A DNA stretch of 64,000 bases, taken from assembly GCF_900343125.1 (NCBI RefSeq), contig NZ_OPYL01000002.1, positions 372,001-436,000 of the forward strand. Direction: 5' to 3'. Of this stretch, positions 1 through 64,000 are shown piece after piece (within the stretch, counting starts at the first letter, position 1; every line of letters starts with the position of its first letter). Both the position numbers and the translations under genes were made by a program. Origin of the DNA: Dysgonomonas sp. Marseille-P4361 (GTDB lineage Bacteria > Bacteroidota > Bacteroidia > Bacteroidales > Dysgonomonadaceae). The notes below the pieces were generated by a model. It saw nothing but the letters and a program-made list of their open reading frames with translations. It was not told the origin of the DNA and did no database searches.

Positions 1-261
1 ATGCAAAATTACAAATTATGAGCGAATTAGCAAAGAAAAGAGTAGATAAAATGATGTATATTTTTTTTGAATTAGAATTAATAATAGTCTTTGATGACTT
101 AAGGTTTATACATTCTATATTATTTTGTTACGTTGGATCAATGTTTCGAAGATGCTGAAATATACGTCTAAGAGTTTATTCTCAAAGTGTAGGTCTGATA
201 TAAAAGAAAACTACCTTGCTATTATTGAGATAGCAAAGGCAGTCCTACTATTTTTATTTTT
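1..261. other. Non-coding stretch at the window start
   Basis: I see no convincing gene here. The stretch is very AT-rich and carries only short frames broken by stops. Its right part (about 212-238) is the hairpin downstream of thyA, listed separately. No folA/dfrA follows thyA, although that pairing is common in relatives. Confidence 0.6.
205..240 (-). terminator. Terminator downstream of thyA
   Basis: Read on the minus strand, a stem CTTTGCTAT / ATAGCAAG with a short loop is followed by a T-rich run (TAGTTTTCTTTTAT). It lies about 20 bases beyond the thyA stop codon and fits a rho-independent terminator. Confidence 0.6.
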
Positions 262-1056
262 TTATACAGCCACAGCTCCTTTTATATGAGGGTGTGGATC
301 GTAACCTATAAGTTCGAAGTCTTCGTATTTGAAATCAAAGATGCTTTTTACATTCGGATTAATCTTCATTTGAGGAAGAGGGCGGAAGTCTCTTGTTAAT
401 TGTAGTTTAACTTGTTCTAAGTGATTCGTGTATATATGTGCATCTCCTAGAGTATGAACGAATTCACCTGCTTCTAGTCCGGTTACTTGCGCCATCATCT
501 GAAGTAGCAGGGCGTAAGATGCAATGTTAAACGGAACACCTAAGAATATGTCAGCACTGCGTTGATATAGTTGCAAACTTAATTTTCCGTTTGCTACATA
601 AAATTGGAAAAATGCATGGCAGGGTGGGAGGTTCATGTTTTTAATGTCACCTACATTCCAAGCATTAACTATGATACGACGCGAATCAGGATTGTTCTTA
701 ATGGTGTTAACAACTTCTGTGATCTGATCGATATGACCTCCGTCGTAGTCGGGCCATGAGCGCCACTGATATCCGTAGATATGCCCAAGGTCTCCATTCT
801 CGTCAGCCCATTCGTTCCAGATACGAACACCATTTTCTTGCAGGTATTTGACGTTTGTGTCTCCTGCCAAGAACCATAGTAGCTCGTGTATAATTGATTT
901 TAAATGCAGTTTTTTTGTTGTTAGTACAGGAAACCCTTCGGCAAGGTCATAGCGGCTTTGATGACCAAATACACTTATTGTACCGGTTCCGGTACGGTCG
1001 CTTTTTTCAACACCTTCGGCTAGAACTCGCTTTAGCAGATCGTGATATTGTTTCAT
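262..1056 (-). CDS. thyA: Thymidylate synthase
   Basis: Converts dUMP to dTMP using 5,10-methylenetetrahydrofolate as methyl donor and reductant, in the cytoplasm. The 264-residue protein has the length of E. coli ThyA and is collinear with it: RTGTGT near residue 22, the WFLAGDTN segment near 62, the nucleophile in LPPCHAFFQ (Cys about 146), the RSAD.FLG.PFN dUMP-binding segment after it, and a [10 protein letters not shown] terminus. The family is unmistakable. It is transcribed alone: a TAnnTTTG box lies 36 bases upstream and a hairpin terminator follows. Nothing in it looks damaged. Confidence 0.97.
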
Positions 1057-1091
1057 ATTTTATGTTCTTCCTTTTATTTTTTAATAATTTA

Positions 1092-1099
1092 CAAAAATA
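1092..1099 (-). promoter_or_regulatory. -7 promoter box of thyA
   Basis: TATTTTTG on the minus strand matches the Bacteroidota -7 consensus TAnnTTTG, 36 bases before the thyA start codon. The -33 element is not distinct. Confidence 0.5.
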
Positions 1100-1167
1100 G
1101 CTGTTTATAAATGAAAAAAGAAAATAGGACTGATAAATATTCTTTATGATATCATTGTCGTAAAACA

Positions 1168-1200
1168 AAAGGTCAGAGAAAATTCCTCTGACCTTTTATA
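1168..1200 (-). terminator. Terminator downstream of rprY
   Basis: Perfect inverted repeat AAAGGTCAGAG / CTCTGACCTTT with a 7-base loop, flanked by A/T runs. It lies 29 bases after the response-regulator stop codon and in front of the thyA promoter, so it closes the rprXY unit and insulates thyA. Confidence 0.8.
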
Positions 1201-1224
1201 ACCTATATTTATATTATAGATATT

Positions 1225-1938
1225 TTATTCTGCACCTTCTTCTTCATTAACCGGAACTATAAGCTTGTAGCCCTTTCCGTGTATATTTATGATTTCAATA
1301 TTCGGATCCGGTTTCAATAATTTACGAAGCTTAGTGATATATACGTCCATACTGCGAGCATTGAAATAGTTGTCGTCTACCCAGATTTGTTTTAGGGCAT
1401 GATTTCTTTCAAGGATGTCATTTGCATGTGCGCATAATAAAGCTAATAATTCAGCTTCTTTAGTAGTTAATTTAGTGCTGTTACCATCGATAGTCAAAAT
1501 TTGTTTTTGAGTATCGAAGCTCATATTGCTAAACTGATAAACTTGTTGGTCTTTAGCTCTCTTGCCTTTTACACGGCGGAAGATAGCCTCAATACGAAGA
1601 ACTAACTCTTCCATACTGAATGGCTTAGTGATGTAGTCATCAGCACCAGCTTTGAACCCTTCAAGAATGTCATCTTTCATATTCTTTGCTGTCAGAAAGA
1701 TGATAGGGATTTCTGTATTGATAGCTCTAATTTCTTTAACTAATGTGATACCATCTTTTTTAGGCATCATAACGTCTAGAATACAAAGGTCGTATTTCTC
1801 TTTTACAAACCCCTTATATCCTACTTCTCCGTCTGTATAAAGGTCAGTGTCGTATCCTTTTGCTTGAAGATATTCTCTAAGTAGCATACCTAGATTTTCG
1901 TCATCTTCGCATAAAAATAATTTCAATTTTTCTTCCAT
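1225..1938 (-). CDS. rprY: OmpR-family response regulator, RprY-like
   Basis: DNA-binding response regulator acting with the kinase encoded just upstream. The N-terminal receiver domain (about residues 5-120) has the acidic pair EDD at 11-13, phospho-acceptor Asp55 in LCILDVMMP, a T/S at FLTAKN and Lys in TKPFSMEEL. The C-terminal half (about 135-230) is an OmpR/PhoB winged helix with the LTTKEAELLALL and NARSMDVYITKLRKLL segments. Length 237 matches RprY of Bacteroides, a regulator tied to envelope and oxidative stress in that genus (family knowledge). It starts 36 bases after the kinase gene and shares its promoter. The RprY name rests on similarity of both partners and is less certain than the family. 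Confidence 0.9.
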   Translation of the reverse strand: MEEKLKLFLCEDDENLGMLLREYLQAKGYDTDLYTDGEVGYKGFVKEKYDLCILDVMMPKKDGITLVKEIRAINTEIPIIFLTAKNMKDDILEGFKAGADDYITKPFSMEELVLRIEAIFRRVKGKRAKDQQVYQFSNMSFDTQKQILTIDGNSTKLTTKEAELLALLCAHANDILERNHALKQIWVDDNYFNARSMDVYITKLRKLLKPDPNIEIINIHGKGYKLIVPVNEEEGAE

Positions 1939-1974
1939 AACTATTACCTTATATATTTACAATTTCTATTTAAT

Positions 1975-3528
1975 TCAATTATTCGTCATTAAAGGGAGGC
2001 AGATGATAAACTTGGATCCTTTGCCCAGGTCGCTTTCTGCTTTGATTGTCCCTTTATGATCATCAATTATCTTTTTTACATAGGCTAATCCTAATCCAAA
2101 GCCTTTCACATCATGTCTGTTTCCTGTGGAAACGCGATAGAAACGATCGAAAATTCTCTTCACCGATTCCTTTTTGATTCCGATACCATTATCTTCAACA
2201 GCTATGTATAGCTTATTGCTGTTGTTCCAAGTGCGAATCATCAATTCTAAAGGGATGTCTTCCCTTCTGTATTTCACTGCATTATCTAATAAGTTAAATA
2301 ATACGTTTGTAATATGCATCTTGTCACCATTGATGGTAGATTCTGTTGCCTGCAAGTCGATATCCAAGTTTCCTCCAAACTTTTCTACTTTAATCTGGAA
2401 TGTGTTTGCTACGCTAACAACGATATCGTTCATATCCAGTTCTTTCATCTTAAGAGTAGCTTTTTGCCTTTCGAACAGAGACATTTGGAGAACTTTTTCT
2501 ACTTGGAAGCTCAATCTTTCTGTTTCGTCATTTATGACTCCCGATATATGTTTGAATACTTCTGGCGATTTAGCAATAGATCCATCTTTCAGCATTTGTG
2601 CAGCAAGGGATATTGTCGATACCGGAGTTTTTAACTCGTGAGTCATATTGTTCATAAAATCACTTTTCATTTCTGACAAACGCTTTTGTCGGAATGTAGT
2701 ATAGATGATAATGATAAATGTCACCAATAGAATAAACGTGAATATTATTGATGGGTATATAAACGATACCTCACTTATCAAATAATCTTTTTTTGTAGGA
2801 AAGTAGACTTTCAGGTAAACTGTTTTATCCTCCGGGTCGTTCGGAAATAAAGTCTGACTGAAATCTTCTTTCTTATATTTTGCCCCTAATCCACCTTCGG
2901 GATATATAGGTCTGTTATTCTTGTCTACTACTTCATATTCGAATGGCATCTCTAGACCATTGTACTTTATGTGATCTCTTATGCTGTTTCCTAACTCCTT
3001 GAAGTTTACTCTTTCTTGAATAGGAATGTTACTCGCTGTATTAACAATTGTTTTTGCTACTTCGTATAAAATATCGTATTCATATAGTAATTTCTTCTTT
3101 TGTTCATCCTGCATATCATATATTGTCCTTGATATTGCATTAGAACCAGCCTTGCTCGGGGTCTGAAAAATCTGATTCTGAGGTCTTGTCTGTACAGTAG
3201 ATGCATTGTATTCCATATTGAATCTACTATCATTGGCTGTGACCTTTATTCTTTCCTGAAACAGTATGGCAGACTCCTGAGATTTATCCCTTTTGTATGC
3301 TGCCGCCTGTTTTTTCTGACTTTCTAACAAGGCTTCAGTTAAATATTTCTTTGCTTGAGCTGTTTCTAGCTCGCTTGATACAGAACTTAAACTCCTGTTT
3401 ATTATTTCTTTAAACTGTTCGTTCTTCTGCTCTATTGATTCACGCAAATACCTGATTTGTAAAAACAATAGAGAAAAGAATGCAAAAGCCATTATAGCAG
3501 CAAGTATCCAAATCGTTGATTTTCTCAT
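1975..3528 (-). CDS. rprX: Membrane sensor histidine kinase, RprX-like
   Basis: Inner-membrane sensor that autophosphorylates and passes phosphate to the adjacent response regulator. A membrane segment lies at residues 5-25 and a second at about 258-277; the 230 residues between them form a periplasmic sensor with a predicted helical start. HisKA follows with FMNNMTHELKTP (phospho-His297), then a HATPase_c domain with the N box (NVLFNLLDNAVKY), G1 (VEDNGIGI) and G2 (GFGLGLAYVKKII). At 517 residues it is complete. It is the first gene of a two-gene unit whose promoter box lies about 90 bases upstream. Confidence 0.9.
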   Translation of the reverse strand: MRKSTIWILAAIMAFAFFSLLFLQIRYLRESIEQKNEQFKEIINRSLSSVSSELETAQAKKYLTEALLESQKKQAAAYKRDKSQESAILFQERIKVTANDSRFNMEYNASTVQTRPQNQIFQTPSKAGSNAISRTIYDMQDEQKKKLLYEYDILYEVAKTIVNTASNIPIQERVNFKELGNSIRDHIKYNGLEMPFEYEVVDKNNRPIYPEGGLGAKYKKEDFSQTLFPNDPEDKTVYLKVYFPTKKDYLISEVSFIYPSIIFTFILLVTFIIIIYTTFRQKRLSEMKSDFMNNMTHELKTPVSTISLAAQMLKDGSIAKSPEVFKHISGVINDETERLSFQVEKVLQMSLFERQKATLKMKELDMNDIVVSVANTFQIKVEKFGGNLDIDLQATESTINGDKMHITNVLFNLLDNAVKYRREDIPLELMIRTWNNSNKLYIAVEDNGIGIKKESVKRIFDRFYRVSTGNRHDVKGFGLGLAYVKKIIDDHKGTIKAESDLGKGSKFIICLPLMTNN

Positions 3529-3616
3529 TTTAGTATTTCTACACCTAGTAGATTTTATCCCCTTTTTTTACTTAAATCACTCAATTGTTATAAGTTCTAC
3601 TATTTAACAATTAAAA

Positions 3617-3624
3617 CAAAGATA
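3617..3624 (-). promoter_or_regulatory. -7 promoter box of rprXY
   Basis: TATCTTTG on the minus strand, an exact TAnnTTTG match, 89 bases upstream of the kinase start codon. It implies a 5' leader of about 80 bases. Confidence 0.55.
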
Positions 3625-3690
3625 TTGTTTAACATTTGAAAAAATAAACTTCTCTCTTCTTTTTTTAACAAGTTAAATATTTATTCACTT

Positions 3691-6600
3691 TTATTGTACT
3701 AGTGTAAACTTTAAACTTACCCCAAAGTTGCTGTTCGTCGTAGGGTAGGAAGATGATGATATTAGAGGTTTGTTCAATATTCGATCGTAAAAGGCTCTTA
3801 AAGTGAGTGCTCTGCTCATTGTATAATCGGCAGAAAGTTTTAGAGTAACAATAGTCATACCTGTTGTAGCTTGAGTATATCTTTCTTCAATCTTTCTGAG
3901 TAAGGCTTCATTCATCTTGTAAGATATATCAGCTTTGATATTTAAATCATTATTAATAGTAGAGGTACCCTTCGGATTAAGACCTATTAGCCTGTTAAAC
4001 TCATTGATACGATAACCGAACCCAAGAACAAATTCATTGTACAATGATTCAATAATCTGATATGCAGACATGTTTAGAGTCAAAGTTCTACCCGTATTGT
4101 ATCTTGTATTCAATGACATGTTATTGTTGAGTGTGCCATCAACACCTATCAGAGGATTAAAGACTTCTGTAATACCTACCGATGTAATATTATACGGAGA
4201 GGATGGGGTGGGGTTATCATTCAATACATCTCGAATAAAACCAAGTTCATCGCCTTCGCCTGAATCCATCCAACTATTGAAAACTGAATAATTTGTTACT
4301 TGGTAATAACATCTGTAATTATGGTTAAGACGCAAATTTTTGAATTTTTCTTTAATAAAAGGTATAGACAATAATCCGTCATAAGATATACTCCAATTAG
4401 GAAGCATTGCCAACAGTGACGGGAATGCCGATAATGTTACTTTATTTACATCTTTTCCGGTATAGGCGGAAATGAAAGCAGGAATCAAGACGTCTGCTGA
4501 GTTTATATCTATCTCCCCATTCCGAGGGTTATAAGATGTTCCTCCTAGTACAGGATTGTATTCAGAGATAAAACCTCCGGTTGGATAATGAACAGATTTA
4601 CTGTAAATATTTTCGAGCCTACCTTTTATGATTGTTCTATTATTCAAAAAGGTTTCAAAGGCTTCGGAATAATAATTGTCAGAAGCTTTACTGCTTCTAA
4701 GTGCTGTCGATAGAGCAACCGTAGTCATAGAGAAATTTCCTCCCATTGTGCGAGGAGTTCCTGCAAACATGTATTGAACTTCGGTACGCTTATTATTTTC
4801 GTGGTTTGCGTTGAGCTCTATTTTTAGGTCTCTTATTGGCTCTATTTGTGCTTTTAATTCAAACTTCTCGGCTAGGTTATATACTGCCGGAGTTATATTC
4901 ATGCCATCTTCGTCTATAACTAGCCAGTCTCTGTCTAAAGATTTTTGGATAAAGTCATCTCCTCCATCAAAACCTAAAGCAAATCCCATTCCTGGCACTA
5001 AACCATATTCAGAGTTTTTCTGCCCAAAAGCGTCACCTGTTCCTGGTCTGAATCCTGCAATATGAGTGTCGTTTCTCCTCGAATAATTAAAGCTGACAGA
5101 TCGCAGAGACATTAGTCCTCGTGCTGTGTATTCGGCAATGTTTCGTAATGTTTCAGAAGATCCACCTTGTTTGTTGTTACTTACTATACTCAATTGTATA
5201 TTGGCTGTATCTTTGTTTGTAATAACAATTGTATTGTCGTCTTTCTTCTTGAATTTTACCTTATAGTTTCTTCCGTCTTTTTTCCCTGTAACCTGAATGT
5301 TCTTCGTGTTCAGTCCATGAGTAATTGTGACAACAGTATCTTCTTGTAATGCTACATCTTGAGTGAAGCGACGTCTTTCCGGTTCGCGGCTCTCTCTTTG
5401 CCTTTCTCTAGGAGCAGAACTTCTTCTACGATCGAAGCGATTATTCACTTTTTTCAAGAAATCCCATTTATTGTATAAGCTAGTCAGGTTTAATCTGTTT
5501 GTAAAGTCGAAAGTCATCGTATTGCTAATCGTATTTCCTACTTCTATACTATCTATTCTGGCTCCACGTTCCCACTGATAGCCGCTTGTATAACTAGCAT
5601 TTGAAGTTAGCCAATCCATAGCAGGAATGCTTTTGGTCGGAAGCTGATAAGTAACTTTCACTAATTGGCGATAAGATAATGGATCACCTAGTCCTTTCAG
5701 ACTACGCATGATTGCGTCTTTCCATTCATCGTAGTCGTCTCTATTCGCTTTCTTATTAACTTGTAGGTAAGGTTCTTCTATTTCAGCCTGAGTATTTGAT
5801 TGGAAGGAGAACTTCAAGTTTTTTGTAAAGTCCCAATTGATATTAAAATCACGATCCCATAAGAAAGACTGGCTCCATGATAAGAACTGGCTCTCGTTGT
5901 TAGGCCCTCCAATTGTATAGTTTTCTATATCTCGAAGCATTGTTTCGGTATAGAATCTGTTGATATTTGAGTTTAGAGTGATGTTGTTAGGGAGATAATT
6001 GAATCCTAATGATTTTGCAAACTTGGCAGCACCAGATTTACTTTTTATGTTTTTGAAAGGCTCCCATGTCTTCGCCATAGGAGTATATGTGTAGTTAAGA
6101 TTTGCTTTATAGTTTCTATTTACGTCGTATGCCACCGAAGGGGCTTTGGTCTCACTTTCGCTGTATGAATACCCTAAGCTGAAATTGGCAGGGTCGTACG
6201 GCATCGGAGTCTTACTCTGAATATTCACTTTAATATTATTCATGCTAAGACTTTTCGTAGTCGTTTTCTCTTGAGCAAGGCTCTTTATAGAGTCTCTTTC
6301 TGCTTTAGTTTCTACGAGGTCGAATGATTCGTCCAATGTTACATCCTGATCAAATGGATCGTATTTAGGAGTTGTAGTCTGATTCGAATAAGAATAATAT
6401 AAAGGTAAACTGACTTGTGCCTTTTCCGGTAAAAATTTACCAAGCTCTACACTTGCTGCAATATTGTATGTATGATAATCGTCGGAACGACGTTCCATCA
6501 GGCTCTGATCAAGGGCTCCAAAACCAACAGTCTCTTTTCTCCCAGATACGCTAATCGTTGCCAAGTCAGATAAGGCGATGTTCAAGTTTCCTTGTGCAGC

Positions 6601-9600
6601 CCAGCCTCCTTCTTCGTCAAAGTCGGTAAGGCGAAGTTCGTTAACCCATACTTCTCCCGATTTTGTCAATCGGCTATTGTTTCGCACACCAATCATTATA
6701 ACATTAATTTCAGACAATGAAGGGTTTCCTATGACACTTACCTTGTTTGTCGGTTTCTCAGGGTCTTCGCTTGAATAGAGTGTAGTATATGATATTTTCG
6801 AACCGGCTTTCCTTTTTTCTTTATTCCTATTGAGTTTTACATTTTTGAGAAGTTCTAACGGAAAGTCAAACATATTGCCTGTTGGCCATACAGCATAACG
6901 GTCGTTAGGATTGTTTGAACTATACTTTCCCTCAGGAGTTATTATCAGAGGAATTTCATATTCATAATAATTGTTCTTATAATCAGAACCTAATCGCATG
7001 AATACTGTCAGTTCACCGTTCTCTATTTTATCACCATTGATTAGTTCTTCTGCATGAGTGAACATCTGAATACGTTTGTAACGTCTCAAATCATAATATG
7101 TGTTCTTGTAGATAGCTCTGGCATCACCCGGTTCCAAATTTAATACGCGCAATGATAGAGCCTGTTCGTTGTCTTCTATCATCTGTGCTTGTTGTGGATC
7201 GACAACTCTACTTACACCCGGAGGCAATACGTATCGAACTGGTTCACGTTCTGAATTTTCTTCAATATTTACTGTTGATAGGTCCAACGTCCCGTTTCCG
7301 GAAGGCGTATTGTCTTTGTTGAGTGTTTGTTCATATATTCGCCAGTCTCCTCGTACTAGCTGTAAAGTTCCGAAGCGTAAGAATGCTGTTTCTTCAAAGT
7401 TAGTGAGAAACATACGCATAAAACGGATACTCTTAAAGTCTTGAATATTACCGATTCGTTGCCCTTTTCTTACCGGAACTTTGAACTGATACCAAGTGAT
7501 AACTTCTTCATTACCATTTCTTAAGTTAGCTTTAACCTTTCTGCTATCAACAATGTAGTTTTCTCCTACATTCATTTTCTGAGGATTTAGCTCAATCTTA
7601 TATTGGAAGTAAGCCTCGTGCTCATTCAGAGTATAGTCCTGATTGATGTCTTCAACATCAGGAGTTGATCGGGATGCAGTAGAATAACTTTCGTCTGTTT
7701 GGTCGGTTGCAGGTGAGTTGCCTTCAGTATTGTTATAATATTTGTAACGATCTAAGATGCTAACTTGTTTCTCGTCATAGTCGCTTCCTCTATAAAAATG
7801 GAAGCGGTCACCAGCCGGTGCGTTCAAAGGAGAGAATGGATCATCTTGTAAACGACTTAGAGCTGATGGTGTTATTTTTGCCTTAAAAGATTCCAGATAG
7901 TTTTTGTATGTCTCAAACTCAAACTCTTCTTCAATGCTGAGCCCGTTTAGTCCCACATCTTGTTTCTTACGTCCTTCTGCCCCTGAATTATTGTCGAAAG
8001 CATAAGTAATAGCTTGCCTTTTAGGCATTTTACCCCATTTAGTGTATTCTATAGCATCAGGATCGTTATCATTAATAGGGAGTCCGTTCTCGTATGATTT
8101 TTTGCCATCTTTCAACACATCTTCTGATATTTCTCCCAAGTTGATATATAAGTCACCCCCTGCTTTAACCGAACCCATTGTATCAGCATAAATGAATGGA
8201 TCCATTAGCCAGAATTCTATATATTCTATATTTGCCGCTTCAAAGTCTGAAACGTCCATCTTTTTTGTAATACCTCCCCATCTTTTTTTAGGGTTTAAGA
8301 GATTCCCGTCAGAGTCGATATTGGTCGCATCTAAATTGTATGGTCCTCTTTCTTTAGGATAGAAAGAAAGATTTAAGGCAGGTATTGTAGCTGACTCGTT
8401 GAACGGTATATCCTTATTAGGATATATTTCACTAATTTGAATTTCTCTAACATAGTGGTTAGACAGTTGATCTTTATCATTTTTTATGTGTTCTGGAGTC
8501 AGGGACGATCCTCTACGAGTAAATATAGGGTCTATCATAAACCAAGAAAGCAAGGCTCGGTTTTGACCATATCTGATGTCGTTACTATATGCCGCTTCGG
8601 GAAATAAAGCGTCTCCATCTTTACTGAATGGAGTAGCTGCCAGAGTCCACGAATAAGGGTTTTTTATATCAATACGAGATTCTGAGGTTTCGAAATCATC
8701 TAAATAGGAATAACCTCCCGACTCTTTGTTTTCGTAATGTCCGGGGATCATATGAGCAAATTCAGCATTGAAGCTAATGTGTGACGGCTGAGTTGTATTC
8801 ACAAAAGGTAGCTTATCTACAAGATTTGTCAACCACATCGACTCCGTCTTGAATGATGTATTTACACCCCAAAGGGTATTCTTTACAGCATCATTCCCGA
8901 ATTCGGTTTTTGTAGTAAGAGGTTTTTCATACAAGTGCATGATTGTACCTCCAATGTTGAAGTTTTTGGATATATCATAACTCAAATTCAGCCCAAGTAA
9001 GGTTTTTCTCTGCATCGAGAGTTGTAAACTCTCGTTTGATACTTGGATAGGGATATTGGAGTCAATCAAATTCTGATTTATAATGGTTACAATTCCGGCA
9101 TTATAGTCTACCAAATAATCAACACCTTCCATTAAAGTGTTACCTCCGGCTGTAAGTATAACAGATCCTTGAGGAAGATTTTCTTGATTCAGATTAATTA
9201 TTGAGTTGCTAGAGCCTGACCCTCTATATGAGCCGTATAGTTTGAATTTATTTTTCTCAGCTATTTGTCTGGCTACGGTCAGCGTTGAATCGTAAAGTTC
9301 TTGATATACATATTTTTCAGCAATAATATCACTTCCTATTTTGCTTCTCAAATGCGAGCCGAACGGTTCTACAACAGGGAAGATAATACGACCTTTTTCT
9401 GACTGTACGGTTATGCCTTCGACATAGTCGAAAATTCCATCACCAGTGGCGCCTTCTTTGTTCTTAACTTCATTATTCTTAGAATTTAATCTGTCTAAAT
9501 TCATGACTCTGATAAGAAGTTCGTTTTTAATTCTACCTTCAGGAAGATAATTAATATACGTTCCTAGAGTGTCGGACTGGTAAGATATATTAAGTCTGAA

Positions 9601-11226
9601 ATGATCTTGTTGTATCGAATTGTCACTTACCTTGTACACATTCTTCATCATCAAATCCCAAGTATATGATCTTGGCGATAAAGCAACGGGTTTCAACAGT
9701 TTTACAAATAAAGCTCCTGATTTAGAGTTTGATTCATTGTATTGATCTACAATATCGGCAGAGAATTCTCCTACCTGATAAGAAGATCCATTCATCGTAT
9801 ATTCATATGCAACAGCTAAAACTTCATCGGCTTGAAGTCTTGATGACAATGAAAGGTAACCTAGCTGAGGATTGAAAGTATATTCGGAAGGATCAAGCAA
9901 CCTTGCCTTTCCTACTTTTTCATAATCCAGACTGTTTTCTATGTAATTCTCGAAAAGACTGGTGACTTTATCAATGTCTCTGATATAAGGGTATCTGACA
10001 GGATCGGTCGTTATTTTATTGTATAAATCATTAGCTCCGTTGTAGGGTGTTTTTGTTATACCTGTTTTACTCCAAAGATTATTGGCATTTTTAATAGAAT
10101 CATGTTCAGCAATATCAGCAAAAGCAATAATATCTCTGGTTTGGCTAGGGTCGTTTCGCTTATTCGTTATCCATACTTCTATACGGGTTATATTGACCGG
10201 AGATTGTATATACGGAAATTTGCTTAAAGCCTTGTCGTAATTATCTCTAAAATAGTGTCCGAGGAAAAAGTGCCTGTTCTCATCATACTGATCGGCTTTG
10301 ATCTCGTAATTGTTGGTCTGTATACCGCCTTTGGAACTTGTGGTCTGTGACTGTGCCTCTTGTTGAGATATAACAGTGTTAATTCTTAGTTTTCCGAATT
10401 GTAGCTCAGCATTGATGCCAAATAAGGCAGTTCCTCCGTTGATTAAGGAGTTTGTTGTTGCCATACTTACATTTCCGGCTTCTATGCGCTTGATTATCTC
10501 ATCTTCTTTTCCTTCGTAGCCTAATTTTAGTTTCTTTGAGTCAAAATCAAACAATGCTTTTGTATCGTAATTCATACCAAAGTTGATTTTGTCTCCAACC
10601 GAAGCTGTTACATTCATTTGAATGTCTTCCTTGAATTCAAAAGAAGTTCTACTTCTGTTGCGCTCAGATAGGGTGGGATTGTCCGTATTGGAATACTTAG
10701 CCCCCATAGTTGCTTCAACATATCCTTGCGTACTGATTTTTACACCACCGGGTCCAAATAATTTTTCGGCAGGTCCTATGTTGAGTTGTATATTTTTCAA
10801 AGAAAATTCACCATTATCTTCTTTGTTGCTATATAAAGAATCATTTTTCCCCTTGAAATATCCAGACATAAACTCTTTCAGCGAATAGTCCATGTATTCG
10901 CTCTGAGTCAACGAGAAAGGCGTTGAAATTTCAGAGTCCCCAATTTTTGTTTTAAATATGTAGAGTTTTGTTTTCGGGTTATACTCTACGGTTGTCTTTA
11001 TATTTGAAGGGTCTTTTAAGTCAAGCGGAGGTGTTGTTTGTATATCTTTGTAATTTGTAATTTGTGTTTTTTTTACGGGAAACAGAGGAACTGTATCTTC
11101 AGGGTGTGGCGAAACTTCTATTTCGGGTACAAATATAGGTTCATGCTTACCAGTCATTCCAAAGAAAAGACCGGTAAAACACAGAAATAAGCTTGTTATA
11201 AACGAATATTTAAAAAAACTTTTCAA
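3691..11226 (-). CDS. sprA: SprA, giant outer-membrane translocon protein of the type 9 secretion system
   Basis: SprA forms the very large beta-barrel through which type 9 secretion (T9SS) substrates cross the outer membrane. This protein has 2511 residues, close to Flavobacterium SprA (about 2400). It opens with an N-terminal hydrophobic signal (about residues 8-24) and then carries the long alternating beta-strand pattern of the family. Visible landmarks include the GGYSYLDDFE segment near residue 850, the GEVWVNELRLTDFDEEGGWAA segment in the middle, and a C-terminal barrel strand ending in FTLVQ. The gene follows ruvA by 8 bases, an arrangement known from other Bacteroidota, so the two are probably co-transcribed. 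No substrate with a T9SS C-terminal domain was recognised in this window. It appears intact throughout. Confidence 0.92.
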   Translation of the reverse strand: MKSFFKYSFITSLFLCFTGLFFGMTGKHEPIFVPEIEVSPHPEDTVPLFPVKKTQITNYKDIQTTPPLDLKDPSNIKTTVEYNPKTKLYIFKTKIGDSEISTPFSLTQSEYMDYSLKEFMSGYFKGKNDSLYSNKEDNGEFSLKNIQLNIGPAEKLFGPGGVKISTQGYVEATMGAKYSNTDNPTLSERNRSRTSFEFKEDIQMNVTASVGDKINFGMNYDTKALFDFDSKKLKLGYEGKEDEIIKRIEAGNVSMATTNSLINGGTALFGINAELQFGKLRINTVISQQEAQSQTTSSKGGIQTNNYEIKADQYDENRHFFLGHYFRDNYDKALSKFPYIQSPVNITRIEVWITNKRNDPSQTRDIIAFADIAEHDSIKNANNLWSKTGITKTPYNGANDLYNKITTDPVRYPYIRDIDKVTSLFENYIENSLDYEKVGKARLLDPSEYTFNPQLGYLSLSSRLQADEVLAVAYEYTMNGSSYQVGEFSADIVDQYNESNSKSGALFVKLLKPVALSPRSYTWDLMMKNVYKVSDNSIQQDHFRLNISYQSDTLGTYINYLPEGRIKNELLIRVMNLDRLNSKNNEVKNKEGATGDGIFDYVEGITVQSEKGRIIFPVVEPFGSHLRSKIGSDIIAEKYVYQELYDSTLTVARQIAEKNKFKLYGSYRGSGSSNSIINLNQENLPQGSVILTAGGNTLMEGVDYLVDYNAGIVTIINQNLIDSNIPIQVSNESLQLSMQRKTLLGLNLSYDISKNFNIGGTIMHLYEKPLTTKTEFGNDAVKNTLWGVNTSFKTESMWLTNLVDKLPFVNTTQPSHISFNAEFAHMIPGHYENKESGGYSYLDDFETSESRIDIKNPYSWTLAATPFSKDGDALFPEAAYSNDIRYGQNRALLSWFMIDPIFTRRGSSLTPEHIKNDKDQLSNHYVREIQISEIYPNKDIPFNESATIPALNLSFYPKERGPYNLDATNIDSDGNLLNPKKRWGGITKKMDVSDFEAANIEYIEFWLMDPFIYADTMGSVKAGGDLYINLGEISEDVLKDGKKSYENGLPINDNDPDAIEYTKWGKMPKRQAITYAFDNNSGAEGRKKQDVGLNGLSIEEEFEFETYKNYLESFKAKITPSALSRLQDDPFSPLNAPAGDRFHFYRGSDYDEKQVSILDRYKYYNNTEGNSPATDQTDESYSTASRSTPDVEDINQDYTLNEHEAYFQYKIELNPQKMNVGENYIVDSRKVKANLRNGNEEVITWYQFKVPVRKGQRIGNIQDFKSIRFMRMFLTNFEETAFLRFGTLQLVRGDWRIYEQTLNKDNTPSGNGTLDLSTVNIEENSEREPVRYVLPPGVSRVVDPQQAQMIEDNEQALSLRVLNLEPGDARAIYKNTYYDLRRYKRIQMFTHAEELINGDKIENGELTVFMRLGSDYKNNYYEYEIPLIITPEGKYSSNNPNDRYAVWPTGNMFDFPLELLKNVKLNRNKEKRKAGSKISYTTLYSSEDPEKPTNKVSVIGNPSLSEINVIMIGVRNNSRLTKSGEVWVNELRLTDFDEEGGWAAQGNLNIALSDLATISVSGRKETVGFGALDQSLMERRSDDYHTYNIAASVELGKFLPEKAQVSLPLYYSYSNQTTTPKYDPFDQDVTLDESFDLVETKAERDSIKSLAQEKTTTKSLSMNNIKVNIQSKTPMPYDPANFSLGYSYSESETKAPSVAYDVNRNYKANLNYTYTPMAKTWEPFKNIKSKSGAAKFAKSLGFNYLPNNITLNSNINRFYTETMLRDIENYTIGGPNNESQFLSWSQSFLWDRDFNINWDFTKNLKFSFQSNTQAEIEEPYLQVNKKANRDDYDEWKDAIMRSLKGLGDPLSYRQLVKVTYQLPTKSIPAMDWLTSNASYTSGYQWERGARIDSIEVGNTISNTMTFDFTNRLNLTSLYNKWDFLKKVNNRFDRRRSSAPRERQRESREPERRRFTQDVALQEDTVVTITHGLNTKNIQVTGKKDGRNYKVKFKKKDDNTIVITNKDTANIQLSIVSNNKQGGSSETLRNIAEYTARGLMSLRSVSFNYSRRNDTHIAGFRPGTGDAFGQKNSEYGLVPGMGFALGFDGGDDFIQKSLDRDWLVIDEDGMNITPAVYNLAEKFELKAQIEPIRDLKIELNANHENNKRTEVQYMFAGTPRTMGGNFSMTTVALSTALRSSKASDNYYSEAFETFLNNRTIIKGRLENIYSKSVHYPTGGFISEYNPVLGGTSYNPRNGEIDINSADVLIPAFISAYTGKDVNKVTLSAFPSLLAMLPNWSISYDGLLSIPFIKEKFKNLRLNHNYRCYYQVTNYSVFNSWMDSGEGDELGFIRDVLNDNPTPSSPYNITSVGITEVFNPLIGVDGTLNNNMSLNTRYNTGRTLTLNMSAYQIIESLYNEFVLGFGYRINEFNRLIGLNPKGTSTINNDLNIKADISYKMNEALLRKIEERYTQATTGMTIVTLKLSADYTMSRALTLRAFYDRILNKPLISSSSYPTTNSNFGVSLKFTLVQ

Positions 11227-11234
11227 CCCTTTAT

Positions 11235-11816
11235 CTATAACATTTTTAGTGCCATCTTAATGATTTGTTCAGTAGCACTGTCTGGTTTCTCTTTCAATAT
11301 TTTTGAAACTACCTTCTGGGAAGCTTGTTGAGGAAAGCCTAACATTACAAGAGCTGCTATGGCTTCCTCTCCCGAAGGATTTGCAGTTGCAAACATTTCA
11401 ACTTGTTCCAATCCGGCAACTTTTACCTTATCTTTCAAATCAATAATGATTCGTTGTGCGGTTTTAGCTCCAATTCCTTTTACCGTCTTCAGAATGTCTG
11501 CATTCCCTGAAGTAATAATGCTTGCTAATTCCTGCGTATTTAGCGAAGATAAAATCATTCGGGCAGTTCCGGCTCCAACACCTGAAACACTGATCAAGTG
11601 TAGAAACATCTCGCGTTCAGACTTGTCAAAGAATCCGAATAATTGGTATGCATCTTCTCTAATAGCCTCGTAAATGTATAGCTGTGCACTTTTTTTGTCT
11701 GTAAGTTGTGAATATGTATTTACAGAAATATTAATAAAATACCCGATACCATGCGTCTCTAAAGTAGCAGAAGCAGGGGTTAATTCCGTAATTTCTCCTT
11801 TTATATAATCGATCAT
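11235..11816 (-). CDS. ruvA: Holliday junction branch migration protein RuvA
   Basis: Tetrameric DNA-binding subunit of the RuvAB branch-migration motor. The 193-residue protein begins [29 protein letters not shown], the standard N-terminal OB-fold. It continues with two helix-hairpin-helix segments ([16 protein letters not shown] and [22 protein letters not shown]) and ends with the RuvB-contacting domain III ([15 protein letters not shown]). Everything expected is present. It heads the ruvA-sprA unit; a minus-strand promoter box lies about 110 bases upstream, in a region shared with the divergent peptidase gene. Confidence 0.96.
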
Positions 11817-11928
11817 ATTGGTCTTGTAACTATAGTTATAAATAATAACGAAAAAGTCTTAAAAAAAGTATATTTGATTTACAGAACTTTTTGAATTCTA
11901 GACTTTCTCTTTGTTTCTATTTGGAGGG

Positions 11929-11936
11929 CAAAGATA
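11929..11936 (-). promoter_or_regulatory. -7 promoter box of ruvA-sprA
   Basis: TATCTTTG read on the minus strand. It is divergent from, and only 22 bases away from, the plus-strand box of the M3 peptidase gene, so the two promoters probably compete or share control. Confidence 0.5.
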
Positions 11937-11958
11937 CATTTTTAGATTTACTTTTTTA

Positions 11959-11966
11959 TATCTTTG
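11959..11966 (+). promoter_or_regulatory. -7 promoter box of the M3 peptidase gene
   Basis: TATCTTTG on the plus strand, 55 bases before the preferred ATG at 12022. Confidence 0.5.
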
Positions 11967-12021
11967 CAAACCTCTGTATCTATTCAGAGATTATTAGAAT
12001 TTTTATATTAAAATGTATTTT

Positions 12022-14112
12022 ATGAAAAAAGGACTTTTTTCAATTATTTTATTCATTATGACTATGACTACAGTTCAAGCTCAAAATCCATTTTTTTCGA
12101 CTTATAAGACACCATATGGAACACCTCCATTTGATAAAATAAAGAACGGACATTACGAACCGGCTATTGATAAGGGGATAAAAGAGCATCTAGCAGAGAT
12201 TGACAAAATAGTTAAGACAAAAGCTGCACCAACTTTCGAAAATACGATTGTGCCTTATAGTGAGTCGGGTAAACTATTGTCGCGAGTAGCTCCGGTATTT
12301 TTCAATCTTTTGAGTGCCGAAAGTGATGACGAGATGCTCGAAATAGCTCAACGTATTCAACCTAAACTATCAGAATACTCAAATAAAATAAGTTTAAATG
12401 AAGGTTTATTCCAAAGAGTTAAGGCTGTTTATGAAAAAAGGAACGAATCTAATCTGACTCCGGAGCAAATTCGTTTAGTAGAAAAAATATATCGTTCATT
12501 CGAAGATAGTGGTGCTAATTTGACAGGAAAAGATAGAGATACATATAAAGATTTATCTGCTAAACTTAGCCAACTGACATTGACTTTTGGTCAAAACTCT
12601 TTAAAGGAAAATAATAAGTTCGAAATGTTGCTGACCGATGAGGCTGATTTAGCAGGCTTACCGGCTATGATTAAAGATGCAGCAGCAGCAAAAGCTAAGG
12701 AAAAAGGAAAAGATGGCTGGATCTTTGATCTGTCAGCCCCAAGTTACATAGCATTTATGAAATATTCTTCACGTCGCGATCTTCGTGAGAAGCTATATAT
12801 GGCATATACTACTCAGTGTATAGGTGGAGAATATGATAACTTGGAGAACATAAAAGAAATCACAAAAACACGCATGCAAATAGCGAATCTGTTAGGGTAT
12901 TCGGATTATGCAACTTATGTATTGCGTAACAAGATGGCTAAAGATAAAGAACACGTTTACAATCTTCTTGATGACTTGTACGATGCATATGGTGTGGCAG
13001 CTCGCCAGGATGTGAAGATGGTAGAAGGTTTTGCAGTGGGTATGGAAAGTAAAGATATTACACTCATGCCTTGGGATTGGTCATATTATTCCGAAAAGTT
13101 GAAAGATGCAAAATACAACGTTAGTGATGAATTAGTGCGTCCATACTTTGAGTTGGAAAACGTAAAAAAAGGCGTATTTGGTTTAGCTACAGATTTATTT
13201 GGTATCACATTCAAGAAGAATACGGATATATCAGTTTACCATCCGGAGGTTGAAGCTTTCGACGTGTTGGACGAAAATGGTGAATTCTTAGCTGTTCTTT
13301 ATACAGATTTTCATCCACGTAAAGGAAAAAGACAAGGTGCTTGGATGACAGAGTTTAAAGGTCAATATATTGAAAAAGGAAAAGATTCTCGTCCGCATGT
13401 GTTGATCGTAATGAATTTTACTCGCCCTACAGAAACAGAGCCGGCTTTACTTACATTTGATGAAGTAGAAACCTTCTTGCACGAATTTGGTCATGCTCTT
13501 CATGGAATGTTGACAAAATGTACTTATGAGTCTTTGTCGGGAACAAATGTATTACACGATTTTGTAGAACTTCCTTCTCAAATAATGGAAAACTGGTTGA
13601 CAGAAAAAGAATACTTGGATAAATTTGCCGTACATTATAAAACTGGAGAGAAGATTCCAGCAGAGTTGGTACAGAAATTAATCGATGCTTCTAACTATAA
13701 TGCAGGTTATTTATGTTATCGTCAGCTATCATTCGGATACCTAGATATGGCATGGCATACGTTAACAGAAGCCTATACAGGTGATGTTATCAAATTTGAA
13801 CATGATGCGATGAAAAAAGCAGCAGTATTACCTGTATTAGAAAATACAGCAATGTCTCCAACCTTTGGACATATTTTCTCGGGTGGATATGCCGCAGGAT
13901 ATTATGGTTATAAATGGGCAGAGGTGCTTGAGGCAGATGCTTATTCTTTTTTCCAAGAAACTGGTATCTTTAATAAGAATACAGCAAAATCGTTCCGTAA
14001 GAATATTTTAGAAAAAGGGAACACGGAAGAACCAATGAGCTTGTATGTTAAGTTTAGAGGACAGGAACCCACAGTGAAAGCTTTGTTGAAGAGAAACGGA
14101 ATTGAAAAATAA
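12022..14112 (+). CDS. dcp: Exported M3-family zinc metallopeptidase (Dcp type)
   Basis: Peptidyl-dipeptidase-like enzyme that removes dipeptides from peptide C-termini. I start at 12022, where MKKGLFSIILFIMTMTTVQAQ forms a good signal peptide; an in-frame ATG three codons earlier (12013) is possible. The mature protein is about 675 residues, normal for M3A peptidases. The zinc motif is FLHEFGHALHG (about residues 485-495), with the third ligand in the following Glu-containing helix (FVELPSQIMENW). The HIFSGGYAAGYYGYKWAEVLEADAY segment near the end is the family's substrate-binding Tyr/Gly region. The signal peptide points to a periplasmic role in peptide use. It is monocistronic, with its own promoter and a strong terminator. 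Confidence 0.92.
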   Translation: MKKGLFSIILFIMTMTTVQAQNPFFSTYKTPYGTPPFDKIKNGHYEPAIDKGIKEHLAEIDKIVKTKAAPTFENTIVPYSESGKLLSRVAPVFFNLLSAESDDEMLEIAQRIQPKLSEYSNKISLNEGLFQRVKAVYEKRNESNLTPEQIRLVEKIYRSFEDSGANLTGKDRDTYKDLSAKLSQLTLTFGQNSLKENNKFEMLLTDEADLAGLPAMIKDAAAAKAKEKGKDGWIFDLSAPSYIAFMKYSSRRDLREKLYMAYTTQCIGGEYDNLENIKEITKTRMQIANLLGYSDYATYVLRNKMAKDKEHVYNLLDDLYDAYGVAARQDVKMVEGFAVGMESKDITLMPWDWSYYSEKLKDAKYNVSDELVRPYFELENVKKGVFGLATDLFGITFKKNTDISVYHPEVEAFDVLDENGEFLAVLYTDFHPRKGKRQGAWMTEFKGQYIEKGKDSRPHVLIVMNFTRPTETEPALLTFDEVETFLHEFGHALHGMLTKCTYESLSGTNVLHDFVELPSQIMENWLTEKEYLDKFAVHYKTGEKIPAELVQKLIDASNYNAGYLCYRQLSFGYLDMAWHTLTEAYTGDVIKFEHDAMKKAAVLPVLENTAMSPTFGHIFSGGYAAGYYGYKWAEVLEADAYSFFQETGIFNKNTAKSFRKNILEKGNTEEPMSLYVKFRGQEPTVKALLKRNGIEK

Positions 14113-14134
14113 CAGATTTTCTATATTTATTATG

Positions 14135-14168
14135 AAAAGCCATTCTATTATAGAGTGGCTTTTTTGTT
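14135..14168 (+). terminator. Terminator of the M3 peptidase gene
   Basis: A 13-base stem with one G-U pair (AAAAGCCATTCTA / TAGAGTGGCTTTT) and a 3-base loop, running into T residues. It starts 22 bases after the stop codon. Confidence 0.85.
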
Positions 14169-14185
14169 GAACAAATAAGCCTTGA

Positions 14186-14220
14186 TTGTCCTATAGATAA
14201 TGGTAAAATAACTATATTTG
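14186..14220 (+). promoter_or_regulatory. Promoter of the S9 peptidase gene
   Basis: TTG at 14186-14188 and TATATTTG at 14213-14220 are spaced as expected for Bacteroidota -33/-7 promoters. The start codon follows 39 bases later. Confidence 0.55.
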
Positions 14221-14259
14221 AATTTACTGAATGAAGATTAAACTTAAAATAAAGCGATT

Positions 14260-16680
14260 ATGAAACGGTTATTACCTATTCTTGTATTCATAGGCTTCTC
14301 TTTGGGCATATTTGCACAAGAGGAATTGGTCTATCAGAAACCACCTCAGGAGATATTAGAGCTAGCAGACTTTGAGAGAGCTCCATCTTTGATGATGGAT
14401 AGTAAACGAACTAAAATGATTTTTCTGTACAGAAGTACGTATAAAACTCTTGCAGATCTATCTGATACAGAAATGCGATTAGCAGGTCTTCGTATAAATC
14501 CTAGAACAAATATTTCAAGTACAACAACCTATGTTGAAAATCTGAAGTACAAAGCTCTCGGTGATCGTGAAGCAAAGCAAATTGAGGGATTGCCTGAAAA
14601 TCCTAGAATCTCAAACTGGTCATGGTCTCCGGATGAGACAAAAATTGCCTTTACGAATACAGCCGAAAATGGAGTAGAATTGTGGTATGTTGATTTGGCT
14701 ACTGCTAAAGCTGTGAAGCTGACAGAGGCTAATCTGAATGCAAATTTGGGTAACCCATATACATGGTTTAAGGATAACAATTCTCTTTTGGTTAGGGTTT
14801 TGCCTAAAGATAAAGCGCAGATAATAGATACTAAAGTAGCAATACCGACTGGTCCTACAGTTTCGGTGAGTGAAGTAGGAGCAAAGGCTCAGAATAGAAC
14901 TTATCAGGATTTATTGCAAAATGCGACAGATGAGGCTAATTTCGAAACATTGGTTACATCCCAATTATATAAAGTCGATTTGTCTGGAAATAAAACATTG
15001 TGGAAAAATAAGGCAATTTACTCAGGAATGTCTTTCTCTCCTGATGGGAACTATATTTTAATAAATACGATACACCGTCCATATTCGTATATAGTACCAT
15101 TCAGCCGTTTTCCTATGAAAACTGCTATATATGATTCGGATGGAAAATTGGTGAGCGATTTTGATGATAGAGCATTGTTAGAAGTTATGCCTAAGGGATT
15201 TATGGCTACTTATACAGGTAAGCGTAGTATAGGATGGAGAAGTGATAAACCTGCAACTCTATATTGGGTTGAAGCTTTGGATGGAGGAGATCCAGAAAAA
15301 GAGGTGGAATTTAGAGATGAAGTGTTTCAGTTAGATTATCCTTTTACAAGTACACCTGTGAGTATGGTAAAAACTATAAATCGTTATGCAGGGATCTTAT
15401 GGGGAAATGATAAGGTAGCTGTTCTGTATGATAATTGGTGGAATACACGAAATACGAAAACCTATGTGTTTAACCCATCTCAAACTGGTACTAAACCTGA
15501 GATTCTGTCAGATAGAAATTATCAGGATGTATATAATGATCCGGGGCAGTTCGATACCAAACGTAATGAATATGGCAGATATGTGTTGAATCTTGACGGT
15601 GAAAAAGCTTATCTGATAGGAGAGGGGTATACAGAAGCAGGACAATTTCCCTTTGTTGATGAAATTAATCTCAAAACGAAAGCTACAAAAAGACTGTATC
15701 AATCAAATTATACAGATAAGAAGCTTGATATAATATCTGTTATTGATATCAAGAAAGGAGAATATTTAGTTCAATTGCAATCTTCATCGGAGTATCCTAA
15801 TTTCTATATTTTAAATACGAAGAAAAGAATAGCTCCGATTGCTGTTACTCATTTCGAAAATCCATTCAAGAGTATTGCAGATGTTTATAAAGAAGTTATT
15901 AAATATAAGCGTCCTGATGGTGTTGAATTAACAGGTACTCTATATTTGCCAGCAGGTTATGATATGCAGAATAAAGAAAAACTACCGATGGTGATGTGGG
16001 CTTATCCGACAGAATATAAGGATAAGAGTAGTGCCGGACAAAATACTACTAATCCGAATGAGTTTATTTATCCATACTATGGTTCTCCTATCTATTGGGT
16101 GACCAGAGGTTATGTAATATTGGATAATGCTGCATTCCCTATTGTAGGAGAAGGTGACACGGAATCGAATGATACATTTATTGAACAGTTGGTAGCTAAT
16201 GCTAAAGCGGCTATTGATGCCGTAGATGAAATGGGTTATATAGATAGAAATCGTGTGGCTGTAGGTGGACACTCGTACGGAGCATTTATGACCGCTAATT
16301 TGCTTAGTCATTCCGATTTGTTTGCAGCAGGTATAGCTCGTAGTGGAGCTTATAATAGAACACTTACGCCTTTTGGCTTTCAGGCAGAAGAGCGTAATTA
16401 CTGGGAGGCTCCGGATGTGTATAATGCGATGTCTCCCTTTATGCATGCAGATAAAATGAAACATCCTTTATTGTTGATACATGGAGCAGATGATAATAAC
16501 TCTGGCACTTATACTATGCAAAGTGAACGTTATTTCAATGCTCTGAAAGGGTTTGGAGCTCCGGCTCGTTTGGTGTTGCTTCCTAAAGAAAGTCATGGAT
16601 ATGCAGCAAAAGAATCGGTATTGCATGTTTTGTGGGAACAAGATCAGTGGCTCGAAAAATATGTAAAGAATAAAAAATAA
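14260..16680 (+). CDS. Exported S9-family serine peptidase (prolyl oligopeptidase type)
   Basis: Periplasmic peptidase expected to release short peptides, possibly after proline or glutamate. It is 806 residues with a signal peptide (MKRLLPILVFIGFSLGIFA, cut before QEE). Residues about 40-540 are repeats typical of a beta-propeller, for example WSWSPDETKIAFT near 124. The alpha/beta-hydrolase follows: nucleophile Ser672 in GGHSYGAFM, acid in HGADDNNSG, and histidine in ESHGYAAKE. The QPEF-less shape and length resemble the 'S9 family peptidase' group of Bacteroidota rather than classical DPP4. It has its own promoter and an elaborate terminator. Confidence 0.9.
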   Translation: MKRLLPILVFIGFSLGIFAQEELVYQKPPQEILELADFERAPSLMMDSKRTKMIFLYRSTYKTLADLSDTEMRLAGLRINPRTNISSTTTYVENLKYKALGDREAKQIEGLPENPRISNWSWSPDETKIAFTNTAENGVELWYVDLATAKAVKLTEANLNANLGNPYTWFKDNNSLLVRVLPKDKAQIIDTKVAIPTGPTVSVSEVGAKAQNRTYQDLLQNATDEANFETLVTSQLYKVDLSGNKTLWKNKAIYSGMSFSPDGNYILINTIHRPYSYIVPFSRFPMKTAIYDSDGKLVSDFDDRALLEVMPKGFMATYTGKRSIGWRSDKPATLYWVEALDGGDPEKEVEFRDEVFQLDYPFTSTPVSMVKTINRYAGILWGNDKVAVLYDNWWNTRNTKTYVFNPSQTGTKPEILSDRNYQDVYNDPGQFDTKRNEYGRYVLNLDGEKAYLIGEGYTEAGQFPFVDEINLKTKATKRLYQSNYTDKKLDIISVIDIKKGEYLVQLQSSSEYPNFYILNTKKRIAPIAVTHFENPFKSIADVYKEVIKYKRPDGVELTGTLYLPAGYDMQNKEKLPMVMWAYPTEYKDKSSAGQNTTNPNEFIYPYYGSPIYWVTRGYVILDNAAFPIVGEGDTESNDTFIEQLVANAKAAIDAVDEMGYIDRNRVAVGGHSYGAFMTANLLSHSDLFAAGIARSGAYNRTLTPFGFQAEERNYWEAPDVYNAMSPFMHADKMKHPLLLIHGADDNNSGTYTMQSERYFNALKGFGAPARLVLLPKESHGYAAKESVLHVLWEQDQWLEKYVKNKK

Positions 16681-16725
16681 TAAGATAAAATTCTTGGAGA
16701 AGAATACGGTCTAAATTGAGTCTTA

Positions 16726-16790
16726 AATAAAGGTAATGGATAAAGAGGTTTTTAAAACCTGTTAAGTCTGTTACCTTTATTATTTTTTAC
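16726..16790 (+). terminator. Large stem-loop terminator after the S9 peptidase
   Basis: Outer stem AATAAAGGTAA (16726-16736) pairs with TTACCTTTATT (16771-16781). An inner hairpin AGGTTTT / AAAACCT lies at 16746-16760. A T-run follows at 16783-16788 and merges into the next promoter. Confidence 0.75.
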
Positions 16791-16798
16791 TACTTTTG
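16791..16798 (+). promoter_or_regulatory. -7 promoter box of the PfkB kinase gene
   Basis: TACTTTTG, an exact TAnnTTTG match. It overlaps the TTG that would be the most upstream start of the reading frame, so translation must begin further down, at ATG 16820. Confidence 0.6.
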
Positions 16799-16819
16799 CA
16801 TTTCAAAAATTTATTAATA

Positions 16820-17719
16820 ATGCATTTACATGATCTTTGCTGTATAGGACATATAACTTTGGATAAAGTAGTAACTCCTAAAAAAACAGTACATATGCCT
16901 GGAGGAACGGCATTTTATTTTTCACATGCTATACGTCACTTTGATGATGTTGATTATAAATTGGTAACATCTTTGGCGCTCTCAGAAATGCCTGTTGTGG
17001 ATGATTTACGTTCGAAAGGGGTTGATGTATCGGTAATACCAAGTAAGAGCTCTGTTTATTTCGAGAATATCTATGGTGAAAATCAGGATAATCGTACACA
17101 GCGAGTTTTAGCTAAGGCCGATCCATTTGCTGTAGATGCGTTAGGCAATATAGATGCGAAGATTTATCTACTGGGTGCATTGCTAGCAGATGATTTCCCT
17201 CTCGAAATATTGAAGTCACTATCAAAGAAAGGGCTAATTGCTGTAGATTCTCAAGGATACTTGCGTGAAGTAAGAGATCATAAGGTATATCCTATCGATT
17301 GGGCTAATAAGTTGGAAACGTTGAAATATATCGACATCCTGAAGGTCAACGAACTGGAGATGGAAGTTCTGACAGGACTGTCGGATGTTAAACAAGCTGC
17401 TCAGCAACTGTATAACTGGGGTATAAAAGAAGTTCTTGTAACTCTTGGTAGCTTAGGGTCTGTTATCTATGACGGAAAAGAATTTTATATAATTCCGGCT
17501 TATAAGCCAACAGAGGTGGTCGATGCTACCGGATGTGGAGATACTTATGTAACAGGTTATCTATATAAGAGAGCTAAAGGTGCAAGCATAGAAGATGCAG
17601 GGAAATTTGCAGCAGCTATGGCTACTATAAAAATAGAAGGATCGGGTCCTTTTCAAGGAACAAAAGAAGATGTGGAAAAAAGAATAGGAACCGCTGAACA
17701 GCGAATTCCTATTATCTAA
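16820..17719 (+). CDS. PfkB-family carbohydrate/nucleoside kinase
   Basis: Cytoplasmic ATP-dependent kinase of the ribokinase superfamily; the substrate cannot be fixed from sequence. The start is ATG 16820 (MHLHDLCCIGHITLDKV), because the upstream TTG lies inside the promoter. About 299 residues. Motif 1 is the glycine pair PGGTAFYF near residue 31. Motif 2 near the end is VVDATGCGDTYVTGYL, holding the catalytic Asp and anion hole (DATGCGD), followed by the AAAMATIKIEGSGPF segment. The order of motifs is normal and nothing is missing. It stands alone and converges on the MFS gene, with 19 bases between the stop codons. Confidence 0.85.
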   Translation: MHLHDLCCIGHITLDKVVTPKKTVHMPGGTAFYFSHAIRHFDDVDYKLVTSLALSEMPVVDDLRSKGVDVSVIPSKSSVYFENIYGENQDNRTQRVLAKADPFAVDALGNIDAKIYLLGALLADDFPLEILKSLSKKGLIAVDSQGYLREVRDHKVYPIDWANKLETLKYIDILKVNELEMEVLTGLSDVKQAAQQLYNWGIKEVLVTLGSLGSVIYDGKEFYIIPAYKPTEVVDATGCGDTYVTGYLYKRAKGASIEDAGKFAAAMATIKIEGSGPFQGTKEDVEKRIGTAEQRIPII

Positions 17720-17738
17720 TTTATTAATTCTTACTACT

Positions 17739-18956
17739 CTACTTTCTAAGGGTTTTACTTACTGTTGCAATAAGGATTATACAAGCTCCGAATAATCCGA
17801 CAGTTAAGTAAGCCCATTCTAAATTATATTTGTGAGAGATTGCCCCAACCAACAGTGGTGCAACTAGCGGTCCCACAAAACTAATACTAGACATAATTGT
17901 AAGGGCTGTACCGGCAGGTGTTTTTGCTTTCTCAGCAACGATACTGTATATAGTAGGAACTACACACGATATGCCCAGCCCTATCATCATAAAGCCTATA
18001 GAGTTGATAATAACTTTTATTGTCAGCGAGTCTGAATAATCAATAAATATAGATGAGACCGTAAAGCCTGCAAATATCAAAGCTCCGGCTATTTGTAATA
18101 CAGTCTTTTTTGACCATTTAGAATAAGCCAGATTCGTTAACATACGACCGGTGAACATCATTACCATAAATACTAAAAAACCTACTTGCATCGATTCAGG
18201 TGCTTTTATCACCGACTGGAAGTAAACATCACTCCATTCAAACATGGTATTCTCCACAACAAGAGCTAACAGCCAAATCAAGCCTAGTTGAATAAGTAAC
18301 ATCTCAGGCATGTGGAACCATTTTCTTTTGGGTTCGTTTACTTCTTTTGCTTCAACTTTCACTTCCTCAGGTTCAACGGATGCCTCTTGTAGATATTTAT
18401 AATTAAATAAGATAAGAAATACCGCAAGAGCAGCTATTATGGCGAAGTGAAGATAAGTTCCAACTTGCATATTAATCATGGCATATCCTATCAGTGCACC
18501 AATACATGCCGAAAGGCTCCAGCTCGCATGAAAAGAGGCTATAATTGGTTTGCCATATATGCGTTCTACTTCAATAGCTTGAGTATTAAGAGAAATGTCT
18601 GTCATATTCCAGAATGTTCCGAATAAGAACATCATAATGCCGAGACCTGTGATTCCAGGTACTATACTCACCAAAAATAAGGAAAGGGCAAAACCCATGA
18701 TACTTATCAATACAGTTTTTTTACTCCCTATGCGGGGAAGAAGAAAGCCTACCAGGGGAATAGCCGCAAATTTACCGATTGGTATTAAGGCCATCAGAAA
18801 ACCATAATGTAAAAAGCTCTCTACATTAAAATCTTTCTTTATATCAGGCAGACGACTTGCCCAACTGGCAAAGCAAAGCCCTTGGGCTATGAAAAGACTC
18901 ATTACAGCATAACGTATTCTTTGTTTGCTGTATATGGTTGCTTGTAATTCAGACAT
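17739..18956 (-). CDS. MFS transporter, YbjJ-like
   Basis: Twelve-helix inner-membrane permease of the major facilitator superfamily. The 405-residue product starts at ATG 18956 (MSELQATIYSKQRIRYAVMSLFIAQG); an upstream in-frame TTG coincides with the promoter box and is rejected. The loop between helices 2 and 3 carries PLVGFLLPRIGSKKT, the MFS signature region, and the central loop (about residues 195-215) is rich in Glu and Lys. Similarity to YbjJ/fucose-permease-like carriers is by general pattern only, and the substrate is unknown. It is monocistronic, convergent with the PfkB kinase gene. Confidence 0.8.
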   Translation of the reverse strand: MSELQATIYSKQRIRYAVMSLFIAQGLCFASWASRLPDIKKDFNVESFLHYGFLMALIPIGKFAAIPLVGFLLPRIGSKKTVLISIMGFALSLFLVSIVPGITGLGIMMFLFGTFWNMTDISLNTQAIEVERIYGKPIIASFHASWSLSACIGALIGYAMINMQVGTYLHFAIIAALAVFLILFNYKYLQEASVEPEEVKVEAKEVNEPKRKWFHMPEMLLIQLGLIWLLALVVENTMFEWSDVYFQSVIKAPESMQVGFLVFMVMMFTGRMLTNLAYSKWSKKTVLQIAGALIFAGFTVSSIFIDYSDSLTIKVIINSIGFMMIGLGISCVVPTIYSIVAEKAKTPAGTALTIMSSISFVGPLVAPLLVGAISHKYNLEWAYLTVGLFGACIILIATVSKTLRK

Positions 18957-18977
18957 ACGTTCTTTATTTAAATCGGG

Positions 18978-18985
18978 CAAAGGTA
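18978..18985 (-). promoter_or_regulatory. -7 promoter box of the MFS gene
   Basis: TACCTTTG on the minus strand, 21 bases upstream of the chosen ATG. It rules out the TTG at 18980 as start. Confidence 0.5.
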
Positions 18986-19070
18986 AATAAATTTACTCTA
19001 ATTTGGGGCTGTAATGCGAATAAAAGGGACTAAATATATTGTTTTGTATCACAATTAATGCATAATTCTT

Positions 19071-19078
19071 TACATTTG
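19071..19078 (+). promoter_or_regulatory. -7 promoter box of the C1 peptidase gene
   Basis: TACATTTG, 32 bases before the start codon, with TTTTG about 24 bases upstream as a possible -33 element. Confidence 0.5.
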
Positions 19079-19110
19079 TAATTTAACTTAAATATCTAAA
19101 AGACATATTC

Positions 19111-20490
19111 ATGAAAAAGGTATTATTTACGGGCATCTTACTATGCTCTTCTATATTTTTATCATCGCAAAACATTACTACTAAAGAGCTAGATGAAATT
19201 AAAGCAAGTCTCAATCGGGATGCTTCTACAAAAGCAGTTCAAAATGTGCTGACTTCTAATGCAAACATTACGGCTAATGCTCTGAATAGAGAATTACAAG
19301 GTAAAATAGATCATTATTTCAAATATAGAGTAAAAGTTAGCGGAATAACAGATCAGAAAAGCTCGGGTAGATGTTGGATGTTTACCTCGTTGAATGTTTT
19401 ACGCCCAAGCATAATGGAACGTTATAATGTGGCTGAGTTTGATTTCTCTCACAATTATCTATATTTCTGGGATATATTTGAGAAAGCCAATTTGTTTCTG
19501 GAAAATGTAATAGCAACAGGGAAGGAAGCCTTTGGAGATAGGACTGTAGATTATATTTTCAAATCGCCGGTTGGTGACGGAGGGGTATGGAATCTGTATT
19601 ATAATCTCGGAGAAAAATATGGCGCTGTGCCTAAGAGTGTAATGCCAGAAACTGCTCATTCAAACAATACTCGTCAAATGGTTGGGCTGGTTAATGAAAA
19701 ATTACGCTTGGGAGGATACCAATTAAGAGGCTTGATTGCTACCAATAAGAAGATAGAAGAGATTCGAGCAGAAAAAGTTTCTATATTGAAAGATGTTTAT
19801 CGTATTCTTACACTTTGCCTAGGGGAACCTCCTGCAGAGTTTACGTGGAGATATAAGGATAAAAGTGGAAATGTTCAAGAATTGAAAAATTATACACCAC
19901 AACAGTTTTATAAGGAAATAACACCTGCGGATTATTCTCCTCAAAATTACATTATGATAATGAATGATCCTACACGCGAATATTATAAGGTGTACGAGAT
20001 AGATAATTATAGAAACAGTATTGAAGGGATTAACTGGGTATATCTAAATCTACCCAATGATGATATAAAGAAAGCTGCCTTGGCTTCAATCAAGAATAAT
20101 GAAGCTATGTATGCATCGTGTGACGTAGGTAAACAGATGAATTCAGCTGAAGGTATATCAGATCCTTCGATGTATGATTATGAGTCACTTTTGGGAGTTA
20201 ATTTAACAATGGATAAAAAAGCGCGTATCCTTACTCGTCAAAGCGGATCGAGTCATGCCATGTTATTGATAGGTTGTGATACAGACGAAAACGATGAACC
20301 AGTGAAATGGGAATTTGAAAATAGCTGGGGATCTGCTTCAGGGAATAGAGGTTATTTAACTTTTACAGATAAATGGTTTGATGAATATATGTTTCGCTTA
20401 GTAATTCATAAGAAATATTTAGACGGAAAGGCTATCAATAGTTTGAACGAAAAACCAATAATGTTACCTATGTGGGATTATATGAATTAA
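19111..20490 (+). CDS. Exported C1B-family cysteine peptidase (aminopeptidase C / bleomycin hydrolase type)
   Basis: Cysteine aminopeptidase of the bleomycin-hydrolase family. Unlike cytosolic PepC it has a signal peptide (MKKVLFTGILLCSSIFLSSQ), as is usual for the Bacteroidota members, so it should act in the periplasm. The catalytic set is complete: oxyanion Gln82 and nucleophile Cys88 in DQKSSGRCWMF, His382 in SSHAMLL and Asn404 in FENSWG. The protein has 459 residues. The C-terminal WDYMN resembles the tail that occupies the active site in family members. It is monocistronic. Confidence 0.93.
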   Translation: MKKVLFTGILLCSSIFLSSQNITTKELDEIKASLNRDASTKAVQNVLTSNANITANALNRELQGKIDHYFKYRVKVSGITDQKSSGRCWMFTSLNVLRPSIMERYNVAEFDFSHNYLYFWDIFEKANLFLENVIATGKEAFGDRTVDYIFKSPVGDGGVWNLYYNLGEKYGAVPKSVMPETAHSNNTRQMVGLVNEKLRLGGYQLRGLIATNKKIEEIRAEKVSILKDVYRILTLCLGEPPAEFTWRYKDKSGNVQELKNYTPQQFYKEITPADYSPQNYIMIMNDPTREYYKVYEIDNYRNSIEGINWVYLNLPNDDIKKAALASIKNNEAMYASCDVGKQMNSAEGISDPSMYDYESLLGVNLTMDKKARILTRQSGSSHAMLLIGCDTDENDEPVKWEFENSWGSASGNRGYLTFTDKWFDEYMFRLVIHKKYLDGKAINSLNEKPIMLPMWDYMN

Positions 20491-20677
20491 AGTGTTTTCT
20501 TTCTAAAATTAGCTATATCTAGTTGCTGTATAGTAGATTAAGAAAAATGAAGGTAAATATCAAGTGTTAAAAAATAAAGGTAATAGCTGTGAGGTTAATA
20601 AATTTTATATAAAAATATGTTTTATAATATGTTTTTTTATTTGGTGAGGTTATCTAAATCGCGTTCCTTTGTACTGA

Positions 20678-20772
20678 TAACCAAACAATCTTTATTTACC
20701 TTAAAGCCTAATACCTAATTAACTCAAACATAAGAGGAGGTTTCGATTCAGAAGCCTCCTCTTATGTCTTTC
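20678..20772 (+). ncRNA. Candidate small RNA between pepC-like gene and prmA
   Basis: A near-consensus promoter (TTTG at 20640, 20-base spacer, TTCCTTTG at 20664-20671) points into about 95 non-coding bases that end in a 12-base GC-containing hairpin (20729-20766) followed by TCTTTCTT. There is no plausible reading frame in it. The -7 box lacks the consensus A, and the hairpin may only be the prmA terminator, so this is tentative. Confidence 0.3.
20729..20766 (-). terminator. Terminator downstream of prmA (possibly bidirectional)
   Basis: CATAAGAGGAGG pairs with CCTCCTCTTATG around a 14-base loop. It lies just after the prmA stop on the minus strand. T-runs are weak on both sides. Confidence 0.65.
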
Positions 20773-21612
20773 TTAACACTTTGTGAATTTTACAGAAGTC
20801 CAGTTGTCTTTTACATTGTTGTGAACAAAGTTAAGCCCATGTTTATTACATTCTTCTGTAATGGCAGGGATGTCCTCTACATAAAATCCGCTCATGAATA
20901 ATAAGCCTCCTTTATTTAGAACGGATGCATATACATGAATGTCGTTAAGTAGTATATTTCTGTTTATATTGGCTAATATGATATCGAAAGTAGTATTGCC
21001 AAGCAGTTCTGCTCCTCCAATTTCAACAGAAATGTTTTTTATCTTGTTGAGTTCCAAATTCTCGATAGCATTGTCATAGGCCCATTTGTCTATATCTATT
21101 GCTTTTATAGGATTGGCTCCCTTCATCGAAGCTAAAATAGCTAGTATAGCGGTTCCGGTGCCCATGTCAAGAACGGATCGACCATTAAAATCTTCGTTTA
21201 AAATCTCTCTAATCATCAATTCTGTTGTTTGGTGATGCCCTGTTCCAAAAGCCATTTTAGGATCAATAAAAATATTGTATTCATATGTAGCAGGGGCATT
21301 GTGGAAGGTGCTTTGTATAATACATCTATTATCTATAATCAGAGGTTGGAAATAATTTTTTTCCCACTCCTCATTCCAATTCTTGTCCTCTATACTCTTA
21401 TATGTATAGCTGATATCAGCCTCAATTGGTAGCTCTTGAAGAACCTTATCTAATTCTGTGGGGTTAAATAAATTATTTTGAATGTATGCTGTAGTACCGG
21501 TTTCATCTTCCACAAAACTTTCAAACCCAATTTCAGCTATCACTACAGATAGAACGCTATTTACTATTTCGGTGTTTGGATTACAAACGAACTTAACTTC
21601 TATATATACCAT
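20773..21612 (-). CDS. prmA: Ribosomal protein L11 methyltransferase
   Basis: S-adenosylmethionine-dependent enzyme that trimethylates ribosomal protein L11 in the cytoplasm. The 279-residue protein has the PrmA order: an N-terminal substrate-recognition half, a linker with DKNWNEEWEKNYFQPL, the FGTGHHQTT motif, SAM motif I VLDMGTGTAILAI (about residues 146-158), IDIDKWAYDNAIEN and the LANINRNIL variant of the NPPY-like motif. It is complete and monocistronic, with a promoter box 18 bases upstream of the start. Confidence 0.95.
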   Translation of the reverse strand: MVYIEVKFVCNPNTEIVNSVLSVVIAEIGFESFVEDETGTTAYIQNNLFNPTELDKVLQELPIEADISYTYKSIEDKNWNEEWEKNYFQPLIIDNRCIIQSTFHNAPATYEYNIFIDPKMAFGTGHHQTTELMIREILNEDFNGRSVLDMGTGTAILAILASMKGANPIKAIDIDKWAYDNAIENLELNKIKNISVEIGGAELLGNTTFDIILANINRNILLNDIHVYASVLNKGGLLFMSGFYVEDIPAITEECNKHGLNFVHNNVKDNWTSVKFTKC

Positions 21613-21629
21613 AATTCATTGTTTTGATG

Positions 21630-21637
21630 CAAAAATA
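21630..21637 (-). promoter_or_regulatory. -7 promoter box of prmA
   Basis: TATTTTTG on the minus strand, 18 bases before the start codon, implying a very short leader. Confidence 0.5.
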
Positions 21638-21700
21638 CACTTTAAATAATGAATTGTTAGATAAATAGTCTGTAATTTTTCTTGCTGTTAAATATTGTTA

Positions 21701-21708
21701 TATATTTG
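21701..21708 (+). promoter_or_regulatory. -7 promoter box of the beta-barrel protein gene
   Basis: TATATTTG, 49 bases upstream of the start codon and followed by GCG as often seen at Bacteroidota promoters. Confidence 0.5.
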
Positions 21709-21756
21709 CGCTCAGTTTTAAAATAATAAAAATTTAACACAAATTATTTATCAATT

Positions 21757-22608
21757 ATGAAGCGTTTCTTCTTAACACTTTTTTTGTTAAACTCACTGTA
21801 TCTATTCTCTCAAGAGGCACAAATGGTGAATATTTCTCAAGAAACCAATTTAGAAGAAGTATCATCGGATCTAAAGCTAGATGAAGATAGAAAACAAAAT
21901 GATGATGAGTTTTATGAGGGAGGACCTCTTTCTCATATTAATGTATCTCTTCGTTTGTCAACAATGGGGGTAGGTCTTGAAGCTGCAACACCGATCAATA
22001 GTTTTTTGAAGTTGCGTGCCGGTATTAACTATATGGGATTTAAATCCGGAACATTTGATATATCTCTAGATGATCCTAATGGAGATCTTTCTCAAGCATT
22101 CGGTGAGATTCCTGACTATAAAATGAAGGGAGAGTTGAATTTTACGAATGGTCATGTGTTAGTTGATTTTCATCCTGTAAAGAAAGGTATATTTCATATA
22201 ACAGCCGGAGCTTTTATCGGAAAGAATCAGCTTAAGGCTAAAGGTTTTTTAGCTAATATGGATGGTAGTCCGGTGCAATTACAAGACGGACAATCATGGC
22301 CTTCTATCGAATTTGATGGTCATAAATTAGAGTTAGATGATGCTAACCTTGATGCTACACTTCAATTAGGAAATGTGATCAAACCTTATTTCGGTCTTGG
22401 TTTAGGGCGTGCTATTTCTAAAAGCCGAGTAAGTTTCAAATTCGAATTAGGTATGATTTATCAAGGGAAATATTCGATAAAGCAAAATGGGAAAAAACTT
22501 GATGTATTAGAAAATGCAACAGAAAATTTTGAAGATATTGACACCTATACTCAATGGTTGAAATGGTGGCCAATGCTTAACTTTCAGTTAACATATAGAA
22601 TTTTCTAA
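21757..22608 (+). CDS. Hypothetical outer-membrane beta-barrel protein
   Basis: I do not recognise a named family. The 283-residue protein has a signal peptide (MKRFFLTLFLLNSLYLFSQ), an acidic stretch at about residues 25-50, and then alternating strands with aromatic girdle residues. It ends in FQLTYRIF, a terminal aromatic that fits a beta-barrel. The segment INVSLRLSTMGVGLEAATPINSFLKLRAGINY is typical of small Bacteroidota porin-like proteins. It is expressed alone from its own promoter to a strong terminator. The location is inferred; the function is unknown. Confidence 0.6.
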   Translation: MKRFFLTLFLLNSLYLFSQEAQMVNISQETNLEEVSSDLKLDEDRKQNDDEFYEGGPLSHINVSLRLSTMGVGLEAATPINSFLKLRAGINYMGFKSGTFDISLDDPNGDLSQAFGEIPDYKMKGELNFTNGHVLVDFHPVKKGIFHITAGAFIGKNQLKAKGFLANMDGSPVQLQDGQSWPSIEFDGHKLELDDANLDATLQLGNVIKPYFGLGLGRAISKSRVSFKFELGMIYQGKYSIKQNGKKLDVLENATENFEDIDTYTQWLKWWPMLNFQLTYRIF

Positions 22609-22642
22609 TATTATCGTTTTTAATTATTAAGTTATAGTTCTC

Positions 22643-22676
22643 AACGCTGGTGAATATTTGTTCGCCAGCGTTTTTG
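22643..22676 (+). terminator. Terminator of the beta-barrel gene
   Basis: AACGCTGG pairs with CCAGCGTT, extended internally by GAA / TTC, followed by TTTTT. Confidence 0.9.
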
Positions 22677-22790
22677 CTATGTAGTTTATTATGGTATCTG
22701 TAAAAAAGAAATCATTTAAATAAATACAATTCTCTATTGGAGTAAATAAACTTTCTTTTTCTTTGCAATATTACTTAATTGATAAATATT

Positions 22791-23297
22791 ATGATTTTAG
22801 ATATTATTCTTATTAGTTTAGGTTTTATCTGTATCCTTGTAGGTTTTGCCGGTTGTATATTACCAGTTCTTCCGGGGATTCCTCTGAGTTATTTGGGTAT
22901 TGTCCTACTCCACTTCACATCTGTAGTTAATTTTTCACCCCAATTTCTTATTGTATGGGGTATTGTGGTAATTGTAATTCAGGTTCTCGATTATTTTATC
23001 CCCATTTGGGGTACTAAGTACTTTGGCGGAGGAAAGAAGGGGATGTGGGGAAGCCTATTGGGAATTGTTTTAGGTGTATTTATATTACCGCCTTGGGGTA
23101 TTATAATTTTCCCTTTTGTCGGGGCTGTAATAGGCGAGCTTATTGATGAAAAAGAATTTAAAGAAGCAATGAAAGCAGGTTTTGGAGCCTTCCTTGGATT
23201 CTTGGTTGGTACTGTCGCAAAACTGGTCGTAGCGGCTGTTTTGGCTTTTTACTTTGTTAAAGAAGTAATTGTATCTATTATCCCAGCCTTTGTTTAA
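22791..23297 (+). CDS. DUF456 membrane protein
   Basis: A 168-residue integral membrane protein of the DUF456 family, whose function is unknown. The start is ATG 22791 (MILDIILISLGFICILVGFAGCILPVLPG); an in-frame TTG 12 bases earlier is not needed. Hydrophobic helices cover about residues 2-30, 38-62, 80-105 and 130-165. The GxxGCxLPVLPGxPLSYLG and GGGKKGMWGSLLG segments are the family hallmarks. A CTTTG-containing promoter-like sequence lies just upstream. It converges with apbE (14 bases apart). Confidence 0.8.
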   Translation: MILDIILISLGFICILVGFAGCILPVLPGIPLSYLGIVLLHFTSVVNFSPQFLIVWGIVVIVIQVLDYFIPIWGTKYFGGGKKGMWGSLLGIVLGVFILPPWGIIIFPFVGAVIGELIDEKEFKEAMKAGFGAFLGFLVGTVAKLVVAAVLAFYFVKEVIVSIIPAFV

Positions 23298-23310
23298 GTA
23301 AGGGTTAAGA

Positions 23311-24303
23311 TTATTGCTTTTGCTCGTAATTATCAAAGTCTTCAGATTTTACAGTCATATATGTGCTGTCGCTTGTTCCTAATATTAAAAGGTAGGATAA
23401 ACCTTTTTTCTTGGCTATGGTTCTCGCTGTAGCTGTGTCTGTAAGCATGAAGGCTGTAGCATAAGCGTCTGCTGTCATGCAGTCATCGGCAATGATCGTA
23501 GCACTTAGTATATTTGATTCGGAAGGGTATCCTGTATTAGGGTTTATTGTATGAGCAAATCTTTTTCCGTCCCGCGTGTAATATTTTCTGTAATTGCCCG
23601 ACGTAGCAAGTGATTTATCACATAACTTTATTATTGTCTGTAAATGTTCGTAATCAAAAATATCTTTATCTACAGGCTGTGTGATACCTATTTGCCAACA
23701 TTTTCCTTTTGCGTTCAAGCCTTTCGTTCTTATTTCTCCACCTATGTCAACCATGTAGTTGTTAATGCCATAAGATTCTAAAAGTTGAGCAATGACATCA
23801 GTGGAGTAGCCTTTTGCTATAGCTGAGGTATTTATTTGAATTTCGGGTCTATCTTTTATTATTTTATTATCTTCTAATCTTATTTTTTGAAAGCCTACAA
23901 ATTGCTTTAGGCTGTCTATCATTTCAGGAGATACATTATCTATGTTTTTAAACCCAAATCCCCAGGCATTGATCAAAGGGGATACTGTTATATCAAACAT
24001 CCCATCTGTGTCCATAGATACTTCCTTTGACTTGTTAAATACATTAATGAAAAAGCTATCCAGTTTTGCAGATTCATTATTATTTACTTTCGATATGATG
24101 CTTGTCGTCTTGAAAGGGTTTAAGGAATTGTCGAATAATGCAAGCTTTTCAGTTATTTCCTCATCAAGAGAATGTGTATGCTTATATTTTACTGAATATG
24201 TAGTGTGAAAGATGCTTCCTCTTGTCTCAAAATAGCTTTCTTTTTTCTCTTTACAGCTAGTTGCGATCATGAATACAATTAAAAATATATAGATATATCT
24301 CAT
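23311..24303 (-). CDS. apbE: FAD:protein FMN transferase, lipoprotein
   Basis: ApbE flavinyltransferase links FMN covalently to a threonine of target proteins such as RnfG/NqrC. I use ATG 24303, giving MRYIYIFLIVFMIATSCKEKK, a lipoprotein signal with its Cys in ATSC; a longer in-frame start at 24345 lacks this. Motifs include INAWGFGF, LDNSAIAKGYSTDVIAQLL (here NTSAIAKGYS), YMVDIGGEIRTKG and the Asp-containing DDCMTADAYATAFMLT segment that binds Mg and FAD. About 330 residues, complete. No flavinylated partner is visible nearby, but the gene is divergent from the cytochrome cluster. Confidence 0.92.
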   Translation of the reverse strand: MRYIYIFLIVFMIATSCKEKKESYFETRGSIFHTTYSVKYKHTHSLDEEITEKLALFDNSLNPFKTTSIISKVNNNESAKLDSFFINVFNKSKEVSMDTDGMFDITVSPLINAWGFGFKNIDNVSPEMIDSLKQFVGFQKIRLEDNKIIKDRPEIQINTSAIAKGYSTDVIAQLLESYGINNYMVDIGGEIRTKGLNAKGKCWQIGITQPVDKDIFDYEHLQTIIKLCDKSLATSGNYRKYYTRDGKRFAHTINPNTGYPSESNILSATIIADDCMTADAYATAFMLTDTATARTIAKKKGLSYLLILGTSDSTYMTVKSEDFDNYEQKQ

Positions 24304-24393
24304 AGAATAAATTATAGTAATAAAATATGCTTTTTTAAATATCAAATATTGAGTAAGTTAGTCGAAAATGATTGTATTTGAAATATTATATTG

Positions 24394-24401
24394 CAAATTT
24401 A
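24394..24401 (-). promoter_or_regulatory. -7 promoter box of apbE
   Basis: TAAATTTG on the minus strand, 91 bases before the lipoprotein start. Confidence 0.45.
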
Positions 24402-24436
24402 CTGCTTAATTATTAAAAAAAGATAAAAATGATATT

Positions 24437-24444
24437 TATATTTG
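24437..24444 (+). promoter_or_regulatory. -7 promoter box of the cytochrome/sugar-oxidoreductase cluster
   Basis: TATATTTG, an exact consensus match, about 107 bases upstream of the first gene, leaving a leader of about 100 bases. Confidence 0.45.
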
Positions 24445-24550
24445 TTCTTTCGTGAAATGGAAATTATGATATATTAAATAATTTATCGTTCTTTGTATTT
24501 CTTAAAAATCTGAAACTAATATAAATTTAGGCACCTTATTAAAAATTAAG

Positions 24551-26110
24551 ATGACGATCGAAAGCCATAGAAACAAAAAAAAGAATTTTTTTAAGCGTAA
24601 ATCATTTTATTTACTTCTCGGTTTAGTTTTTGGTATCATTCTCATGATATCAGTGTATCAAACATCAGTGTACTTTTCTACAGATGAGTCTTGTATGATG
24701 TGTCATGTGCATCCTCATGCGGAAGAAAGTTGGAAACTCTCCAAGCACATGGATAATGGCAGTGGAACCAAAGTCCATTGTGTCGATTGTCACTTACCCC
24801 CCAAAAATCAAACTTGGGATCATTATACGGCGAAGGCTAAGCTTGGTATTCGTGATGTTTGGGGATACCTAACTAAAGATAGTGCTGATTTTGACTGGGA
24901 TAGAATGTCTGAATTAGACTATGCCGTAACATATATTCCTAATGCATCGTGTAAAGAATGTCATTATAATTTATTTCCTGATGGAGTGACAGATGATGCT
25001 GTAACAGCTCACTTATACTACGAAGAGAATGAAGAAAAACTAGATCTACAATGTATCAGTTGCCACTTAGATGCAGGACACTATAATCCAAATTACCAAC
25101 ATGGAACATTGGCTGCTGCTCCTACTTCTAAAAATGCTGTTGATACAAGTGCTTATTTCAAAACAGCAACAGAAGTAACTGCTTTTGAAAACTATGTGGA
25201 ACAAATTCCAGGAACACCAGTTTCGTTCAATATGGTTGCTGTACCTGGAGGTACTTTCAAAATGGGTAGCGATGAAAAAGAATCTTTCCGCAAAGAAGAT
25301 GAAAGCCCTATGAGAAATGTAACACTTAGTCCATTCTTTATGGCAGAAATTGAAGTAACTTGGGATATGTATTGGTCTTTCTATGAAGAAACAATGAGTG
25401 AAGGTCGTACCCCTCCTGAAAAGGTGTATGCTAACAATAGTAACCCAGATGTAGATGCGGTTTCTGGACCTACACCTCCGTTTGGATTCCCTGACCAAGG
25501 CTGGGGAGGCGGAGATCGTCCGGCTATTACAATGACTCACTATGCCGCAGAAACGTTCTGTCAGTGGTTATCTAAAAAAACAGGTAAAAAATATCGTCTA
25601 CCAACCGAAGCTGAATGGGAATATGCTGCTAGAGGTGGTACAGAGACACCATATTTCTTTGAGGGAGATCCTAAAGATTTTTCAGATCAAGGTTTTTGGC
25701 GTAAATTCTTTGATGCGGATGTAGATCCTATTTCAGGATTCGTTATTTATGGTAAAAACAGTAAGAACAGATCACAAGAACCTTCACTTGTTAAAGCCAA
25801 TCCTTTCGGACTTAAAAATATGTTAGGAAACGTTATGGAATATTGTGCAGATAAATATGACCCTCAAGCATACTCAAAAGGAGGTGATAACGTAACGAAT
25901 CCTCTTAATACCGAAGGCGAAGAGTGGGTTGTTCGTGGAGGAAACTATACATCTGATGCTGCAGATTTAAGATGTGCAGCCAGAGATTATACAAAACACG
26001 ATGCATGGCTGAAAACAGACCCTCAGCAGCCTAAAAGTATTTGGTGGTATTCTGATATAAAAGGTATTGGTTTCCGCGTTGTATGCGACACAAATGGATT
26101 AGTTAAATAA
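24551..26110 (+). CDS. NapC/NirT-type tetraheme cytochrome c fused to an FGE/SUMF1-like domain
   Basis: A 519-residue two-part protein. Residues about 19-41 are a membrane anchor. The periplasmic part carries four CxxCH haem sites: CMMCH (48-52), CVDCH (77-81), CKECH (134-138) and CISCH (168-172), the pattern of NrfH/NapC quinol-oxidising cytochromes. From about residue 228 to the end it is an FGE-sulfatase (SUMF1) fold: MVAVPGGTFKMGSDE, RLPTEAEWEYAARGG, GNVMEYCAD, VVRGGNY and GIGFRVVCD. The Cys pair of true formylglycine-generating enzymes, expected just before RCAAR, is absent (TSDAADLRCAAR), so this domain is probably a binding or scaffold module, not a sulfatase activator. No NrfA partner lies nearby. 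First gene of the cluster; a quinone-to-periplasm or periplasm-to-quinone electron link is inferred. Confidence 0.85.
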   Translation: MTIESHRNKKKNFFKRKSFYLLLGLVFGIILMISVYQTSVYFSTDESCMMCHVHPHAEESWKLSKHMDNGSGTKVHCVDCHLPPKNQTWDHYTAKAKLGIRDVWGYLTKDSADFDWDRMSELDYAVTYIPNASCKECHYNLFPDGVTDDAVTAHLYYEENEEKLDLQCISCHLDAGHYNPNYQHGTLAAAPTSKNAVDTSAYFKTATEVTAFENYVEQIPGTPVSFNMVAVPGGTFKMGSDEKESFRKEDESPMRNVTLSPFFMAEIEVTWDMYWSFYEETMSEGRTPPEKVYANNSNPDVDAVSGPTPPFGFPDQGWGGGDRPAITMTHYAAETFCQWLSKKTGKKYRLPTEAEWEYAARGGTETPYFFEGDPKDFSDQGFWRKFFDADVDPISGFVIYGKNSKNRSQEPSLVKANPFGLKNMLGNVMEYCADKYDPQAYSKGGDNVTNPLNTEGEEWVVRGGNYTSDAADLRCAARDYTKHDAWLKTDPQQPKSIWWYSDIKGIGFRVVCDTNGLVK

Positions 26111-26137
26111 TAAATATAAAATCTTAAATACACAGTC

Positions 26138-27514
26138 ATGAAAAAAGAAAACAGTATTAGTAGAAGATCATTCTTAAAAAGCTCAGCTCTTGTAGGAGTT
26201 GCAGGTACATTAGGTACAACTGGTGGAGTTGCAATGTTGACTTCATGTGGTGGCAGTGATAGTTCAGATACTGCTGTAAAACCATTAAAAGCAGCAGGAA
26301 CTTATTATGTTCCTGAATTGATGGATATAGCAAAAGATGGTCAAGAACTTAAAGCTGGAGTTATTGGTTGCGGTGGACGTGGTTCTGGTGCAGCTTTTGA
26401 CTTCTTAGCGGCTGCTAATGGTGTTACAGTTGTAGCACTTGCTGATACTTTTAAAGAGAGAGTAGATGGTTTAGCAAATCAATTAAAAGAAAAGAAAGGT
26501 ATAGATATTCCGGAAGATAAACGCTTTGTAGGTCTTGATGCTTACAAACAAGTTATCGATTCAGATATTGATGTTGTGATTATAGCAACACCGCCAGTAT
26601 TCCGTCCTTTACACTTTAAATATGCAACAGAAAAAGGGAAACACTCATTCTTGGAAAAACCAATTTGTGTAGATGCTGTCGGCTATCGTACAATCATGGC
26701 TGCTTCGAAACAAGCTGCAGCTAAAAATCTATGTGTAGTTACAGGAACACAACGTCATCATGAACATAGATATGTGCAAGCATATCAGCAGATTATGAAT
26801 GGTCTTATTGGGGAAATTACAGGAGGAACTGTATATTGGAATCAGGGAATGCTTTGGTATAAAGAACGTCAATCAGGATGGTCTGATGCTGAGTGGATGA
26901 TTAAGGACTGGGTAAATTGGAAATGGTTATCAGGAGATCATATTGTTGAACAACATGTACATAATATAGATGTATTTACATGGTTCAGTGGTCTTAAACC
27001 AGTTAAAGCTACAGGATTTGGATCTCGTCAACGTCGTATAACTGGAGACCAATACGATAATTTTAGTATTGACTTTACTATGGAAAATGGCATTCATCTA
27101 CATAGCATGTCTCGTCAAATTGATGGTTGTGCTAATAATGTAAGTGAATTTGTACAAGGGACTAAAGGCTCTTGGGATAGTGCAACTAATGAAATTAAAG
27201 ATCTAGCTGGAAATGTTGTTTGGAAATATGATAAAGAAGCTACAGAAGCTCAATTTAAACAAATGAATCCTTATGTACTAGAACATGTTAACTTAGTAAA
27301 TCATATCCGTGCTAAGAAACCAATTGATCAGGCTTCTGAAACAGCAGTATCTAATATGGCTGCAATCATGGGACGCGAATCAGCATATACAGGGGCTGAG
27401 ATTACTTGGGAGCAAATGACAGCATCTCCTCAAGATTATACTCCTGCTGATTTGAACTTAGGTAAAATGGATATGAGTACATTTACAGTTCCTGTTCCTG
27501 GATCTGGTAAATAA
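26138..27514 (+). CDS. Tat-exported Gfo/Idh/MocA-family oxidoreductase, lipoprotein
   Basis: NAD(P)-dependent sugar or inositol dehydrogenase family. The N-terminus has a twin-arginine motif (SRRSFLKSS, residues 8-16) and a lipobox ending in LTSC, so the folded protein should be exported with its cofactor and anchored by lipid. The Rossmann motif GVIGCGGRGSG is near residue 72, the EKP motif (FLEKPICVDAVG) near 172, and the C-terminal alpha/beta domain has HNIDVFTWFSG and the QRRITGDQYD.FS segment. 458 residues, complete. It follows the cytochrome fusion by 27 bases and precedes a TIM-barrel gene by 12. By analogy with periplasmic glucose-fructose oxidoreductase it may keep its nucleotide bound; the substrate is unknown. 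Confidence 0.88.
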   Translation: MKKENSISRRSFLKSSALVGVAGTLGTTGGVAMLTSCGGSDSSDTAVKPLKAAGTYYVPELMDIAKDGQELKAGVIGCGGRGSGAAFDFLAAANGVTVVALADTFKERVDGLANQLKEKKGIDIPEDKRFVGLDAYKQVIDSDIDVVIIATPPVFRPLHFKYATEKGKHSFLEKPICVDAVGYRTIMAASKQAAAKNLCVVTGTQRHHEHRYVQAYQQIMNGLIGEITGGTVYWNQGMLWYKERQSGWSDAEWMIKDWVNWKWLSGDHIVEQHVHNIDVFTWFSGLKPVKATGFGSRQRRITGDQYDNFSIDFTMENGIHLHSMSRQIDGCANNVSEFVQGTKGSWDSATNEIKDLAGNVVWKYDKEATEAQFKQMNPYVLEHVNLVNHIRAKKPIDQASETAVSNMAAIMGRESAYTGAEITWEQMTASPQDYTPADLNLGKMDMSTFTVPVPGSGK

Positions 27515-27526
27515 TTGAATAGAATT

Positions 27527-28453
27527 ATGACATTAGATAGAAGAAATTTTTTGAAATCGTCAGTATCTGGAGCCGCTTTAGTAGCACTAAGCGGCACAGC
27601 TATTTCTGCATGTGCAGCGCCTGCTTCTAAAGAGGAAAAACCAATAAATACAACTGAATTAAAACTTTCTTTTCAAGAAGGAATTGCTCCGGGAGAAACG
27701 TTGAACGAAAAGTTCGACTACATGGAGAAATTAGGCATTGTTGGTTTTGAACCTTGGGGTGGAGGTCTTGCTGGTCGTGTTGCTGAGATAAAAGAAGCTT
27801 TAAGTGGACGCAATATCAAAGTAAGTGCTATTTGCGCTGGTTTTAAAGGTTTTATTTTATCAACAGACCCTGCAGTGAGAAAGGAATGTATGGATACAAT
27901 GAAGGAGATTATAGCTGCTGCAGGAGAATTAGAATCCACAGGAGTTATTATTGTTCCGGCATTTAATCAACAAGTTCCGGTTATGCCTCACACTCAAGAA
28001 ACACGAGATTTCTTGTGTGAGCAATTTAACGAAATGGGAAATTTCGCTAAAGAGCATGGTACAACTGTAATCTTTGAACCTCTAAACAGAAAAGAAGCAT
28101 TTTATCTACGTCAGGTAGGAGATGCAGCTTCAATCTGTCGCGATATTAACAATCCGGGTGTTCGTTGTATGGGAGACTTCTGGCATATGACATTCGAAGA
28201 AAATTCAGATATGGGAGCTTTCTTGTCTGCAGGAGAATATCTACAGCACGTGCATGTGGCTAGCCGCAAACGTCGTAGTATGCCAGGTGAAGACGGAGAT
28301 GCAGATAATTACATCGAAGGATTTAAAGCTCTGAAAATGCTAAATTACGATAAGTATGTTAGCTACGAATGTGGATGTAAAGGCGATAGAGCTGTCGTTG
28401 TACCTGAATCTGTAAAATTATTGCGTGATCAGTGGGAAAAGGCTGTATTGTAA
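27527..28453 (+). CDS. Tat-exported TIM-barrel sugar isomerase/epimerase-like protein
   Basis: AP-endonuclease-2-like TIM barrel, the family of hydroxypyruvate isomerase and of the isomerases that pair with Gfo/Idh/MocA dehydrogenases. The start is ATG 27527, because the upstream TTG abuts the previous stop codon. The N-terminus is MTLDRRNFLKSS (Tat) followed by a lipobox (AISAC). Metal-ligand candidates are the Glu in VIFEPLNRKEAFYL, Asp/His in CMGDFWHM, His in LQHVHVA and Glu in YVSYECGC, in the usual order along the barrel. About 308 residues, complete. Followed directly by a terminator. Confidence 0.85.
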   Translation: MTLDRRNFLKSSVSGAALVALSGTAISACAAPASKEEKPINTTELKLSFQEGIAPGETLNEKFDYMEKLGIVGFEPWGGGLAGRVAEIKEALSGRNIKVSAICAGFKGFILSTDPAVRKECMDTMKEIIAAAGELESTGVIIVPAFNQQVPVMPHTQETRDFLCEQFNEMGNFAKEHGTTVIFEPLNRKEAFYLRQVGDAASICRDINNPGVRCMGDFWHMTFEENSDMGAFLSAGEYLQHVHVASRKRRSMPGEDGDADNYIEGFKALKMLNYDKYVSYECGCKGDRAVVVPESVKLLRDQWEKAVL

Positions 28454-28481
28454 ATACAATCTTAAAATATAATATGTAAGT

Positions 28482-28524
28482 AAATAAGTGAAGAGATATT
28501 TTATATCCTTCACTTTTTTACTTT
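28482..28524 (+). terminator. Terminator after the first TIM-barrel gene, nested with the next promoter
   Basis: AAGTGAAG-GATAT pairs with ATATC-CTTCACTT around a TTT loop (one bulged A), followed by a T-run at 28515-28519. The T-run flows straight into the -7 box of the ccsA promoter. Confidence 0.8.
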
Positions 28525-28526
28525 TG
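28519..28526 (+). promoter_or_regulatory. -7 promoter box of the ResB-CcsA gene
   Basis: TACTTTTG, exact consensus, immediately after the terminator hairpin and 25 bases before ATG 28551. It shows that the second half of the cluster has its own promoter. Confidence 0.55.
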
Positions 28527-28550
28527 TATAAAACATTTTATAATAGAATA

Positions 28551-30890
28551 ATGAAATTGAAAAACTTTCTAGTTGGTATTTTGTATTCATACAAGGCTTC
28601 GATTATAATGATGCTTCTGTATGCACTCTTTATGGCTATTGCCACTTTTGTAGAGAAATACACAAGTACAGAAACTGCAAAAATATGGATATACTATTCT
28701 CCATTATTTATTTTATTGCAATTGCTTCTAGTACTGAACTTTATTTTTTCTTCATTAAAAAATAAATTATTCAAAAAGAAGAAGTGGGGTGGGATAGTAG
28801 TCCATTTCTCATTGATAATAATCTTAATAGGAGCTTTTATTACCCACGTTTCGGGTGTAGAGGGTACTATTCATATCAGAGAAGGAGAATCGGTTAGCCA
28901 TATGGTTGTGCAGACAAATAAAGGAATGCATAAATTTAATTTGCCATTTAGTATTAAGCTGGATAAGTTTACTTTAACCAGATATCCGGGTTCATCAAGT
29001 CCCTCTTCGTATGAAAGTCTCTTAACACTTCATACTGAAGGACGTTTTGAGCAAAAAGTAATATCTATGAATAACGTTTTAGATATAAAAGGTTACCGAT
29101 TATTTCAGGCATCATATGACACAGATGAGAAGGGAACAATTTTGTCTGTAAATAGAGATGTGTTGGGTAGGACTATCACATATGCCGGGTATGCTTTATT
29201 AATAGTAGGTTTCTTGCTTTCGTTCGTTGTTCATAACTCTCGATTTAGATACTTAATAGCTCGTTTGAAAGAAATTAAGGCTCAAAAATCATTATTGATA
29301 TTATTATTATGTTTTTCTATCCCTCTATCTTCATTAATAGGGCAGAATGCAGAGAATCATATTGTTGAAGCTTTGCAGAAAAATAGAGTGGACAAAGAGC
29401 ATGCTGCCAAGTTTGGAGCTTTACCCATGCAGGCTACTGATGGAAGGATAGAGCCTATTAATACATTCTCGTCCGAAGTATTAAGGAAGTTGCATAGTTC
29501 TGATAAGTTTGGAGACTTAAATTCAGATCAATTTTTATTAAGCGTATTGACATTCCCTGAAATGTGGATGCATATACCTTTAATTTCCTATAAGAATGAT
29601 GATATAGCCTTCAATTATGACATTTCGGAAAAAATGTGCGCTTATACAGAACTCTTTGATTCGAATGGAAATTATAAGCTGCATGAAGATTTGGATAAGG
29701 TATTTGCAAAGCCTATATCTGAACGAACGAAGTTTGATAAAGATCTGATAAAACTCGATGAACAAATAAATATTCTGCATCAACTTCTAGGACGTAAAAT
29801 GGTTAAGATTTTCCCTAACGAATTAGATAAAAATCATAGCTGGTTTGCTTATGGGGATAATTTATCTACATTTTCCAGTTTAGACTCCTCTTTCGTGAAA
29901 CAAAATGTTGAACACTACCTCCAAAGTGTAAAAGAAGGTGTTCGTACTGATAACTGGGCTGATGCAGATAAAATTTTAGAGGAAATAAAGTCATTCCAAT
30001 TAGAAAAGAATAAAACGGTTGAGGTCTCTTCTGATAAAATAGATGCAGAACTGCTGTACAATGAGTTAAATATAAATAGATTTTGTAAGAAAGTGTATTT
30101 AATATTAGGAGGTGTACTGTTGTTATTGGCCTTTATAAATATTCTTAAAAAAAGAAAATCGATTAATATAGCATTTAATATCTTACTCGTTTTTGTTGTT
30201 CTAGGGGTATTATATCACCTCTTTGGTATGGCAATGAGATGGTATATAGCAGGCTATGCTCCATGGAGTAATTCGTACGAGACAATGATCTACGTTTCCG
30301 CAATAACAGTTATAGCCGGACTGGTCTTTGCAAGACAGAGTCAACTCACAGTTGCTCTTGCTACGTTGTTTGCTGGGGTTATTTTATTCGTATCCGGATT
30401 AAACTGGATGAATCCTCAGATAAGTCCTTTAGTTCCGGTATTGAAGTCGCCTTGGCTTATGATTCATGTTGCTGTAATAGTAGCAGCCTATGGTTTTTTC
30501 GGAATTAGTTTTCTTCTGGGAACAACTAACTTAGTCTTATTACGTATAAATAAAAATAAGAAAAATATTATGCTCAAAAGTAGAATAGAAGAACTTTGTA
30601 TAATAAATGAAATGTCTTTGTGGGCAGGACTGGCTTTGATGACTATTGGTACATTTCTAGGTGCAATATGGGCGAATGAATCTTGGGGACGCTATTGGGG
30701 ATGGGATCCAAAAGAAACTTGGGCATTAGTTACAGTAGTAGTATATGCTATCGTAACTCATGTGCGTCTGGTGAAGAAGTGGGATAATCCATATTTGTTT
30801 AATTTATTATCGGTCATCGCTTTTGCTTGTGTTTTGATGACATATTTCGGAGTAAATTATTATCTTAGTGGGATGCATTCGTATGGATAA
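28551..30890 (+). CDS. ccsA: Fused ResB-CcsA cytochrome c assembly protein (system II)
   Basis: Haem export and ligation protein that attaches haem to CxxCH sites on the outer face of the inner membrane. About 779 residues from ATG 28551 (MKLKNFLVGILYSYKAS); an in-frame start further up lies inside the terminator hairpin. The N-terminal third is ResB-like: membrane helices with a periplasmic IHIREGESV loop. A second signal-like helix follows (ILLLCFSIPLSSLIGQ), then a large periplasmic domain. The C-terminal part is CcsA: several helices and the tryptophan-rich haem-binding WWD-type motif (GRYWGWDPKETWALV). It sits inside the cluster that encodes the tetraheme cytochrome, so it probably matures that protein. 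Confidence 0.9.
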   Translation: MKLKNFLVGILYSYKASIIMMLLYALFMAIATFVEKYTSTETAKIWIYYSPLFILLQLLLVLNFIFSSLKNKLFKKKKWGGIVVHFSLIIILIGAFITHVSGVEGTIHIREGESVSHMVVQTNKGMHKFNLPFSIKLDKFTLTRYPGSSSPSSYESLLTLHTEGRFEQKVISMNNVLDIKGYRLFQASYDTDEKGTILSVNRDVLGRTITYAGYALLIVGFLLSFVVHNSRFRYLIARLKEIKAQKSLLILLLCFSIPLSSLIGQNAENHIVEALQKNRVDKEHAAKFGALPMQATDGRIEPINTFSSEVLRKLHSSDKFGDLNSDQFLLSVLTFPEMWMHIPLISYKNDDIAFNYDISEKMCAYTELFDSNGNYKLHEDLDKVFAKPISERTKFDKDLIKLDEQINILHQLLGRKMVKIFPNELDKNHSWFAYGDNLSTFSSLDSSFVKQNVEHYLQSVKEGVRTDNWADADKILEEIKSFQLEKNKTVEVSSDKIDAELLYNELNINRFCKKVYLILGGVLLLLAFINILKKRKSINIAFNILLVFVVLGVLYHLFGMAMRWYIAGYAPWSNSYETMIYVSAITVIAGLVFARQSQLTVALATLFAGVILFVSGLNWMNPQISPLVPVLKSPWLMIHVAVIVAAYGFFGISFLLGTTNLVLLRINKNKKNIMLKSRIEELCIINEMSLWAGLALMTIGTFLGAIWANESWGRYWGWDPKETWALVTVVVYAIVTHVRLVKKWDNPYLFNLLSVIAFACVLMTYFGVNYYLSGMHSYG

Positions 30891-30949
30891 AAAATATGCC
30901 CTTTTATCCAATCATATACTAGGTTCAAATAACTATAATTTAATATATC

Positions 30950-32314
30950 ATGAAAAAAAATGGAAAATTAGATCGTCGGAGTTTCTTTAAGCATTCAGCT
31001 GTTGGAACCCTAGGCGCAATCTCAGTCCCTTCTATCCTGACAAGTTGTTCAGGTGGAAGTAGTGACCAAGATAGCAAAACGAAAATTAAAGCAGATGTTC
31101 CCGAAATCTTAGCAAAGGCACCTGATGGACAGCCTTTGAAGGCCGGCTTAGTCGGATGTGGTGGCCGAGGTACAGGAGCGGCAATCAATTTTATTGATTC
31201 AGGTGATGGTTTAGAAATTGTTGCAATAGGTGATGTTTTCCAAGATAAATTAGATAGTTGTAGAAAAACGTTAAGTGAAAAAGGACAAAATATTCCTGAT
31301 GATAAATGCTTCCTAGGTTTTGATGCATATCAGAAAGTAATAGATGCCGGAGTAGATATAGTCTTATTATGTACCCCTCCAGTATTTAGACCTATGCATT
31401 TCGAATATGCAATTGAGAAAGGGAAACATTGTTTTATTGAAAAACCTTGTGCTGTTGATGCAGTAGGAGCAAGAAAAATATTGGCAGCAGGAAAGAGAGC
31501 AACCCAAAGAGGTCTGTCTGTAATAAGCGGGACAATCAGACGCTCACAAAAAGACTGTATCGAAACTTATCGTCGTGTAGCAGAAGGTGCTATTGGCGAT
31601 ATTGTTTCTGCTCATGTAACTCGTTTCGGCAGTTCTCTGTGGCATATTCAGCGGAAACCGGGATGGACTGATATGGAGTATATGCTGCGAAATTGGGTGA
31701 ATTTCTGTTGGACTTCGGGTGATCTTGTAACAGAACAGTTTGTACACGAAATAGACATGATGTCGTGGTTTATGGGAAGTAATAAGCCTGTAAGCGCCGA
31801 AGCAACCGGAGGACGCCAACGTCGCGTAACAGGAGATATGTATGACTTCTTTAGTATCGAGTATGTTTATGAAAATGGAGTTAGAGCACATTGTACATCG
31901 CGTCAGATAGATGGTTGCGATAATCGTCACACTGTTTTTGTTTATGGAACAAAAGGATATACAAACTGTTTCGATACAATATTTAACTTAGATGGATCGA
32001 TTGCATGGCAATATCCACATCCGAAACCGGAAGATGCCGATCAATCTATGGCTGTTCCTGATCCATTCAGACAAGAACATGTACGCTTAGTCACAGCAAT
32101 AAGAACTAAGAAACCCGTGAATGATACAGAGCAGCATGTGCAATCAACCTTGATGGCTATCATGGGAAGAGAGTCTGCTTATACCGGGAAATTTGTGACT
32201 TGGGATCAGATAATGGCATCTGATATGAAATTAGGACCAGATACTTATGAATTTGGACCTGTGCCAGGAATATTAGAAGAAATACCAGTAGCTGGATCAG
32301 CTCCAAAAATTTAA
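30950..32314 (+). CDS. Second Tat-exported Gfo/Idh/MocA-family oxidoreductase, lipoprotein
   Basis: Paralogue of the oxidoreductase at 26138. The 454 residues show the same plan: Tat motif DRRSFFKHS (residues 8-16), lipobox ILTSC, Rossmann GLVGCGGRGTG near residue 66, EKP motif FIEKPCAVDAVG near 163, VHEIDMMSWFMG and RQRRVTGDMYD.FS. Divergence within the shared framework suggests a different substrate or a heteromeric partner. It starts 59 bases after ccsA with no promoter I can see between, and runs to the next isomerase-like gene with a 12-base gap. Confidence 0.88.
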   Translation: MKKNGKLDRRSFFKHSAVGTLGAISVPSILTSCSGGSSDQDSKTKIKADVPEILAKAPDGQPLKAGLVGCGGRGTGAAINFIDSGDGLEIVAIGDVFQDKLDSCRKTLSEKGQNIPDDKCFLGFDAYQKVIDAGVDIVLLCTPPVFRPMHFEYAIEKGKHCFIEKPCAVDAVGARKILAAGKRATQRGLSVISGTIRRSQKDCIETYRRVAEGAIGDIVSAHVTRFGSSLWHIQRKPGWTDMEYMLRNWVNFCWTSGDLVTEQFVHEIDMMSWFMGSNKPVSAEATGGRQRRVTGDMYDFFSIEYVYENGVRAHCTSRQIDGCDNRHTVFVYGTKGYTNCFDTIFNLDGSIAWQYPHPKPEDADQSMAVPDPFRQEHVRLVTAIRTKKPVNDTEQHVQSTLMAIMGRESAYTGKFVTWDQIMASDMKLGPDTYEFGPVPGILEEIPVAGSAPKI

Positions 32315-32326
32315 ACCTTTTAATTT

Positions 32327-33241
32327 ATGGAACGTCGAAGCTTTCTGAAGAAAACGGTTGTGGGAGTAGGAATGTTATCCCTTATGGATACAGAAATCCT
32401 TACAGCAAGCGATGCATTGAGAAGTCCTAAAAGTTCGGTTTCATCGAACTTTAAGAAATCAATAATGTGGGAAACGATAGGATTTGAAGGTTCAATTCTG
32501 GATAAATGTAAAGCGGTAAAAGCTGCAGGCTATGATGGAATAGAACCAAGTAGTCATATGAATAGGGAAGAGGTGATAGATGCTATGAAATCTACAGGGT
32601 TGATTGCCTCTAGCGTATGTTGTTCTACCCATTGGGCTAAGCCTCTTTCTCACCCCGATGCTTCTGTTCGTCAAGAGGGAATTGAAGGCGCTATTGTAGC
32701 AATGGAAGATGCTAAGATGTATGGAACAGATTCAATATTGTTAGTGCCGGGAACAGTTGGTGATGATGTCTCTTATGACGAATGTTGGGATCGTTCAAAA
32801 GAAAGCATAAAAAAACTATTGCCTATAGCAAAGAAGTTGAATGTAACTATTTGTATAGAAAATGTTTGGAACAATTTTTTACTTAGTCCTATAGAAGCAT
32901 GTAACTATGTTGACCAATTTAAGAGTAAGAATGTAAAATTTTACTTCGATTGTGGAAACATATTGGTTTATGGGTGGCCTGAGCAATGGATCAAAATTTT
33001 GGGAAAAAGAATAGGGCGTATTCATATCAAAGAGTTTAGCAAAAAAGTCGCAGATTCTTCAGGTAGATGGAAAGGCTTTGGAGTCAAACTAACTGAAGGT
33101 GATGTTAACTGGTCAAAGGTGATGAATGAAATTAGAAAAGTCTATCCACATACTTGGTTAACCACCGAGCAGGGAAACGGTCCTACTCTTGAGGACTTGA
33201 AAGACCTAAGCTCGCGCTTTGATAAAATATTGCAGATGTAA
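32327..33241 (+). CDS. Second Tat-exported TIM-barrel sugar isomerase/epimerase-like protein
   Basis: A 304-residue AP-endonuclease-2-like barrel with a Tat signal at the very start (MERRSFLKKTVVGVG); unlike the other three it has no lipobox, so it should be soluble in the periplasm. Metal-ligand candidates: Glu in TICIENVWNNFLL, Asp in FYFDCGNIL, His in GRIHIKEF and Glu in WLTTEQGNG. It is the last gene of the cluster; a terminator follows 28 bases later. It pairs with the preceding dehydrogenase just as the first TIM barrel pairs with the first dehydrogenase. Confidence 0.85.
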   Translation: MERRSFLKKTVVGVGMLSLMDTEILTASDALRSPKSSVSSNFKKSIMWETIGFEGSILDKCKAVKAAGYDGIEPSSHMNREEVIDAMKSTGLIASSVCCSTHWAKPLSHPDASVRQEGIEGAIVAMEDAKMYGTDSILLVPGTVGDDVSYDECWDRSKESIKKLLPIAKKLNVTICIENVWNNFLLSPIEACNYVDQFKSKNVKFYFDCGNILVYGWPEQWIKILGKRIGRIHIKEFSKKVADSSGRWKGFGVKLTEGDVNWSKVMNEIRKVYPHTWLTTEQGNGPTLEDLKDLSSRFDKILQM

Positions 33242-33268
33242 TAAGACTAATGTTTATTATATTTATTT

Positions 33269-33306
33269 CATTGACGGATCTTTGTAGGTTCGTCAATGTT
33301 CTTTTA
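33269..33306 (+). terminator. Terminator at the end of the sugar-oxidoreductase cluster
   Basis: CATTGACG pairs with CGTCAATG around a 14-base loop, followed by TTCTTTTAT. Confidence 0.75.
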
Positions 33307-33370
33307 TAGTAGTATTTCTTATAATATTAATCGGAAATAAAGAAGTAAAGAATAAATAAAGGTTTGTATT

Positions 33371-33401
33371 TTGGCTTTCTACAACAAAAGAAATACCTTT
33401 G
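33371..33401 (+). promoter_or_regulatory. Promoter of the second S9 peptidase gene
   Basis: TTGGCT at 33371 and TACCTTTG at 33394-33401 are 17 bases apart; the start codon follows 22 bases later. Confidence 0.5.
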
Positions 33402-33423
33402 ATCTCGCTAAATATTTAAATCT

Positions 33424-35523
33424 ATGAAATATAAATCGATTATGACATTTATTTGTGGCGTATCATTAATGGCTTGTTCTCCAAATAATAAGAAAGAGGC
33501 TGAAGATGTAGCTGAAACGCCCATTATTGGTAAATCAACAATTCAAGTAAAAGATGGAATAATGACTCCGGAGGTGTTGTATAACTTTGGGAGGATATCA
33601 GATGTTCAAGTCTCTCCGGATAAATCGAAGATCCTTTATGGGGTGACCTACGTTAGTATTGAACAAAATAAAACGAATCGAGAGTTGTTCGTAATGAACA
33701 TTGATGGTTCGGATAAAAAGCAAATTACTCATACCCCTAAAAGTGAAAACAATGCTGTTTGGGTAAAAGGAGGACAAAAAATTGCATTCTTAAATAGTGA
33801 GAGTGGTTCTTCTCAAATTTGGGAAATGAACCCTGATGGTACAAGTAGAGTGCAAGTGAGTAATATTGATGGAGATATTAACGGATTTTCATATTCTCCT
33901 GATGGTAGAAAAATTATGTACATCAAAAATATCAAATTTGGCGAGCGTACTGTTGATAAATATCCAGATCTACCTCAAGCATCGGGTCGTATAATTGAAG
34001 ATTTGATGTATAAGCATTGGTCAGAATGGATAGAGGAGATTCCTCATACCTTTGTTGCTGATTATGATGGAAATAAAATGTCAGAAGGTATAGATATTTT
34101 AGAAGGAGAACCATACGAATGCCCTATGTTGCCATTTGGTGGAGTCGAACAATTAGCATGGAGTCCTGATGGTAAAACAATAGCTTATACATGTCGTAAA
34201 AAGACAGGGTTAGAATATAGCTTATCTACAAATTCCGATATCTACCTATACAATATAGAAACCAAAGAAACTAAAAACTTAACAGAAGGAATGATGGGAT
34301 ATGATACAAATCCTACGTTTTCGCCTGATGGAAAGTATATAGCATGGCAAAGTATGGAGCGCGATGGTTACGAGTCGGATAAAAATAGAATGTTCGTAAT
34401 GAACCTTTCTACAGGAGAAAAAATATATGTGACAGAAAGTTTTGATTACAATACGGATTATTTAGCATGGAATGACGATAATCAAAGTATTTACTTTGTT
34501 GCTTGCGTAGAGGCTAAAACTCATTTATTTCAAGCTTATATTCATACCAAAGAGATTAAACAAATTACTACTGGGCACTATGATTACGAGTCTTTTGGTA
34601 TTGCTGGAGATAAATTGATTGCAACACGTCATTCTCTTTCGCAACCGAATGAAATATATGCAGTCAATATTGCAAACGGAGATGCTACAGAGTTGAGTTT
34701 TGAGAATAAAGAAATTCTTTCGCAGCTAACAATGGGGAAAGTAGAGGAACGTTGGATAACAACAACTGACAATAAAAAAATGTTGACATGGGTTGTGTTC
34801 CCACCAAACTTTGATCCGAACAAGAAATATCCTACTCTTTTGTATTGCCAAGGTGGACCTCAGAGTACAGTAAGTCAATTCTGGTCGTATCGTTGGAATT
34901 TGCAAATGATGGCAGCTAATGGATATATAATTGTAGCGCCAAACAGAAGAGGTTTGCCTGGCTTTGGTCAAGAATGGCTAGAACAAATAAGTGGAGATTA
35001 TGGTGGCCAAAATATGAAAGATTATCTTTCAGCAATTGATACTTTGGCTAAAGAACCTTATGTTGACGAAACTAAGTTAGGTTGTACAGGTGCTAGTTAT
35101 GGAGGTTTTTCTACATATTGGCTTGCTGGTAATCATAATAAGAGGTTTAAAGCCTTTTTGGCTCATGCTGGGATCTTTAACTTAGAAGCTCAATATCTGG
35201 AAACAGAAGAGATGTGGTTTGCCAATTGGGATCTTGGAGGCTCTTTCTGGGATAGAAATAATTCCATTGCACAGCGTTCGTATGCAAATTCTCCACATCG
35301 TTTTATCGAAAAATGGGATACTCCGATAATGATAACTCACGGAGAATTGGATTATCGCATATTAGCTTCGCAAGGAATGATGGCATTCAATGCTGCTAAG
35401 CTGAAAGGTATTCCTACACGTATGCTGATTTATCCGAACGAAAATCATTGGATTTCTCAACCTCAAAATGGAATCCTATTCCAACGCGAATTTGCTCGTT
35501 GGTTCGATACTTATTTGAAATAA
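33424..35523 (+). CDS. S9-family serine peptidase (DPP/acylaminoacyl-peptidase type), lipoprotein
   Basis: Envelope-anchored peptidase of 699 residues. The N-terminus MKYKSIMTFICGVSLMAC is a lipoprotein signal with its lipid Cys at 18. Residues about 50-420 form a WD40/TolB-like beta-propeller with repeated S-P-D-G-K motifs (FSYSPDGRKIMY, LAWSPDGKTIAY, PTFSPDGKYIAW). The hydrolase domain holds Ser558 in CTGASYGGFS, the acid in HGELDYRI and His in NENHWIS. All are present. It is monocistronic, with its own promoter and a strong terminator, and lies between the cluster and the tRNA pair. Confidence 0.92.
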   Translation: MKYKSIMTFICGVSLMACSPNNKKEAEDVAETPIIGKSTIQVKDGIMTPEVLYNFGRISDVQVSPDKSKILYGVTYVSIEQNKTNRELFVMNIDGSDKKQITHTPKSENNAVWVKGGQKIAFLNSESGSSQIWEMNPDGTSRVQVSNIDGDINGFSYSPDGRKIMYIKNIKFGERTVDKYPDLPQASGRIIEDLMYKHWSEWIEEIPHTFVADYDGNKMSEGIDILEGEPYECPMLPFGGVEQLAWSPDGKTIAYTCRKKTGLEYSLSTNSDIYLYNIETKETKNLTEGMMGYDTNPTFSPDGKYIAWQSMERDGYESDKNRMFVMNLSTGEKIYVTESFDYNTDYLAWNDDNQSIYFVACVEAKTHLFQAYIHTKEIKQITTGHYDYESFGIAGDKLIATRHSLSQPNEIYAVNIANGDATELSFENKEILSQLTMGKVEERWITTTDNKKMLTWVVFPPNFDPNKKYPTLLYCQGGPQSTVSQFWSYRWNLQMMAANGYIIVAPNRRGLPGFGQEWLEQISGDYGGQNMKDYLSAIDTLAKEPYVDETKLGCTGASYGGFSTYWLAGNHNKRFKAFLAHAGIFNLEAQYLETEEMWFANWDLGGSFWDRNNSIAQRSYANSPHRFIEKWDTPIMITHGELDYRILASQGMMAFNAAKLKGIPTRMLIYPNENHWISQPQNGILFQREFARWFDTYLK

Positions 35524-35547
35524 ATATATATTTATGATATATAATAG

Positions 35548-35588
35548 GAGCCGATTGATATAGTTTCAATCGGCTCTGTTATTTTATT
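35548..35588 (+). terminator. Terminator of the second S9 peptidase gene
   Basis: An 11-base perfect stem GAGCCGATTGA / TCAATCGGCTC with a 7-base loop, followed by TGTTATTTTATT. Confidence 0.9.
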
Positions 35589-35666
35589 AATTGTTTGAAA
35601 ATAAATTATCTATAAAAACGAACGATTGTGTTGTTATTTTTATTCTAAAAAATCTTTCGAAAACTG

Positions 35667-35697
35667 TTGCAGGATTGGAATTCTTATCATATCTTTG
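35667..35697 (+). promoter_or_regulatory. Promoter of the first tRNA-Asp
   Basis: TTG at 35667 and TATCTTTG at 35690-35697 with a 20-base spacer. Confidence 0.6.
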
Positions 35698-35734
35698 CAT
35701 CGCATTTGAGAGAAAGTGCAATATTTAAAAGCAT

Positions 35735-35811
35735 GGTGTGGTAGTTCAGTTGGTTAGAATACCTGCCTGTCACGCAGGGGGTCGCGGGTTCGAGTCCCGT
35801 CCATACCGCCA
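35735..35811 (+). tRNA. tRNA-Asp (anticodon GTC), copy 1
   Basis: Folds as a complete cloverleaf: acceptor GGTGTGG / CCATACC, D arm GTTC / GAAT, anticodon arm CCTGC-CTGTCAC-GCAGG with GTC at 35769-35771, T arm GCGGG-TTCGAGT-CCCGT, discriminator G and encoded CCA. A terminator follows at once. Confidence 0.97.
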
Positions 35812-35813
35812 AG

Positions 35814-35850
35814 AAGCAGCTAATAGAAATATTAGCTGCTTCTTTTTTTT
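35814..35850 (+). terminator. Terminator of tRNA-Asp copy 1
   Basis: AAGCAGCTAATA pairs perfectly with TATTAGCTGCTT around GAAA, followed by CTTTTTTTT. A close copy occurs at 60139, beyond the right end of the island. Confidence 0.9.
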
Positions 35851-35939
35851 GCTTTCCTTTATAAAGGATGAGTTTGCTTATTGAATATTGATAATTGTTT
35901 CGGAAAAAGAAAAAATATTATCAGATCTTTTAGAAACTG

Positions 35940-35970
35940 TTGCAGAATTGGAATTCTTATCATATCTTTG
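35940..35970 (+). promoter_or_regulatory. Promoter of the second tRNA-Asp
   Basis: Same TTG / TATCTTTG arrangement as copy 1 (-7 box at 35963-35970). Confidence 0.55.
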
Positions 35971-36008
35971 CATCGCATTTGAGAGAAAGTGCAATATTAA
36001 ATAAAAAT

Positions 36009-36085
36009 GGTGTGGTAGTTCAGTTGGTTAGAATACCTGCCTGTCACGCAGGGGGTCGCGGGTTCGAGTCCCGTCCATACCGCCA
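36009..36085 (+). tRNA. tRNA-Asp (anticodon GTC), copy 2, island insertion site
   Basis: Identical in sequence to copy 1, including encoded CCA. Its last 15 bases (36071-36085) recur at 60122-60136, marking it as the attachment site of the genomic island that follows. The gene is kept whole because the incoming element restored the 3' end. Confidence 0.97.
36071..36085 (+). repeat. Left attachment repeat (attL)
   Basis: 15 bases of the tRNA-Asp 3' end, identical to 60122-60136. Confidence 0.8.
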
Positions 36086-36107
36086 GTAAGATTTACAAAT
36101 CGACGAA

Positions 36108-36146
36108 AAGTCCTGATATTCAGCAGAATTCAGGACTTATTTGTTT
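36108..36146 (+). terminator. Hairpin terminator just inside the island
   Basis: AAGTCCTGA pairs with TCAGGACTT, with an inner ATTC / GAAT, followed by ATTTGTTTT. It probably replaces the original terminator for tRNA-Asp copy 2. Confidence 0.75.
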
Positions 36147-36212
36147 TCAGACCCTAGCAGAAAATCCCATTAAAAAGCAGTCAAAAAAGGGAGCATGCCG
36201 TATTCTTGTGGA

Positions 36213-37258
36213 CTAGGCATAAATATTTGTCAATCTAAATAGAAAGTATGGTATATAATTGACTCCTCTCAGTGTTGCTCTAAAAGCTTTTATTTTAGCA
36301 TTAAATGATTCTGCCGAGGCATTGGTGGAACGATTGTCGAAGTAATTAAGTATGGTTTGATAACGTGCAGCTATGCTTCTTTTAACTGTACCAAAGGTTT
36401 TAAAGCCTGATTGCTCTACCGATTCATACCATCTGGCTAGTCTCGTCAATGCCACCATTTTGTCTTTTGTGTGTTCATAAATCCCTTTGAGCTGCATCGT
36501 TAATTTATAAGCTATTTCTAAGTCGGGATAATACTTGAATAAAACACTAGCTCTGAATCTTTGACTTGGAGTCCATTTATTCTCGGTTTTAAACAATAAA
36601 TATCTACTTCTAGCTAATAATTGTTTATGAGTATCACCATTTTCTAATAGAATAGGTTTGTAGCTCTTTCTCAATTCCTTGGCTAACTCTATTTCTGTAT
36701 TTTCAAGGTCTATAGCCTGCCAGCGATGAGCAATACGCATATCTTGCAAAGCTTCAACAGCTAGCTTTTGTACGTGAAACCTATCGGTTACCAGAATGGC
36801 TTTAGGAAAACAACTCTTGGCTATCAGCTCCATATTGGGAGCCATATCCAAGGTGATTTCTTTGACTTTCTTGCGTTTGGAAAGGTTAATCTTGGATAAG
36901 TGTTCGATAACTGTATCTGCTGCAGTACCTTTGATGATAGCCACAAGAGCTCCTTTTCTTCCCTTAGCGGACTTATTGGTAACAATCGTATAAAGTTCAT
37001 CATATCTCAAAGAAGTCTCATCAATACTTAAATGAGATCCGACATTTTCAGGGAAAACTAAATAAGTATCAGCATGCTCACGCTCTGTCCATTCATGAAA
37101 GTTGGATAAGTGGCAACGGTACCATTCCTCCAATCGTTTACCATTCAGGTGGAAGAACTTGCCTAAAGTAGAACTATTTATAGGCTCGCTGTCAAGATAA
37201 TGCTTTTAAAAAAGCGGCAAACTCACGAGTCAAATGAGTGCCTGATGCTACTAAGCCT
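36213..37258 (-). mobile_element. ISAon1/ISL3-like insertion sequence remnant
   Basis: The main frame (36213-37133, extendable upstream to about 37190) encodes a DDE transposase of the ISL3/ISAon1 group: LSIDETSLRYDELYTIVTNK, ITLDMAPNM, VTDRFHVQKLAVEAL and NASAESFNAKIKAFRA give the acidic residues in order. In front of it, in another frame, is only the tail of the small N-terminal protein (about 20 codons ending KALS at about 37204), joined to the transposase by an overlap next to T/A runs where frameshifting is usual in this group. The rest of that protein is missing: the IS is cut off where the FGGY kinase gene ends. The element is therefore immobile. Confidence 0.75.
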
Positions 37259-38570
37259 TAAAACAAGACATTCCGACCATACATAGCATCGCCGCACCTT
37301 TACAGGCCAGTTCTCCTGATTCAGGCAATAAAAAAGTCCGGTTGAGCATGTCGGCTTTAATTTGTAACCACAACCGGCTACGGGCTCCCCCTCCGGAAGG
37401 AATTATTGCCCGTGTGTGGCTCCTGTCTAAATAATTAATCAACTCACCCAAACTTAAGGAAGTCGATTCAAGGATCGCCCTTACAAAATGCGCATGCATA
37501 TGGTCGCCATTTATCCCTGTAAAACCTTTTAACCCCTCATATTCATTTGCAGAAGGTTTTGCAACCACTCCCTCACATCCTGGCGGCACCTTCTCGGCCA
37601 TTGCAAGTAGTGCAGGAACTGACAATTCGGGAGCGTAGTTCGATCGATACCAGTCCAAAGCCGTTGCCCCATTTGAAGCGAATGCCATTTGAAAATAGTG
37701 GCTATCGTCTAATCCTCGCGCAATATTCACACCAGCCCGGGGTTTGTACTCGTTTTGACAATTTACGCAAGCCAACACAGTCCCTGTGGACTCACTGATA
37801 TTCCCCGAATAGGGAATGCCGGCGCCAATAGCCACCATATGATGGTCTAATCCACCTGAGAATATCAGAGCGCCGGCAGATAAACCTATCAGCCGGGTTC
37901 CTCTTTCAGAGAGATTTCCCATCTGAATCCCTACATTAAAAAGAGTCGATAATTGCTTTTCATCAATATGAAAAGTATCCAGAGCATCCCGCCACCATTG
38001 CCCTTCCTGTACATTCAGCAACCCCGTCATAGAAGAGGTACTCATGTCACTTATACGATTGCCGGTGAGAATAAATACCAAATAATCCGATATCGACATT
38101 ATATGCCGCACCTTTTTCCAGACATGAGGTTGCTGACTTTGAAACCAGTTGACTTTAGCGATAAGGGAATGCCGGCCAGGAGAGATACCTAGTCCTGTCT
38201 TATATAAGAAGTCCTCCCCCAACAGGAATTCCTTTAATCGGACAGATTCACCCACAACCCGTTCATCACTCCATAAAATCAGTGATGTTAAAGGATTATC
38301 GAACTCATCCAGTAAAATAAAACTATTGGCTTGTGAAGAATAAGACAAAGCCCTTATTTGCTTTGGCGATATATCTGCTTCTTTTATGGCCTTCCGAATA
38401 GAAAGATTTAATGTTTTCCAGAAAACCTCCACATCCAACTCACAAATATTTCCGCCAGCAGTATTCTTTTTCACAGGATATCTTCCTAAACCGAATAATT
38501 TTCCGGTCTCGTCAAATATACCCGCCTTGAAATACGTTGTACCTAAATCTATTCCCAGAAAGAAACTCAT
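37251..38570 (-). CDS. FGGY-family carbohydrate kinase, C-terminally truncated
   Basis: ATP-dependent sugar kinase of 439 residues; family members usually have about 490-520. The N-terminal domain (MSFFLGIDLGTTYFKAGIFDE; ILWSDERVV near 108) and the C-terminal ATP domain (ISESTGTVLA, IIPSGGGARSRLWLQIKAD, CKGAAML) are present. The final helices after CKGAAMLCMVG are lost: the frame runs into the fragment of an IS N-terminal gene and stops within it. Activity is doubtful. It overlaps the ceramidase-like gene by 4 bases (ATGA), so the pair was an operon. In a GalNAc/GlcNAc locus the substrate could be a released sugar; not determinable here. Confidence 0.85.
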   Translation of the reverse strand: MSFFLGIDLGTTYFKAGIFDETGKLFGLGRYPVKKNTAGGNICELDVEVFWKTLNLSIRKAIKEADISPKQIRALSYSSQANSFILLDEFDNPLTSLILWSDERVVGESVRLKEFLLGEDFLYKTGLGISPGRHSLIAKVNWFQSQQPHVWKKVRHIMSISDYLVFILTGNRISDMSTSSMTGLLNVQEGQWWRDALDTFHIDEKQLSTLFNVGIQMGNLSERGTRLIGLSAGALIFSGGLDHHMVAIGAGIPYSGNISESTGTVLACVNCQNEYKPRAGVNIARGLDDSHYFQMAFASNGATALDWYRSNYAPELSVPALLAMAEKVPPGCEGVVAKPSANEYEGLKGFTGINGDHMHAHFVRAILESTSLSLGELINYLDRSHTRAIIPSGGGARSRLWLQIKADMLNRTFLLPESGELACKGAAMLCMVGMSCFKA

Positions 38571-39895
38571 TTATCCAGTTGTGCAATTAGCTTTGTCGTT
38601 TCTTTTATCAATATTTCCCCGGACCTATAATCGAAAAAAGAATTCCCCGCTTCGTAGAAACCTTTATCCACAGCTTCCTCCGTAGTGATATACCCCTGTA
38701 ATTCTCCATTTGCATAAGTGATTAGCGCCATGTTTTTATGCAATTTCTTTAATTCAAGCGCATATTCCACAAAAATCTCTCCTGGCCAGGCTGCAAAATT
38801 CCAATCTCCAATCCTGATTATTTGTATCTCTGCCGGTAAACAATTCCTATAAGCCTCATCCAATAAATTCGAATGGGTCTTTTTGGCAAGAAACAACAAT
38901 TCTTCGGCCCCGAACCAATTCACTTCTGCCGTACGGATCTCTTTTGGGTTTACCGTAGAATTTTTTAATTCTTCAAATCTCCCTTTCACACTATTCCTAT
39001 GCTGTTCAGCCCATTCTATCGTGGGGAATTGTCGTTTTGGCAAATCGATATCAGCGTGTAGAATATAAATTCTTTGTTCCGACGAATAAATAATGTTTTC
39101 TTTTAGTTGCGATAAAACAGAATCAGACACAATCGTCCCGATTCGACAAGCTTCTTCAATCGTATTCTCACGGGTCACATGACGGGGACTTTGATTTCCT
39201 GCCGCTCCCGTAAAATAAATAACGGGGCACCCCTTCCCTAATAGATCTTGTTGGAGTTTTTCGCGCACATAGTATGGAAAATCACTACTGTATAGTGTAG
39301 AGTCTTCATGTAGTATTGTCGGATGCATACTGCATACCAACATGGATGCGATATATTCCTTATTTTCACTATTTCTGACAAGCATGGCAGGAACTTCCAT
39401 ATCTTTGGCACCAGAAGGATCATGCCGATTGCTTCCTACCCCCGTTGCATCTCCCGTTATAAATGCGATCTCAGCAGGGACAGCATTTTCCATTGCCTGG
39501 CAGGCAGCTCGGACTATCTCCTGTTCCATATACTTCAGGTATTTCTCATCTACTCTCGGGACGATTGGGTCATTTTCGCTAATCAAACATTCTACCGTCA
39601 CCTGACCCGAATGTGTATGGGTTGCCGCAATCATGATATTGGAAACAGGAATACCCTTTTGTTCAAAAACAGCCGTTCTAATTCGGGAAACAATATTTTT
39701 ATCAACATAAATAATATCATTTGATATAAACAACACTTTCTCTTTTCCGTCAGTCAGATATAAAGCAGAACTTAACAAGGGATCATGCACTCCGACACTC
39801 ACCCGTTCTACGAACGGATAACCGAAAAGAAAATGGGCATCTTGTGGCGTAATATCCACAGTGGCTGCCCCTGCTCTTAATTTGTCACCTATCAT
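38567..39895 (-). CDS. Neutral/alkaline ceramidase N-terminal-like hydrolase
   Basis: 442 residues, matching the N-terminal catalytic domain of neutral ceramidases: AGAATVDITPQDAHFLFGYP at the start, zinc-site ATHTHSG near residue 93, SMHPTILH near 190 and the YFTGAAGNQSPRH segment with the candidate nucleophile region. It lacks a signal peptide and the C-terminal Ig-like domain of true ceramidases. A cytoplasmic metal-dependent hydrolase acting on a sugar-derived amide or ester is at least as likely as ceramide hydrolysis. It is translationally coupled to the FGGY kinase gene. No consensus promoter box was found in the 250 bases upstream. Confidence 0.75.
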   Translation of the reverse strand: MIGDKLRAGAATVDITPQDAHFLFGYPFVERVSVGVHDPLLSSALYLTDGKEKVLFISNDIIYVDKNIVSRIRTAVFEQKGIPVSNIMIAATHTHSGQVTVECLISENDPIVPRVDEKYLKYMEQEIVRAACQAMENAVPAEIAFITGDATGVGSNRHDPSGAKDMEVPAMLVRNSENKEYIASMLVCSMHPTILHEDSTLYSSDFPYYVREKLQQDLLGKGCPVIYFTGAAGNQSPRHVTRENTIEEACRIGTIVSDSVLSQLKENIIYSSEQRIYILHADIDLPKRQFPTIEWAEQHRNSVKGRFEELKNSTVNPKEIRTAEVNWFGAEELLFLAKKTHSNLLDEAYRNCLPAEIQIIRIGDWNFAAWPGEIFVEYALELKKLHKNMALITYANGELQGYITTEEAVDKGFYEAGNSFFDYRSGEILIKETTKLIAQLDK

Positions 39896-40100
39896 GGGTC
39901 TTTTATTTATCTGTTATTTTATGGCATAACATACACATGACACTAATTTTATTAATGCCTTTAATTACACTCCAAAGTAAGTAATTACTATTCTCTTTGA
40001 GATGAAATATGCCGTATCACGACTGGCATTTTGCGCAATACAGGACAACCAATATGCCAAATAGAATCAAATAAGTTCTCAGGAAGTGATATCTTTCGCA

Positions 40101-40130
40101 AAAAATAACCCGAAGGAAATCCTCGGGTTC
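40101..40130 (-). terminator. Terminator after the NagB-like gene
   Basis: On the minus strand AACCCGA / TCGGGTT with a 9-base loop is followed by ATTTTTTG, 17 bases after the NagB-like stop. It separates the nag genes from the ceramidase-like/kinase pair. Confidence 0.75.
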
Positions 40131-40146
40131 ATAATCATATTTTATT

Positions 40147-41148
40147 CTAATATCCCTTTGACCAGTCCACTTCTATATTTTGTGCGATAGTCTCTGAAAC
40201 AAATACGTCCGTAGGTAATGTTTGCAAGATGGATTCGGGAACTAATGGTGTGACCGGACCATGCAACACAAGGCGGGAGATAAAACGTTGCCATGCAGTA
40301 GTGGTTCCATGTACCGTAATAGCATGTACATCCATGCGGTGCTTCGCTTTGATCACTTCTAAAGGGCCAATCGTAGCAGCTTTCGGAGGAACTGCAGCCA
40401 GATTACCACTCTTGCCGAAACAACCATGTAACGAATTTTGCGCAAGCGTGAAAGGACTTAACGTTACTATCCGAGCGCTCATATTCTTCCACTCCTCAAG
40501 CGTACCCTGAAATTCAGGAGCATCAGGTTCTATAAAAGCCAGATGTCCCGTCCATCCCGGGCCACTATAACAGATATCTGCTCCTCCAAGATCGTCTATC
40601 ATTTTCCCGTAATCTTTCAAATTCTTGTTCGTAAATCCGACAAAATGATCCTTGGGTGGTCTCAATTCTTCTTTTAGTTCATAATAGAAATACCTCATCA
40701 TGGCATTGGTGAAACTGAATTCCCATCCTTCAGGGGCTATATTTCCGTTCTCATCGGCATATTCATCCATGGCAAAAGCGTAAATATTCCGACAATCAAT
40801 ATTAGAAGCATTTATCAAACGAGCAACGTGCCTGTATATGGGTGCCGGATTGGGAAGGATCATCACAAGTCTATTCCCCGTTTCAGCCGCATGTTTAATC
40901 CTGCCGACCATATCTGTCAGCCAGATAAAATCCACATCGGCATCAGGCACTACTTTTATTATAAATTCAGGATTGGGGTGTTTCTCAATATCCTCCTTTT
41001 TTATATTTGCAACCCTGTCAATCTCGTCTTTATCCTTAAACGGCACCCATCCAGAGGGATTAAAATCAAATGGTCGATACTCAATAATCGAATGGTCAGG
41101 CTTGGTACTTTCTGTTTGTTTCATACGAAAATATTTAATTTGTTTCAT
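40147..41148 (-). CDS. Glucosamine-6-phosphate deaminase/isomerase-like protein (NagB family)
   Basis: A 333-residue member of the NagB/6-phosphogluconolactonase superfamily, longer than E. coli NagB (266) owing to a N-terminal extension of about 60 residues. The sugar-phosphate site is recognisable: RLVMILPNPAPIYRHVA, YAFAMDEYADENG (catalytic Asp/Glu pair) and ICYSGPGWTGHLAFIEP (the NagB GIGxDGHIAFNEP motif with changes). Within a nagA-containing locus it probably deaminates or isomerises an amino-sugar phosphate. The start is ambiguous: an in-frame 24-base tandem repeat duplicates the ATG, at 41148 and 41124. Upstream, an IS110 relic separates it from nagA, so it may have lost its promoter. 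Confidence 0.75.
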   Translation of the reverse strand: MKQIKYFRMKQTESTKPDHSIIEYRPFDFNPSGWVPFKDKDEIDRVANIKKEDIEKHPNPEFIIKVVPDADVDFIWLTDMVGRIKHAAETGNRLVMILPNPAPIYRHVARLINASNIDCRNIYAFAMDEYADENGNIAPEGWEFSFTNAMMRYFYYELKEELRPPKDHFVGFTNKNLKDYGKMIDDLGGADICYSGPGWTGHLAFIEPDAPEFQGTLEEWKNMSARIVTLSPFTLAQNSLHGCFGKSGNLAAVPPKAATIGPLEVIKAKHRMDVHAITVHGTTTAWQRFISRLVLHGPVTPLVPESILQTLPTDVFVSETIAQNIEVDWSKGY

Positions 41149-41169
41149 ACGAAAATATTTAATTTGTTT
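41115..41169. repeat. 24-base tandem repeat over the start of the NagB-like gene
   Basis: Two exact 24-base copies (41115-41138, 41139-41162) plus the first 7 bases of a third. Each full copy carries the ATG and its upstream context; the unit is 8 codons, so the frame is kept. Confidence 0.9.
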
Positions 41170-41452
41170 AATTACTAGCGTGTTGCATTCTTTCGCAACA
41201 CCCTTTTACTTCAGTTAAGACAAAATAAAAGATAGCACTCATCTTTTAGACAAATGCACTGGTTATCAGATGGGCAAAACAGACAAGAAGATTAAAATTT
41301 CATACACGTGCTCTAGGCGACAATCAGGGGTGCTTATCTGTTGATGTCAGTTTCATATTCGGCTTAGACGCCAAAATGCGTCGTACACTAGTAAAAAATC
41401 GACCTTTGGTTTATTGCTATCTGTTATGTTTGTATTATCATTTTGCAAACAC
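41170..41452. other. Non-coding stretch between the NagB-like gene and the IS110 relic
   Basis: No gene seen. Short imperfect inverted repeats occur (GTGTTGC...GCAACAC at about 41180-41202). Part of it is presumably the downstream end of the IS110 element, but such elements have no clear terminal repeats, so I cannot place the boundary. Confidence 0.4.
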
Positions 41453-42692
41453 TCAAGCTGGTGCAGCCTGCAGTTGAACATTGTAACCCATTCTCTCGAG
41501 TTCTTTTTTTAAATACTTCTTACGCTTATCCTGAATTTTGTCATTCAAGTAATCTTCTCCAAGTTCACGATAATGTACATCATCTTTCAATACATGATAA
41601 ACCGATTTGAGAATAGAATGTGCTACAGCTACTGCAGCTCGTTTTTTGCCTCTTCTGGCAGCTAAGCGATGATAACGTGCTTTGTAAAAGGTGCCTTTTG
41701 TACGGGTGGCTGCCCATGAAGCCTCCATTAATGTGGATTTGGCTTGCTTGTTTCCGTGTGTGGTTCTTCCACTTTTTTTTACCAGCACTCTCATTATTGC
41801 CAGGAGATACACCTACCCAACTACACAGTTGTTCTGATGTAGGAAAAACATCCATGTCTAGTCCTATTTCGGCTATCAAGTCTTCAACTGTTTTGGTGCC
41901 TAAACCGGGAATTTCTCGAAGTCGCTCCAGTGCGTTCTCATAAGGACTCAGTAAATTCTTAATCTTATTGTTAAGCTCTTGTACTGATACATCAATATGA
42001 TGGCTGTTGGCACGAATGGTTTGTAATAGATAAACGTGATGCTCGCTGACAATGCCGTTACAGGCTTCCCAAAGTTCCTCTTTGGTTGCTTCTAGTCTTT
42101 TGTGATACACGGCTTCAATGTCTTGCATTGTTACGGGTTTTCCTTCACAAAGCTTGTCGATTAGTTTGGTAGCGGTTACACCGCTTGTGCTACTAAGCAC
42201 ACTAGATAGCTTAACATTGCAGTCTTCAAGAATTCGAACTATTCGGTTCTTGTTGGAGGCTATGTCTTGAACTAGCTTCTTACGGTAGCGTGTCAAATCA
42301 CGTAATTCACGTTGTTCCTTAGGTGGAATATAACTAGGTCTGAGTAATCCTGCCAAAAGAAGCTTGCATAGCCATGCACTATCTTTTTTATCAGTTTTAT
42401 GCCCTGGTACGTTTTTAACGTGACGAGCATTAACAATTCAGACTTTCATTCCAGAGGGTTCCAATACGTGATAAACAGGCTTCCAATAAACACCTGTACT
42501 CTCCATAGCAATGTGCGTAATGCCATTGTCTAATAACCAGTCTTTTAATTCTGTCAAAGAACTCGTAAACGTTCCAAATTCTCGGGTCGAACGTTTAAGA
42601 CCTTCGCCATCAATGGTGGCGACTACAGTTTTCTTGTGTACATCTAAGCCGCAACCGCGACTTATAACTTGTTCAAATTGCACTGTTCCCAT
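41453..42692 (-). mobile_element. IS110-family transposase, pseudogene with a stop and a frameshift
   Basis: DEDD transposase in three pieces. 42438-42692 encodes the N-terminus with the first catalytic Asp (GCGLDVHKKTVVATID). An in-frame TGA at 42438-42440 stands where family members have Trp (MKV-stop-IVNARHVKNVPGHKTDKKD). 41580-42440 continues in frame through the coiled-coil region to the transposase-20 domain (IPGLGTKTVEDLIAEIG, WVGVSPGNNESAG). A run of 8 T at 41773-41780 then shifts the frame to 41453-41812, which ends the protein (KSGRTTHGNKQAKSTLMEA ... ARRGKKRAAVAVAHSIL). It is dead and splits the nag genes. Confidence 0.85.
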
Positions 42693-42833
42693 GATTGATC
42701 CTTTCTTTGATATTCAACTTGTAAAACCACTGCAAAGCAGTCATTACAAAGCTAATAAAAAAGGATAAATGACAATCCAACACAACTACATTTTCATGAT
42801 CATGGGTGTGGGGAGAATCATGGAGGTTTCATA

Positions 42834-43994
42834 TTATTTCCTTTCAAAAAAACATTTTCCGTTTATCCATGTTTGCAACACCTCTAATTTCTCGTCCAGT
42901 ACTACAAAATCAGCATCGTAACCTACTGCTAATTTTCCTTTTTTATCATCAATCCCCAATACTCTCGCAGGATTGATACTAAGCAGTTGAGAAGTTTCCA
43001 CAAGATCCATATCCAACCACTTCACGGCGTTTCTCAACGCCTGATCCATGGTCAGTCCACTTCCGGCGAGGGTATTGTCTTTCACCAACCGTGCAGGAGC
43101 ACCCCGATAAGCAAACTCAATTTCCCCACTTCCTCCGAAAACAAACCGACCAGGGTTTAATCCCGCACCTACATTGGCGTCCGTAATAAGACACACGCAT
43201 CCCGGACCTCTTAGCTTACTCACTAACGCCATCTTTACGGCGACCGGATCCACATGTACGCCGTCCAAGATGAAATCCACACTTACCCGTTCGTCCGCCA
43301 AAATCGCTTCTACAGCACCACAAGGCCTCACACCAGGCTCCGTCACATCCGGGCACGGGAAGACATCATAAAAATGGGTAGCATGGCGCGCTCCCAGTTC
43401 AATTGCTCGTTGAGTCTCAGCTACATTTGCAGCCGTATGCGTCATGAATACCGGCGTTTCGTTTTCAGCCATCAGCGGTATCAGTTGTTCGATCCCTTCC
43501 ACATCAGGCGAAATACTGAATACGGCCTTATAGGGTTTGGCCGCCTCAATCAAAGCTTTCACCCTCGACGTGTCCGATCCCGAAATCGCCTCCGAAGTCA
43601 GAGAGCCCGTTATCTTTAAAAAAGGACCTTCGAGATGAAACCCCAGTTTCTCGGCCCCTTCAGTTCGTGTCTTAACTAATTTGGAAAGGAATTCCACATC
43701 CTCTCCTTTTCTTCTCGGCGCCACTGTCGGCAAAAAACCGGTCACACCATACCGTGGAAGCATTTTGCATATTTCCGTCAAAGCATTCGGACCATTGTCC
43801 ACCAAAGAAGTGTGGATGCCGTGAATATGCAGGTCTATAAAGCCGGGAAGGACATAATGATCACCTAAATCAATAACGTCTCCATCTGGTTTTGATTTGT
43901 CAATACCGACAATACGATTTTCCTGTAGACCGAGATATGCTTCTTGAATCCGATCTTCAAGAAGCAGTTTTCCTTTTATATATGTTGTATTCAT
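42834..43994 (-). CDS. nagA: N-acetylglucosamine-6-phosphate deacetylase
   Basis: Removes acetate from GlcNAc-6-P (or GalNAc-6-P) in the cytoplasm. 386 residues from ATG 43994; an in-frame TTG two codons earlier is less likely. Amidohydrolase barrel: PGFIDLHIHG (HxH metal site, about residues 52-59), FHLEGPFL with the catalytic-site Glu, THTAANV and ARHATHFYDVFPC with metal His residues, FILDGVHVDP, and CLITDANVGAG with the catalytic Asp. All are present. Its stop lies beside the IS110 relic; upstream it follows the MFS permease with 7 bases between. Confidence 0.93.
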   Translation of the reverse strand: MNTTYIKGKLLLEDRIQEAYLGLQENRIVGIDKSKPDGDVIDLGDHYVLPGFIDLHIHGIHTSLVDNGPNALTEICKMLPRYGVTGFLPTVAPRRKGEDVEFLSKLVKTRTEGAEKLGFHLEGPFLKITGSLTSEAISGSDTSRVKALIEAAKPYKAVFSISPDVEGIEQLIPLMAENETPVFMTHTAANVAETQRAIELGARHATHFYDVFPCPDVTEPGVRPCGAVEAILADERVSVDFILDGVHVDPVAVKMALVSKLRGPGCVCLITDANVGAGLNPGRFVFGGSGEIEFAYRGAPARLVKDNTLAGSGLTMDQALRNAVKWLDMDLVETSQLLSINPARVLGIDDKKGKLAVGYDADFVVLDEKLEVLQTWINGKCFFERK

Positions 43995-44001
43995 AATCAA
44001 T

Positions 44002-45237
44002 CTATCTACCGCTCCAGTTTTCCTTCTTATATCCTAATAATGCGTAATATACTATGTATAAATAGCATGAAACAATGATCCAGTACGCTTTCTGGGCACT
44101 CCCGATAATATCAGCGATATATCCGTACAGTAGTGGTATTATGGCTCCGGCACATACACTCATCATAAGAAGAGCTGAACCTGTTTTGGTAAATTTCCCC
44201 AAACCTTTTAATGCTAAGGGCCAAATAGCCGGCCAAAATATTGCATTCACAAAACCAAGTATTGCTATAAAAATCACTAATGAAAAGCCTGTACTATAAA
44301 TTGCAAAAATGGTGAGCATGCTTCCAACAATAGCCGCATACAGTAAATAGCGCTCTTGCCTGATGTATTTCGGAATAAAAATCATCCCTGACAGGTATCC
44401 TACTATCATAGCTATCAAGGTATACGCCCCAAATAACTTTGCCTTTGTTTCAGGAAACCCCAACGTTAAGCCGTAATTAATGATACTGTCAATCGTCATT
44501 ACTTCGACGGCTCCGGCACAAAACAAGGCAATAACTCCCAACACTAAATTAGGGAACTGGAATACGCTCTTTTTATCGGTTTGCGACAAATCGTCAAGCG
44601 AATCCTTCGTTTCATCCTTATCGATTTCCGGAAACCAATCATTCTTCTTAAGAATAAAAGACAACACAGCAAATATCACTGCAAATACAAAGTAAGGAAT
44701 GATGATCTTGTTCAGTTCGTCCTGTCGCACAATGGTAGTCGCTCCATGCAACAATATACTACCTAAGATTACTTGTCCGGTAATACCTCCTATTTTATTG
44801 GAAAAACCCATAAAACTGACACGTCTGGCACCGCTTTCGATCGGTCCTATTAAAGTTACGTAAGGGTTAACGGCAGTCTGTAGAAGTGTTAAGCCTATAC
44901 CTGTAGTGAATAATCCAAATAAAAAGGTTGGATAAGAGGCTAGCACGGCAGCCGGCACTAAAATTGCGCTTCCAATGGCCATAATCAATAATCCGATAGA
45001 CATACCGTTCCTAAACCCAACTTTTCTTAAAAGAACCGACGATGGTATAGCCATGATAGTATAGGACAGATAATATGCAAACGTCACTAAATATGAATTC
45101 AGGTGATTGAGTTCGAACGTTTTTTTGAAAAAAGCGATTAACGTCCCATTCACCCAGGTTAAAAAACCGAAGACAAAAAACAATAAAGCCGCCATCAATA
45201 AGGCTATTATAACTGTTTTATCTTTATTTTCCGACAT
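44002..45237 (-). CDS. Sugar MFS permease, FucP/NagP-like
   Basis: Inner-membrane proton-sugar symporter of 411 residues with twelve hydrophobic segments. The first helix FFVFGFLTWVNGTLIAFFK and the TLLQTAVNPYVTLIGP segment are typical of the FucP/NagP group that imports fucose, glucose or N-acetylglucosamine. Between permease and nagA there are 7 bases, and the GH109 gene lies 69 bases upstream, so it belongs to the PUL operon. Uptake of GalNAc/GlcNAc is inferred from these neighbours. Confidence 0.85.
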   Translation of the reverse strand: MSENKDKTVIIALLMAALLFFVFGFLTWVNGTLIAFFKKTFELNHLNSYLVTFAYYLSYTIMAIPSSVLLRKVGFRNGMSIGLLIMAIGSAILVPAAVLASYPTFLFGLFTTGIGLTLLQTAVNPYVTLIGPIESGARRVSFMGFSNKIGGITGQVILGSILLHGATTIVRQDELNKIIIPYFVFAVIFAVLSFILKKNDWFPEIDKDETKDSLDDLSQTDKKSVFQFPNLVLGVIALFCAGAVEVMTIDSIINYGLTLGFPETKAKLFGAYTLIAMIVGYLSGMIFIPKYIRQERYLLYAAIVGSMLTIFAIYSTGFSLVIFIAILGFVNAIFWPAIWPLALKGLGKFTKTGSALLMMSVCAGAIIPLLYGYIADIIGSAQKAYWIIVSCYLYIVYYALLGYKKENWSGR

Positions 45238-45306
45238 ATTTTTTATGTTTTACTATTCACTTCATCAAGAGATTACAAACAATCTGCTTAGATCTAACTC
45301 TTTCAA

Positions 45307-46728
45307 TTATTCTTGAACAAATGAATGCCTGTATTCCTGTAAATCATTCCAGTGTCCACGTGTGAAGTCAGGAATGGCAACCGGCATACTATTGTTTTCA
45401 ATAGATATTCGGCTAAGCTCAGCTATACAACACCACTCCGCAAGATCATATACATCCATGTCAAGAGGAAGTCCATTTCGAAGGCAATAGATTAGCCTAT
45501 AATCCATGATAAAATCCATACCTCCATGGCCGCCTACTTTTTTAGCTTGTTCTTCCAGTTCTTTATGAATAGGGTGTTTATATTGGTCCATCAATATCTT
45601 TTTCACATCCTCCGACACAAAAGAATGAGGCGTTAAATTCTCCATATCCGGAACATTGTTATCAGCAAAATTCTTCCCGTCAAAAGCATATCCTTCTATA
45701 GGATATTTCTGGGCGAACCCTTTAGTTCCACTTACTTGATACATACGGCTATAGGGACGGGGAGATGACACGTCATGTTGAAGATGAATGGTCTTTTCTT
45801 TCTCTGTACGGATTATTGTCATTGTGTTTTGCCCATTTTGAAAATTATAGGCACTATCACGATCCATTCCTCTTTTTTCGATCAAATAGTCAGGTATATT
45901 TACAGGTTTCGTATCCATAGCCACCAAATAATTCAACTTATCCCCTCTGTGTATATTCAATACCTGACAAACCGGGCCAAAACCATGTGTCGGGTATATA
46001 TCTCCTTTATATTCTTTATTATATTTCATTCTCCAATCACTTTCATAACGTTCCCAGTCATTCGATCCTATTAAATCGTGGATATAAGCACCTTCAGCAT
46101 GCAGTATCTCTCCAAAAACTCCCTGTTGAGCCATATTGAGTGTTGTCAACTCAAAAAAATCATATACACAGTTTTCAAGCTGCATACAATGTTTTTGTGT
46201 TCGCTCTGCAGTATTCACAACATCCCAAATTTCTTTCATAGTCATGGCTGCAGGAACCTCACAAGCAACGTGCTTTCCCTGTTCCATAGCATATATCATC
46301 ATCTTCGCATGGTTCTCCCAGTCCGTAGCAATATAAACCAAATCAATGTCATCCCGTTCACACAAATCTCTCCAGGCATCCTTACTCCCGCTATATTCGG
46401 CTGCCCGTGGGAGATTTGCTGCGTCAAGGACTTTTTGAGAATTCTCAACTCTGTCTGGGTGTAGATCACATAATGCAACAATTTTGACTCCTGGGATAAA
46501 CGGATAACGCCAAACCGCACTCGATCCTCTTCCTCCTAATCCTATAAAACCTATACGCACAGTATCAATCTTTAGAGATATAAGTCCTAGCACATGGTTC
46601 TGACCTTTGGGGCGTTCCATAACTTCTGTATGGATCGGGGAAACACTTTCCACACCTTTATACTGTGGGGATATCGTGCATGCAATGAGAATTACACATG
46701 CAAAAAGAAAGTAAATTTTTTTCTTCAT
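45307..46728 (-). CDS. GH109-type glycosidase (alpha-N-acetylgalactosaminidase), lipoprotein
   Basis: GH109 enzymes use a bound NAD+ to remove alpha-linked GalNAc and have the Gfo/Idh/MocA fold. The 473 residues show a lipoprotein signal (ACVILIAC, Cys17), Rossmann IGFIGLGGRGSS (59-70), EVPAAMTMKEIWD (the EVP variant of the EKP motif), YPTHGFGPVCQVLNIHRGD and KVGGHGGMDFIMDYRL, the last two being hallmarks of this family. It is intact. The lipid anchor suggests action on oligosaccharides in the periplasm or at the surface. It lies between the GH20-like gene (36 bases) and the sugar permease gene. Confidence 0.88.
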   Translation of the reverse strand: MKKKIYFLFACVILIACTISPQYKGVESVSPIHTEVMERPKGQNHVLGLISLKIDTVRIGFIGLGGRGSSAVWRYPFIPGVKIVALCDLHPDRVENSQKVLDAANLPRAAEYSGSKDAWRDLCERDDIDLVYIATDWENHAKMMIYAMEQGKHVACEVPAAMTMKEIWDVVNTAERTQKHCMQLENCVYDFFELTTLNMAQQGVFGEILHAEGAYIHDLIGSNDWERYESDWRMKYNKEYKGDIYPTHGFGPVCQVLNIHRGDKLNYLVAMDTKPVNIPDYLIEKRGMDRDSAYNFQNGQNTMTIIRTEKEKTIHLQHDVSSPRPYSRMYQVSGTKGFAQKYPIEGYAFDGKNFADNNVPDMENLTPHSFVSEDVKKILMDQYKHPIHKELEEQAKKVGGHGGMDFIMDYRLIYCLRNGLPLDMDVYDLAEWCCIAELSRISIENNSMPVAIPDFTRGHWNDLQEYRHSFVQE

Positions 46729-46764
46729 AAATTCATTTTTGTCTAATTAATAAATTATCTGCCC

Positions 46765-47868
46765 TCAAAAAGCTTTTCTAGCCGCTTCTATCTGAGCTAT
46801 CGCTTTTTTATGTTTATCAAGGCATTGCGAAAGTGTCGGCAACCAAGGGGCTGTCATAAAGCCAAGCAACCGAGATGGATCAATATTTTTCCTGCAATAC
46901 TCTACCGTACTTTCCATATTGGTATTATAGCTCCAATTGCTACCCGTAGGTACCTGATCGTATCCATATTCCTCCAGGTCATTATAAAACTTCACATAGC
47001 TTCTGGCCGGATCATTCATTTTATCTAAATCAAACTCCGCATTGTAATACCAATTGCTTTGCAATACCGATTTCGGCATTTTCTTAAAAAAGAGATCAGG
47101 ATTATGCCATCCGTAATCGGACCAGACCCATGAACGGACACCTTTCTTTTCCGTTTCGTTCACATAAAAGAGAAGGTCATCCCACCACAAATTGTGCTGG
47201 CGTATAACAGAATAATTATAGGTAGATTGATGATTTGCGGTCTCTTCATCCATTCCCAAGTGAAAAAATCGCGGAGTATCAAATAATTCTATCACCTCTT
47301 TAATTAAATCTTTACAAACTTCATAGTATTTTTTGGTGGAAATCATTCGGGAATATTCCTTCAACCATGCATCATGAGAGGTGGCAAAATTTAATTTAGG
47401 GATAGGCTCCAAGCCCATCTTGCGAATTTTATCCAGTTCGTTTCTTAATTTATCAACACTCCATGCATTTTTCACAGCAATTTCCGAATGGCTTTCATAT
47501 TTTACACCGTCGCCTAAATCAATAATAACCATATTCATCCCAGCTTCCTTCATTTGTTGCAACACGGTATTCCACACCGAATCCTCGAATACCAAAGAAG
47601 GGCGGTAACCTCTCATCCCCCAGGCAAGTGCGTCCTGACAGGTCTTGCATTCAAAATCATCACGATGAATATTCTCTTGCGAAGAAACCGGCCAGCCCTC
47701 TATATAGGGGTGGTCTTCCCACATATTTGTCCCTAAGTGCAATAAATTTGCTCAAATCATTTTATTCTCTTTTTGACCTTTTATTGTGTCAGATAAGATA
47801 TCTATTGAAGGAAAGCTGCTTACAGTTGCAGCAATTGCCATTTTTTTTATAAAATCTCGTCTCTCCAT
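46765..47868 (-). pseudogene. GH20-like glycosidase with Tat signal, interrupted by in-frame TGA
   Basis: The frame begins at ATG 47868 with MERRDFIKKMAIAATVSS, a Tat signal. At codon 39 (47752-47754) it meets TGA, after NKMI and before ANLLHLGTNMW; relatives have Trp there. The rest (46765-47742 and its extension) is open for about 328 codons and includes FFHLGMDEE, the GH20 catalytic Asp-Glu signature (HxGxDE), and WSDYGWH. If TGA is a true stop, translation restarting at 47742 would give a cytoplasmic protein without its signal. Predicted original role: exo-beta-N-acetylhexosaminidase-like cleavage in the periplasm. Confidence 0.75.
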
Positions 47869-47924
47869 GTTGTTTATTTTCTAATTTACATTGATATTTA
47901 CTGCTAACAAGAGATAAAACTAAA

Positions 47925-47960
47925 ATAAAATCACCAAAGTTTACGCTTTGGTGATTTTAA
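47925..47960 (-). terminator. Terminator/attenuator after susD
   Basis: A 13-base perfect stem AAAATCACCAAAG / CTTTGGTGATTTT with a 6-base loop, followed on the minus strand by ATTTTAG. It would reduce transcription of the downstream catabolic genes relative to susCD. Confidence 0.85.
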
Positions 47961-47975
47961 AATATTTATATATTA

Positions 47976-49604
47976 TCACTTCAAATTTGGATTTAAGCTT
48001 GCGTCTGAAAAAGGATAAGGAGCATACATTTTACTGTCGTCCCATGTACCTGTTACAGGAACGGCTTCTTTACGGAATATGCCCGGTGCCACTTCAATCG
48101 AAGGGTTTTGTTTCCGGAACTCGAAATGATCCTTGTAGCGGTACATCCTAAACATATCCCGGGCCCTTGGCGCAAAACCTCCCAAATAATACCCAGCTAT
48201 TTCCCAACCATGTTCGTTATAAGCAGCTTCGGCCAATTCCGTCGGAGTCATAGCAATTGTATAGATATTCGACTCCTTACCATCTGCCCGATTTCTCACT
48301 TTATTCAGCACTTCTACGGCTTTGGCGTTGATTTGCTCGGAACGGCCTACCGCTTCCGCATACCAGCAATAAACCTCGGAAAGACGGATTAGCTGCCGCA
48401 TCTTATCTCCGTTTGGCGCAGGATTAGCCGGGTTGGTATAATCAAACTCCGTACCCCTAACAGCACCCTCAACAGTTTTCATAAAAACGGGAGCAACCAC
48501 CGCCCGCGAAGAAGGTTCTGTATCATACCACCAATCGTATAAGTTACCGTCATTAAGCATTATTTTAGGGAAATAAGAAGCTTGCTTACGTGGGCCATCT
48601 GGGAAGTCTTTCCAAAATTTGATTTCCCCATTGGTATCACCCCAACCACCCTGTTTCATATCCAGCAGAAAATCTGCCAATGGCGAGTCTTGCTTTGTCC
48701 GGTCTCTGTTGTAATAAATACCCAGCAATACTTCCGGATTTTGATTATTGTATTGCCATGAATATACTTTCCAATATTCGTCTAACAATGTATAGTAATA
48801 AGTCCCGTTTTCCACACCGTCGATCACTTCTTTGGCCTTATCGGCCGCCAGCTTGTAATATTCAACGCCCTTGTTCAACGGCCAACCGGCCATGCACATA
48901 TACACGTAAGCCATAGTTGCTTTAACCGCTCCCTGGCTGACGGAAATATTCATACCGTTTCGAACATAAGGATCTTTGGTATATTGTACAGGGCAACCCT
49001 TTTCCGCTATTTTCAAATCTTCTATAATCAGTTTATAAATTTCCTCTTCCGATTGCAGTGGTGCCGCATAATTTATCTCTTCTTCCAGCATCACAGGAAC
49101 CTTGCCCCATGTTGTCACCAGATAGAAGTATGAGTATGCCCGCCAATAATGCGCCTGTGCGATTGCAATTTTGATATCATCTTCCGAAACATCTGGAGTC
49201 CTGGCTGCATTATTGATCACAAAGTTGGCTGCTTTCACCACCATCCATCGATATTGCCACATAGAAGGCATCCATCCATTGTTATCCGATACATTAAACT
49301 GGTCATATTCCCGAAGAGATTGTTTATTACTTGCCGGATGGGTAGAGATATCGTCGCCCACTAAAAAATTCGTGCCGATCAAGTCATTAGACTTCTGTGA
49401 TGTTGCTATAATGGCATAAAGTGCATTTAAAGAAGCATCCAAGTCATTTTTATTGGTAAAGAAATTTTTTGTAGCCAATTGCCCTTTGGGATCTTCGTCT
49501 AAGAAATCACTACAGGATATTGCTACCAGGGCCAAGAATACAAACAGTAATATTCCACTACTGTATTTGTATATAGAGTGTTTTCTATTCATGTCTTTTT
49601 TCAT
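47976..49604 (-). CDS. SusD/RagB-family glycan-binding lipoprotein
   Basis: Surface lipoprotein that captures glycans for the partner SusC-like channel. I start at ATG 49604 (MKKDMNRKHS), so that FVFLALVAISC forms a lipoprotein signal (Cys31); the frame is open further up into susC but without a sensible signal. The TPR-rich fold is shown by AHYWRAYSYFYLVTTWGKVPVM near residue 135 and by RLSEVYCWYAEA and EVLNKVRNRADG in the second half. It ends ASLNPNLK. About 542 residues, complete. It follows susC by 20 bases. Confidence 0.92.
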   Translation of the reverse strand: MKKDMNRKHSIYKYSSGILLFVFLALVAISCSDFLDEDPKGQLATKNFFTNKNDLDASLNALYAIIATSQKSNDLIGTNFLVGDDISTHPASNKQSLREYDQFNVSDNNGWMPSMWQYRWMVVKAANFVINNAARTPDVSEDDIKIAIAQAHYWRAYSYFYLVTTWGKVPVMLEEEINYAAPLQSEEEIYKLIIEDLKIAEKGCPVQYTKDPYVRNGMNISVSQGAVKATMAYVYMCMAGWPLNKGVEYYKLAADKAKEVIDGVENGTYYYTLLDEYWKVYSWQYNNQNPEVLLGIYYNRDRTKQDSPLADFLLDMKQGGWGDTNGEIKFWKDFPDGPRKQASYFPKIMLNDGNLYDWWYDTEPSSRAVVAPVFMKTVEGAVRGTEFDYTNPANPAPNGDKMRQLIRLSEVYCWYAEAVGRSEQINAKAVEVLNKVRNRADGKESNIYTIAMTPTELAEAAYNEHGWEIAGYYLGGFAPRARDMFRMYRYKDHFEFRKQNPSIEVAPGIFRKEAVPVTGTWDDSKMYAPYPFSDASLNPNLK

Positions 49605-49624
49605 TAAAATATTTTGTTCATTGA

Positions 49625-52576
49625 TTAAAAAGTAAATTTCGTCCCAAAGGTAAATGTACGCGGTATGGGATATGCACCATAATCTATCCCAATTCCGGGC
49701 CAATTGTTATACACTTCCGGATCCATTCCCTGATATTTGGTAAGAACAAACAGATTTTGCGCACTTACCGACAATTGCACATCTGCAAACTTGATCACTG
49801 TTCTGGGAATACGATAGGCAACACTGACGTTTTTTAATTTTATGAACGATGCATCTTCCAACCAAAAAGTGGAATTAGGGTAGATCTTATTGTCAGAATT
49901 GGTAAGGCTGGGATACTTGGCTTCCTCTTTGTTCTGCACGTGATCCCATCCTTTGAAATATGCGTCGCTCAGCCTGATAAACCGTGATCCGGCAGTCATT
50001 GAACTAAGCAAACTATGGGTCCAGTTTAACCGTTTAGATCCGGCGGCAGCATTAACGAATGCGCTTATGGTCCAGTTCTTATAGCTTACCATATTGTTCC
50101 ATCCGAAAGTCCATGTAGGATCAGGTTTCCCGGTAATCACATAGTCATCTCCGGAAGGGTTGGTCGTCACGCTTCCGTCCGTTTTTTTATACAGATTGGC
50201 ACCTTTGTCATCAAACCCCGCATGTTCAAACAGATAAAAAGATCCTAACGGATACCCCGGCTTCATAATTTGCATGTTACCACCGTAAGTGCTATGGGAA
50301 GTAATAATGGATTCCACACCCGCCAGATCCACAATTTCATTTTTCAAATAGGTAGCATTAAAGCTAGTCTCCCATGTAACTTCCTTACTGTTTATCGGAT
50401 AGGCGGTAATGGAGAAATCAAATCCCGAATTTTTCACTTCTCCCTGATTGATCCAAAAAGTACCTCCCCCATTATATCCAGGCACACTTTTTTGGAAAAG
50501 TAATCCTTTTGATTGTTTCAGAAAACCATCTATGGTAAAGTTGATTTTACCTCCCAACACACTTGCATCCAAACCTAAATCATATTGATGCGTTTCTTCC
50601 CAACGCAAACCAGGCGTGGCAAATGTATTTCCCCAATACCCCGTATACTCGGTAGAAGTACCCCATCCGTAGGAGGAGGTAGACAACATGCCTAATGTGC
50701 TGTAAGGATCAATCGCTTGATTACCGGTAATGCCGTAAGTGGCTCTCAACTTCAATTGGTCAAAAATATCCTGATCTTTCATGAAACTTTCCTGCGCGGC
50801 ATCCCATGCAATAGCTACGGAAGGAAAATATCCCCATTTATTTTTCCCTTGGAATTTGGAAGAACCGTCGGCACGGAACGTACCGGTCAAGAAATAGCGT
50901 CTCCCGTAATTATACATTACACGAGCAAGCCCCGACGCAATGGAGTATTCAGAATAGCCGTTACCTTGCCATTTGGTAGTGGCATTGTTAATATTCCAAT
51001 ACCCTACAATTTCATTACTTAAATTCGTACCGCCTGCTTTCAAAACGGAATATTTACTGTTACTCATTTCCCATACAGCCGTAGCAGTAAGATTATGATT
51101 TCCAAACGCTTTCTGATATGTTAAATTATTAGTATTTTGCCAGTACCGGGTCAATTCATGACTGTTAGACATACCATTTATCGCCCCCGAACGGGCCAAT
51201 TTCGAATTGAATGCATAAGAAGGATTATGGACATAATTGTACCCTCCCTGTACAGAGAGAGTAAAGCCGTCAATAATTTTGAACAGCAGTGAACCACTTG
51301 CGTTCAGAATATAACTGTAATAATCATTATAATTTAATATCCTCACACCATAAGGGTTATCCAATAAAGAATTATACGGATCCTGATTATATACGCCCGT
51401 CTCTTCATTTTTCATTTCCATGGTGGGAGAATAGGCAGCGGTACTCAATAAATCAACACTACCATTATGAGAGTGCATACTTGTGGCATTAACTTGAGTA
51501 GACACAGTCAACCATGGTTTTACCTCCGAATCCACATTAGCCCTTACATTATACCGCTTGAAATTGGTCGTAATGGTTATGGCATCCTGATTCAACACAT
51601 TTCCGGAAATAAGATACCGATTTTTGGCATTCCCCCCTGAAATAGTCAATTTATAATCCTGACTAAGACCGGTTTGCGTCATCAAATTCATCCAATCAAT
51701 TCCCTTCGTACCGTTTTTATAGGCTTCCATATCGGCCGCAGAAATCGTATTGGCGCCTTGGATTTCATTCAGCGCCTGTGCATATTCATAAGCATTCATC
51801 AAATCGTAAGATCTCATCATGTTTGAAACACCCAGCGATGCATCAAAATCGATTAACGTACGCCCTTCGGAACCTTTGCGGGTAGTAACCAAAACCACAC
51901 CGTTGGCACCGCGGGAACCATAGACCGCTGTAGCTGACGCATCTTTCAACACTTCGAGCGATTGTATATCGGACGGATTCAATCCTTCCAGCCACCCAGA
52001 ACTGACAATTCCATCCACCACATATAGCGGATCACTGCTTTTATTGATGGAAGTGGTGCCACGAACCCGAACTTGCACACTTCCACCCGGCATTCCACTC
52101 AAGGTAGTCACCTGTACTCCCGGGGTACGTCCCTGAAGGATATCTTCAATCCTTTTTACCGGTTGATCTTTAAATTGCTTTGCCGAAACGGAGGCTACCG
52201 ATCCGGTTAAGTCACTTTTCTTGGCAACCCCGTACCCAATTACCACTACTTCATCCAAAATTTTAGTATCTTCCTCCAAAACAATATTGAAAGATGCTTT
52301 TCCTGCTACACTAATATCTTGCGACAAATAACCTATATAGGAAACTCTTATAACGGCATCTTTTGCAACCGTTAATTTGAATTTCCCTTCCGAATCCGTT
52401 ATGATACCATTGGAAGTAGCACCCACTTCAATGATATTTACTCCGATCAATGATTCGCCCTTTGTGTCAGTAACCGTTCCTTCTATAGTGACGTTCTGAG
52501 CGAACATACATACGGAAAATGTCCATATAATCACGGTCAAAATTCCCTTTGGCAGATTTAAAACTTTTTTCTTCAT
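49625..52576 (-). CDS. SusC/RagA-family TonB-dependent outer-membrane transporter
   Basis: Imports oligosaccharides across the outer membrane, powered by TonB. 983 residues: signal peptide to about residue 26, CarboxypepD_reg-like domain (VTIEGTVTDTKGESLIGVNIIE, about 28-105), TonB-box region DEVVVIGYG (about 108-116), plug domain with VYGSRGANGVVLVTTRKG, and a long barrel ending in FGTKFTF. The LYVVDGI segment is the SusC signature. It is the first gene of the PUL operon and follows a consensus promoter box about 155 bases upstream. Nothing is missing. Confidence 0.93.
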   Translation of the reverse strand: MKKKVLNLPKGILTVIIWTFSVCMFAQNVTIEGTVTDTKGESLIGVNIIEVGATSNGIITDSEGKFKLTVAKDAVIRVSYIGYLSQDISVAGKASFNIVLEEDTKILDEVVVIGYGVAKKSDLTGSVASVSAKQFKDQPVKRIEDILQGRTPGVQVTTLSGMPGGSVQVRVRGTTSINKSSDPLYVVDGIVSSGWLEGLNPSDIQSLEVLKDASATAVYGSRGANGVVLVTTRKGSEGRTLIDFDASLGVSNMMRSYDLMNAYEYAQALNEIQGANTISAADMEAYKNGTKGIDWMNLMTQTGLSQDYKLTISGGNAKNRYLISGNVLNQDAITITTNFKRYNVRANVDSEVKPWLTVSTQVNATSMHSHNGSVDLLSTAAYSPTMEMKNEETGVYNQDPYNSLLDNPYGVRILNYNDYYSYILNASGSLLFKIIDGFTLSVQGGYNYVHNPSYAFNSKLARSGAINGMSNSHELTRYWQNTNNLTYQKAFGNHNLTATAVWEMSNSKYSVLKAGGTNLSNEIVGYWNINNATTKWQGNGYSEYSIASGLARVMYNYGRRYFLTGTFRADGSSKFQGKNKWGYFPSVAIAWDAAQESFMKDQDIFDQLKLRATYGITGNQAIDPYSTLGMLSTSSYGWGTSTEYTGYWGNTFATPGLRWEETHQYDLGLDASVLGGKINFTIDGFLKQSKGLLFQKSVPGYNGGGTFWINQGEVKNSGFDFSITAYPINSKEVTWETSFNATYLKNEIVDLAGVESIITSHSTYGGNMQIMKPGYPLGSFYLFEHAGFDDKGANLYKKTDGSVTTNPSGDDYVITGKPDPTWTFGWNNMVSYKNWTISAFVNAAAGSKRLNWTHSLLSSMTAGSRFIRLSDAYFKGWDHVQNKEEAKYPSLTNSDNKIYPNSTFWLEDASFIKLKNVSVAYRIPRTVIKFADVQLSVSAQNLFVLTKYQGMDPEVYNNWPGIGIDYGAYPIPRTFTFGTKFTF

Positions 52577-52923
52577 CTCATTTTACATTTGTTTAGATTT
52601 ATGATTCCTACCTTTACAGTTTTCTTTATTTGGGGTATCTATTACAGTTATGCAAAGCCATTACAGATATACCGGCTATCATACTAAAAAATTTAACACC
52701 TTATTATGTTTTTTATATTTATTTTACGACAAAGATAAATGGTCTAAACAAGGCAAATTAGATATAAAACGAAAAAATACTGACAATTCACGCAAATCAA
52801 TTACAACATAATGAATAATACGGAAAACAGATTCACTTAAAAAGAATTATATTCCCTTTTTTATAAAGATATTACCATTTCTCACAGTATAGAATTCAAT
52901 GATATAGGAGCACCGCAAAATAT
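52577..52923. other. Upstream region of susC
   Basis: AT-rich and non-coding. It contains the susC promoter box (52730-52737) and a leader of about 150 bases. The XylR-like regulator gene ends at its right edge. I could not identify the regulator's binding site. Confidence 0.5.
52730..52737 (-). promoter_or_regulatory. -7 promoter box of the susCD operon
   Basis: TATCTTTG on the minus strand, exact consensus, 153 bases before the susC start codon. Confidence 0.5.
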
Positions 52924-54087
52924 CTATGGATAATTATCCTCTGCAAATTTCTTCCTGTACTCCATAGGGGTATAACCTTTGTTTTTCTTAAAAAGCCGGT
53001 ACACATTTCGCACATCATTAAACCCGGCCTCAATGGCTATATCCAACAGGTCTTTGTCTGTATTCAACAATAAATCGCTGACATAATCCATCTTCTTATC
53101 CAATATAAACTGATAAAGAGATACACCTAAGGCTTCCCTGAACTTTATCTCAAGGCTTCTGCGGGAAAGCGGCACTATTTCTATCAATTGATCGACGGTT
53201 AAATTCTCGGTAATATTTTTCTCAATATAGTCCACCGCTTTTAATATATTTTCATCCGAAATATTGTATTTTTCAGTAGACTTCCGGTGTTCGATACGAA
53301 TCGACTCTATATTAATATTAAAGGGAACATTCATTTTACCCATTATCTGATAATGAAGCATCTTCCCGGTATCATAACCTCCTTGTTCATCGTTGGTGAT
53401 GATGGAAGATATGGAAGGATACGACAGGCTACAGATCAATTCGTCATTATCTACCCCTATCAGTGCTAATTCATTTGGTATATCGATATTGTTTATCTTA
53501 CACATTTCCGACACCTGCAGGGCAAAATTATCATCACAGGCGAGCAATCCCACAGGCTTGGGCAACGATAGCAGCCAGTTACCCAAATCGACGTAACTTC
53601 CACTCCACTCCGTTCCGTGCAATACCTCCGATTCGAAATAATAGTAGTTTCCGTCATATAGTTCAACTTCCTGGCGATAACCTTCGGCTCTTTCTTTCGA
53701 CCAAAAGAAATCTTTATTCCCATAAAAGGCAAAATTTTTAAATCTCCTCTTGGCAAAGAACTGGGCAGCCATAACACCGGCTCCCTTATAATCACCTGAA
53801 ATCCTGGAAAACCGGTCATTTTCATCCTTATAGCTTTGAAGGAACACCGGAATGTCGAGTTTCTCCAAAAAACCAACCTCCTCATACTCCCACTGCGCTA
53901 AAACAGCATCGATTTCCCATTCCCTAATGCGTTCGAGAATACCTTCCTCTCCAAACAACGTTTTATAGTAAGCCGGCAAGCGGTAGAAATTCCACGGGCC
54001 TCTTTCATTGGAGTACCGGATCAGACCAGTTAAAAAACGACGGCTGAATTCTGTGGCGTAATCAATAAGGACTAATATTTTTATCAT
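52924..54087 (-). CDS. XylR-like transcriptional regulator (LacI-type sensor plus AraC-type DNA-binding domain)
   Basis: 387 residues. The N-terminal 270 are a periplasmic-binding-protein-like sugar sensor (ILVLIDYATEFSRRFLTGLIRYS at the start; LLACDDNFALQVSEMCKINNIDIPNELALIGVDNDELIC near 180), as in XylR. The last about 110 are two AraC helix-turn-helix units (LTVDQLIEIVPLSRRSLEIKFREALG and DIAIEAGFNDVRNVYRLFKKNKGYTPMEYRK). It lies directly upstream of susC in the same direction and presumably senses a released sugar and activates the PUL. Complete. Confidence 0.9.
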   Translation of the reverse strand: MIKILVLIDYATEFSRRFLTGLIRYSNERGPWNFYRLPAYYKTLFGEEGILERIREWEIDAVLAQWEYEEVGFLEKLDIPVFLQSYKDENDRFSRISGDYKGAGVMAAQFFAKRRFKNFAFYGNKDFFWSKERAEGYRQEVELYDGNYYYFESEVLHGTEWSGSYVDLGNWLLSLPKPVGLLACDDNFALQVSEMCKINNIDIPNELALIGVDNDELICSLSYPSISSIITNDEQGGYDTGKMLHYQIMGKMNVPFNINIESIRIEHRKSTEKYNISDENILKAVDYIEKNITENLTVDQLIEIVPLSRRSLEIKFREALGVSLYQFILDKKMDYVSDLLLNTDKDLLDIAIEAGFNDVRNVYRLFKKNKGYTPMEYRKKFAEDNYP

Positions 54088-54214
54088 ACTGTTATTTCGC
54101 AGATGAAAAATGTGTGCAATAACAAGGGTAAAATTAGCAAAAAAGCATCATCCAAACTTGGAAATGGTTGTTACAGAATAACTGATTAGGCAAAAAGGTC
54201 AAACGCAATTCATC

Positions 54215-54333
54215 TTACCAAATTGTCCGAATATTATACTTCCGGATATTTTCATCTTTAGTTGCAATGGTCAATTGATTGGCAATACACTGTGAAACCA
54301 GATCAAAGCATGAGTATCCAATAGTAATTCCAT
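54215..54333 (-). pseudogene. PIN-domain toxin (VapC-like) with a large internal deletion
   Basis: From ATG 54333, overlapping the antitoxin stop as TAATG, the frame reads MELLLDTHALIWF, a textbook PIN toxin start with its first catalytic Asp. It then terminates. In the next frame the text ends in NQLTIATKDENIRKYNIRTIW, a textbook PIN toxin C-terminus with its last acidic residues. The roughly 90 residues between are gone, so the toxin is dead. Confidence 0.75.
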
Positions 54334-54536
54334 TACATATATGCTTTAAAATCTTCCAAAGGATCATCAAAATCAGCCGACATATAAATCTGCCCCTTGG
54401 CACTTCCGTATCGAGGACTCTTTTTCTTTAGTTCTTTCTTCCTCTTAGCCAACAGGAACTCAACAAAATTATTAACCTCTGATTTCAAGTCGTTGGGCAG
54501 ATATTGTAAATTCGTATATAATTGTATCTGTTCCAT
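54333..54536 (-). CDS. DUF2281-type antitoxin, orphan
   Basis: A 67-residue protein resembling DUF2281 antitoxins that precede PIN toxins: MEQIQLYTNLQYLPNDLKSEVNNFVEFLLAKRK forms an N-terminal helical region, and the acidic tail YMSADFDDPLEDFKAYM would neutralise the toxin. The toxin gene that overlaps its stop codon is internally deleted. A consensus promoter box lies 20 bases upstream. Confidence 0.75.
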   Translation of the reverse strand: MEQIQLYTNLQYLPNDLKSEVNNFVEFLLAKRKKELKKKSPRYGSAKGQIYMSADFDDPLEDFKAYM

Positions 54537-54555
54537 ATATCATCACATTTTATAG

Positions 54556-54563
54556 CAAATATA
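54556..54563 (-). promoter_or_regulatory. -7 promoter box of the antitoxin gene
   Basis: TATATTTG on the minus strand, followed by GC as usual. Confidence 0.5.
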
Positions 54564-54795
54564 GCGAAAGTCGAATGCAGAGCCAAGTTTACTTGAACTA
54601 TGCAGAGACACGCCTTGCTATTCTACAAATATAGATGAAAACCCTGATATATCTAAACACTTGAAATAAAAACAAATCATAAGCAAAAATACATATAGCT
54701 AAGCATTATCAAAAAAACACAGTCTTTAAATCATTTATTTTATTGAATGTTTTTCAATCATAACTGAATATTCCATTACAAAAAAAACAAAAATA

Positions 54796-55124
54796 CTACA
54801 ATGCTTCCTTTATCCGCAAAGCATCGCCCGTATCCTCTATTTCGAATAAACGGGCTCTCTCCCGCCCTCCCGGGCTATTCGGCTGATGGAGCACGAGACA
54901 CAATCCTTCCCCTCGAACGTGCGGAACAGCATTCCATGTCCACCGTCCTCAGCCATGAGCGGCTCCGGATGTTGCCTCCAGGGGCCTGCCAACTTCCCGG
55001 TGCTCGACTCTGCAATACCCACCGCATAACCGGTCTCTGCAAAACTGGACCAGATCATCAATAACTTTCCTGATTTTGTCTTATACAAAAAACAACCGTC
55101 GGTCAGTATGTTGATGCCATACAA
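54796..55124 (-). pseudogene. C-terminal fragment of a GH43-type glycosidase
   Basis: LTDGCFLYKTKSGKLLMIWSSF...GYAVGIAESSTGKLAGPWRQHPEPL...DGGHGMLFRTFEGK matches the end of GH43 arabinofuranosidase/xylosidase-type enzymes. After FEGK a frameshift (near 54925) is needed to recover the usual ending LCLVLHQPNSPGGRERARLFE and the stop at 54796. About 110 codons remain of the usual 300 or more. The fragment is clearly more GC-rich than the bases on either side, suggesting a different donor. Confidence 0.7.
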
Positions 55125-55489
55125 GCATCTTCTGTATATATAGAATCATAAAGTTTTCCAATTGTCGTTTTTATTCTTAAGCTTTCTTTATTGTGAGAGT
55201 AAATTCTCCACATAGCATCAGAATCGCGAAAAGTGCTCCAGCATTGCCCAAATATATGATCAGCAAGATGTTCCATTGTTACTGGCGTGCCTTGTGTGTG
55301 AAATTTTTCTTTGAAGAAAAAATTCTCATACACATCCTCCCAAGAACTCGTTTTTGCTAATGCATTGGTTCTGTTTTTGAGCATTAATTCTAAATGATCA
55401 ACTTTAATTATACGATATATACTTTTGTCGAGATCTTCATCGGAAATATTCCTTTGATTTTTCTTCTTAAAATGTGGATTGATTGGCAT
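55103..55489 (-). pseudogene. N-terminal fragment of a DUF2971 protein
   Basis: The open frame encodes 128 residues. SIYRIIKVDHLELMLKNRTNALAKTSSWEDVYENFF resembles the start of DUF2971 proteins (a cytosolic family of unclear function, often in defence or mobile islands). From about residue 120 it runs into the GH43 fragment and ends. Its own promoter box lies 26 bases upstream. Truncation rather than a natural short form is likely, since DUF2971 proteins are usually 200-300 residues. Confidence 0.6.
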
Positions 55490-55514
55490 AATACTTATTT
55501 TAAAAACTACCGTG

Positions 55515-55522
55515 CAAAGATA
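55515..55522 (-). promoter_or_regulatory. -7 promoter box of the DUF2971 fragment
   Basis: TATCTTTG on the minus strand, exact consensus. Confidence 0.45.
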
Positions 55523-55841
55523 CTATCTTTCATCAACTTTATCTATTTATTGTTTCACTTGTCGGATGAATTTTCCTTCAGGAAAAGAGAACCACAGTTT
55601 TTAAGCAGTTATTTATGCCAAAGGGTTTATTCCTTGTCCTTTAACTTTCGGAACTCGTTTCATAGTTATTTAGTTATATGTTTTTTTACTACCATAGCCC
55701 TGAATAGTAATCAACAACGCCACTCACTTCCATATCGAAGCCACAAGCATCCACCTGCCTAAAAATCAACAGCCAGCATCGTGATTAGGATTACTTTTAT
55801 TCTGCATTAATAGTGATGCAGAACAAAAAATAGTTTTTATC
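55523..55841. other. Non-coding stretch before the DUF3945 gene
   Basis: No convincing gene. A plus-strand open frame through this area has no family resemblance and unusual composition. No consensus promoter for the DUF3945 gene was found, so it may have lost the upstream genes of its operon. Confidence 0.45.
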
Positions 55842-57332
55842 ATGGATGAAAAATTAAATCCGAAAGACAAAGTTCTCCTGATGAGAGATGAAGGAGAGGG
55901 CAACAAACTCAAAGTTGTCAAGGGCATTGATAAGAAAGGAAAGATTGATGCCATAGACCCGATGAAGGCGAAACAGAGTGATTTTTTAGTCATTGACAAA
56001 CACGCCGACCCTATCGAAAACTTTTTCAAGAACTTCTTCAATCAAGCTAAAAACCCTTCGCATACGGGTTTTTATGCTGTAACGGTCGATATGCTGAATA
56101 AGATATTGACCATTGATGAAAAAGAATTGGAAAAGTACCGTATCAATCCGAACGATTACCTGAACAAACAGCAGGAACAATCGACAAAGGAAGCTCAAAA
56201 ACAATCAGTAAAGGAAGAAAAATCAGAAGCAATGGAAACAAAAAATCAAAAGAACGAACAGCAGAGCGAATTTAAGCAATTCGACACCAATCGTATTCCC
56301 GAAAGCGAATACCGGAAATACGATATTAAACCCCAAGACATAGAGGGCGAACTCAAAGCAATGAGTTATGGGTACAAATCTCCGCACCTCGTAGATATCA
56401 ACCCTGAAATCGAGGGCGTGGACTATCCTATGAAAGCCTGCCTTTCGTTGGAAGAACAGCCGGATGGTAGCTTGAAATTTATTCCGCACCCTTATCAGCA
56501 TCAAGTCGATTTGGATAAACCATTTCAGGGTATCATGTTGCCGAATGATGTTAAAGAAAACCTTTTGGCAACAGGTAACTCAGGGCGTGTCGTAGAACTT
56601 GAACCGCATACTCCCGGCGAGAAAGTACCTTCGCTTGTTTCCATAGATAAACTGACCAACCGATTGGAAGCCGTTCCGCTTGATAAACTAACAGTTTCTC
56701 AAAATCTGAAAGGTGCTGAACTATCTCCCGAACAACAACAGGCATTGAAAGAAGGTAAAAAGGTTTTGGTAGAGGGGATGACCTCTAAAACGACAATGGA
56801 CACCGATAATCCCCGAAAATTCGATGCTTACGTACAGTTCAATGCCGCCAAAGGAGGTTATGATTTTTCTTACGATGGACTAGATCGCAATAAATACAAA
56901 CAGGACAACAAACAAGAGCAAGATCAAGTGCAGGAACAAAATAAAGTTCGTATTCCTAAGAAACTATTGGGAGTAAATCTTACCGAAGACCAACAAAATA
57001 AACTGCGTGGAAATAAAGCGGTTTATGTTCAAGGTATGCTGAAAGATGCCAAAGGCGAACCTTTCAATGCCTATGTAAAGGTCAATAACGAAAAAGGTAA
57101 ACTGGATTTTTTCAAATGGAATCCCGACAAAGCCAAGAAGCAAGGTGCTGACGTAAAAGTAGCCGAAGGGAACAAAGCACAGGTAGCTGTTAATTCAGAA
57201 GGTAAAACCAACGAAGCGACCAAGAATGTAAAAGATCCTCTGAAACAAGGTCAGCAGAAACCTACAGAGAACCAGCAACAGCAACAAAATAATAAGCGGG
57301 TTGTAAAGAAATCCACAGGGCACAAGATGTAA
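55842..57332 (+). CDS. DUF3945 (and DUF4099-like) mobile-element protein
   Basis: A 496-residue hydrophilic protein of the kind found next to topB in Bacteroidota conjugative and integrative elements. The N-terminal DUF4099-like part (about 1-120) contains DPIENFFKNFF. Between about 155 and 420 lie repeated DUF3945 units, visible as ...IPKKLLGVNLTEDQQNKLRGNKAVYVQGMLKDAKGEPFNAYVKVNNEKGKLDFF, preceded by a similar copy with AELSPEQQQALKEGKKVLVEGM. The tail is rich in Gln and Lys. Its biochemical role is unknown. It lies 23 bases before topB and is intact. Confidence 0.8.
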   Translation: MDEKLNPKDKVLLMRDEGEGNKLKVVKGIDKKGKIDAIDPMKAKQSDFLVIDKHADPIENFFKNFFNQAKNPSHTGFYAVTVDMLNKILTIDEKELEKYRINPNDYLNKQQEQSTKEAQKQSVKEEKSEAMETKNQKNEQQSEFKQFDTNRIPESEYRKYDIKPQDIEGELKAMSYGYKSPHLVDINPEIEGVDYPMKACLSLEEQPDGSLKFIPHPYQHQVDLDKPFQGIMLPNDVKENLLATGNSGRVVELEPHTPGEKVPSLVSIDKLTNRLEAVPLDKLTVSQNLKGAELSPEQQQALKEGKKVLVEGMTSKTTMDTDNPRKFDAYVQFNAAKGGYDFSYDGLDRNKYKQDNKQEQDQVQEQNKVRIPKKLLGVNLTEDQQNKLRGNKAVYVQGMLKDAKGEPFNAYVKVNNEKGKLDFFKWNPDKAKKQGADVKVAEGNKAQVAVNSEGKTNEATKNVKDPLKQGQQKPTENQQQQQNNKRVVKKSTGHKM

Positions 57333-57355
57333 ACCACTAAAAAATCCAAGAGTAA

Positions 57356-58740
57356 ATGAAAGTAATAATTGCAGAAAAACCTTCGGTAGCCCGTGATATA
57401 GCGGCTATCGTTGGTGCAGGTAACCGTAAGGACGGTTATCTGGAGGGTAACGGATATGCCGTTACATGGGCATTCGGCCACCTTATCGGGTTAGCAATGC
57501 CCGAACAGTACGGGATCACGGGCTTTCAGCGTGAGAACCTGCCGATACTTCCCGAAGAATTTAGCTGATACCCCGCCAAATCAAAGAAGGCAAGGAATAC
57601 AAGAACGATCCCGGCGTAATGAAGCAACTTAAAGTTATCAAAGATTTATTCAGTAAATGCGACCGTATCATTGTCGCCACCGATGCGGGTAGAGAGGGAG
57701 AACTCATATTCCGGTTTATTTATAACTATTTGGAATGTACCAAGCCTTTTGACCGCCTTTGGATTAGCTCTCTCACGGAACAGGCAATCCGTAAAGGATT
57801 GGCGAACCTTCGTTCGGGCAGTGAATACAATAATCTGTATGCTTCCGCCAAAGCCCGAAGCCAAGCTGATTGGGTGGTTGGCATCAATGCGAGCCAGGCA
57901 CTTTCCTTATCTGCCGGATACGGCGTTTGGAGTTTGGGACGGGTACAGACACCCACACTCGCCATGATTTGTAGCCGTTACCATGAAAACAAGGATTTTA
58001 AACCGCAGACCTATTTTCAGGTAAAACTACATACAGCAAAAGATGCAACCCGGTTCGCTGCCATTTCCGACGAACGATTCAGCACGAAGCAAGGCGCAGA
58101 CACAATCTTAGAGCGTATCCGCTCCGCAGAATCAGTCAGCGTGTTGAATGTAGAAACAAAGCAAGCCAAACAAGAGCCGCCTTTACTCTATGACCTGACC
58201 AGCTTGCAAAAAGACGCGAATAGCCGACACAGTTTTTCTGCCGACAAAACCCTGTCGGTTGCACAATCGCTTTATGAAGCAAAGCTCATTTCCTATCCGA
58301 GAACAGGTAGCCGTTATATCTCCGATGATGTTTTTGCCGAGATACCTGCCCTTATCAATCAGCTATCCGGTTATAGCACATTCGGCAGTTATGCAAAAGT
58401 CTTATCAGGTCAAGAACTCAATAACCGTTCTGTAAATGACAAAAAAGTAACCGACCACCATGGCCTAATCATTACCGAAAATATGCCGGACAGTATTTCG
58501 GCAGACCAACGTATAATATACGATATGATTGCCGGACGTATGTTGGAAGCCTTTTCGTGTAAATGCACTAAAGAAAACACCACTGTTTCGTTGGATGCTT
58601 CGGGAGTTCCGTTTACCGTCAAAGGAAGTATTATTCTTGTTCCGGGCTGGCGTGCCGTATTGAACGCACCGGATGAAGAAAAGGAAGAAGATGATGCATT
58701 GGCACTGCCAACACTTTATACTGGAAACATATATTCATGA
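57356..58740 (+). pseudogene. topB: DNA topoisomerase III (TopB) with frameshift and lost C-terminus
   Basis: Type IA topoisomerase as carried by Bacteroidota mobile elements. 57356-57568 encodes the TOPRIM start (MKVIIAEKPSVARDIAAIVGA). A single missing base at about 57564, in the codon where relatives have Gln (EEF-QLIP), makes a TGA; the frame then resumes through 58740. The second part has the acidic TOPRIM motif (VATDAGREGELIFR), GRVQTPTLAMI and the catalytic Tyr in LISYPRTGSRYISDD. The sequence stops being TopB after DALALPTL and continues a few codons into a reversed methyltransferase gene. Roughly the last 250 residues of a full-length enzyme (about 690) are lost. Confidence 0.9.
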
Positions 58741-59342
58741 TTGATCCCAATCAAATTGCCACTGCTCTTTTTTCCTTGCTGCCAAATCATTTGAGATATA
58801 AAATTTTTTTCACCAAATAACTCATTGTCATCGCATAACATCTTAAGATTAGTAGCTTCATTATCATCAATAGAAATAAAAATAACACCTTTATCAGAAA
58901 GCAAGCGTTTTGCAATCTTCAAACGGCGACTCATAAAGGAGAGCCATTTCGAGTGTCGGTAAGAATCTTCTTTATCCACATATCTATCGTTATAAATAAA
59001 ATCCTTATTCCCTGTATTGTATGGCGGATCAATATAGATGACATCAACTTTCCCTTCATGCGTATAAACCAGTGTAGCCAGTGCCTCCAAATCATCTCCC
59101 TCAATAAGAATGTGATTGGGTGCGTCCTTGTCTTCACTTATAATTGCTCGTTCCGGAACTTCGGTTAATATGGGCAATTCGTCACGGAGACGTTCTTCTA
59201 TATCTTCCGGCTTATCTTCTTATACCAAGCCATACGTTTTATTTTCGCGAAGCAAGCCCAGCAAAGCACTTCGTTCTTTGTCTGTTAGTCCTTCAATGTC
59301 ACTTATCCGTTTTATGAGATCTGCTCTATCCTTGCTATTCAT
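58710..59342 (-). pseudogene. Type III restriction DNA methyltransferase (Mod), truncated and interrupted
   Basis: Starts at ATG 59342 (MNSKDRADLIKRISDIEGL). After about 40 codons a TAA (near 59221) stands where relatives have Trp (YGLV-stop-EDKPEDIEERLRDELPILTEV). The frame then runs to about 58716 and contains the adenine methyltransferase motif IDPPYNTG and SDKGVIFISIDDNE. It ends after INHEYMFPV where it meets topB tail to tail; the target-recognition and second half (over 350 residues) are missing, and no res gene is present. Confidence 0.85.
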
Positions 59343-59359
59343 ATTGTTTTTTCGGGTTT

Positions 59360-59602
59360 TTATGATTGTTGAATTTTGATAAACTGGACATCTCCACGTG
59401 TTTGGTTCAGTAACTCTTTAACATCCACCTCCAAAACGCGAGCGATTTTCAATAGCGTTTCAAGCCTAGGTTGTGCTTTGTTGGAACACCATCTAGAAAC
59501 AGTCGCCTCATTCTTTCCGATCTGTTCAGCCAACCAGCGATTGGTTTTGCCCTTTTCAGCCAAAACAACCTTAATCCTGTTTATCGTATTTTTACCAGTC
59601 AT
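59360..59602 (-). CDS. XRE-family helix-turn-helix regulator
   Basis: 80 residues. A Cro/CI-type helix-turn-helix covers about residues 8-65: IKVVLAEKGKTNRWLAEQIGKNEATVSRWCSNKAQPRLETLLKIARVLEVDVKELL. Its position just upstream of a type III mod gene, in the same direction and 17 bases away, fits a control protein for the restriction-modification system, here left without intact partners. Its promoter box is 40 bases upstream. Confidence 0.85.
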   Translation of the reverse strand: MTGKNTINRIKVVLAEKGKTNRWLAEQIGKNEATVSRWCSNKAQPRLETLLKIARVLEVDVKELLNQTRGDVQFIKIQQS

Positions 59603-59641
59603 ATTTGCGTTTTATAGTCAAAAGTTTGATGTTATAATATG

Positions 59642-59649
59642 CAAATATA
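59642..59649 (-). promoter_or_regulatory. -7 promoter box of the XRE regulator
   Basis: TATATTTG on the minus strand, exact consensus, followed by GC. Confidence 0.55.
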
Positions 59650-59702
59650 ACAATTTTGATAAGACATATAGCCTATCAACCAATTTTTTATTCAAATCAG
59701 CA

Positions 59703-59756
59703 TTTAGTGCAAGGTGCAAGTATCTATATATAGATAAACTTGCACCTTGCACTAAA
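59703..59756. repeat. 54-base near-perfect palindrome
   Basis: Two 19-base arms, TTTAGTGCAAGGTGCAAGT and its exact complement, flank a 16-base spacer that is itself palindromic in the middle (TCTATATATAGA). It can form a long hairpin or cruciform. It lies upstream of the XRE gene and outside its promoter. Confidence 0.9.
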
Positions 59757-59782
59757 GCTAAGTAGTTAAAACTCAGAATGCT

Positions 59783-59813
59783 TTGGTAGTTTCAAAAATA
59801 GTTGTAACTTTGA
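59783..59813 (+). promoter_or_regulatory. Orphan consensus promoter near the right end of the island
   Basis: TTTG at 59783, a 19-base spacer and TAACTTTG at 59806-59813 match the Bacteroidota consensus well. It points at about 300 bases of non-coding DNA before the right attachment repeat; a small hairpin GGCAG / CTGCC follows at about 59850. Confidence 0.5.
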
Positions 59814-60121
59814 ACCTGAATCTTATGCAGACAAATTGATGCCAATGGCAGCCAGAACTGCCAAAAAACAGTAGGTAATAAAATGCTAACCTAATTTGTA
59901 CTCCATAAGTGTCTTTGAAATATTAATTCACTGAAAATTAGCGGTCTAACGACTTTATCTCAAAATTCGTCCATTACGCTAAACAAGGTGCTTGAAGCGA
60001 CGAGTAGTTGACGTATTGAAAATCAGTTAGTTAGGAGATTCTAACCTAAACTGTACCCCCTTAAGAAAAACAAGAGGGTAATGCATTGAAACAGAGCAAA
60101 TTAACCTAAAAAGGTGGCTTT
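59814..60121. other. Non-coding right end of the island
   Basis: No gene. Contains three related sequences beginning TAACCTAA: 59887-59909 (TAACCTAATTTGTACTCC...), 60042-60065 (TAACCTAAACTGTACCCC...) and 60102-60113. The first two share about 18 of 23 positions. They could be integrase arm-binding sites or remnants of a duplicated end. Confidence 0.5.
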
Positions 60122-60136
60122 CCGTCCATACCGCCA
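60122..60136 (+). repeat. Right attachment repeat (attR)
   Basis: CCGTCCATACCGCCA, identical to the last 15 bases of tRNA-Asp copy 2. It is followed by a near copy of the tRNA-Asp terminator. Confidence 0.8.
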
Positions 60137-60138
60137 AG

Positions 60139-60173
60139 AAGCAGTTAATAGAAATATTAGCTGCTTTTTTTTA
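60139..60173 (+). terminator. Displaced tRNA-Asp terminator
   Basis: AAGCAGTTAATA / TATTAGCTGCTT with GAAA loop and a T-run; differs from the terminator at 35814 by one base in the stem (a G-U pair). Confidence 0.8.
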
Positions 60174-60416
60174 TTATCTAAACTTTGCTTGCTTAAGCTT
60201 TAACTAACTGTATTACAGAGTTGAATTGGATAAATGGAAGTTTAATACTCATTGGATATTCTCATTTACTTCCCTATTATACATCAAGACAAAGTGAGTT
60301 GTTTAAGTAAATAGTGAGAACAAAAAGAAGAATTAAATCTGTTCTCACTTGATATACTTATGTTTTAAATATCAATCACTTATCTAAATTGTAAATGCTC
60401 TCATAATTCTAAAATT
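60174..60416. other. Intergenic stretch before the recombinase gene
   Basis: No gene. A 10-base inverted repeat AGTGAGAACA / TGTTCTCACT (60313-60322, 60340-60349) with a 17-base loop is the only structure seen; it could be an operator or a recombinase site. Confidence 0.5.
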
Positions 60417-61508
60417 ATGATTAGTAATACATTTATCTTATCCTTTATTTTAAAGAAATCAAGAGCTTTAAAAAATGGAGAATATCCTATATACCTAAGA
60501 TTAACTATTGCAAAGGAAAGGACAGAATGTTCTTTATATAGGTCTATAAATCCTAAATTATGGGATAAACAAAAAGAAAGAGTAAAAGGTAACACCCCTT
60601 TAGCTATAGAAATCAATAGTTTTATTGAAAATGTAAGGAATCAAATATACCAATGCCATCTATCTATTGAAAAGAAAGGAGATACAGTTACAGCCTTAAA
60701 AGTCAAAAATCTATACCTATATGGAGAGGTTGAGAAAATAAAAAAAGTATTAGATTTTTTTAATGAATATTTAGATAAGATTGAGAGACTTAAAGATATA
60801 GAATTGGCAGGTACAACCATACAGAGATACAGAACAACTATAGACTTATTTAATGAGTATTTACGGCTGAATAATAAGCTTGATTTATATCTGGATGAAT
60901 TTAATGGAAACATAATTCCAGAGTTTATTTATTATCTGAAAGCTGAAAGAAGATGCCAGCATAATACTGTTGTAAAATATGTTAGAAGCATAGCTAGAAT
61001 GATTAGAGAAGCTATTAAAAAGGATTTAGTTACTGAAAAGGAAGAAAATCTAAACATCAGTATCAAAGCAGAAGAAACAACTCCTATATTTCTAACTAAA
61101 GATGAATTAAATAGAATTATAGAAAAGAGTTTTTCTGTTGAAAGATTAGATATAGTGAGGGATATATTTATATTCTGTTGCTTCACAGGTTTATCTTTTA
61201 TTGATGCTAAGAAGCTAACAAGGAATCATATAGAAAGAGATAATAAAGGTAATTATTGGATAAGAACAGTCAGACAAAAAACTGGAATAGCAACGAATGT
61301 AGTATTATTGAATATGCCTCTTAGAATAATAGAAAAATACTACAACAATGATTATTGTAAAACTAATAATGTTTTACTCCCTATATATAGTAATCAAAAG
61401 CATAATGCTTATTTGAAAGAAATAGCTGACTTATGTTTTATAAATAAAACACTTACAACTCATTGTTTAAGACAAATAGTCATTTCTAGTTTGTTGAAGT
61501 ACAGCTAG
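60417..61508 (+). pseudogene. Tyrosine recombinase (integrase), C-terminally truncated
   Basis: 363 residues of the Bacteroidota phage-integrase type, normally about 400-410. The Arm-binding domain (ILKKSRALKNGEYPIYLRLTIAKERTECSLYRSINPKLWDKQKERVKG) and SAM-like core-binding domain (about 105-215) are complete. The catalytic domain has IFCCFTGLSFIDAKKL, lacking the first Arg as in some relatives, the beta-strand Lys (TVRQKTG) and the HCLR box. It stops before the second His/Trp and the Tyr nucleophile, so it cannot cut DNA. It lies outside the island's right repeat. Confidence 0.85.
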
Positions 61509-61839
61509 TTGTGAAATCATTTTTGTCCACAGGTAACTATTTAGAAACCAGCTTAGTTCTTAGATATGCTTAATTTTCTCGATATATAAAGAGCAACTTA
61601 TCTTTTGTAAAGATATAAAATTTTCGTTTTAGAGAACTGAATTTCTTAGATTTTCATCTTCAAATAGAATTTATGTGGCAGTAAAAAAAAATGATACTAT
61701 ATAGTGAAAGTTAAGGTACTGAAAAACTTTTCCTCTTTCGTTCCTCTTTAAGAACTTTAAATTAATATCTATATATTTTTCTCTAAGATAATTTACAAAA
61801 TAAATATTCGTATATTTGCGAACAATAAATATCGAATCT
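61509..61839. other. Intergenic stretch before arsR
   Basis: No gene and no remaining recombinase C-terminus in any frame that I can see. The right end holds the arsR promoter. AT-rich throughout. Confidence 0.5.
61811..61818 (+). promoter_or_regulatory. -7 promoter box of the ars operon
   Basis: TATATTTG followed by GCG, 22 bases before ATG 61840. The ArsR operator is expected nearby but is not distinct. Confidence 0.55.
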
Positions 61840-62160
61840 ATGTCAAAGAAAGAATTAACAGCCGATCAGGAACAATTAGCCCGTTTTGCTAAAGCATTAG
61901 GGCATCCTATTCGTATCGCCATACTTGAAATGCTTGCCAATCAGTCATGCTGCTATCATGGCGATATGTCGGAGATATTACCTATCGCTAAAAGTACACT
62001 GTCACAACATCTGAACGAGTTAAAAGATGCAGGATTGATTCAGGGAACAATTACATTACCCACCGTGAAATATTGTATCAATAACGAGAACTGGAATAAA
62101 GCCAAAGAACTATTTAGTGGCTTTTTTACTCAATTACAGAAAACAGATGATATTTGCTAA
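61840..62160 (+). CDS. arsR: ArsR-family metalloregulator
   Basis: Winged-helix repressor of the arsenic operon. 106 residues from ATG 61840 (MSKKELTADQEQ); an upstream in-frame start falls in the promoter box. The DNA-binding region reads LGHPIRIAILEMLANQSCCYHGDMSEILPIAKSTLSQHLNELKDAGLIQG. The adjacent cysteines in QSCCYHG and the Cys in KYCINN are candidate As(III) ligands. First gene of the operon; the next start lies 5 bases after its stop. Confidence 0.9.
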   Translation: MSKKELTADQEQLARFAKALGHPIRIAILEMLANQSCCYHGDMSEILPIAKSTLSQHLNELKDAGLIQGTITLPTVKYCINNENWNKAKELFSGFFTQLQKTDDIC

Positions 62161-62164
62161 TATT

Positions 62165-62626
62165 ATGAATATCAGGTTTGCAAGTAAAAAAGATATCCCT
62201 GCTATTAAAGAACTGTTCCGTTCAACTATCCTTTCAGTCAACTTGAAAGACTATACTCCTGAACAGGTCGAGTGTTGGGCTGCAAGAGGAGAAGAAGCGA
62301 GTGTGTGGGAGGAACGTATTAATGAGCAATACTTTATACTTGCCGAGGAAAATAATACAATATTAGGGTTCGCTGTGCTAAAATTATCAGGGTATCTAAA
62401 TTCTATGTTTGTTCATAAGGACTATCAGGGAAAAGGTGTTGCCTCATTCTTACTTAAAAAGATTGAAGAATATGCACGGTTAAAAGATATTTCAGAAATA
62501 ACTGCTGATGTCAGTATTACAGCCCAACCTTTCTTCTCAAAAAAAGGCTATGTTATTTTGGAACAACAGACCGTTTGCATTGGTATTTCCATGACAAACT
62601 ATAAAATGTCAAAAGTTTTATCCTGA
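62165..62626 (+). CDS. GNAT-family N-acetyltransferase in the ars operon
   Basis: 153 residues from ATG 62165 (MNIRFASKKDIPAIKELFR); the longer in-frame start overlaps arsR. The acetyl-CoA motif is LNSMFVHKDYQGKGVASFLLKKIEEYA (about residues 78-104), with FFSKKGYVILEQQ near the end. Enzymes of this superfamily in ars operons (ArsN type) acetylate organoarsenicals or related antibiotics, but the sequence alone does not prove that. It sits tightly between arsR and arsC. Confidence 0.8.
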   Translation: MNIRFASKKDIPAIKELFRSTILSVNLKDYTPEQVECWAARGEEASVWEERINEQYFILAEENNTILGFAVLKLSGYLNSMFVHKDYQGKGVASFLLKKIEEYARLKDISEITADVSITAQPFFSKKGYVILEQQTVCIGISMTNYKMSKVLS

Positions 62627-62699
62627 TATTTTTTTAAGACAAGCATTCGTTATTCGACGAAACAGGAACTGTTAGTGTAAACGCGAAATTATAAACAAT

Positions 62700-63125
62700 A
62701 TGAGAATTTTAATTCTGTGTACAGGAAATAGTTGCCGTAGCCAGATGGCACACGGATTTTTACAATCATTCGATCCTTCATTGTCTGTTTATTCGGCAGG
62801 GACAAAAGCAAGCGGAAAAGTAAATCCAAAGGCAATAGAAGTCATGCAGGATGCAGGGGTGGATATTTCGCACCATACATCCGATAGTGTAGAGCAATAT
62901 ATGAATGATGAATGGGATTATGTGATAACCGTTTGCGGTGGTGCAAATGAAAGCTGTCCTGCATTCTCGGGAAAAGTAAAGAACCGCCTGCATATCGGCT
63001 TTGACGACCCTTCCGAAGCTACAGGAACACCCGGATTTATTCAATCCGAGTATATCAGGGTAAGGGATGAAATCAAAAAAGCATTTTACGAACTATATAC
63101 AAGCAAGATAAAAGGTCATGAGTAA
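62700..63125 (+). CDS. arsC: Arsenate reductase, thioredoxin-coupled type
   Basis: Reduces arsenate to arsenite for efflux. 141 residues of the low-molecular-weight phosphatase fold: P-loop CTGNSCRS with nucleophile Cys7 and Arg13, and the redox pair Cys79 and Cys86 in [11 protein letters not shown], the arrangement of thioredoxin-linked Ars[10 protein letters not shown] supplies the catalytic Asp. Its last codons overlap the acr3 start (ATGAGTAA). Confidence 0.93.
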
Positions 63126-64000
63126 AAAGAAAATGAGTTTCTTAGATAAGAACTTAACCCTTTGGATATTCCTTGCAATGGCTATCGGTGTAGGATTGGG
63201 TTATTTTATTCCCTCATTCAGCGGTTATATAGATTCCATGTCGAGCGGGACAACAAACATTCCTCTGGCTATCGGTCTTATCCTGATGATGTACCCGCCA
63301 TTGGCAAAAGTAGATTACAAACAACTGCCGAAAGTTTTCAAGAATGTCAGAATACTGACTGTCTCGTTAGTCCTGAATTGGATTATCGGGCCTGTCTTAA
63401 TGTTCTTACTTGCCATTCTTTTTTTACACGATTATCCCGAATACATGGTTGGGGTTATCCTCATAGGTCTTGCACGGTGTATTGCGATGGTACTTGTATG
63501 GAACGACCTGGCAGAAGGTAATACAGAATACGGTGCGGGACTTGTTGCCCTGAACAGTATTTTTCAGGTATTCTTTTACAGTTTCTATGCGTGGATATTC
63601 GTAACCAAGCTACCACCGTTATTTGGATTTGAAGGTGCAATCGTAGATATATCCATAGGTACAATAGCTGAAACAGTTGCTATCTATTTAGGTATTCCTT
63701 TCCTAATGGGTATTTTAAGCCGTTTGATATTGGTTAAAATAAAAGGGGAACAATGGTATAAGGATAAGTTTATCCCTGCCATATCGCCAATTACCCTGAT
63801 TGCGTTATTATTTACCATTGTGTTAATGTTTAGTCTCAAAGGGGAACTAATTGTACAAATACCATTGGATGTAGTGCGCATAGCCATACCGTTATTAATC
63901 TATTTCGTGGTGATGTTCTTCCTCAGCTTCTTTGCGGGCAAATTAATGGGTGTATCTTACGATAAAAACGCTTCAATCGCATTTACAGCTACAGGTAATA
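63119..64000 (+). CDS. acr3: ACR3-family arsenite efflux permease, cut by the window end
   Basis: Inner-membrane arsenite/H+ antiporter. The open frame from ATG 63119 runs 294 codons to the edge without a stop; family members have about 340-360 residues. It begins [32 protein letters not shown] and shows successive hydrophobic helices. The conserved Cys is in [18 protein letters not shown] (fourth helix), the hallmark of Acr3 proteins. It overlaps arsC by 7 bases, so the operon order is arsR-GNAT-arsC-acr3. Confidence 0.93.

Follow-up and report, generated by a model that had tools for sequence, protein, structure and literature searches.

A conserved tetrahaem cytochrome-FGE fusion and its Gfo/Idh/MocA companion suggest periplasmic sugar oxidation wired to respiration in Bacteroidales

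An exported Gfo/Idh/MocA enzyme works in a place where a soluble pool of NAD(H) is not to be expected, which raises the question of how its nicotinamide cofactor is recycled. A locus of Dysgonomonas sp. Marseille-P4361 suggests one answer, periplasmic sugar oxidation wired to respiration. (The window is the whole 64,000-nucleotide stretch of contig NZ_OPYL01000002.1 that was analysed.) Six ORFs on the plus strand encode CytFGE, Gfo1, Iso1, ResB-CcsA, Gfo2 and Iso2 (Table 1). The gene description of the first-pass annotation is borne out by ORF calls and Pfam for all six genes, for their common direction and for their spacing, the Gfo1-Iso1 and Gfo2-Iso2 gaps both being exactly 12 bases. Pfam places GFO_IDH_MocA in two ORFs, the AP_endonuc_2 TIM barrel in two, and ResB together with Cytochrom_C_asm in one; besides this last locus, the genome has a single further one with Cytochrom_C_asm. 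Iso1 starts at the ATG at 27527 (the ORF list has TTG at 27515), and for ResB-CcsA an ATG at 28551 is likelier than the listed start. The terminator downstream of Iso2 (folding energy -17 kcal/mol, z -6.5) probably ends the operon; terminator-type sites in the region number 5, with 4.7 expected.

Table 1. Features of the locus, in positions of the window
Feature	Position	Strand	Basis
CytFGE	24551..26110	+	Pfam: Cytochrom_NNT and FGE-sulfatase in a single ORF
Gfo1, predicted Tat-exported lipoprotein Gfo/Idh/MocA dehydrogenase	26138..27514	+	Pfam; steady companion of CytFGE
Iso1, TIM-barrel epimerase/isomerase, YcjR-like	27527..28453	+	Pfam; 3kws and 6wn6 matches
ResB-CcsA, fused System II cytochrome c haem lyase	28488..30890	+	Pfam
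Gfo2, paralogue of Gfo1 (47% identity), local operon addition	30950..32314	+	Pfam, comparison
Iso2, isomerase-like TIM barrel with a twin-arginine motif but without a lipobox; added locally	32327..33241	+	Pfam
Intrinsic terminator	33269..33298	+	13-pair stem, then T-rich tail

CytFGE is composed of an N-terminal membrane anchor (a helix at residues 16-41 in the structure model), a NapC/NrfH-like tetrahaem cytochrome c and an FGE/SUMF1-like domain (residues ~222-515). Both domains are well above their Pfam cut-offs: Cytochrom_NNT, the NapC/NirT/NrfH domain, at 83.5 bits (cut-off 24.1; E 2e-23) and FGE-sulfatase at 134.6 bits (cut-off 23.3; E 6e-39). Four CXXCH motifs are present, as they are in 82 of 83 haem-fused rows (window included), and many residues of the haem part are unchanged across relatives. 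The match of this part to NrfH (63 bits) brings up the alternative that CytFGE serves nitrite reduction or a similar respiratory reductase as an NrfH-type subunit, and that its neighbourhood of sugar genes is incidental. That score is far below the NCBIfam NrfH cut-off of 134.2, however, and no NrfA is encoded at the locus; the sole nrfA of the genome lies on another contig (C6:213512-214798), adjoining its own nrfH-like gene and with a second haem-lyase gene ~3 kb downstream. Together with the near-complete co-presence of CytFGE and Gfo1 (below), these observations make the alternative highly improbable. The first-pass annotation had named exclusive service to an unrelated reductase such as NrfA as one of the findings that would overturn its proposal. 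A partnership of the cytochrome with NrfA is improbable, and was rejected on the sub-cut-off NrfH score and the separate nrfHA.

The order CytFGE-Gfo1-Iso1 is kept at 60-84% identity in Dysgonomonas, Parabacteroides, Tannerella, Petrimonas and other genera, and because order and identity are both retained, the arrangement is not a matter of chance. Among 82 related loci, Gfo1 is found in 75, Iso1 in 70 and ResB-CcsA nearby in 10. Gfo1 lies at most 500 bases downstream of the fusion in 74, at 542 bases in one, and was not seen in 7; six of those seven genomes have a Gfo1 orthologue elsewhere (74% identity in one and 56-58% in five, in each of which Iso1 adjoins it), and in one none was found. 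The six MAG loci in which CytFGE is separate from Gfo1 count against a joint module, as does the small number of relatives with ResB-CcsA near CytFGE. Within the family, the neighbourhood whose absence from relatives would have refuted the first-pass annotation is conserved for CytFGE and Gfo1, the latter being directly downstream of 54 of 61 CytFGE copies. Both genes are present in 57 of 101 family genomes, neither in 40 and one alone in 4 (Fisher 2e-23), which is to say that Gfo1 accompanies CytFGE in 57 of 60 CytFGE genomes; for CytFGE and Iso1 the counts are 55 with both, 36 with neither and 10 discordant. Of 25 genomes of the window's genus, the same 7 have all three genes and 18 have none. 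The proposal that four enzymes form the unit does not survive: no Gfo2 or Iso2 orthologue was found in the 82 related loci (downstream sequence extends at least 6 kb in 58 and at least 8 kb in 51), three weak Gfo2 matches at 25-26% being other Gfo types. The conserved unit has a single dehydrogenase and a single isomerase. Paralogues of the Gfo2 kind lack an FGE of their own.

Rossmann and C-terminal domains that exceed their Pfam cut-offs place Gfo1 in the Gfo/Idh/MocA family. Its nearest folds are DgpA, NAD-dependent sulfoquinovosidases, levoglucosan dehydrogenase and GFOR (in a second fold comparison the matches listed are for the Gfo part, and the FGE part is barely covered). Iso1 matches 3kws (E 2.6e-158) and 6wn6, a 3-keto-D-glucoside 4-epimerase (E 1.9e-23), and its nearest characterised relative is YcjR, with an alignment that spans ~250 residues. 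Residues E184, D217, H243 and E281, which we take to be the metal ligands of the YcjR type, align to 6wn6, and at least 98% of 64 Iso1 rows retain each of them. By sequence, Iso1 qualifies as a YcjR-type 3-keto-glycoside 4-epimerase with putative activity at C4. The oxidation or epimerisation of glycosides that the first-pass annotation assigned to the dehydrogenases is narrowed towards 3-keto-glycosides by the likeness of Iso1 to YcjR, by the folds nearest Gfo1, which are those of sugar- and glycoside-oxidising enzymes, and by the 13 matches to the 3-keto-disaccharide-hydrolase domain (PF06439) in the genome. Genes for SusC/SusD, GH2 and 3-keto-disaccharide hydrolase surround the loci of some relatives.

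Twin-arginine motifs are readable in all four enzymes, but the Pfam TAT model exceeds its cut-off of 22.7 bits only in Gfo1 (24.8; Iso1 is below it at 19.7, and Gfo2 and Iso2 have no match). From these motifs we infer Tat export of the four. The lipoboxes reported for three of them can likewise be read (LTSC in Gfo1 and Gfo2, ISAC in Iso1; none in Iso2), and the combination of TAT match and lipobox predicts that Gfo1 is a Tat-exported lipoprotein. The Gfo1 lipobox is present in 71 of 74 rows beside haem-fused FGE; start sites picked too early (L039, L068) and spacing (L056) account for the three misses. Beside free FGE none of 28 rows has it, six raw matches there having turned out on reading to be the Rossmann motif GCGGRG and been set aside. 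This contrast is probably the result of a single evolutionary change.

The pairing of FGE with Gfo extends beyond the haem-fused form. In a sample of 395 genomes of the phylum, the FGE subfamily was found in 44 and the Gfo1 family in 55 (52 by search and 3 of haem type added by hand); both are present in 42, FGE alone in 2 and Gfo alone in 13 (Fisher 1.5e-42, or 4e-37 with both in 39 when the hand-added genomes are removed). The 13 Gfo1-family genomes with no FGE detected count against the pairing. Across 40 phylum loci, Gfo is next door in 34 (30 by ORF, 4 by tblastn), and the FGE is free in 38 and a tetrahaem fusion in 2. Because the haem-free FGE subfamily elsewhere in the phylum still adjoins a Tat-Gfo, FGE plus Gfo is the older core, to which the cytochrome was probably fused once, in Bacteroidales. 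FGE-Gfo distances are correlated (0.97 for 102 pairs, 0.90 for 28 free, 0.68 for 72 fused), but the correlation reflects the tree that the two have in common and does not demonstrate contact.

Since most sampled FGE-Gfo pairs have no cytochrome fused to them, such a fusion is not needed for Gfo to work. The predominance of free FGE speaks for a Gfo1 that is redox-neutral, its bound NAD(H) being recycled in each turnover as in GFOR and the NAD-dependent glycosidases, both among its nearest folds; FGE would then dock, and the tetrahaem part would be an anchor or the supply of another reductase. However, four CXXCH motifs and the unchanged residues of the haem part exceed the needs of a mere anchor, a haem lyase sits in the window's operon, and no other CXXCH ORF recurs near CytFGE among the ORFs listed (4 of 80 loci have one; neighbours are partly annotated, and the partner could be haem-free). 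On balance, redox neutrality of this kind is unlikely. An ApbE gene (23311-24345, opposite strand) adjoins CytFGE in the window. It was considered as a flavin link and left out of the module. Besides the window, it is a neighbour in 5 of 80 related loci (L006, L007, L008, L013 and L022); it is absent from the Parabacteroides and Tannerella loci among those 80.

The FGE-like domain might itself be a redox enzyme comparable with PvdO, whose structure (5hha, 7.5e-36) is nearer to the FGE profile than any other solved one; the fused cytochrome would be its acceptor or donor, fusion being the simplest route to such an electron partner, and Gfo1 and Iso1 would handle a sugar-linked substrate rather than serve the haems. 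CytFGE scores 91.7 bits against the PvdO family (NCBIfam cut-off 500). The catalytic Cys pair is missing: at what we take to be its positions in the alignment, the strand in the window reads RGGNYTSDAADLRCAAR. Moreover, no Cys or His is conserved at 85% or above in both haem-fused and free FGE rows, on which ground FGE catalysis through a Cys pair was rejected, and the presumed place of the active-site Cys varies (Ser in 81 of 83 fused rows, Asp in 26 of 38 free rows). The invariant segment, W...DPQxPxSxWW, looks more like a binding surface. An enzymatic FGE-like domain is accordingly quite doubtful, and the FGE-like proteins of FGE plus Tat-Gfo pairs are, to judge from their residues, unlikely to be formylglycine-generating enzymes. 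No name was found for the subfamily with this segment.

As to a complex, an AlphaFold single-chain model of CytFGE with Gfo1 (987 residues, 45 rows) has a pTM of 0.52 and does not place the domains confidently (two unplaced domains give ~0.5 by our own rough estimate). FGE with Gfo1 (784 residues, 38 rows) reaches 0.69, a value with no control complex alongside and only suggestive of an FGE-Gfo1 complex. A Pfam scan of the six proteins recognised no flavin or other hydride-to-one-electron relay, so that direct NADH-to-haem transfer would be unusual; that Gfo1 and the cytochrome exchange electrons, and in which direction, we infer from the observations above.

The reading that we prefer, and to which we give an even chance, is a periplasm-facing module, tethered to the inner membrane, for sugar oxidation and epimerisation, which exchanges electrons with the menaquinone pool through CytFGE. 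Gfo1 would fold with NAD(H) in the cytoplasm, leave by Tat and become lipid-anchored, as its motifs suggest; it would oxidise a glycoside or sugar hydroxyl, most likely at C3, and/or re-reduce the product, while Iso1 may invert or isomerise the keto-sugar in the manner of YcjR, which acts at C4. An old partner of the dehydrogenase, the FGE-like domain probably docks Gfo1 or its sugar. The NapC-type tetrahaem fusion would link Gfo1 to the menaquinone pool by passing reducing equivalents between them, probably away from Gfo1, and ResB-CcsA would load its haems. A larger claim, which we hold only tentatively, is that this is a new respiratory branch that connects an NAD(H)-holding, Tat-exported, lipid-anchored Gfo with the menaquinone pool, in one direction or the other, by way of an FGE-fold adaptor fused to a NapC-type tetrahaem cytochrome, and that throughout Bacteroidota exported Gfo enzymes have the W...DPQxPxSxWW subfamily as their dedicated partner.

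If this is true, anaerobic Bacteroidales could work on glycosides beyond the cytoplasm, by oxidation or epimerisation, and would not have to balance redox within each turnover. With a conserved set of a Gfo and a quinone-type tetrahaem cytochrome, cofactor recycling can be put to the test in gut genera that grow in culture (Parabacteroides, Dysgonomonas), and the pairing with Tat-Gfo offers a possible role for FGE-like proteins whose residues argue against formylglycine generation.

No description of a tetrahaem-FGE fusion with Gfo enzymes was found in open-licence PMC papers, but parts of the module have counterparts. The BT2158-type periplasmic glycoside 3-dehydrogenase/3-keto-disaccharide hydrolase pathway of Bacteroides likewise places an exported Gfo/Idh/MocA enzyme on glycosides outside the inner membrane (the word 'cytochrome' is absent from the main text of PMC11300592). 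Its PF06439 hydrolase genes also occur in the window's genome and near some relatives, but Gfo1 (29.9 bits) and Gfo2 (23.4 bits) fall below the curated cut-off of 750 of the BT_2158 family model (NF058561). The LacABC lactose 3-dehydrogenase of Caulobacter is cytochrome c-linked, and LacA is a GMC-type flavoprotein; the present module instead has a dehydrogenase from the NAD-type Gfo family together with a NapC-like cytochrome. In catalysing membrane-bound periplasmic 3-oxidation of a sugar, LacABC resembles the module (PMC9007349). CytFGE shares the N-terminal anchor and four c-type haem motifs of the NrfH/NapC quinol dehydrogenases, but adds a carboxy-terminal FGE-like domain, and its locus in the window is without NrfA. 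YcjS is a Gfo enzyme, and the ycj enzymes of E. coli are cytoplasmic. YcjS-YcjR pairs a sugar dehydrogenase with a 3-keto-D-glucoside epimerase, as here, and the excerpted text of PMC11543891 names no haem or FGE partner. Among solved structures, the FGE part of CytFGE is matched best by PvdO, an FGE-like oxidoreductase that takes part in pyoverdine maturation in the periplasm. PvdO has no fused haems and other partner genes, and CytFGE is under its family cut-off. GFOR, which is exported by Tat, redox-neutral and soluble, has the Gfo fold in common with Gfo1; Gfo1 differs in that it is predicted to be a lipoprotein and that its gene goes with one for a cytochrome.

CytFGE, a NapC/NrfH-like tetrahaem cytochrome fused to a C-terminal FGE-like domain, is the first of six genes reading in the same direction in the window of the 3.30 Mb genome G000. 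It is followed by Gfo1 (a Gfo/Idh/MocA dehydrogenase), Iso1 (a TIM-barrel isomerase-like protein), a fused haem lyase (ResB-CcsA), Gfo2 and Iso2, with intergenic gaps of 27 bases between CytFGE and Gfo1 and of 12 bases within each Gfo/Iso pair. The operon probably closes at a terminator-like element, because a stem with a T-rich tail stands between Iso2 and the gene of a Dpp5-type peptidase.

Coordinates of the operon, its surroundings and two loci outside the window (positions are those of the window unless a genome and contig are named)
Feature	Position	Strand	Description
ApbE flavin transferase gene	23311-24345	-	divergent from CytFGE; likewise in some related loci
CytFGE gene	24551-26110	+	first gene of the operon
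Six-gene operon	24551-33241	+	CytFGE, Gfo1, Iso1, ResB-CcsA, Gfo2, Iso2
Terminator-like element	33269-33298		13-pair stem and T-rich tail 3' of Iso2; -17 kcal/mol, z -6.5; probable operon end
Dpp5-type peptidase gene	at 33424		after the stem
ISL3-type transposase gene	36213-37133		at end of second sugar locus
Second sugar locus	37251-52576	-	TonB receptor, SusD, GH109-like Gfo enzyme, MFS transporter, amidohydrolase, ceramidase-like protein, FGGY kinase; IS110-type transposase gene inside
Mobile-element-like stretch	55842-61508	+	topoisomerase, DUF3945/DUF4099 protein, integrase-type protein
nrfH-like and nrfA genes	G000:C6:210095-215553		nrfA is followed after ~3 kb by the genome's second cytochrome c assembly gene
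Tandem Gfo1 genes	G742:C127:700-6987		three copies (65-70% identity) in one relative, Iso1 ~1 kb further on

In the genome collection 363 stretches match the search pattern, of which 340 code for CytFGE relatives; the best 80 of these 340 (top identity, 82-84%, in Dysgonomonas), together with loci L135 and L174, constitute a fusion set of 82 loci. Gfo1 is present in 75 of the 82, on the same strand and no more than 500 bases downstream in 74 and at 542 bases in L077; the conservation of gene order that the first-pass annotation had proposed as a check is thus borne out for this pair. The seven loci lacking Gfo1 are L032, L035, L036, L037, L048 and L049, from metagenome-assembled genomes labelled Prevotellaceae and followed by 1.0 to 10 kb of sequence, and L081, which lies at a contig end. 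Iso1 (at least 55% identity; 60-83% where ORFs were compared) is found in 70 loci, and orthologues of Gfo2 and Iso2 in none of the 82, so that Gfo1 and Iso1 are what remains of the set of four enzymes previously placed with the cytochrome. By best ORF label, other neighbours are a cytoplasmic-type Gfo (35/82), GH2 beta-galactosidase (17/82), SusC (15/82), SusD (14/82), ResB-CcsA (10/82) and 3-keto-disaccharide hydrolase (4/82), these counts being lower bounds in view of the many short contigs (at least 8 kb downstream is available in 51 of 82).

Co-presence extends beyond gene order. Among 101 genomes of the family, CytFGE occurs in 60, Gfo1 in 58 (counted at at least 60% identity and including pieces at contig edges) and Iso1 in 60; the pair CytFGE-Gfo1 is complete in 57 and missing altogether from 40, the pair CytFGE-Iso1 complete in 55 and missing altogether from 36. 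Within the window's genus, all three genes occur in the same 7 of 25 genomes and none of them in the other 18, some of which are incomplete. Gfo1 lies directly downstream of 54 of the 61 CytFGE copies in family genomes. For six of the seven Gfo1-less fusion loci an orthologue is encoded elsewhere in the genome (none was found in that of L032), and in all five of these six genomes that were fetched the distant Gfo1 is followed by Iso1, in one case cut by the contig end. Retention of the partners where gene order is broken argues for a functional tie between CytFGE, Gfo1 and Iso1 rather than hitch-hiking.

In a phylum sample of 395 genomes, 44 have the FGE domain (E <= 1e-30), at 45 places; 40 of these were fetched, the other five being that of the window itself and those in G469, G619, G378 and G463. 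At 38 of the 40 it is a stand-alone protein, mostly with a signal-like N-terminus; the tetrahaem fusion occurs at two, L174 and L135, the latter from another class (55-56% identity). A Gfo1-family Gfo adjoins FGE in 34 of the 40 loci: ORFs show it in 30, and tblastn adds four (L154, L168, L169 and L167, the last with a small opposite-strand ORF in between). No such neighbour was found by either method in L137, L138, L141, L144 and L171, and the sole Gfo neighbour in L160 is divergent and Gfo2-like. The genomes of L137, L138, L141 and L144 have a Gfo1-family gene elsewhere; none was found in G434, the genome of L160 and L171. Over the 395 genomes, 42 combine FGE with the Gfo1 family, two have FGE alone and 13 have Gfo alone (39, 5 and 13 without the haem-type G000, G107 and G600, added by hand). 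Quick trees, which place L135 as sister, allow a single origin of haem-fused FGE (support 100) and of its Gfo1 (support 90); with the pairing across the phylum, this makes the haem fusion look like a later addition to an existing FGE and Gfo pair. A one-haem Tll0287-like protein encoded directly upstream of free FGE and Gfo in two genomes (L145, L149) is possibly a second way of bringing haem to the pair. In L137 and L138, free FGE and a YceI-like protein lie near a ~780-residue two-CXXCH protein and a single-CXXCH protein. In seven loci (L143, L148, L151, L155, L157, L159, L165) a cytoplasmic-type Gfo and an L075-type TIM barrel directly precede FGE and Tat-Gfo, an arrangement that suggests a cytoplasmic pair matched to the periplasmic one.

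Beside haem-fused FGE, 71 of 74 Gfo1 rows show a lipobox, the three exceptions being due to the start chosen or to spacing. Beside free FGE none of 28 does, six raw regex matches there having been discarded as hits to the Rossmann GCGGRG. Gfo1 thus seems, from sequence, to have gained membrane anchoring together with its partner FGE, although the contrast counts as a single observation, being one event on the trees.

Four CXXCH motifs are present in the haem part of 82 of 83 fused rows. Cytochrome c assembly genes lie at two places in G000, in the CytFGE operon and near nrfA, so the CytFGE locus carries its own means of maturing its cytochrome. In the FGE part, D490, P491, Q492, P494, S496, W498, W499, G507 and R509 are kept in all 121 rows and W486 in 118. 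Its closest solved structure is PvdO, which fits one of the two main alternatives, that the FGE domain is itself redox-active in the manner of PvdO; against this, the alignment of haem-fused and free rows has no conserved Cys or His in this part.

Iso1 is close to the solved structure 3kws, a 'putative sugar isomerase' from Parabacteroides, and the nearest solved structure after that is 6wn6 (YcjR), a 3-keto-D-glucoside 4-epimerase, whose four metal-ligand positions are kept. The Gfo1 part of structural models resembles DgpA, NAD-dependent sulfoquinovosidases, levoglucosan dehydrogenase, inositol dehydrogenases and GFOR; several of these enzymes use C3 oxidation. YcjR interconverts gulosides and glucosides, according to a reference title in PMC11543891. 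The 3-keto-disaccharide hydrolase family has 13 matches in the genome, some two per protein.

The favoured reading is a periplasmic sugar module tethered to the membrane and trading electrons with menaquinone: Gfo1 would oxidise a glycoside, most likely at C3, Iso1 would epimerise the keto-sugar, and the FGE domain would dock Gfo1 to the tetrahaem conduit, which would exchange electrons with menaquinone. This reading is weakest at the step from hydride carrier to haem: Pfam finds no flavin domain among the six operon proteins, and structure models reached a pTM of 0.52 for CytFGE with Gfo1 and of 0.69 for the FGE domain with Gfo1, values that speak neither for nor against a complex. The other main alternative is that Gfo1 is redox-neutral and the cytochrome an anchor.

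A search of open-licence PMC papers found no report of a tetrahaem-FGE fusion tied to an exported Gfo dehydrogenase. Periplasmic sugar oxidation, which the proposed module would share, is already described for the exported Gfo glycoside 3-dehydrogenase BT2158 (PMC11300592) and for LacABC, a membrane-bound periplasmic lactose 3-dehydrogenase (PMC9007349). The kind of system is therefore known; the new part would be the wiring.
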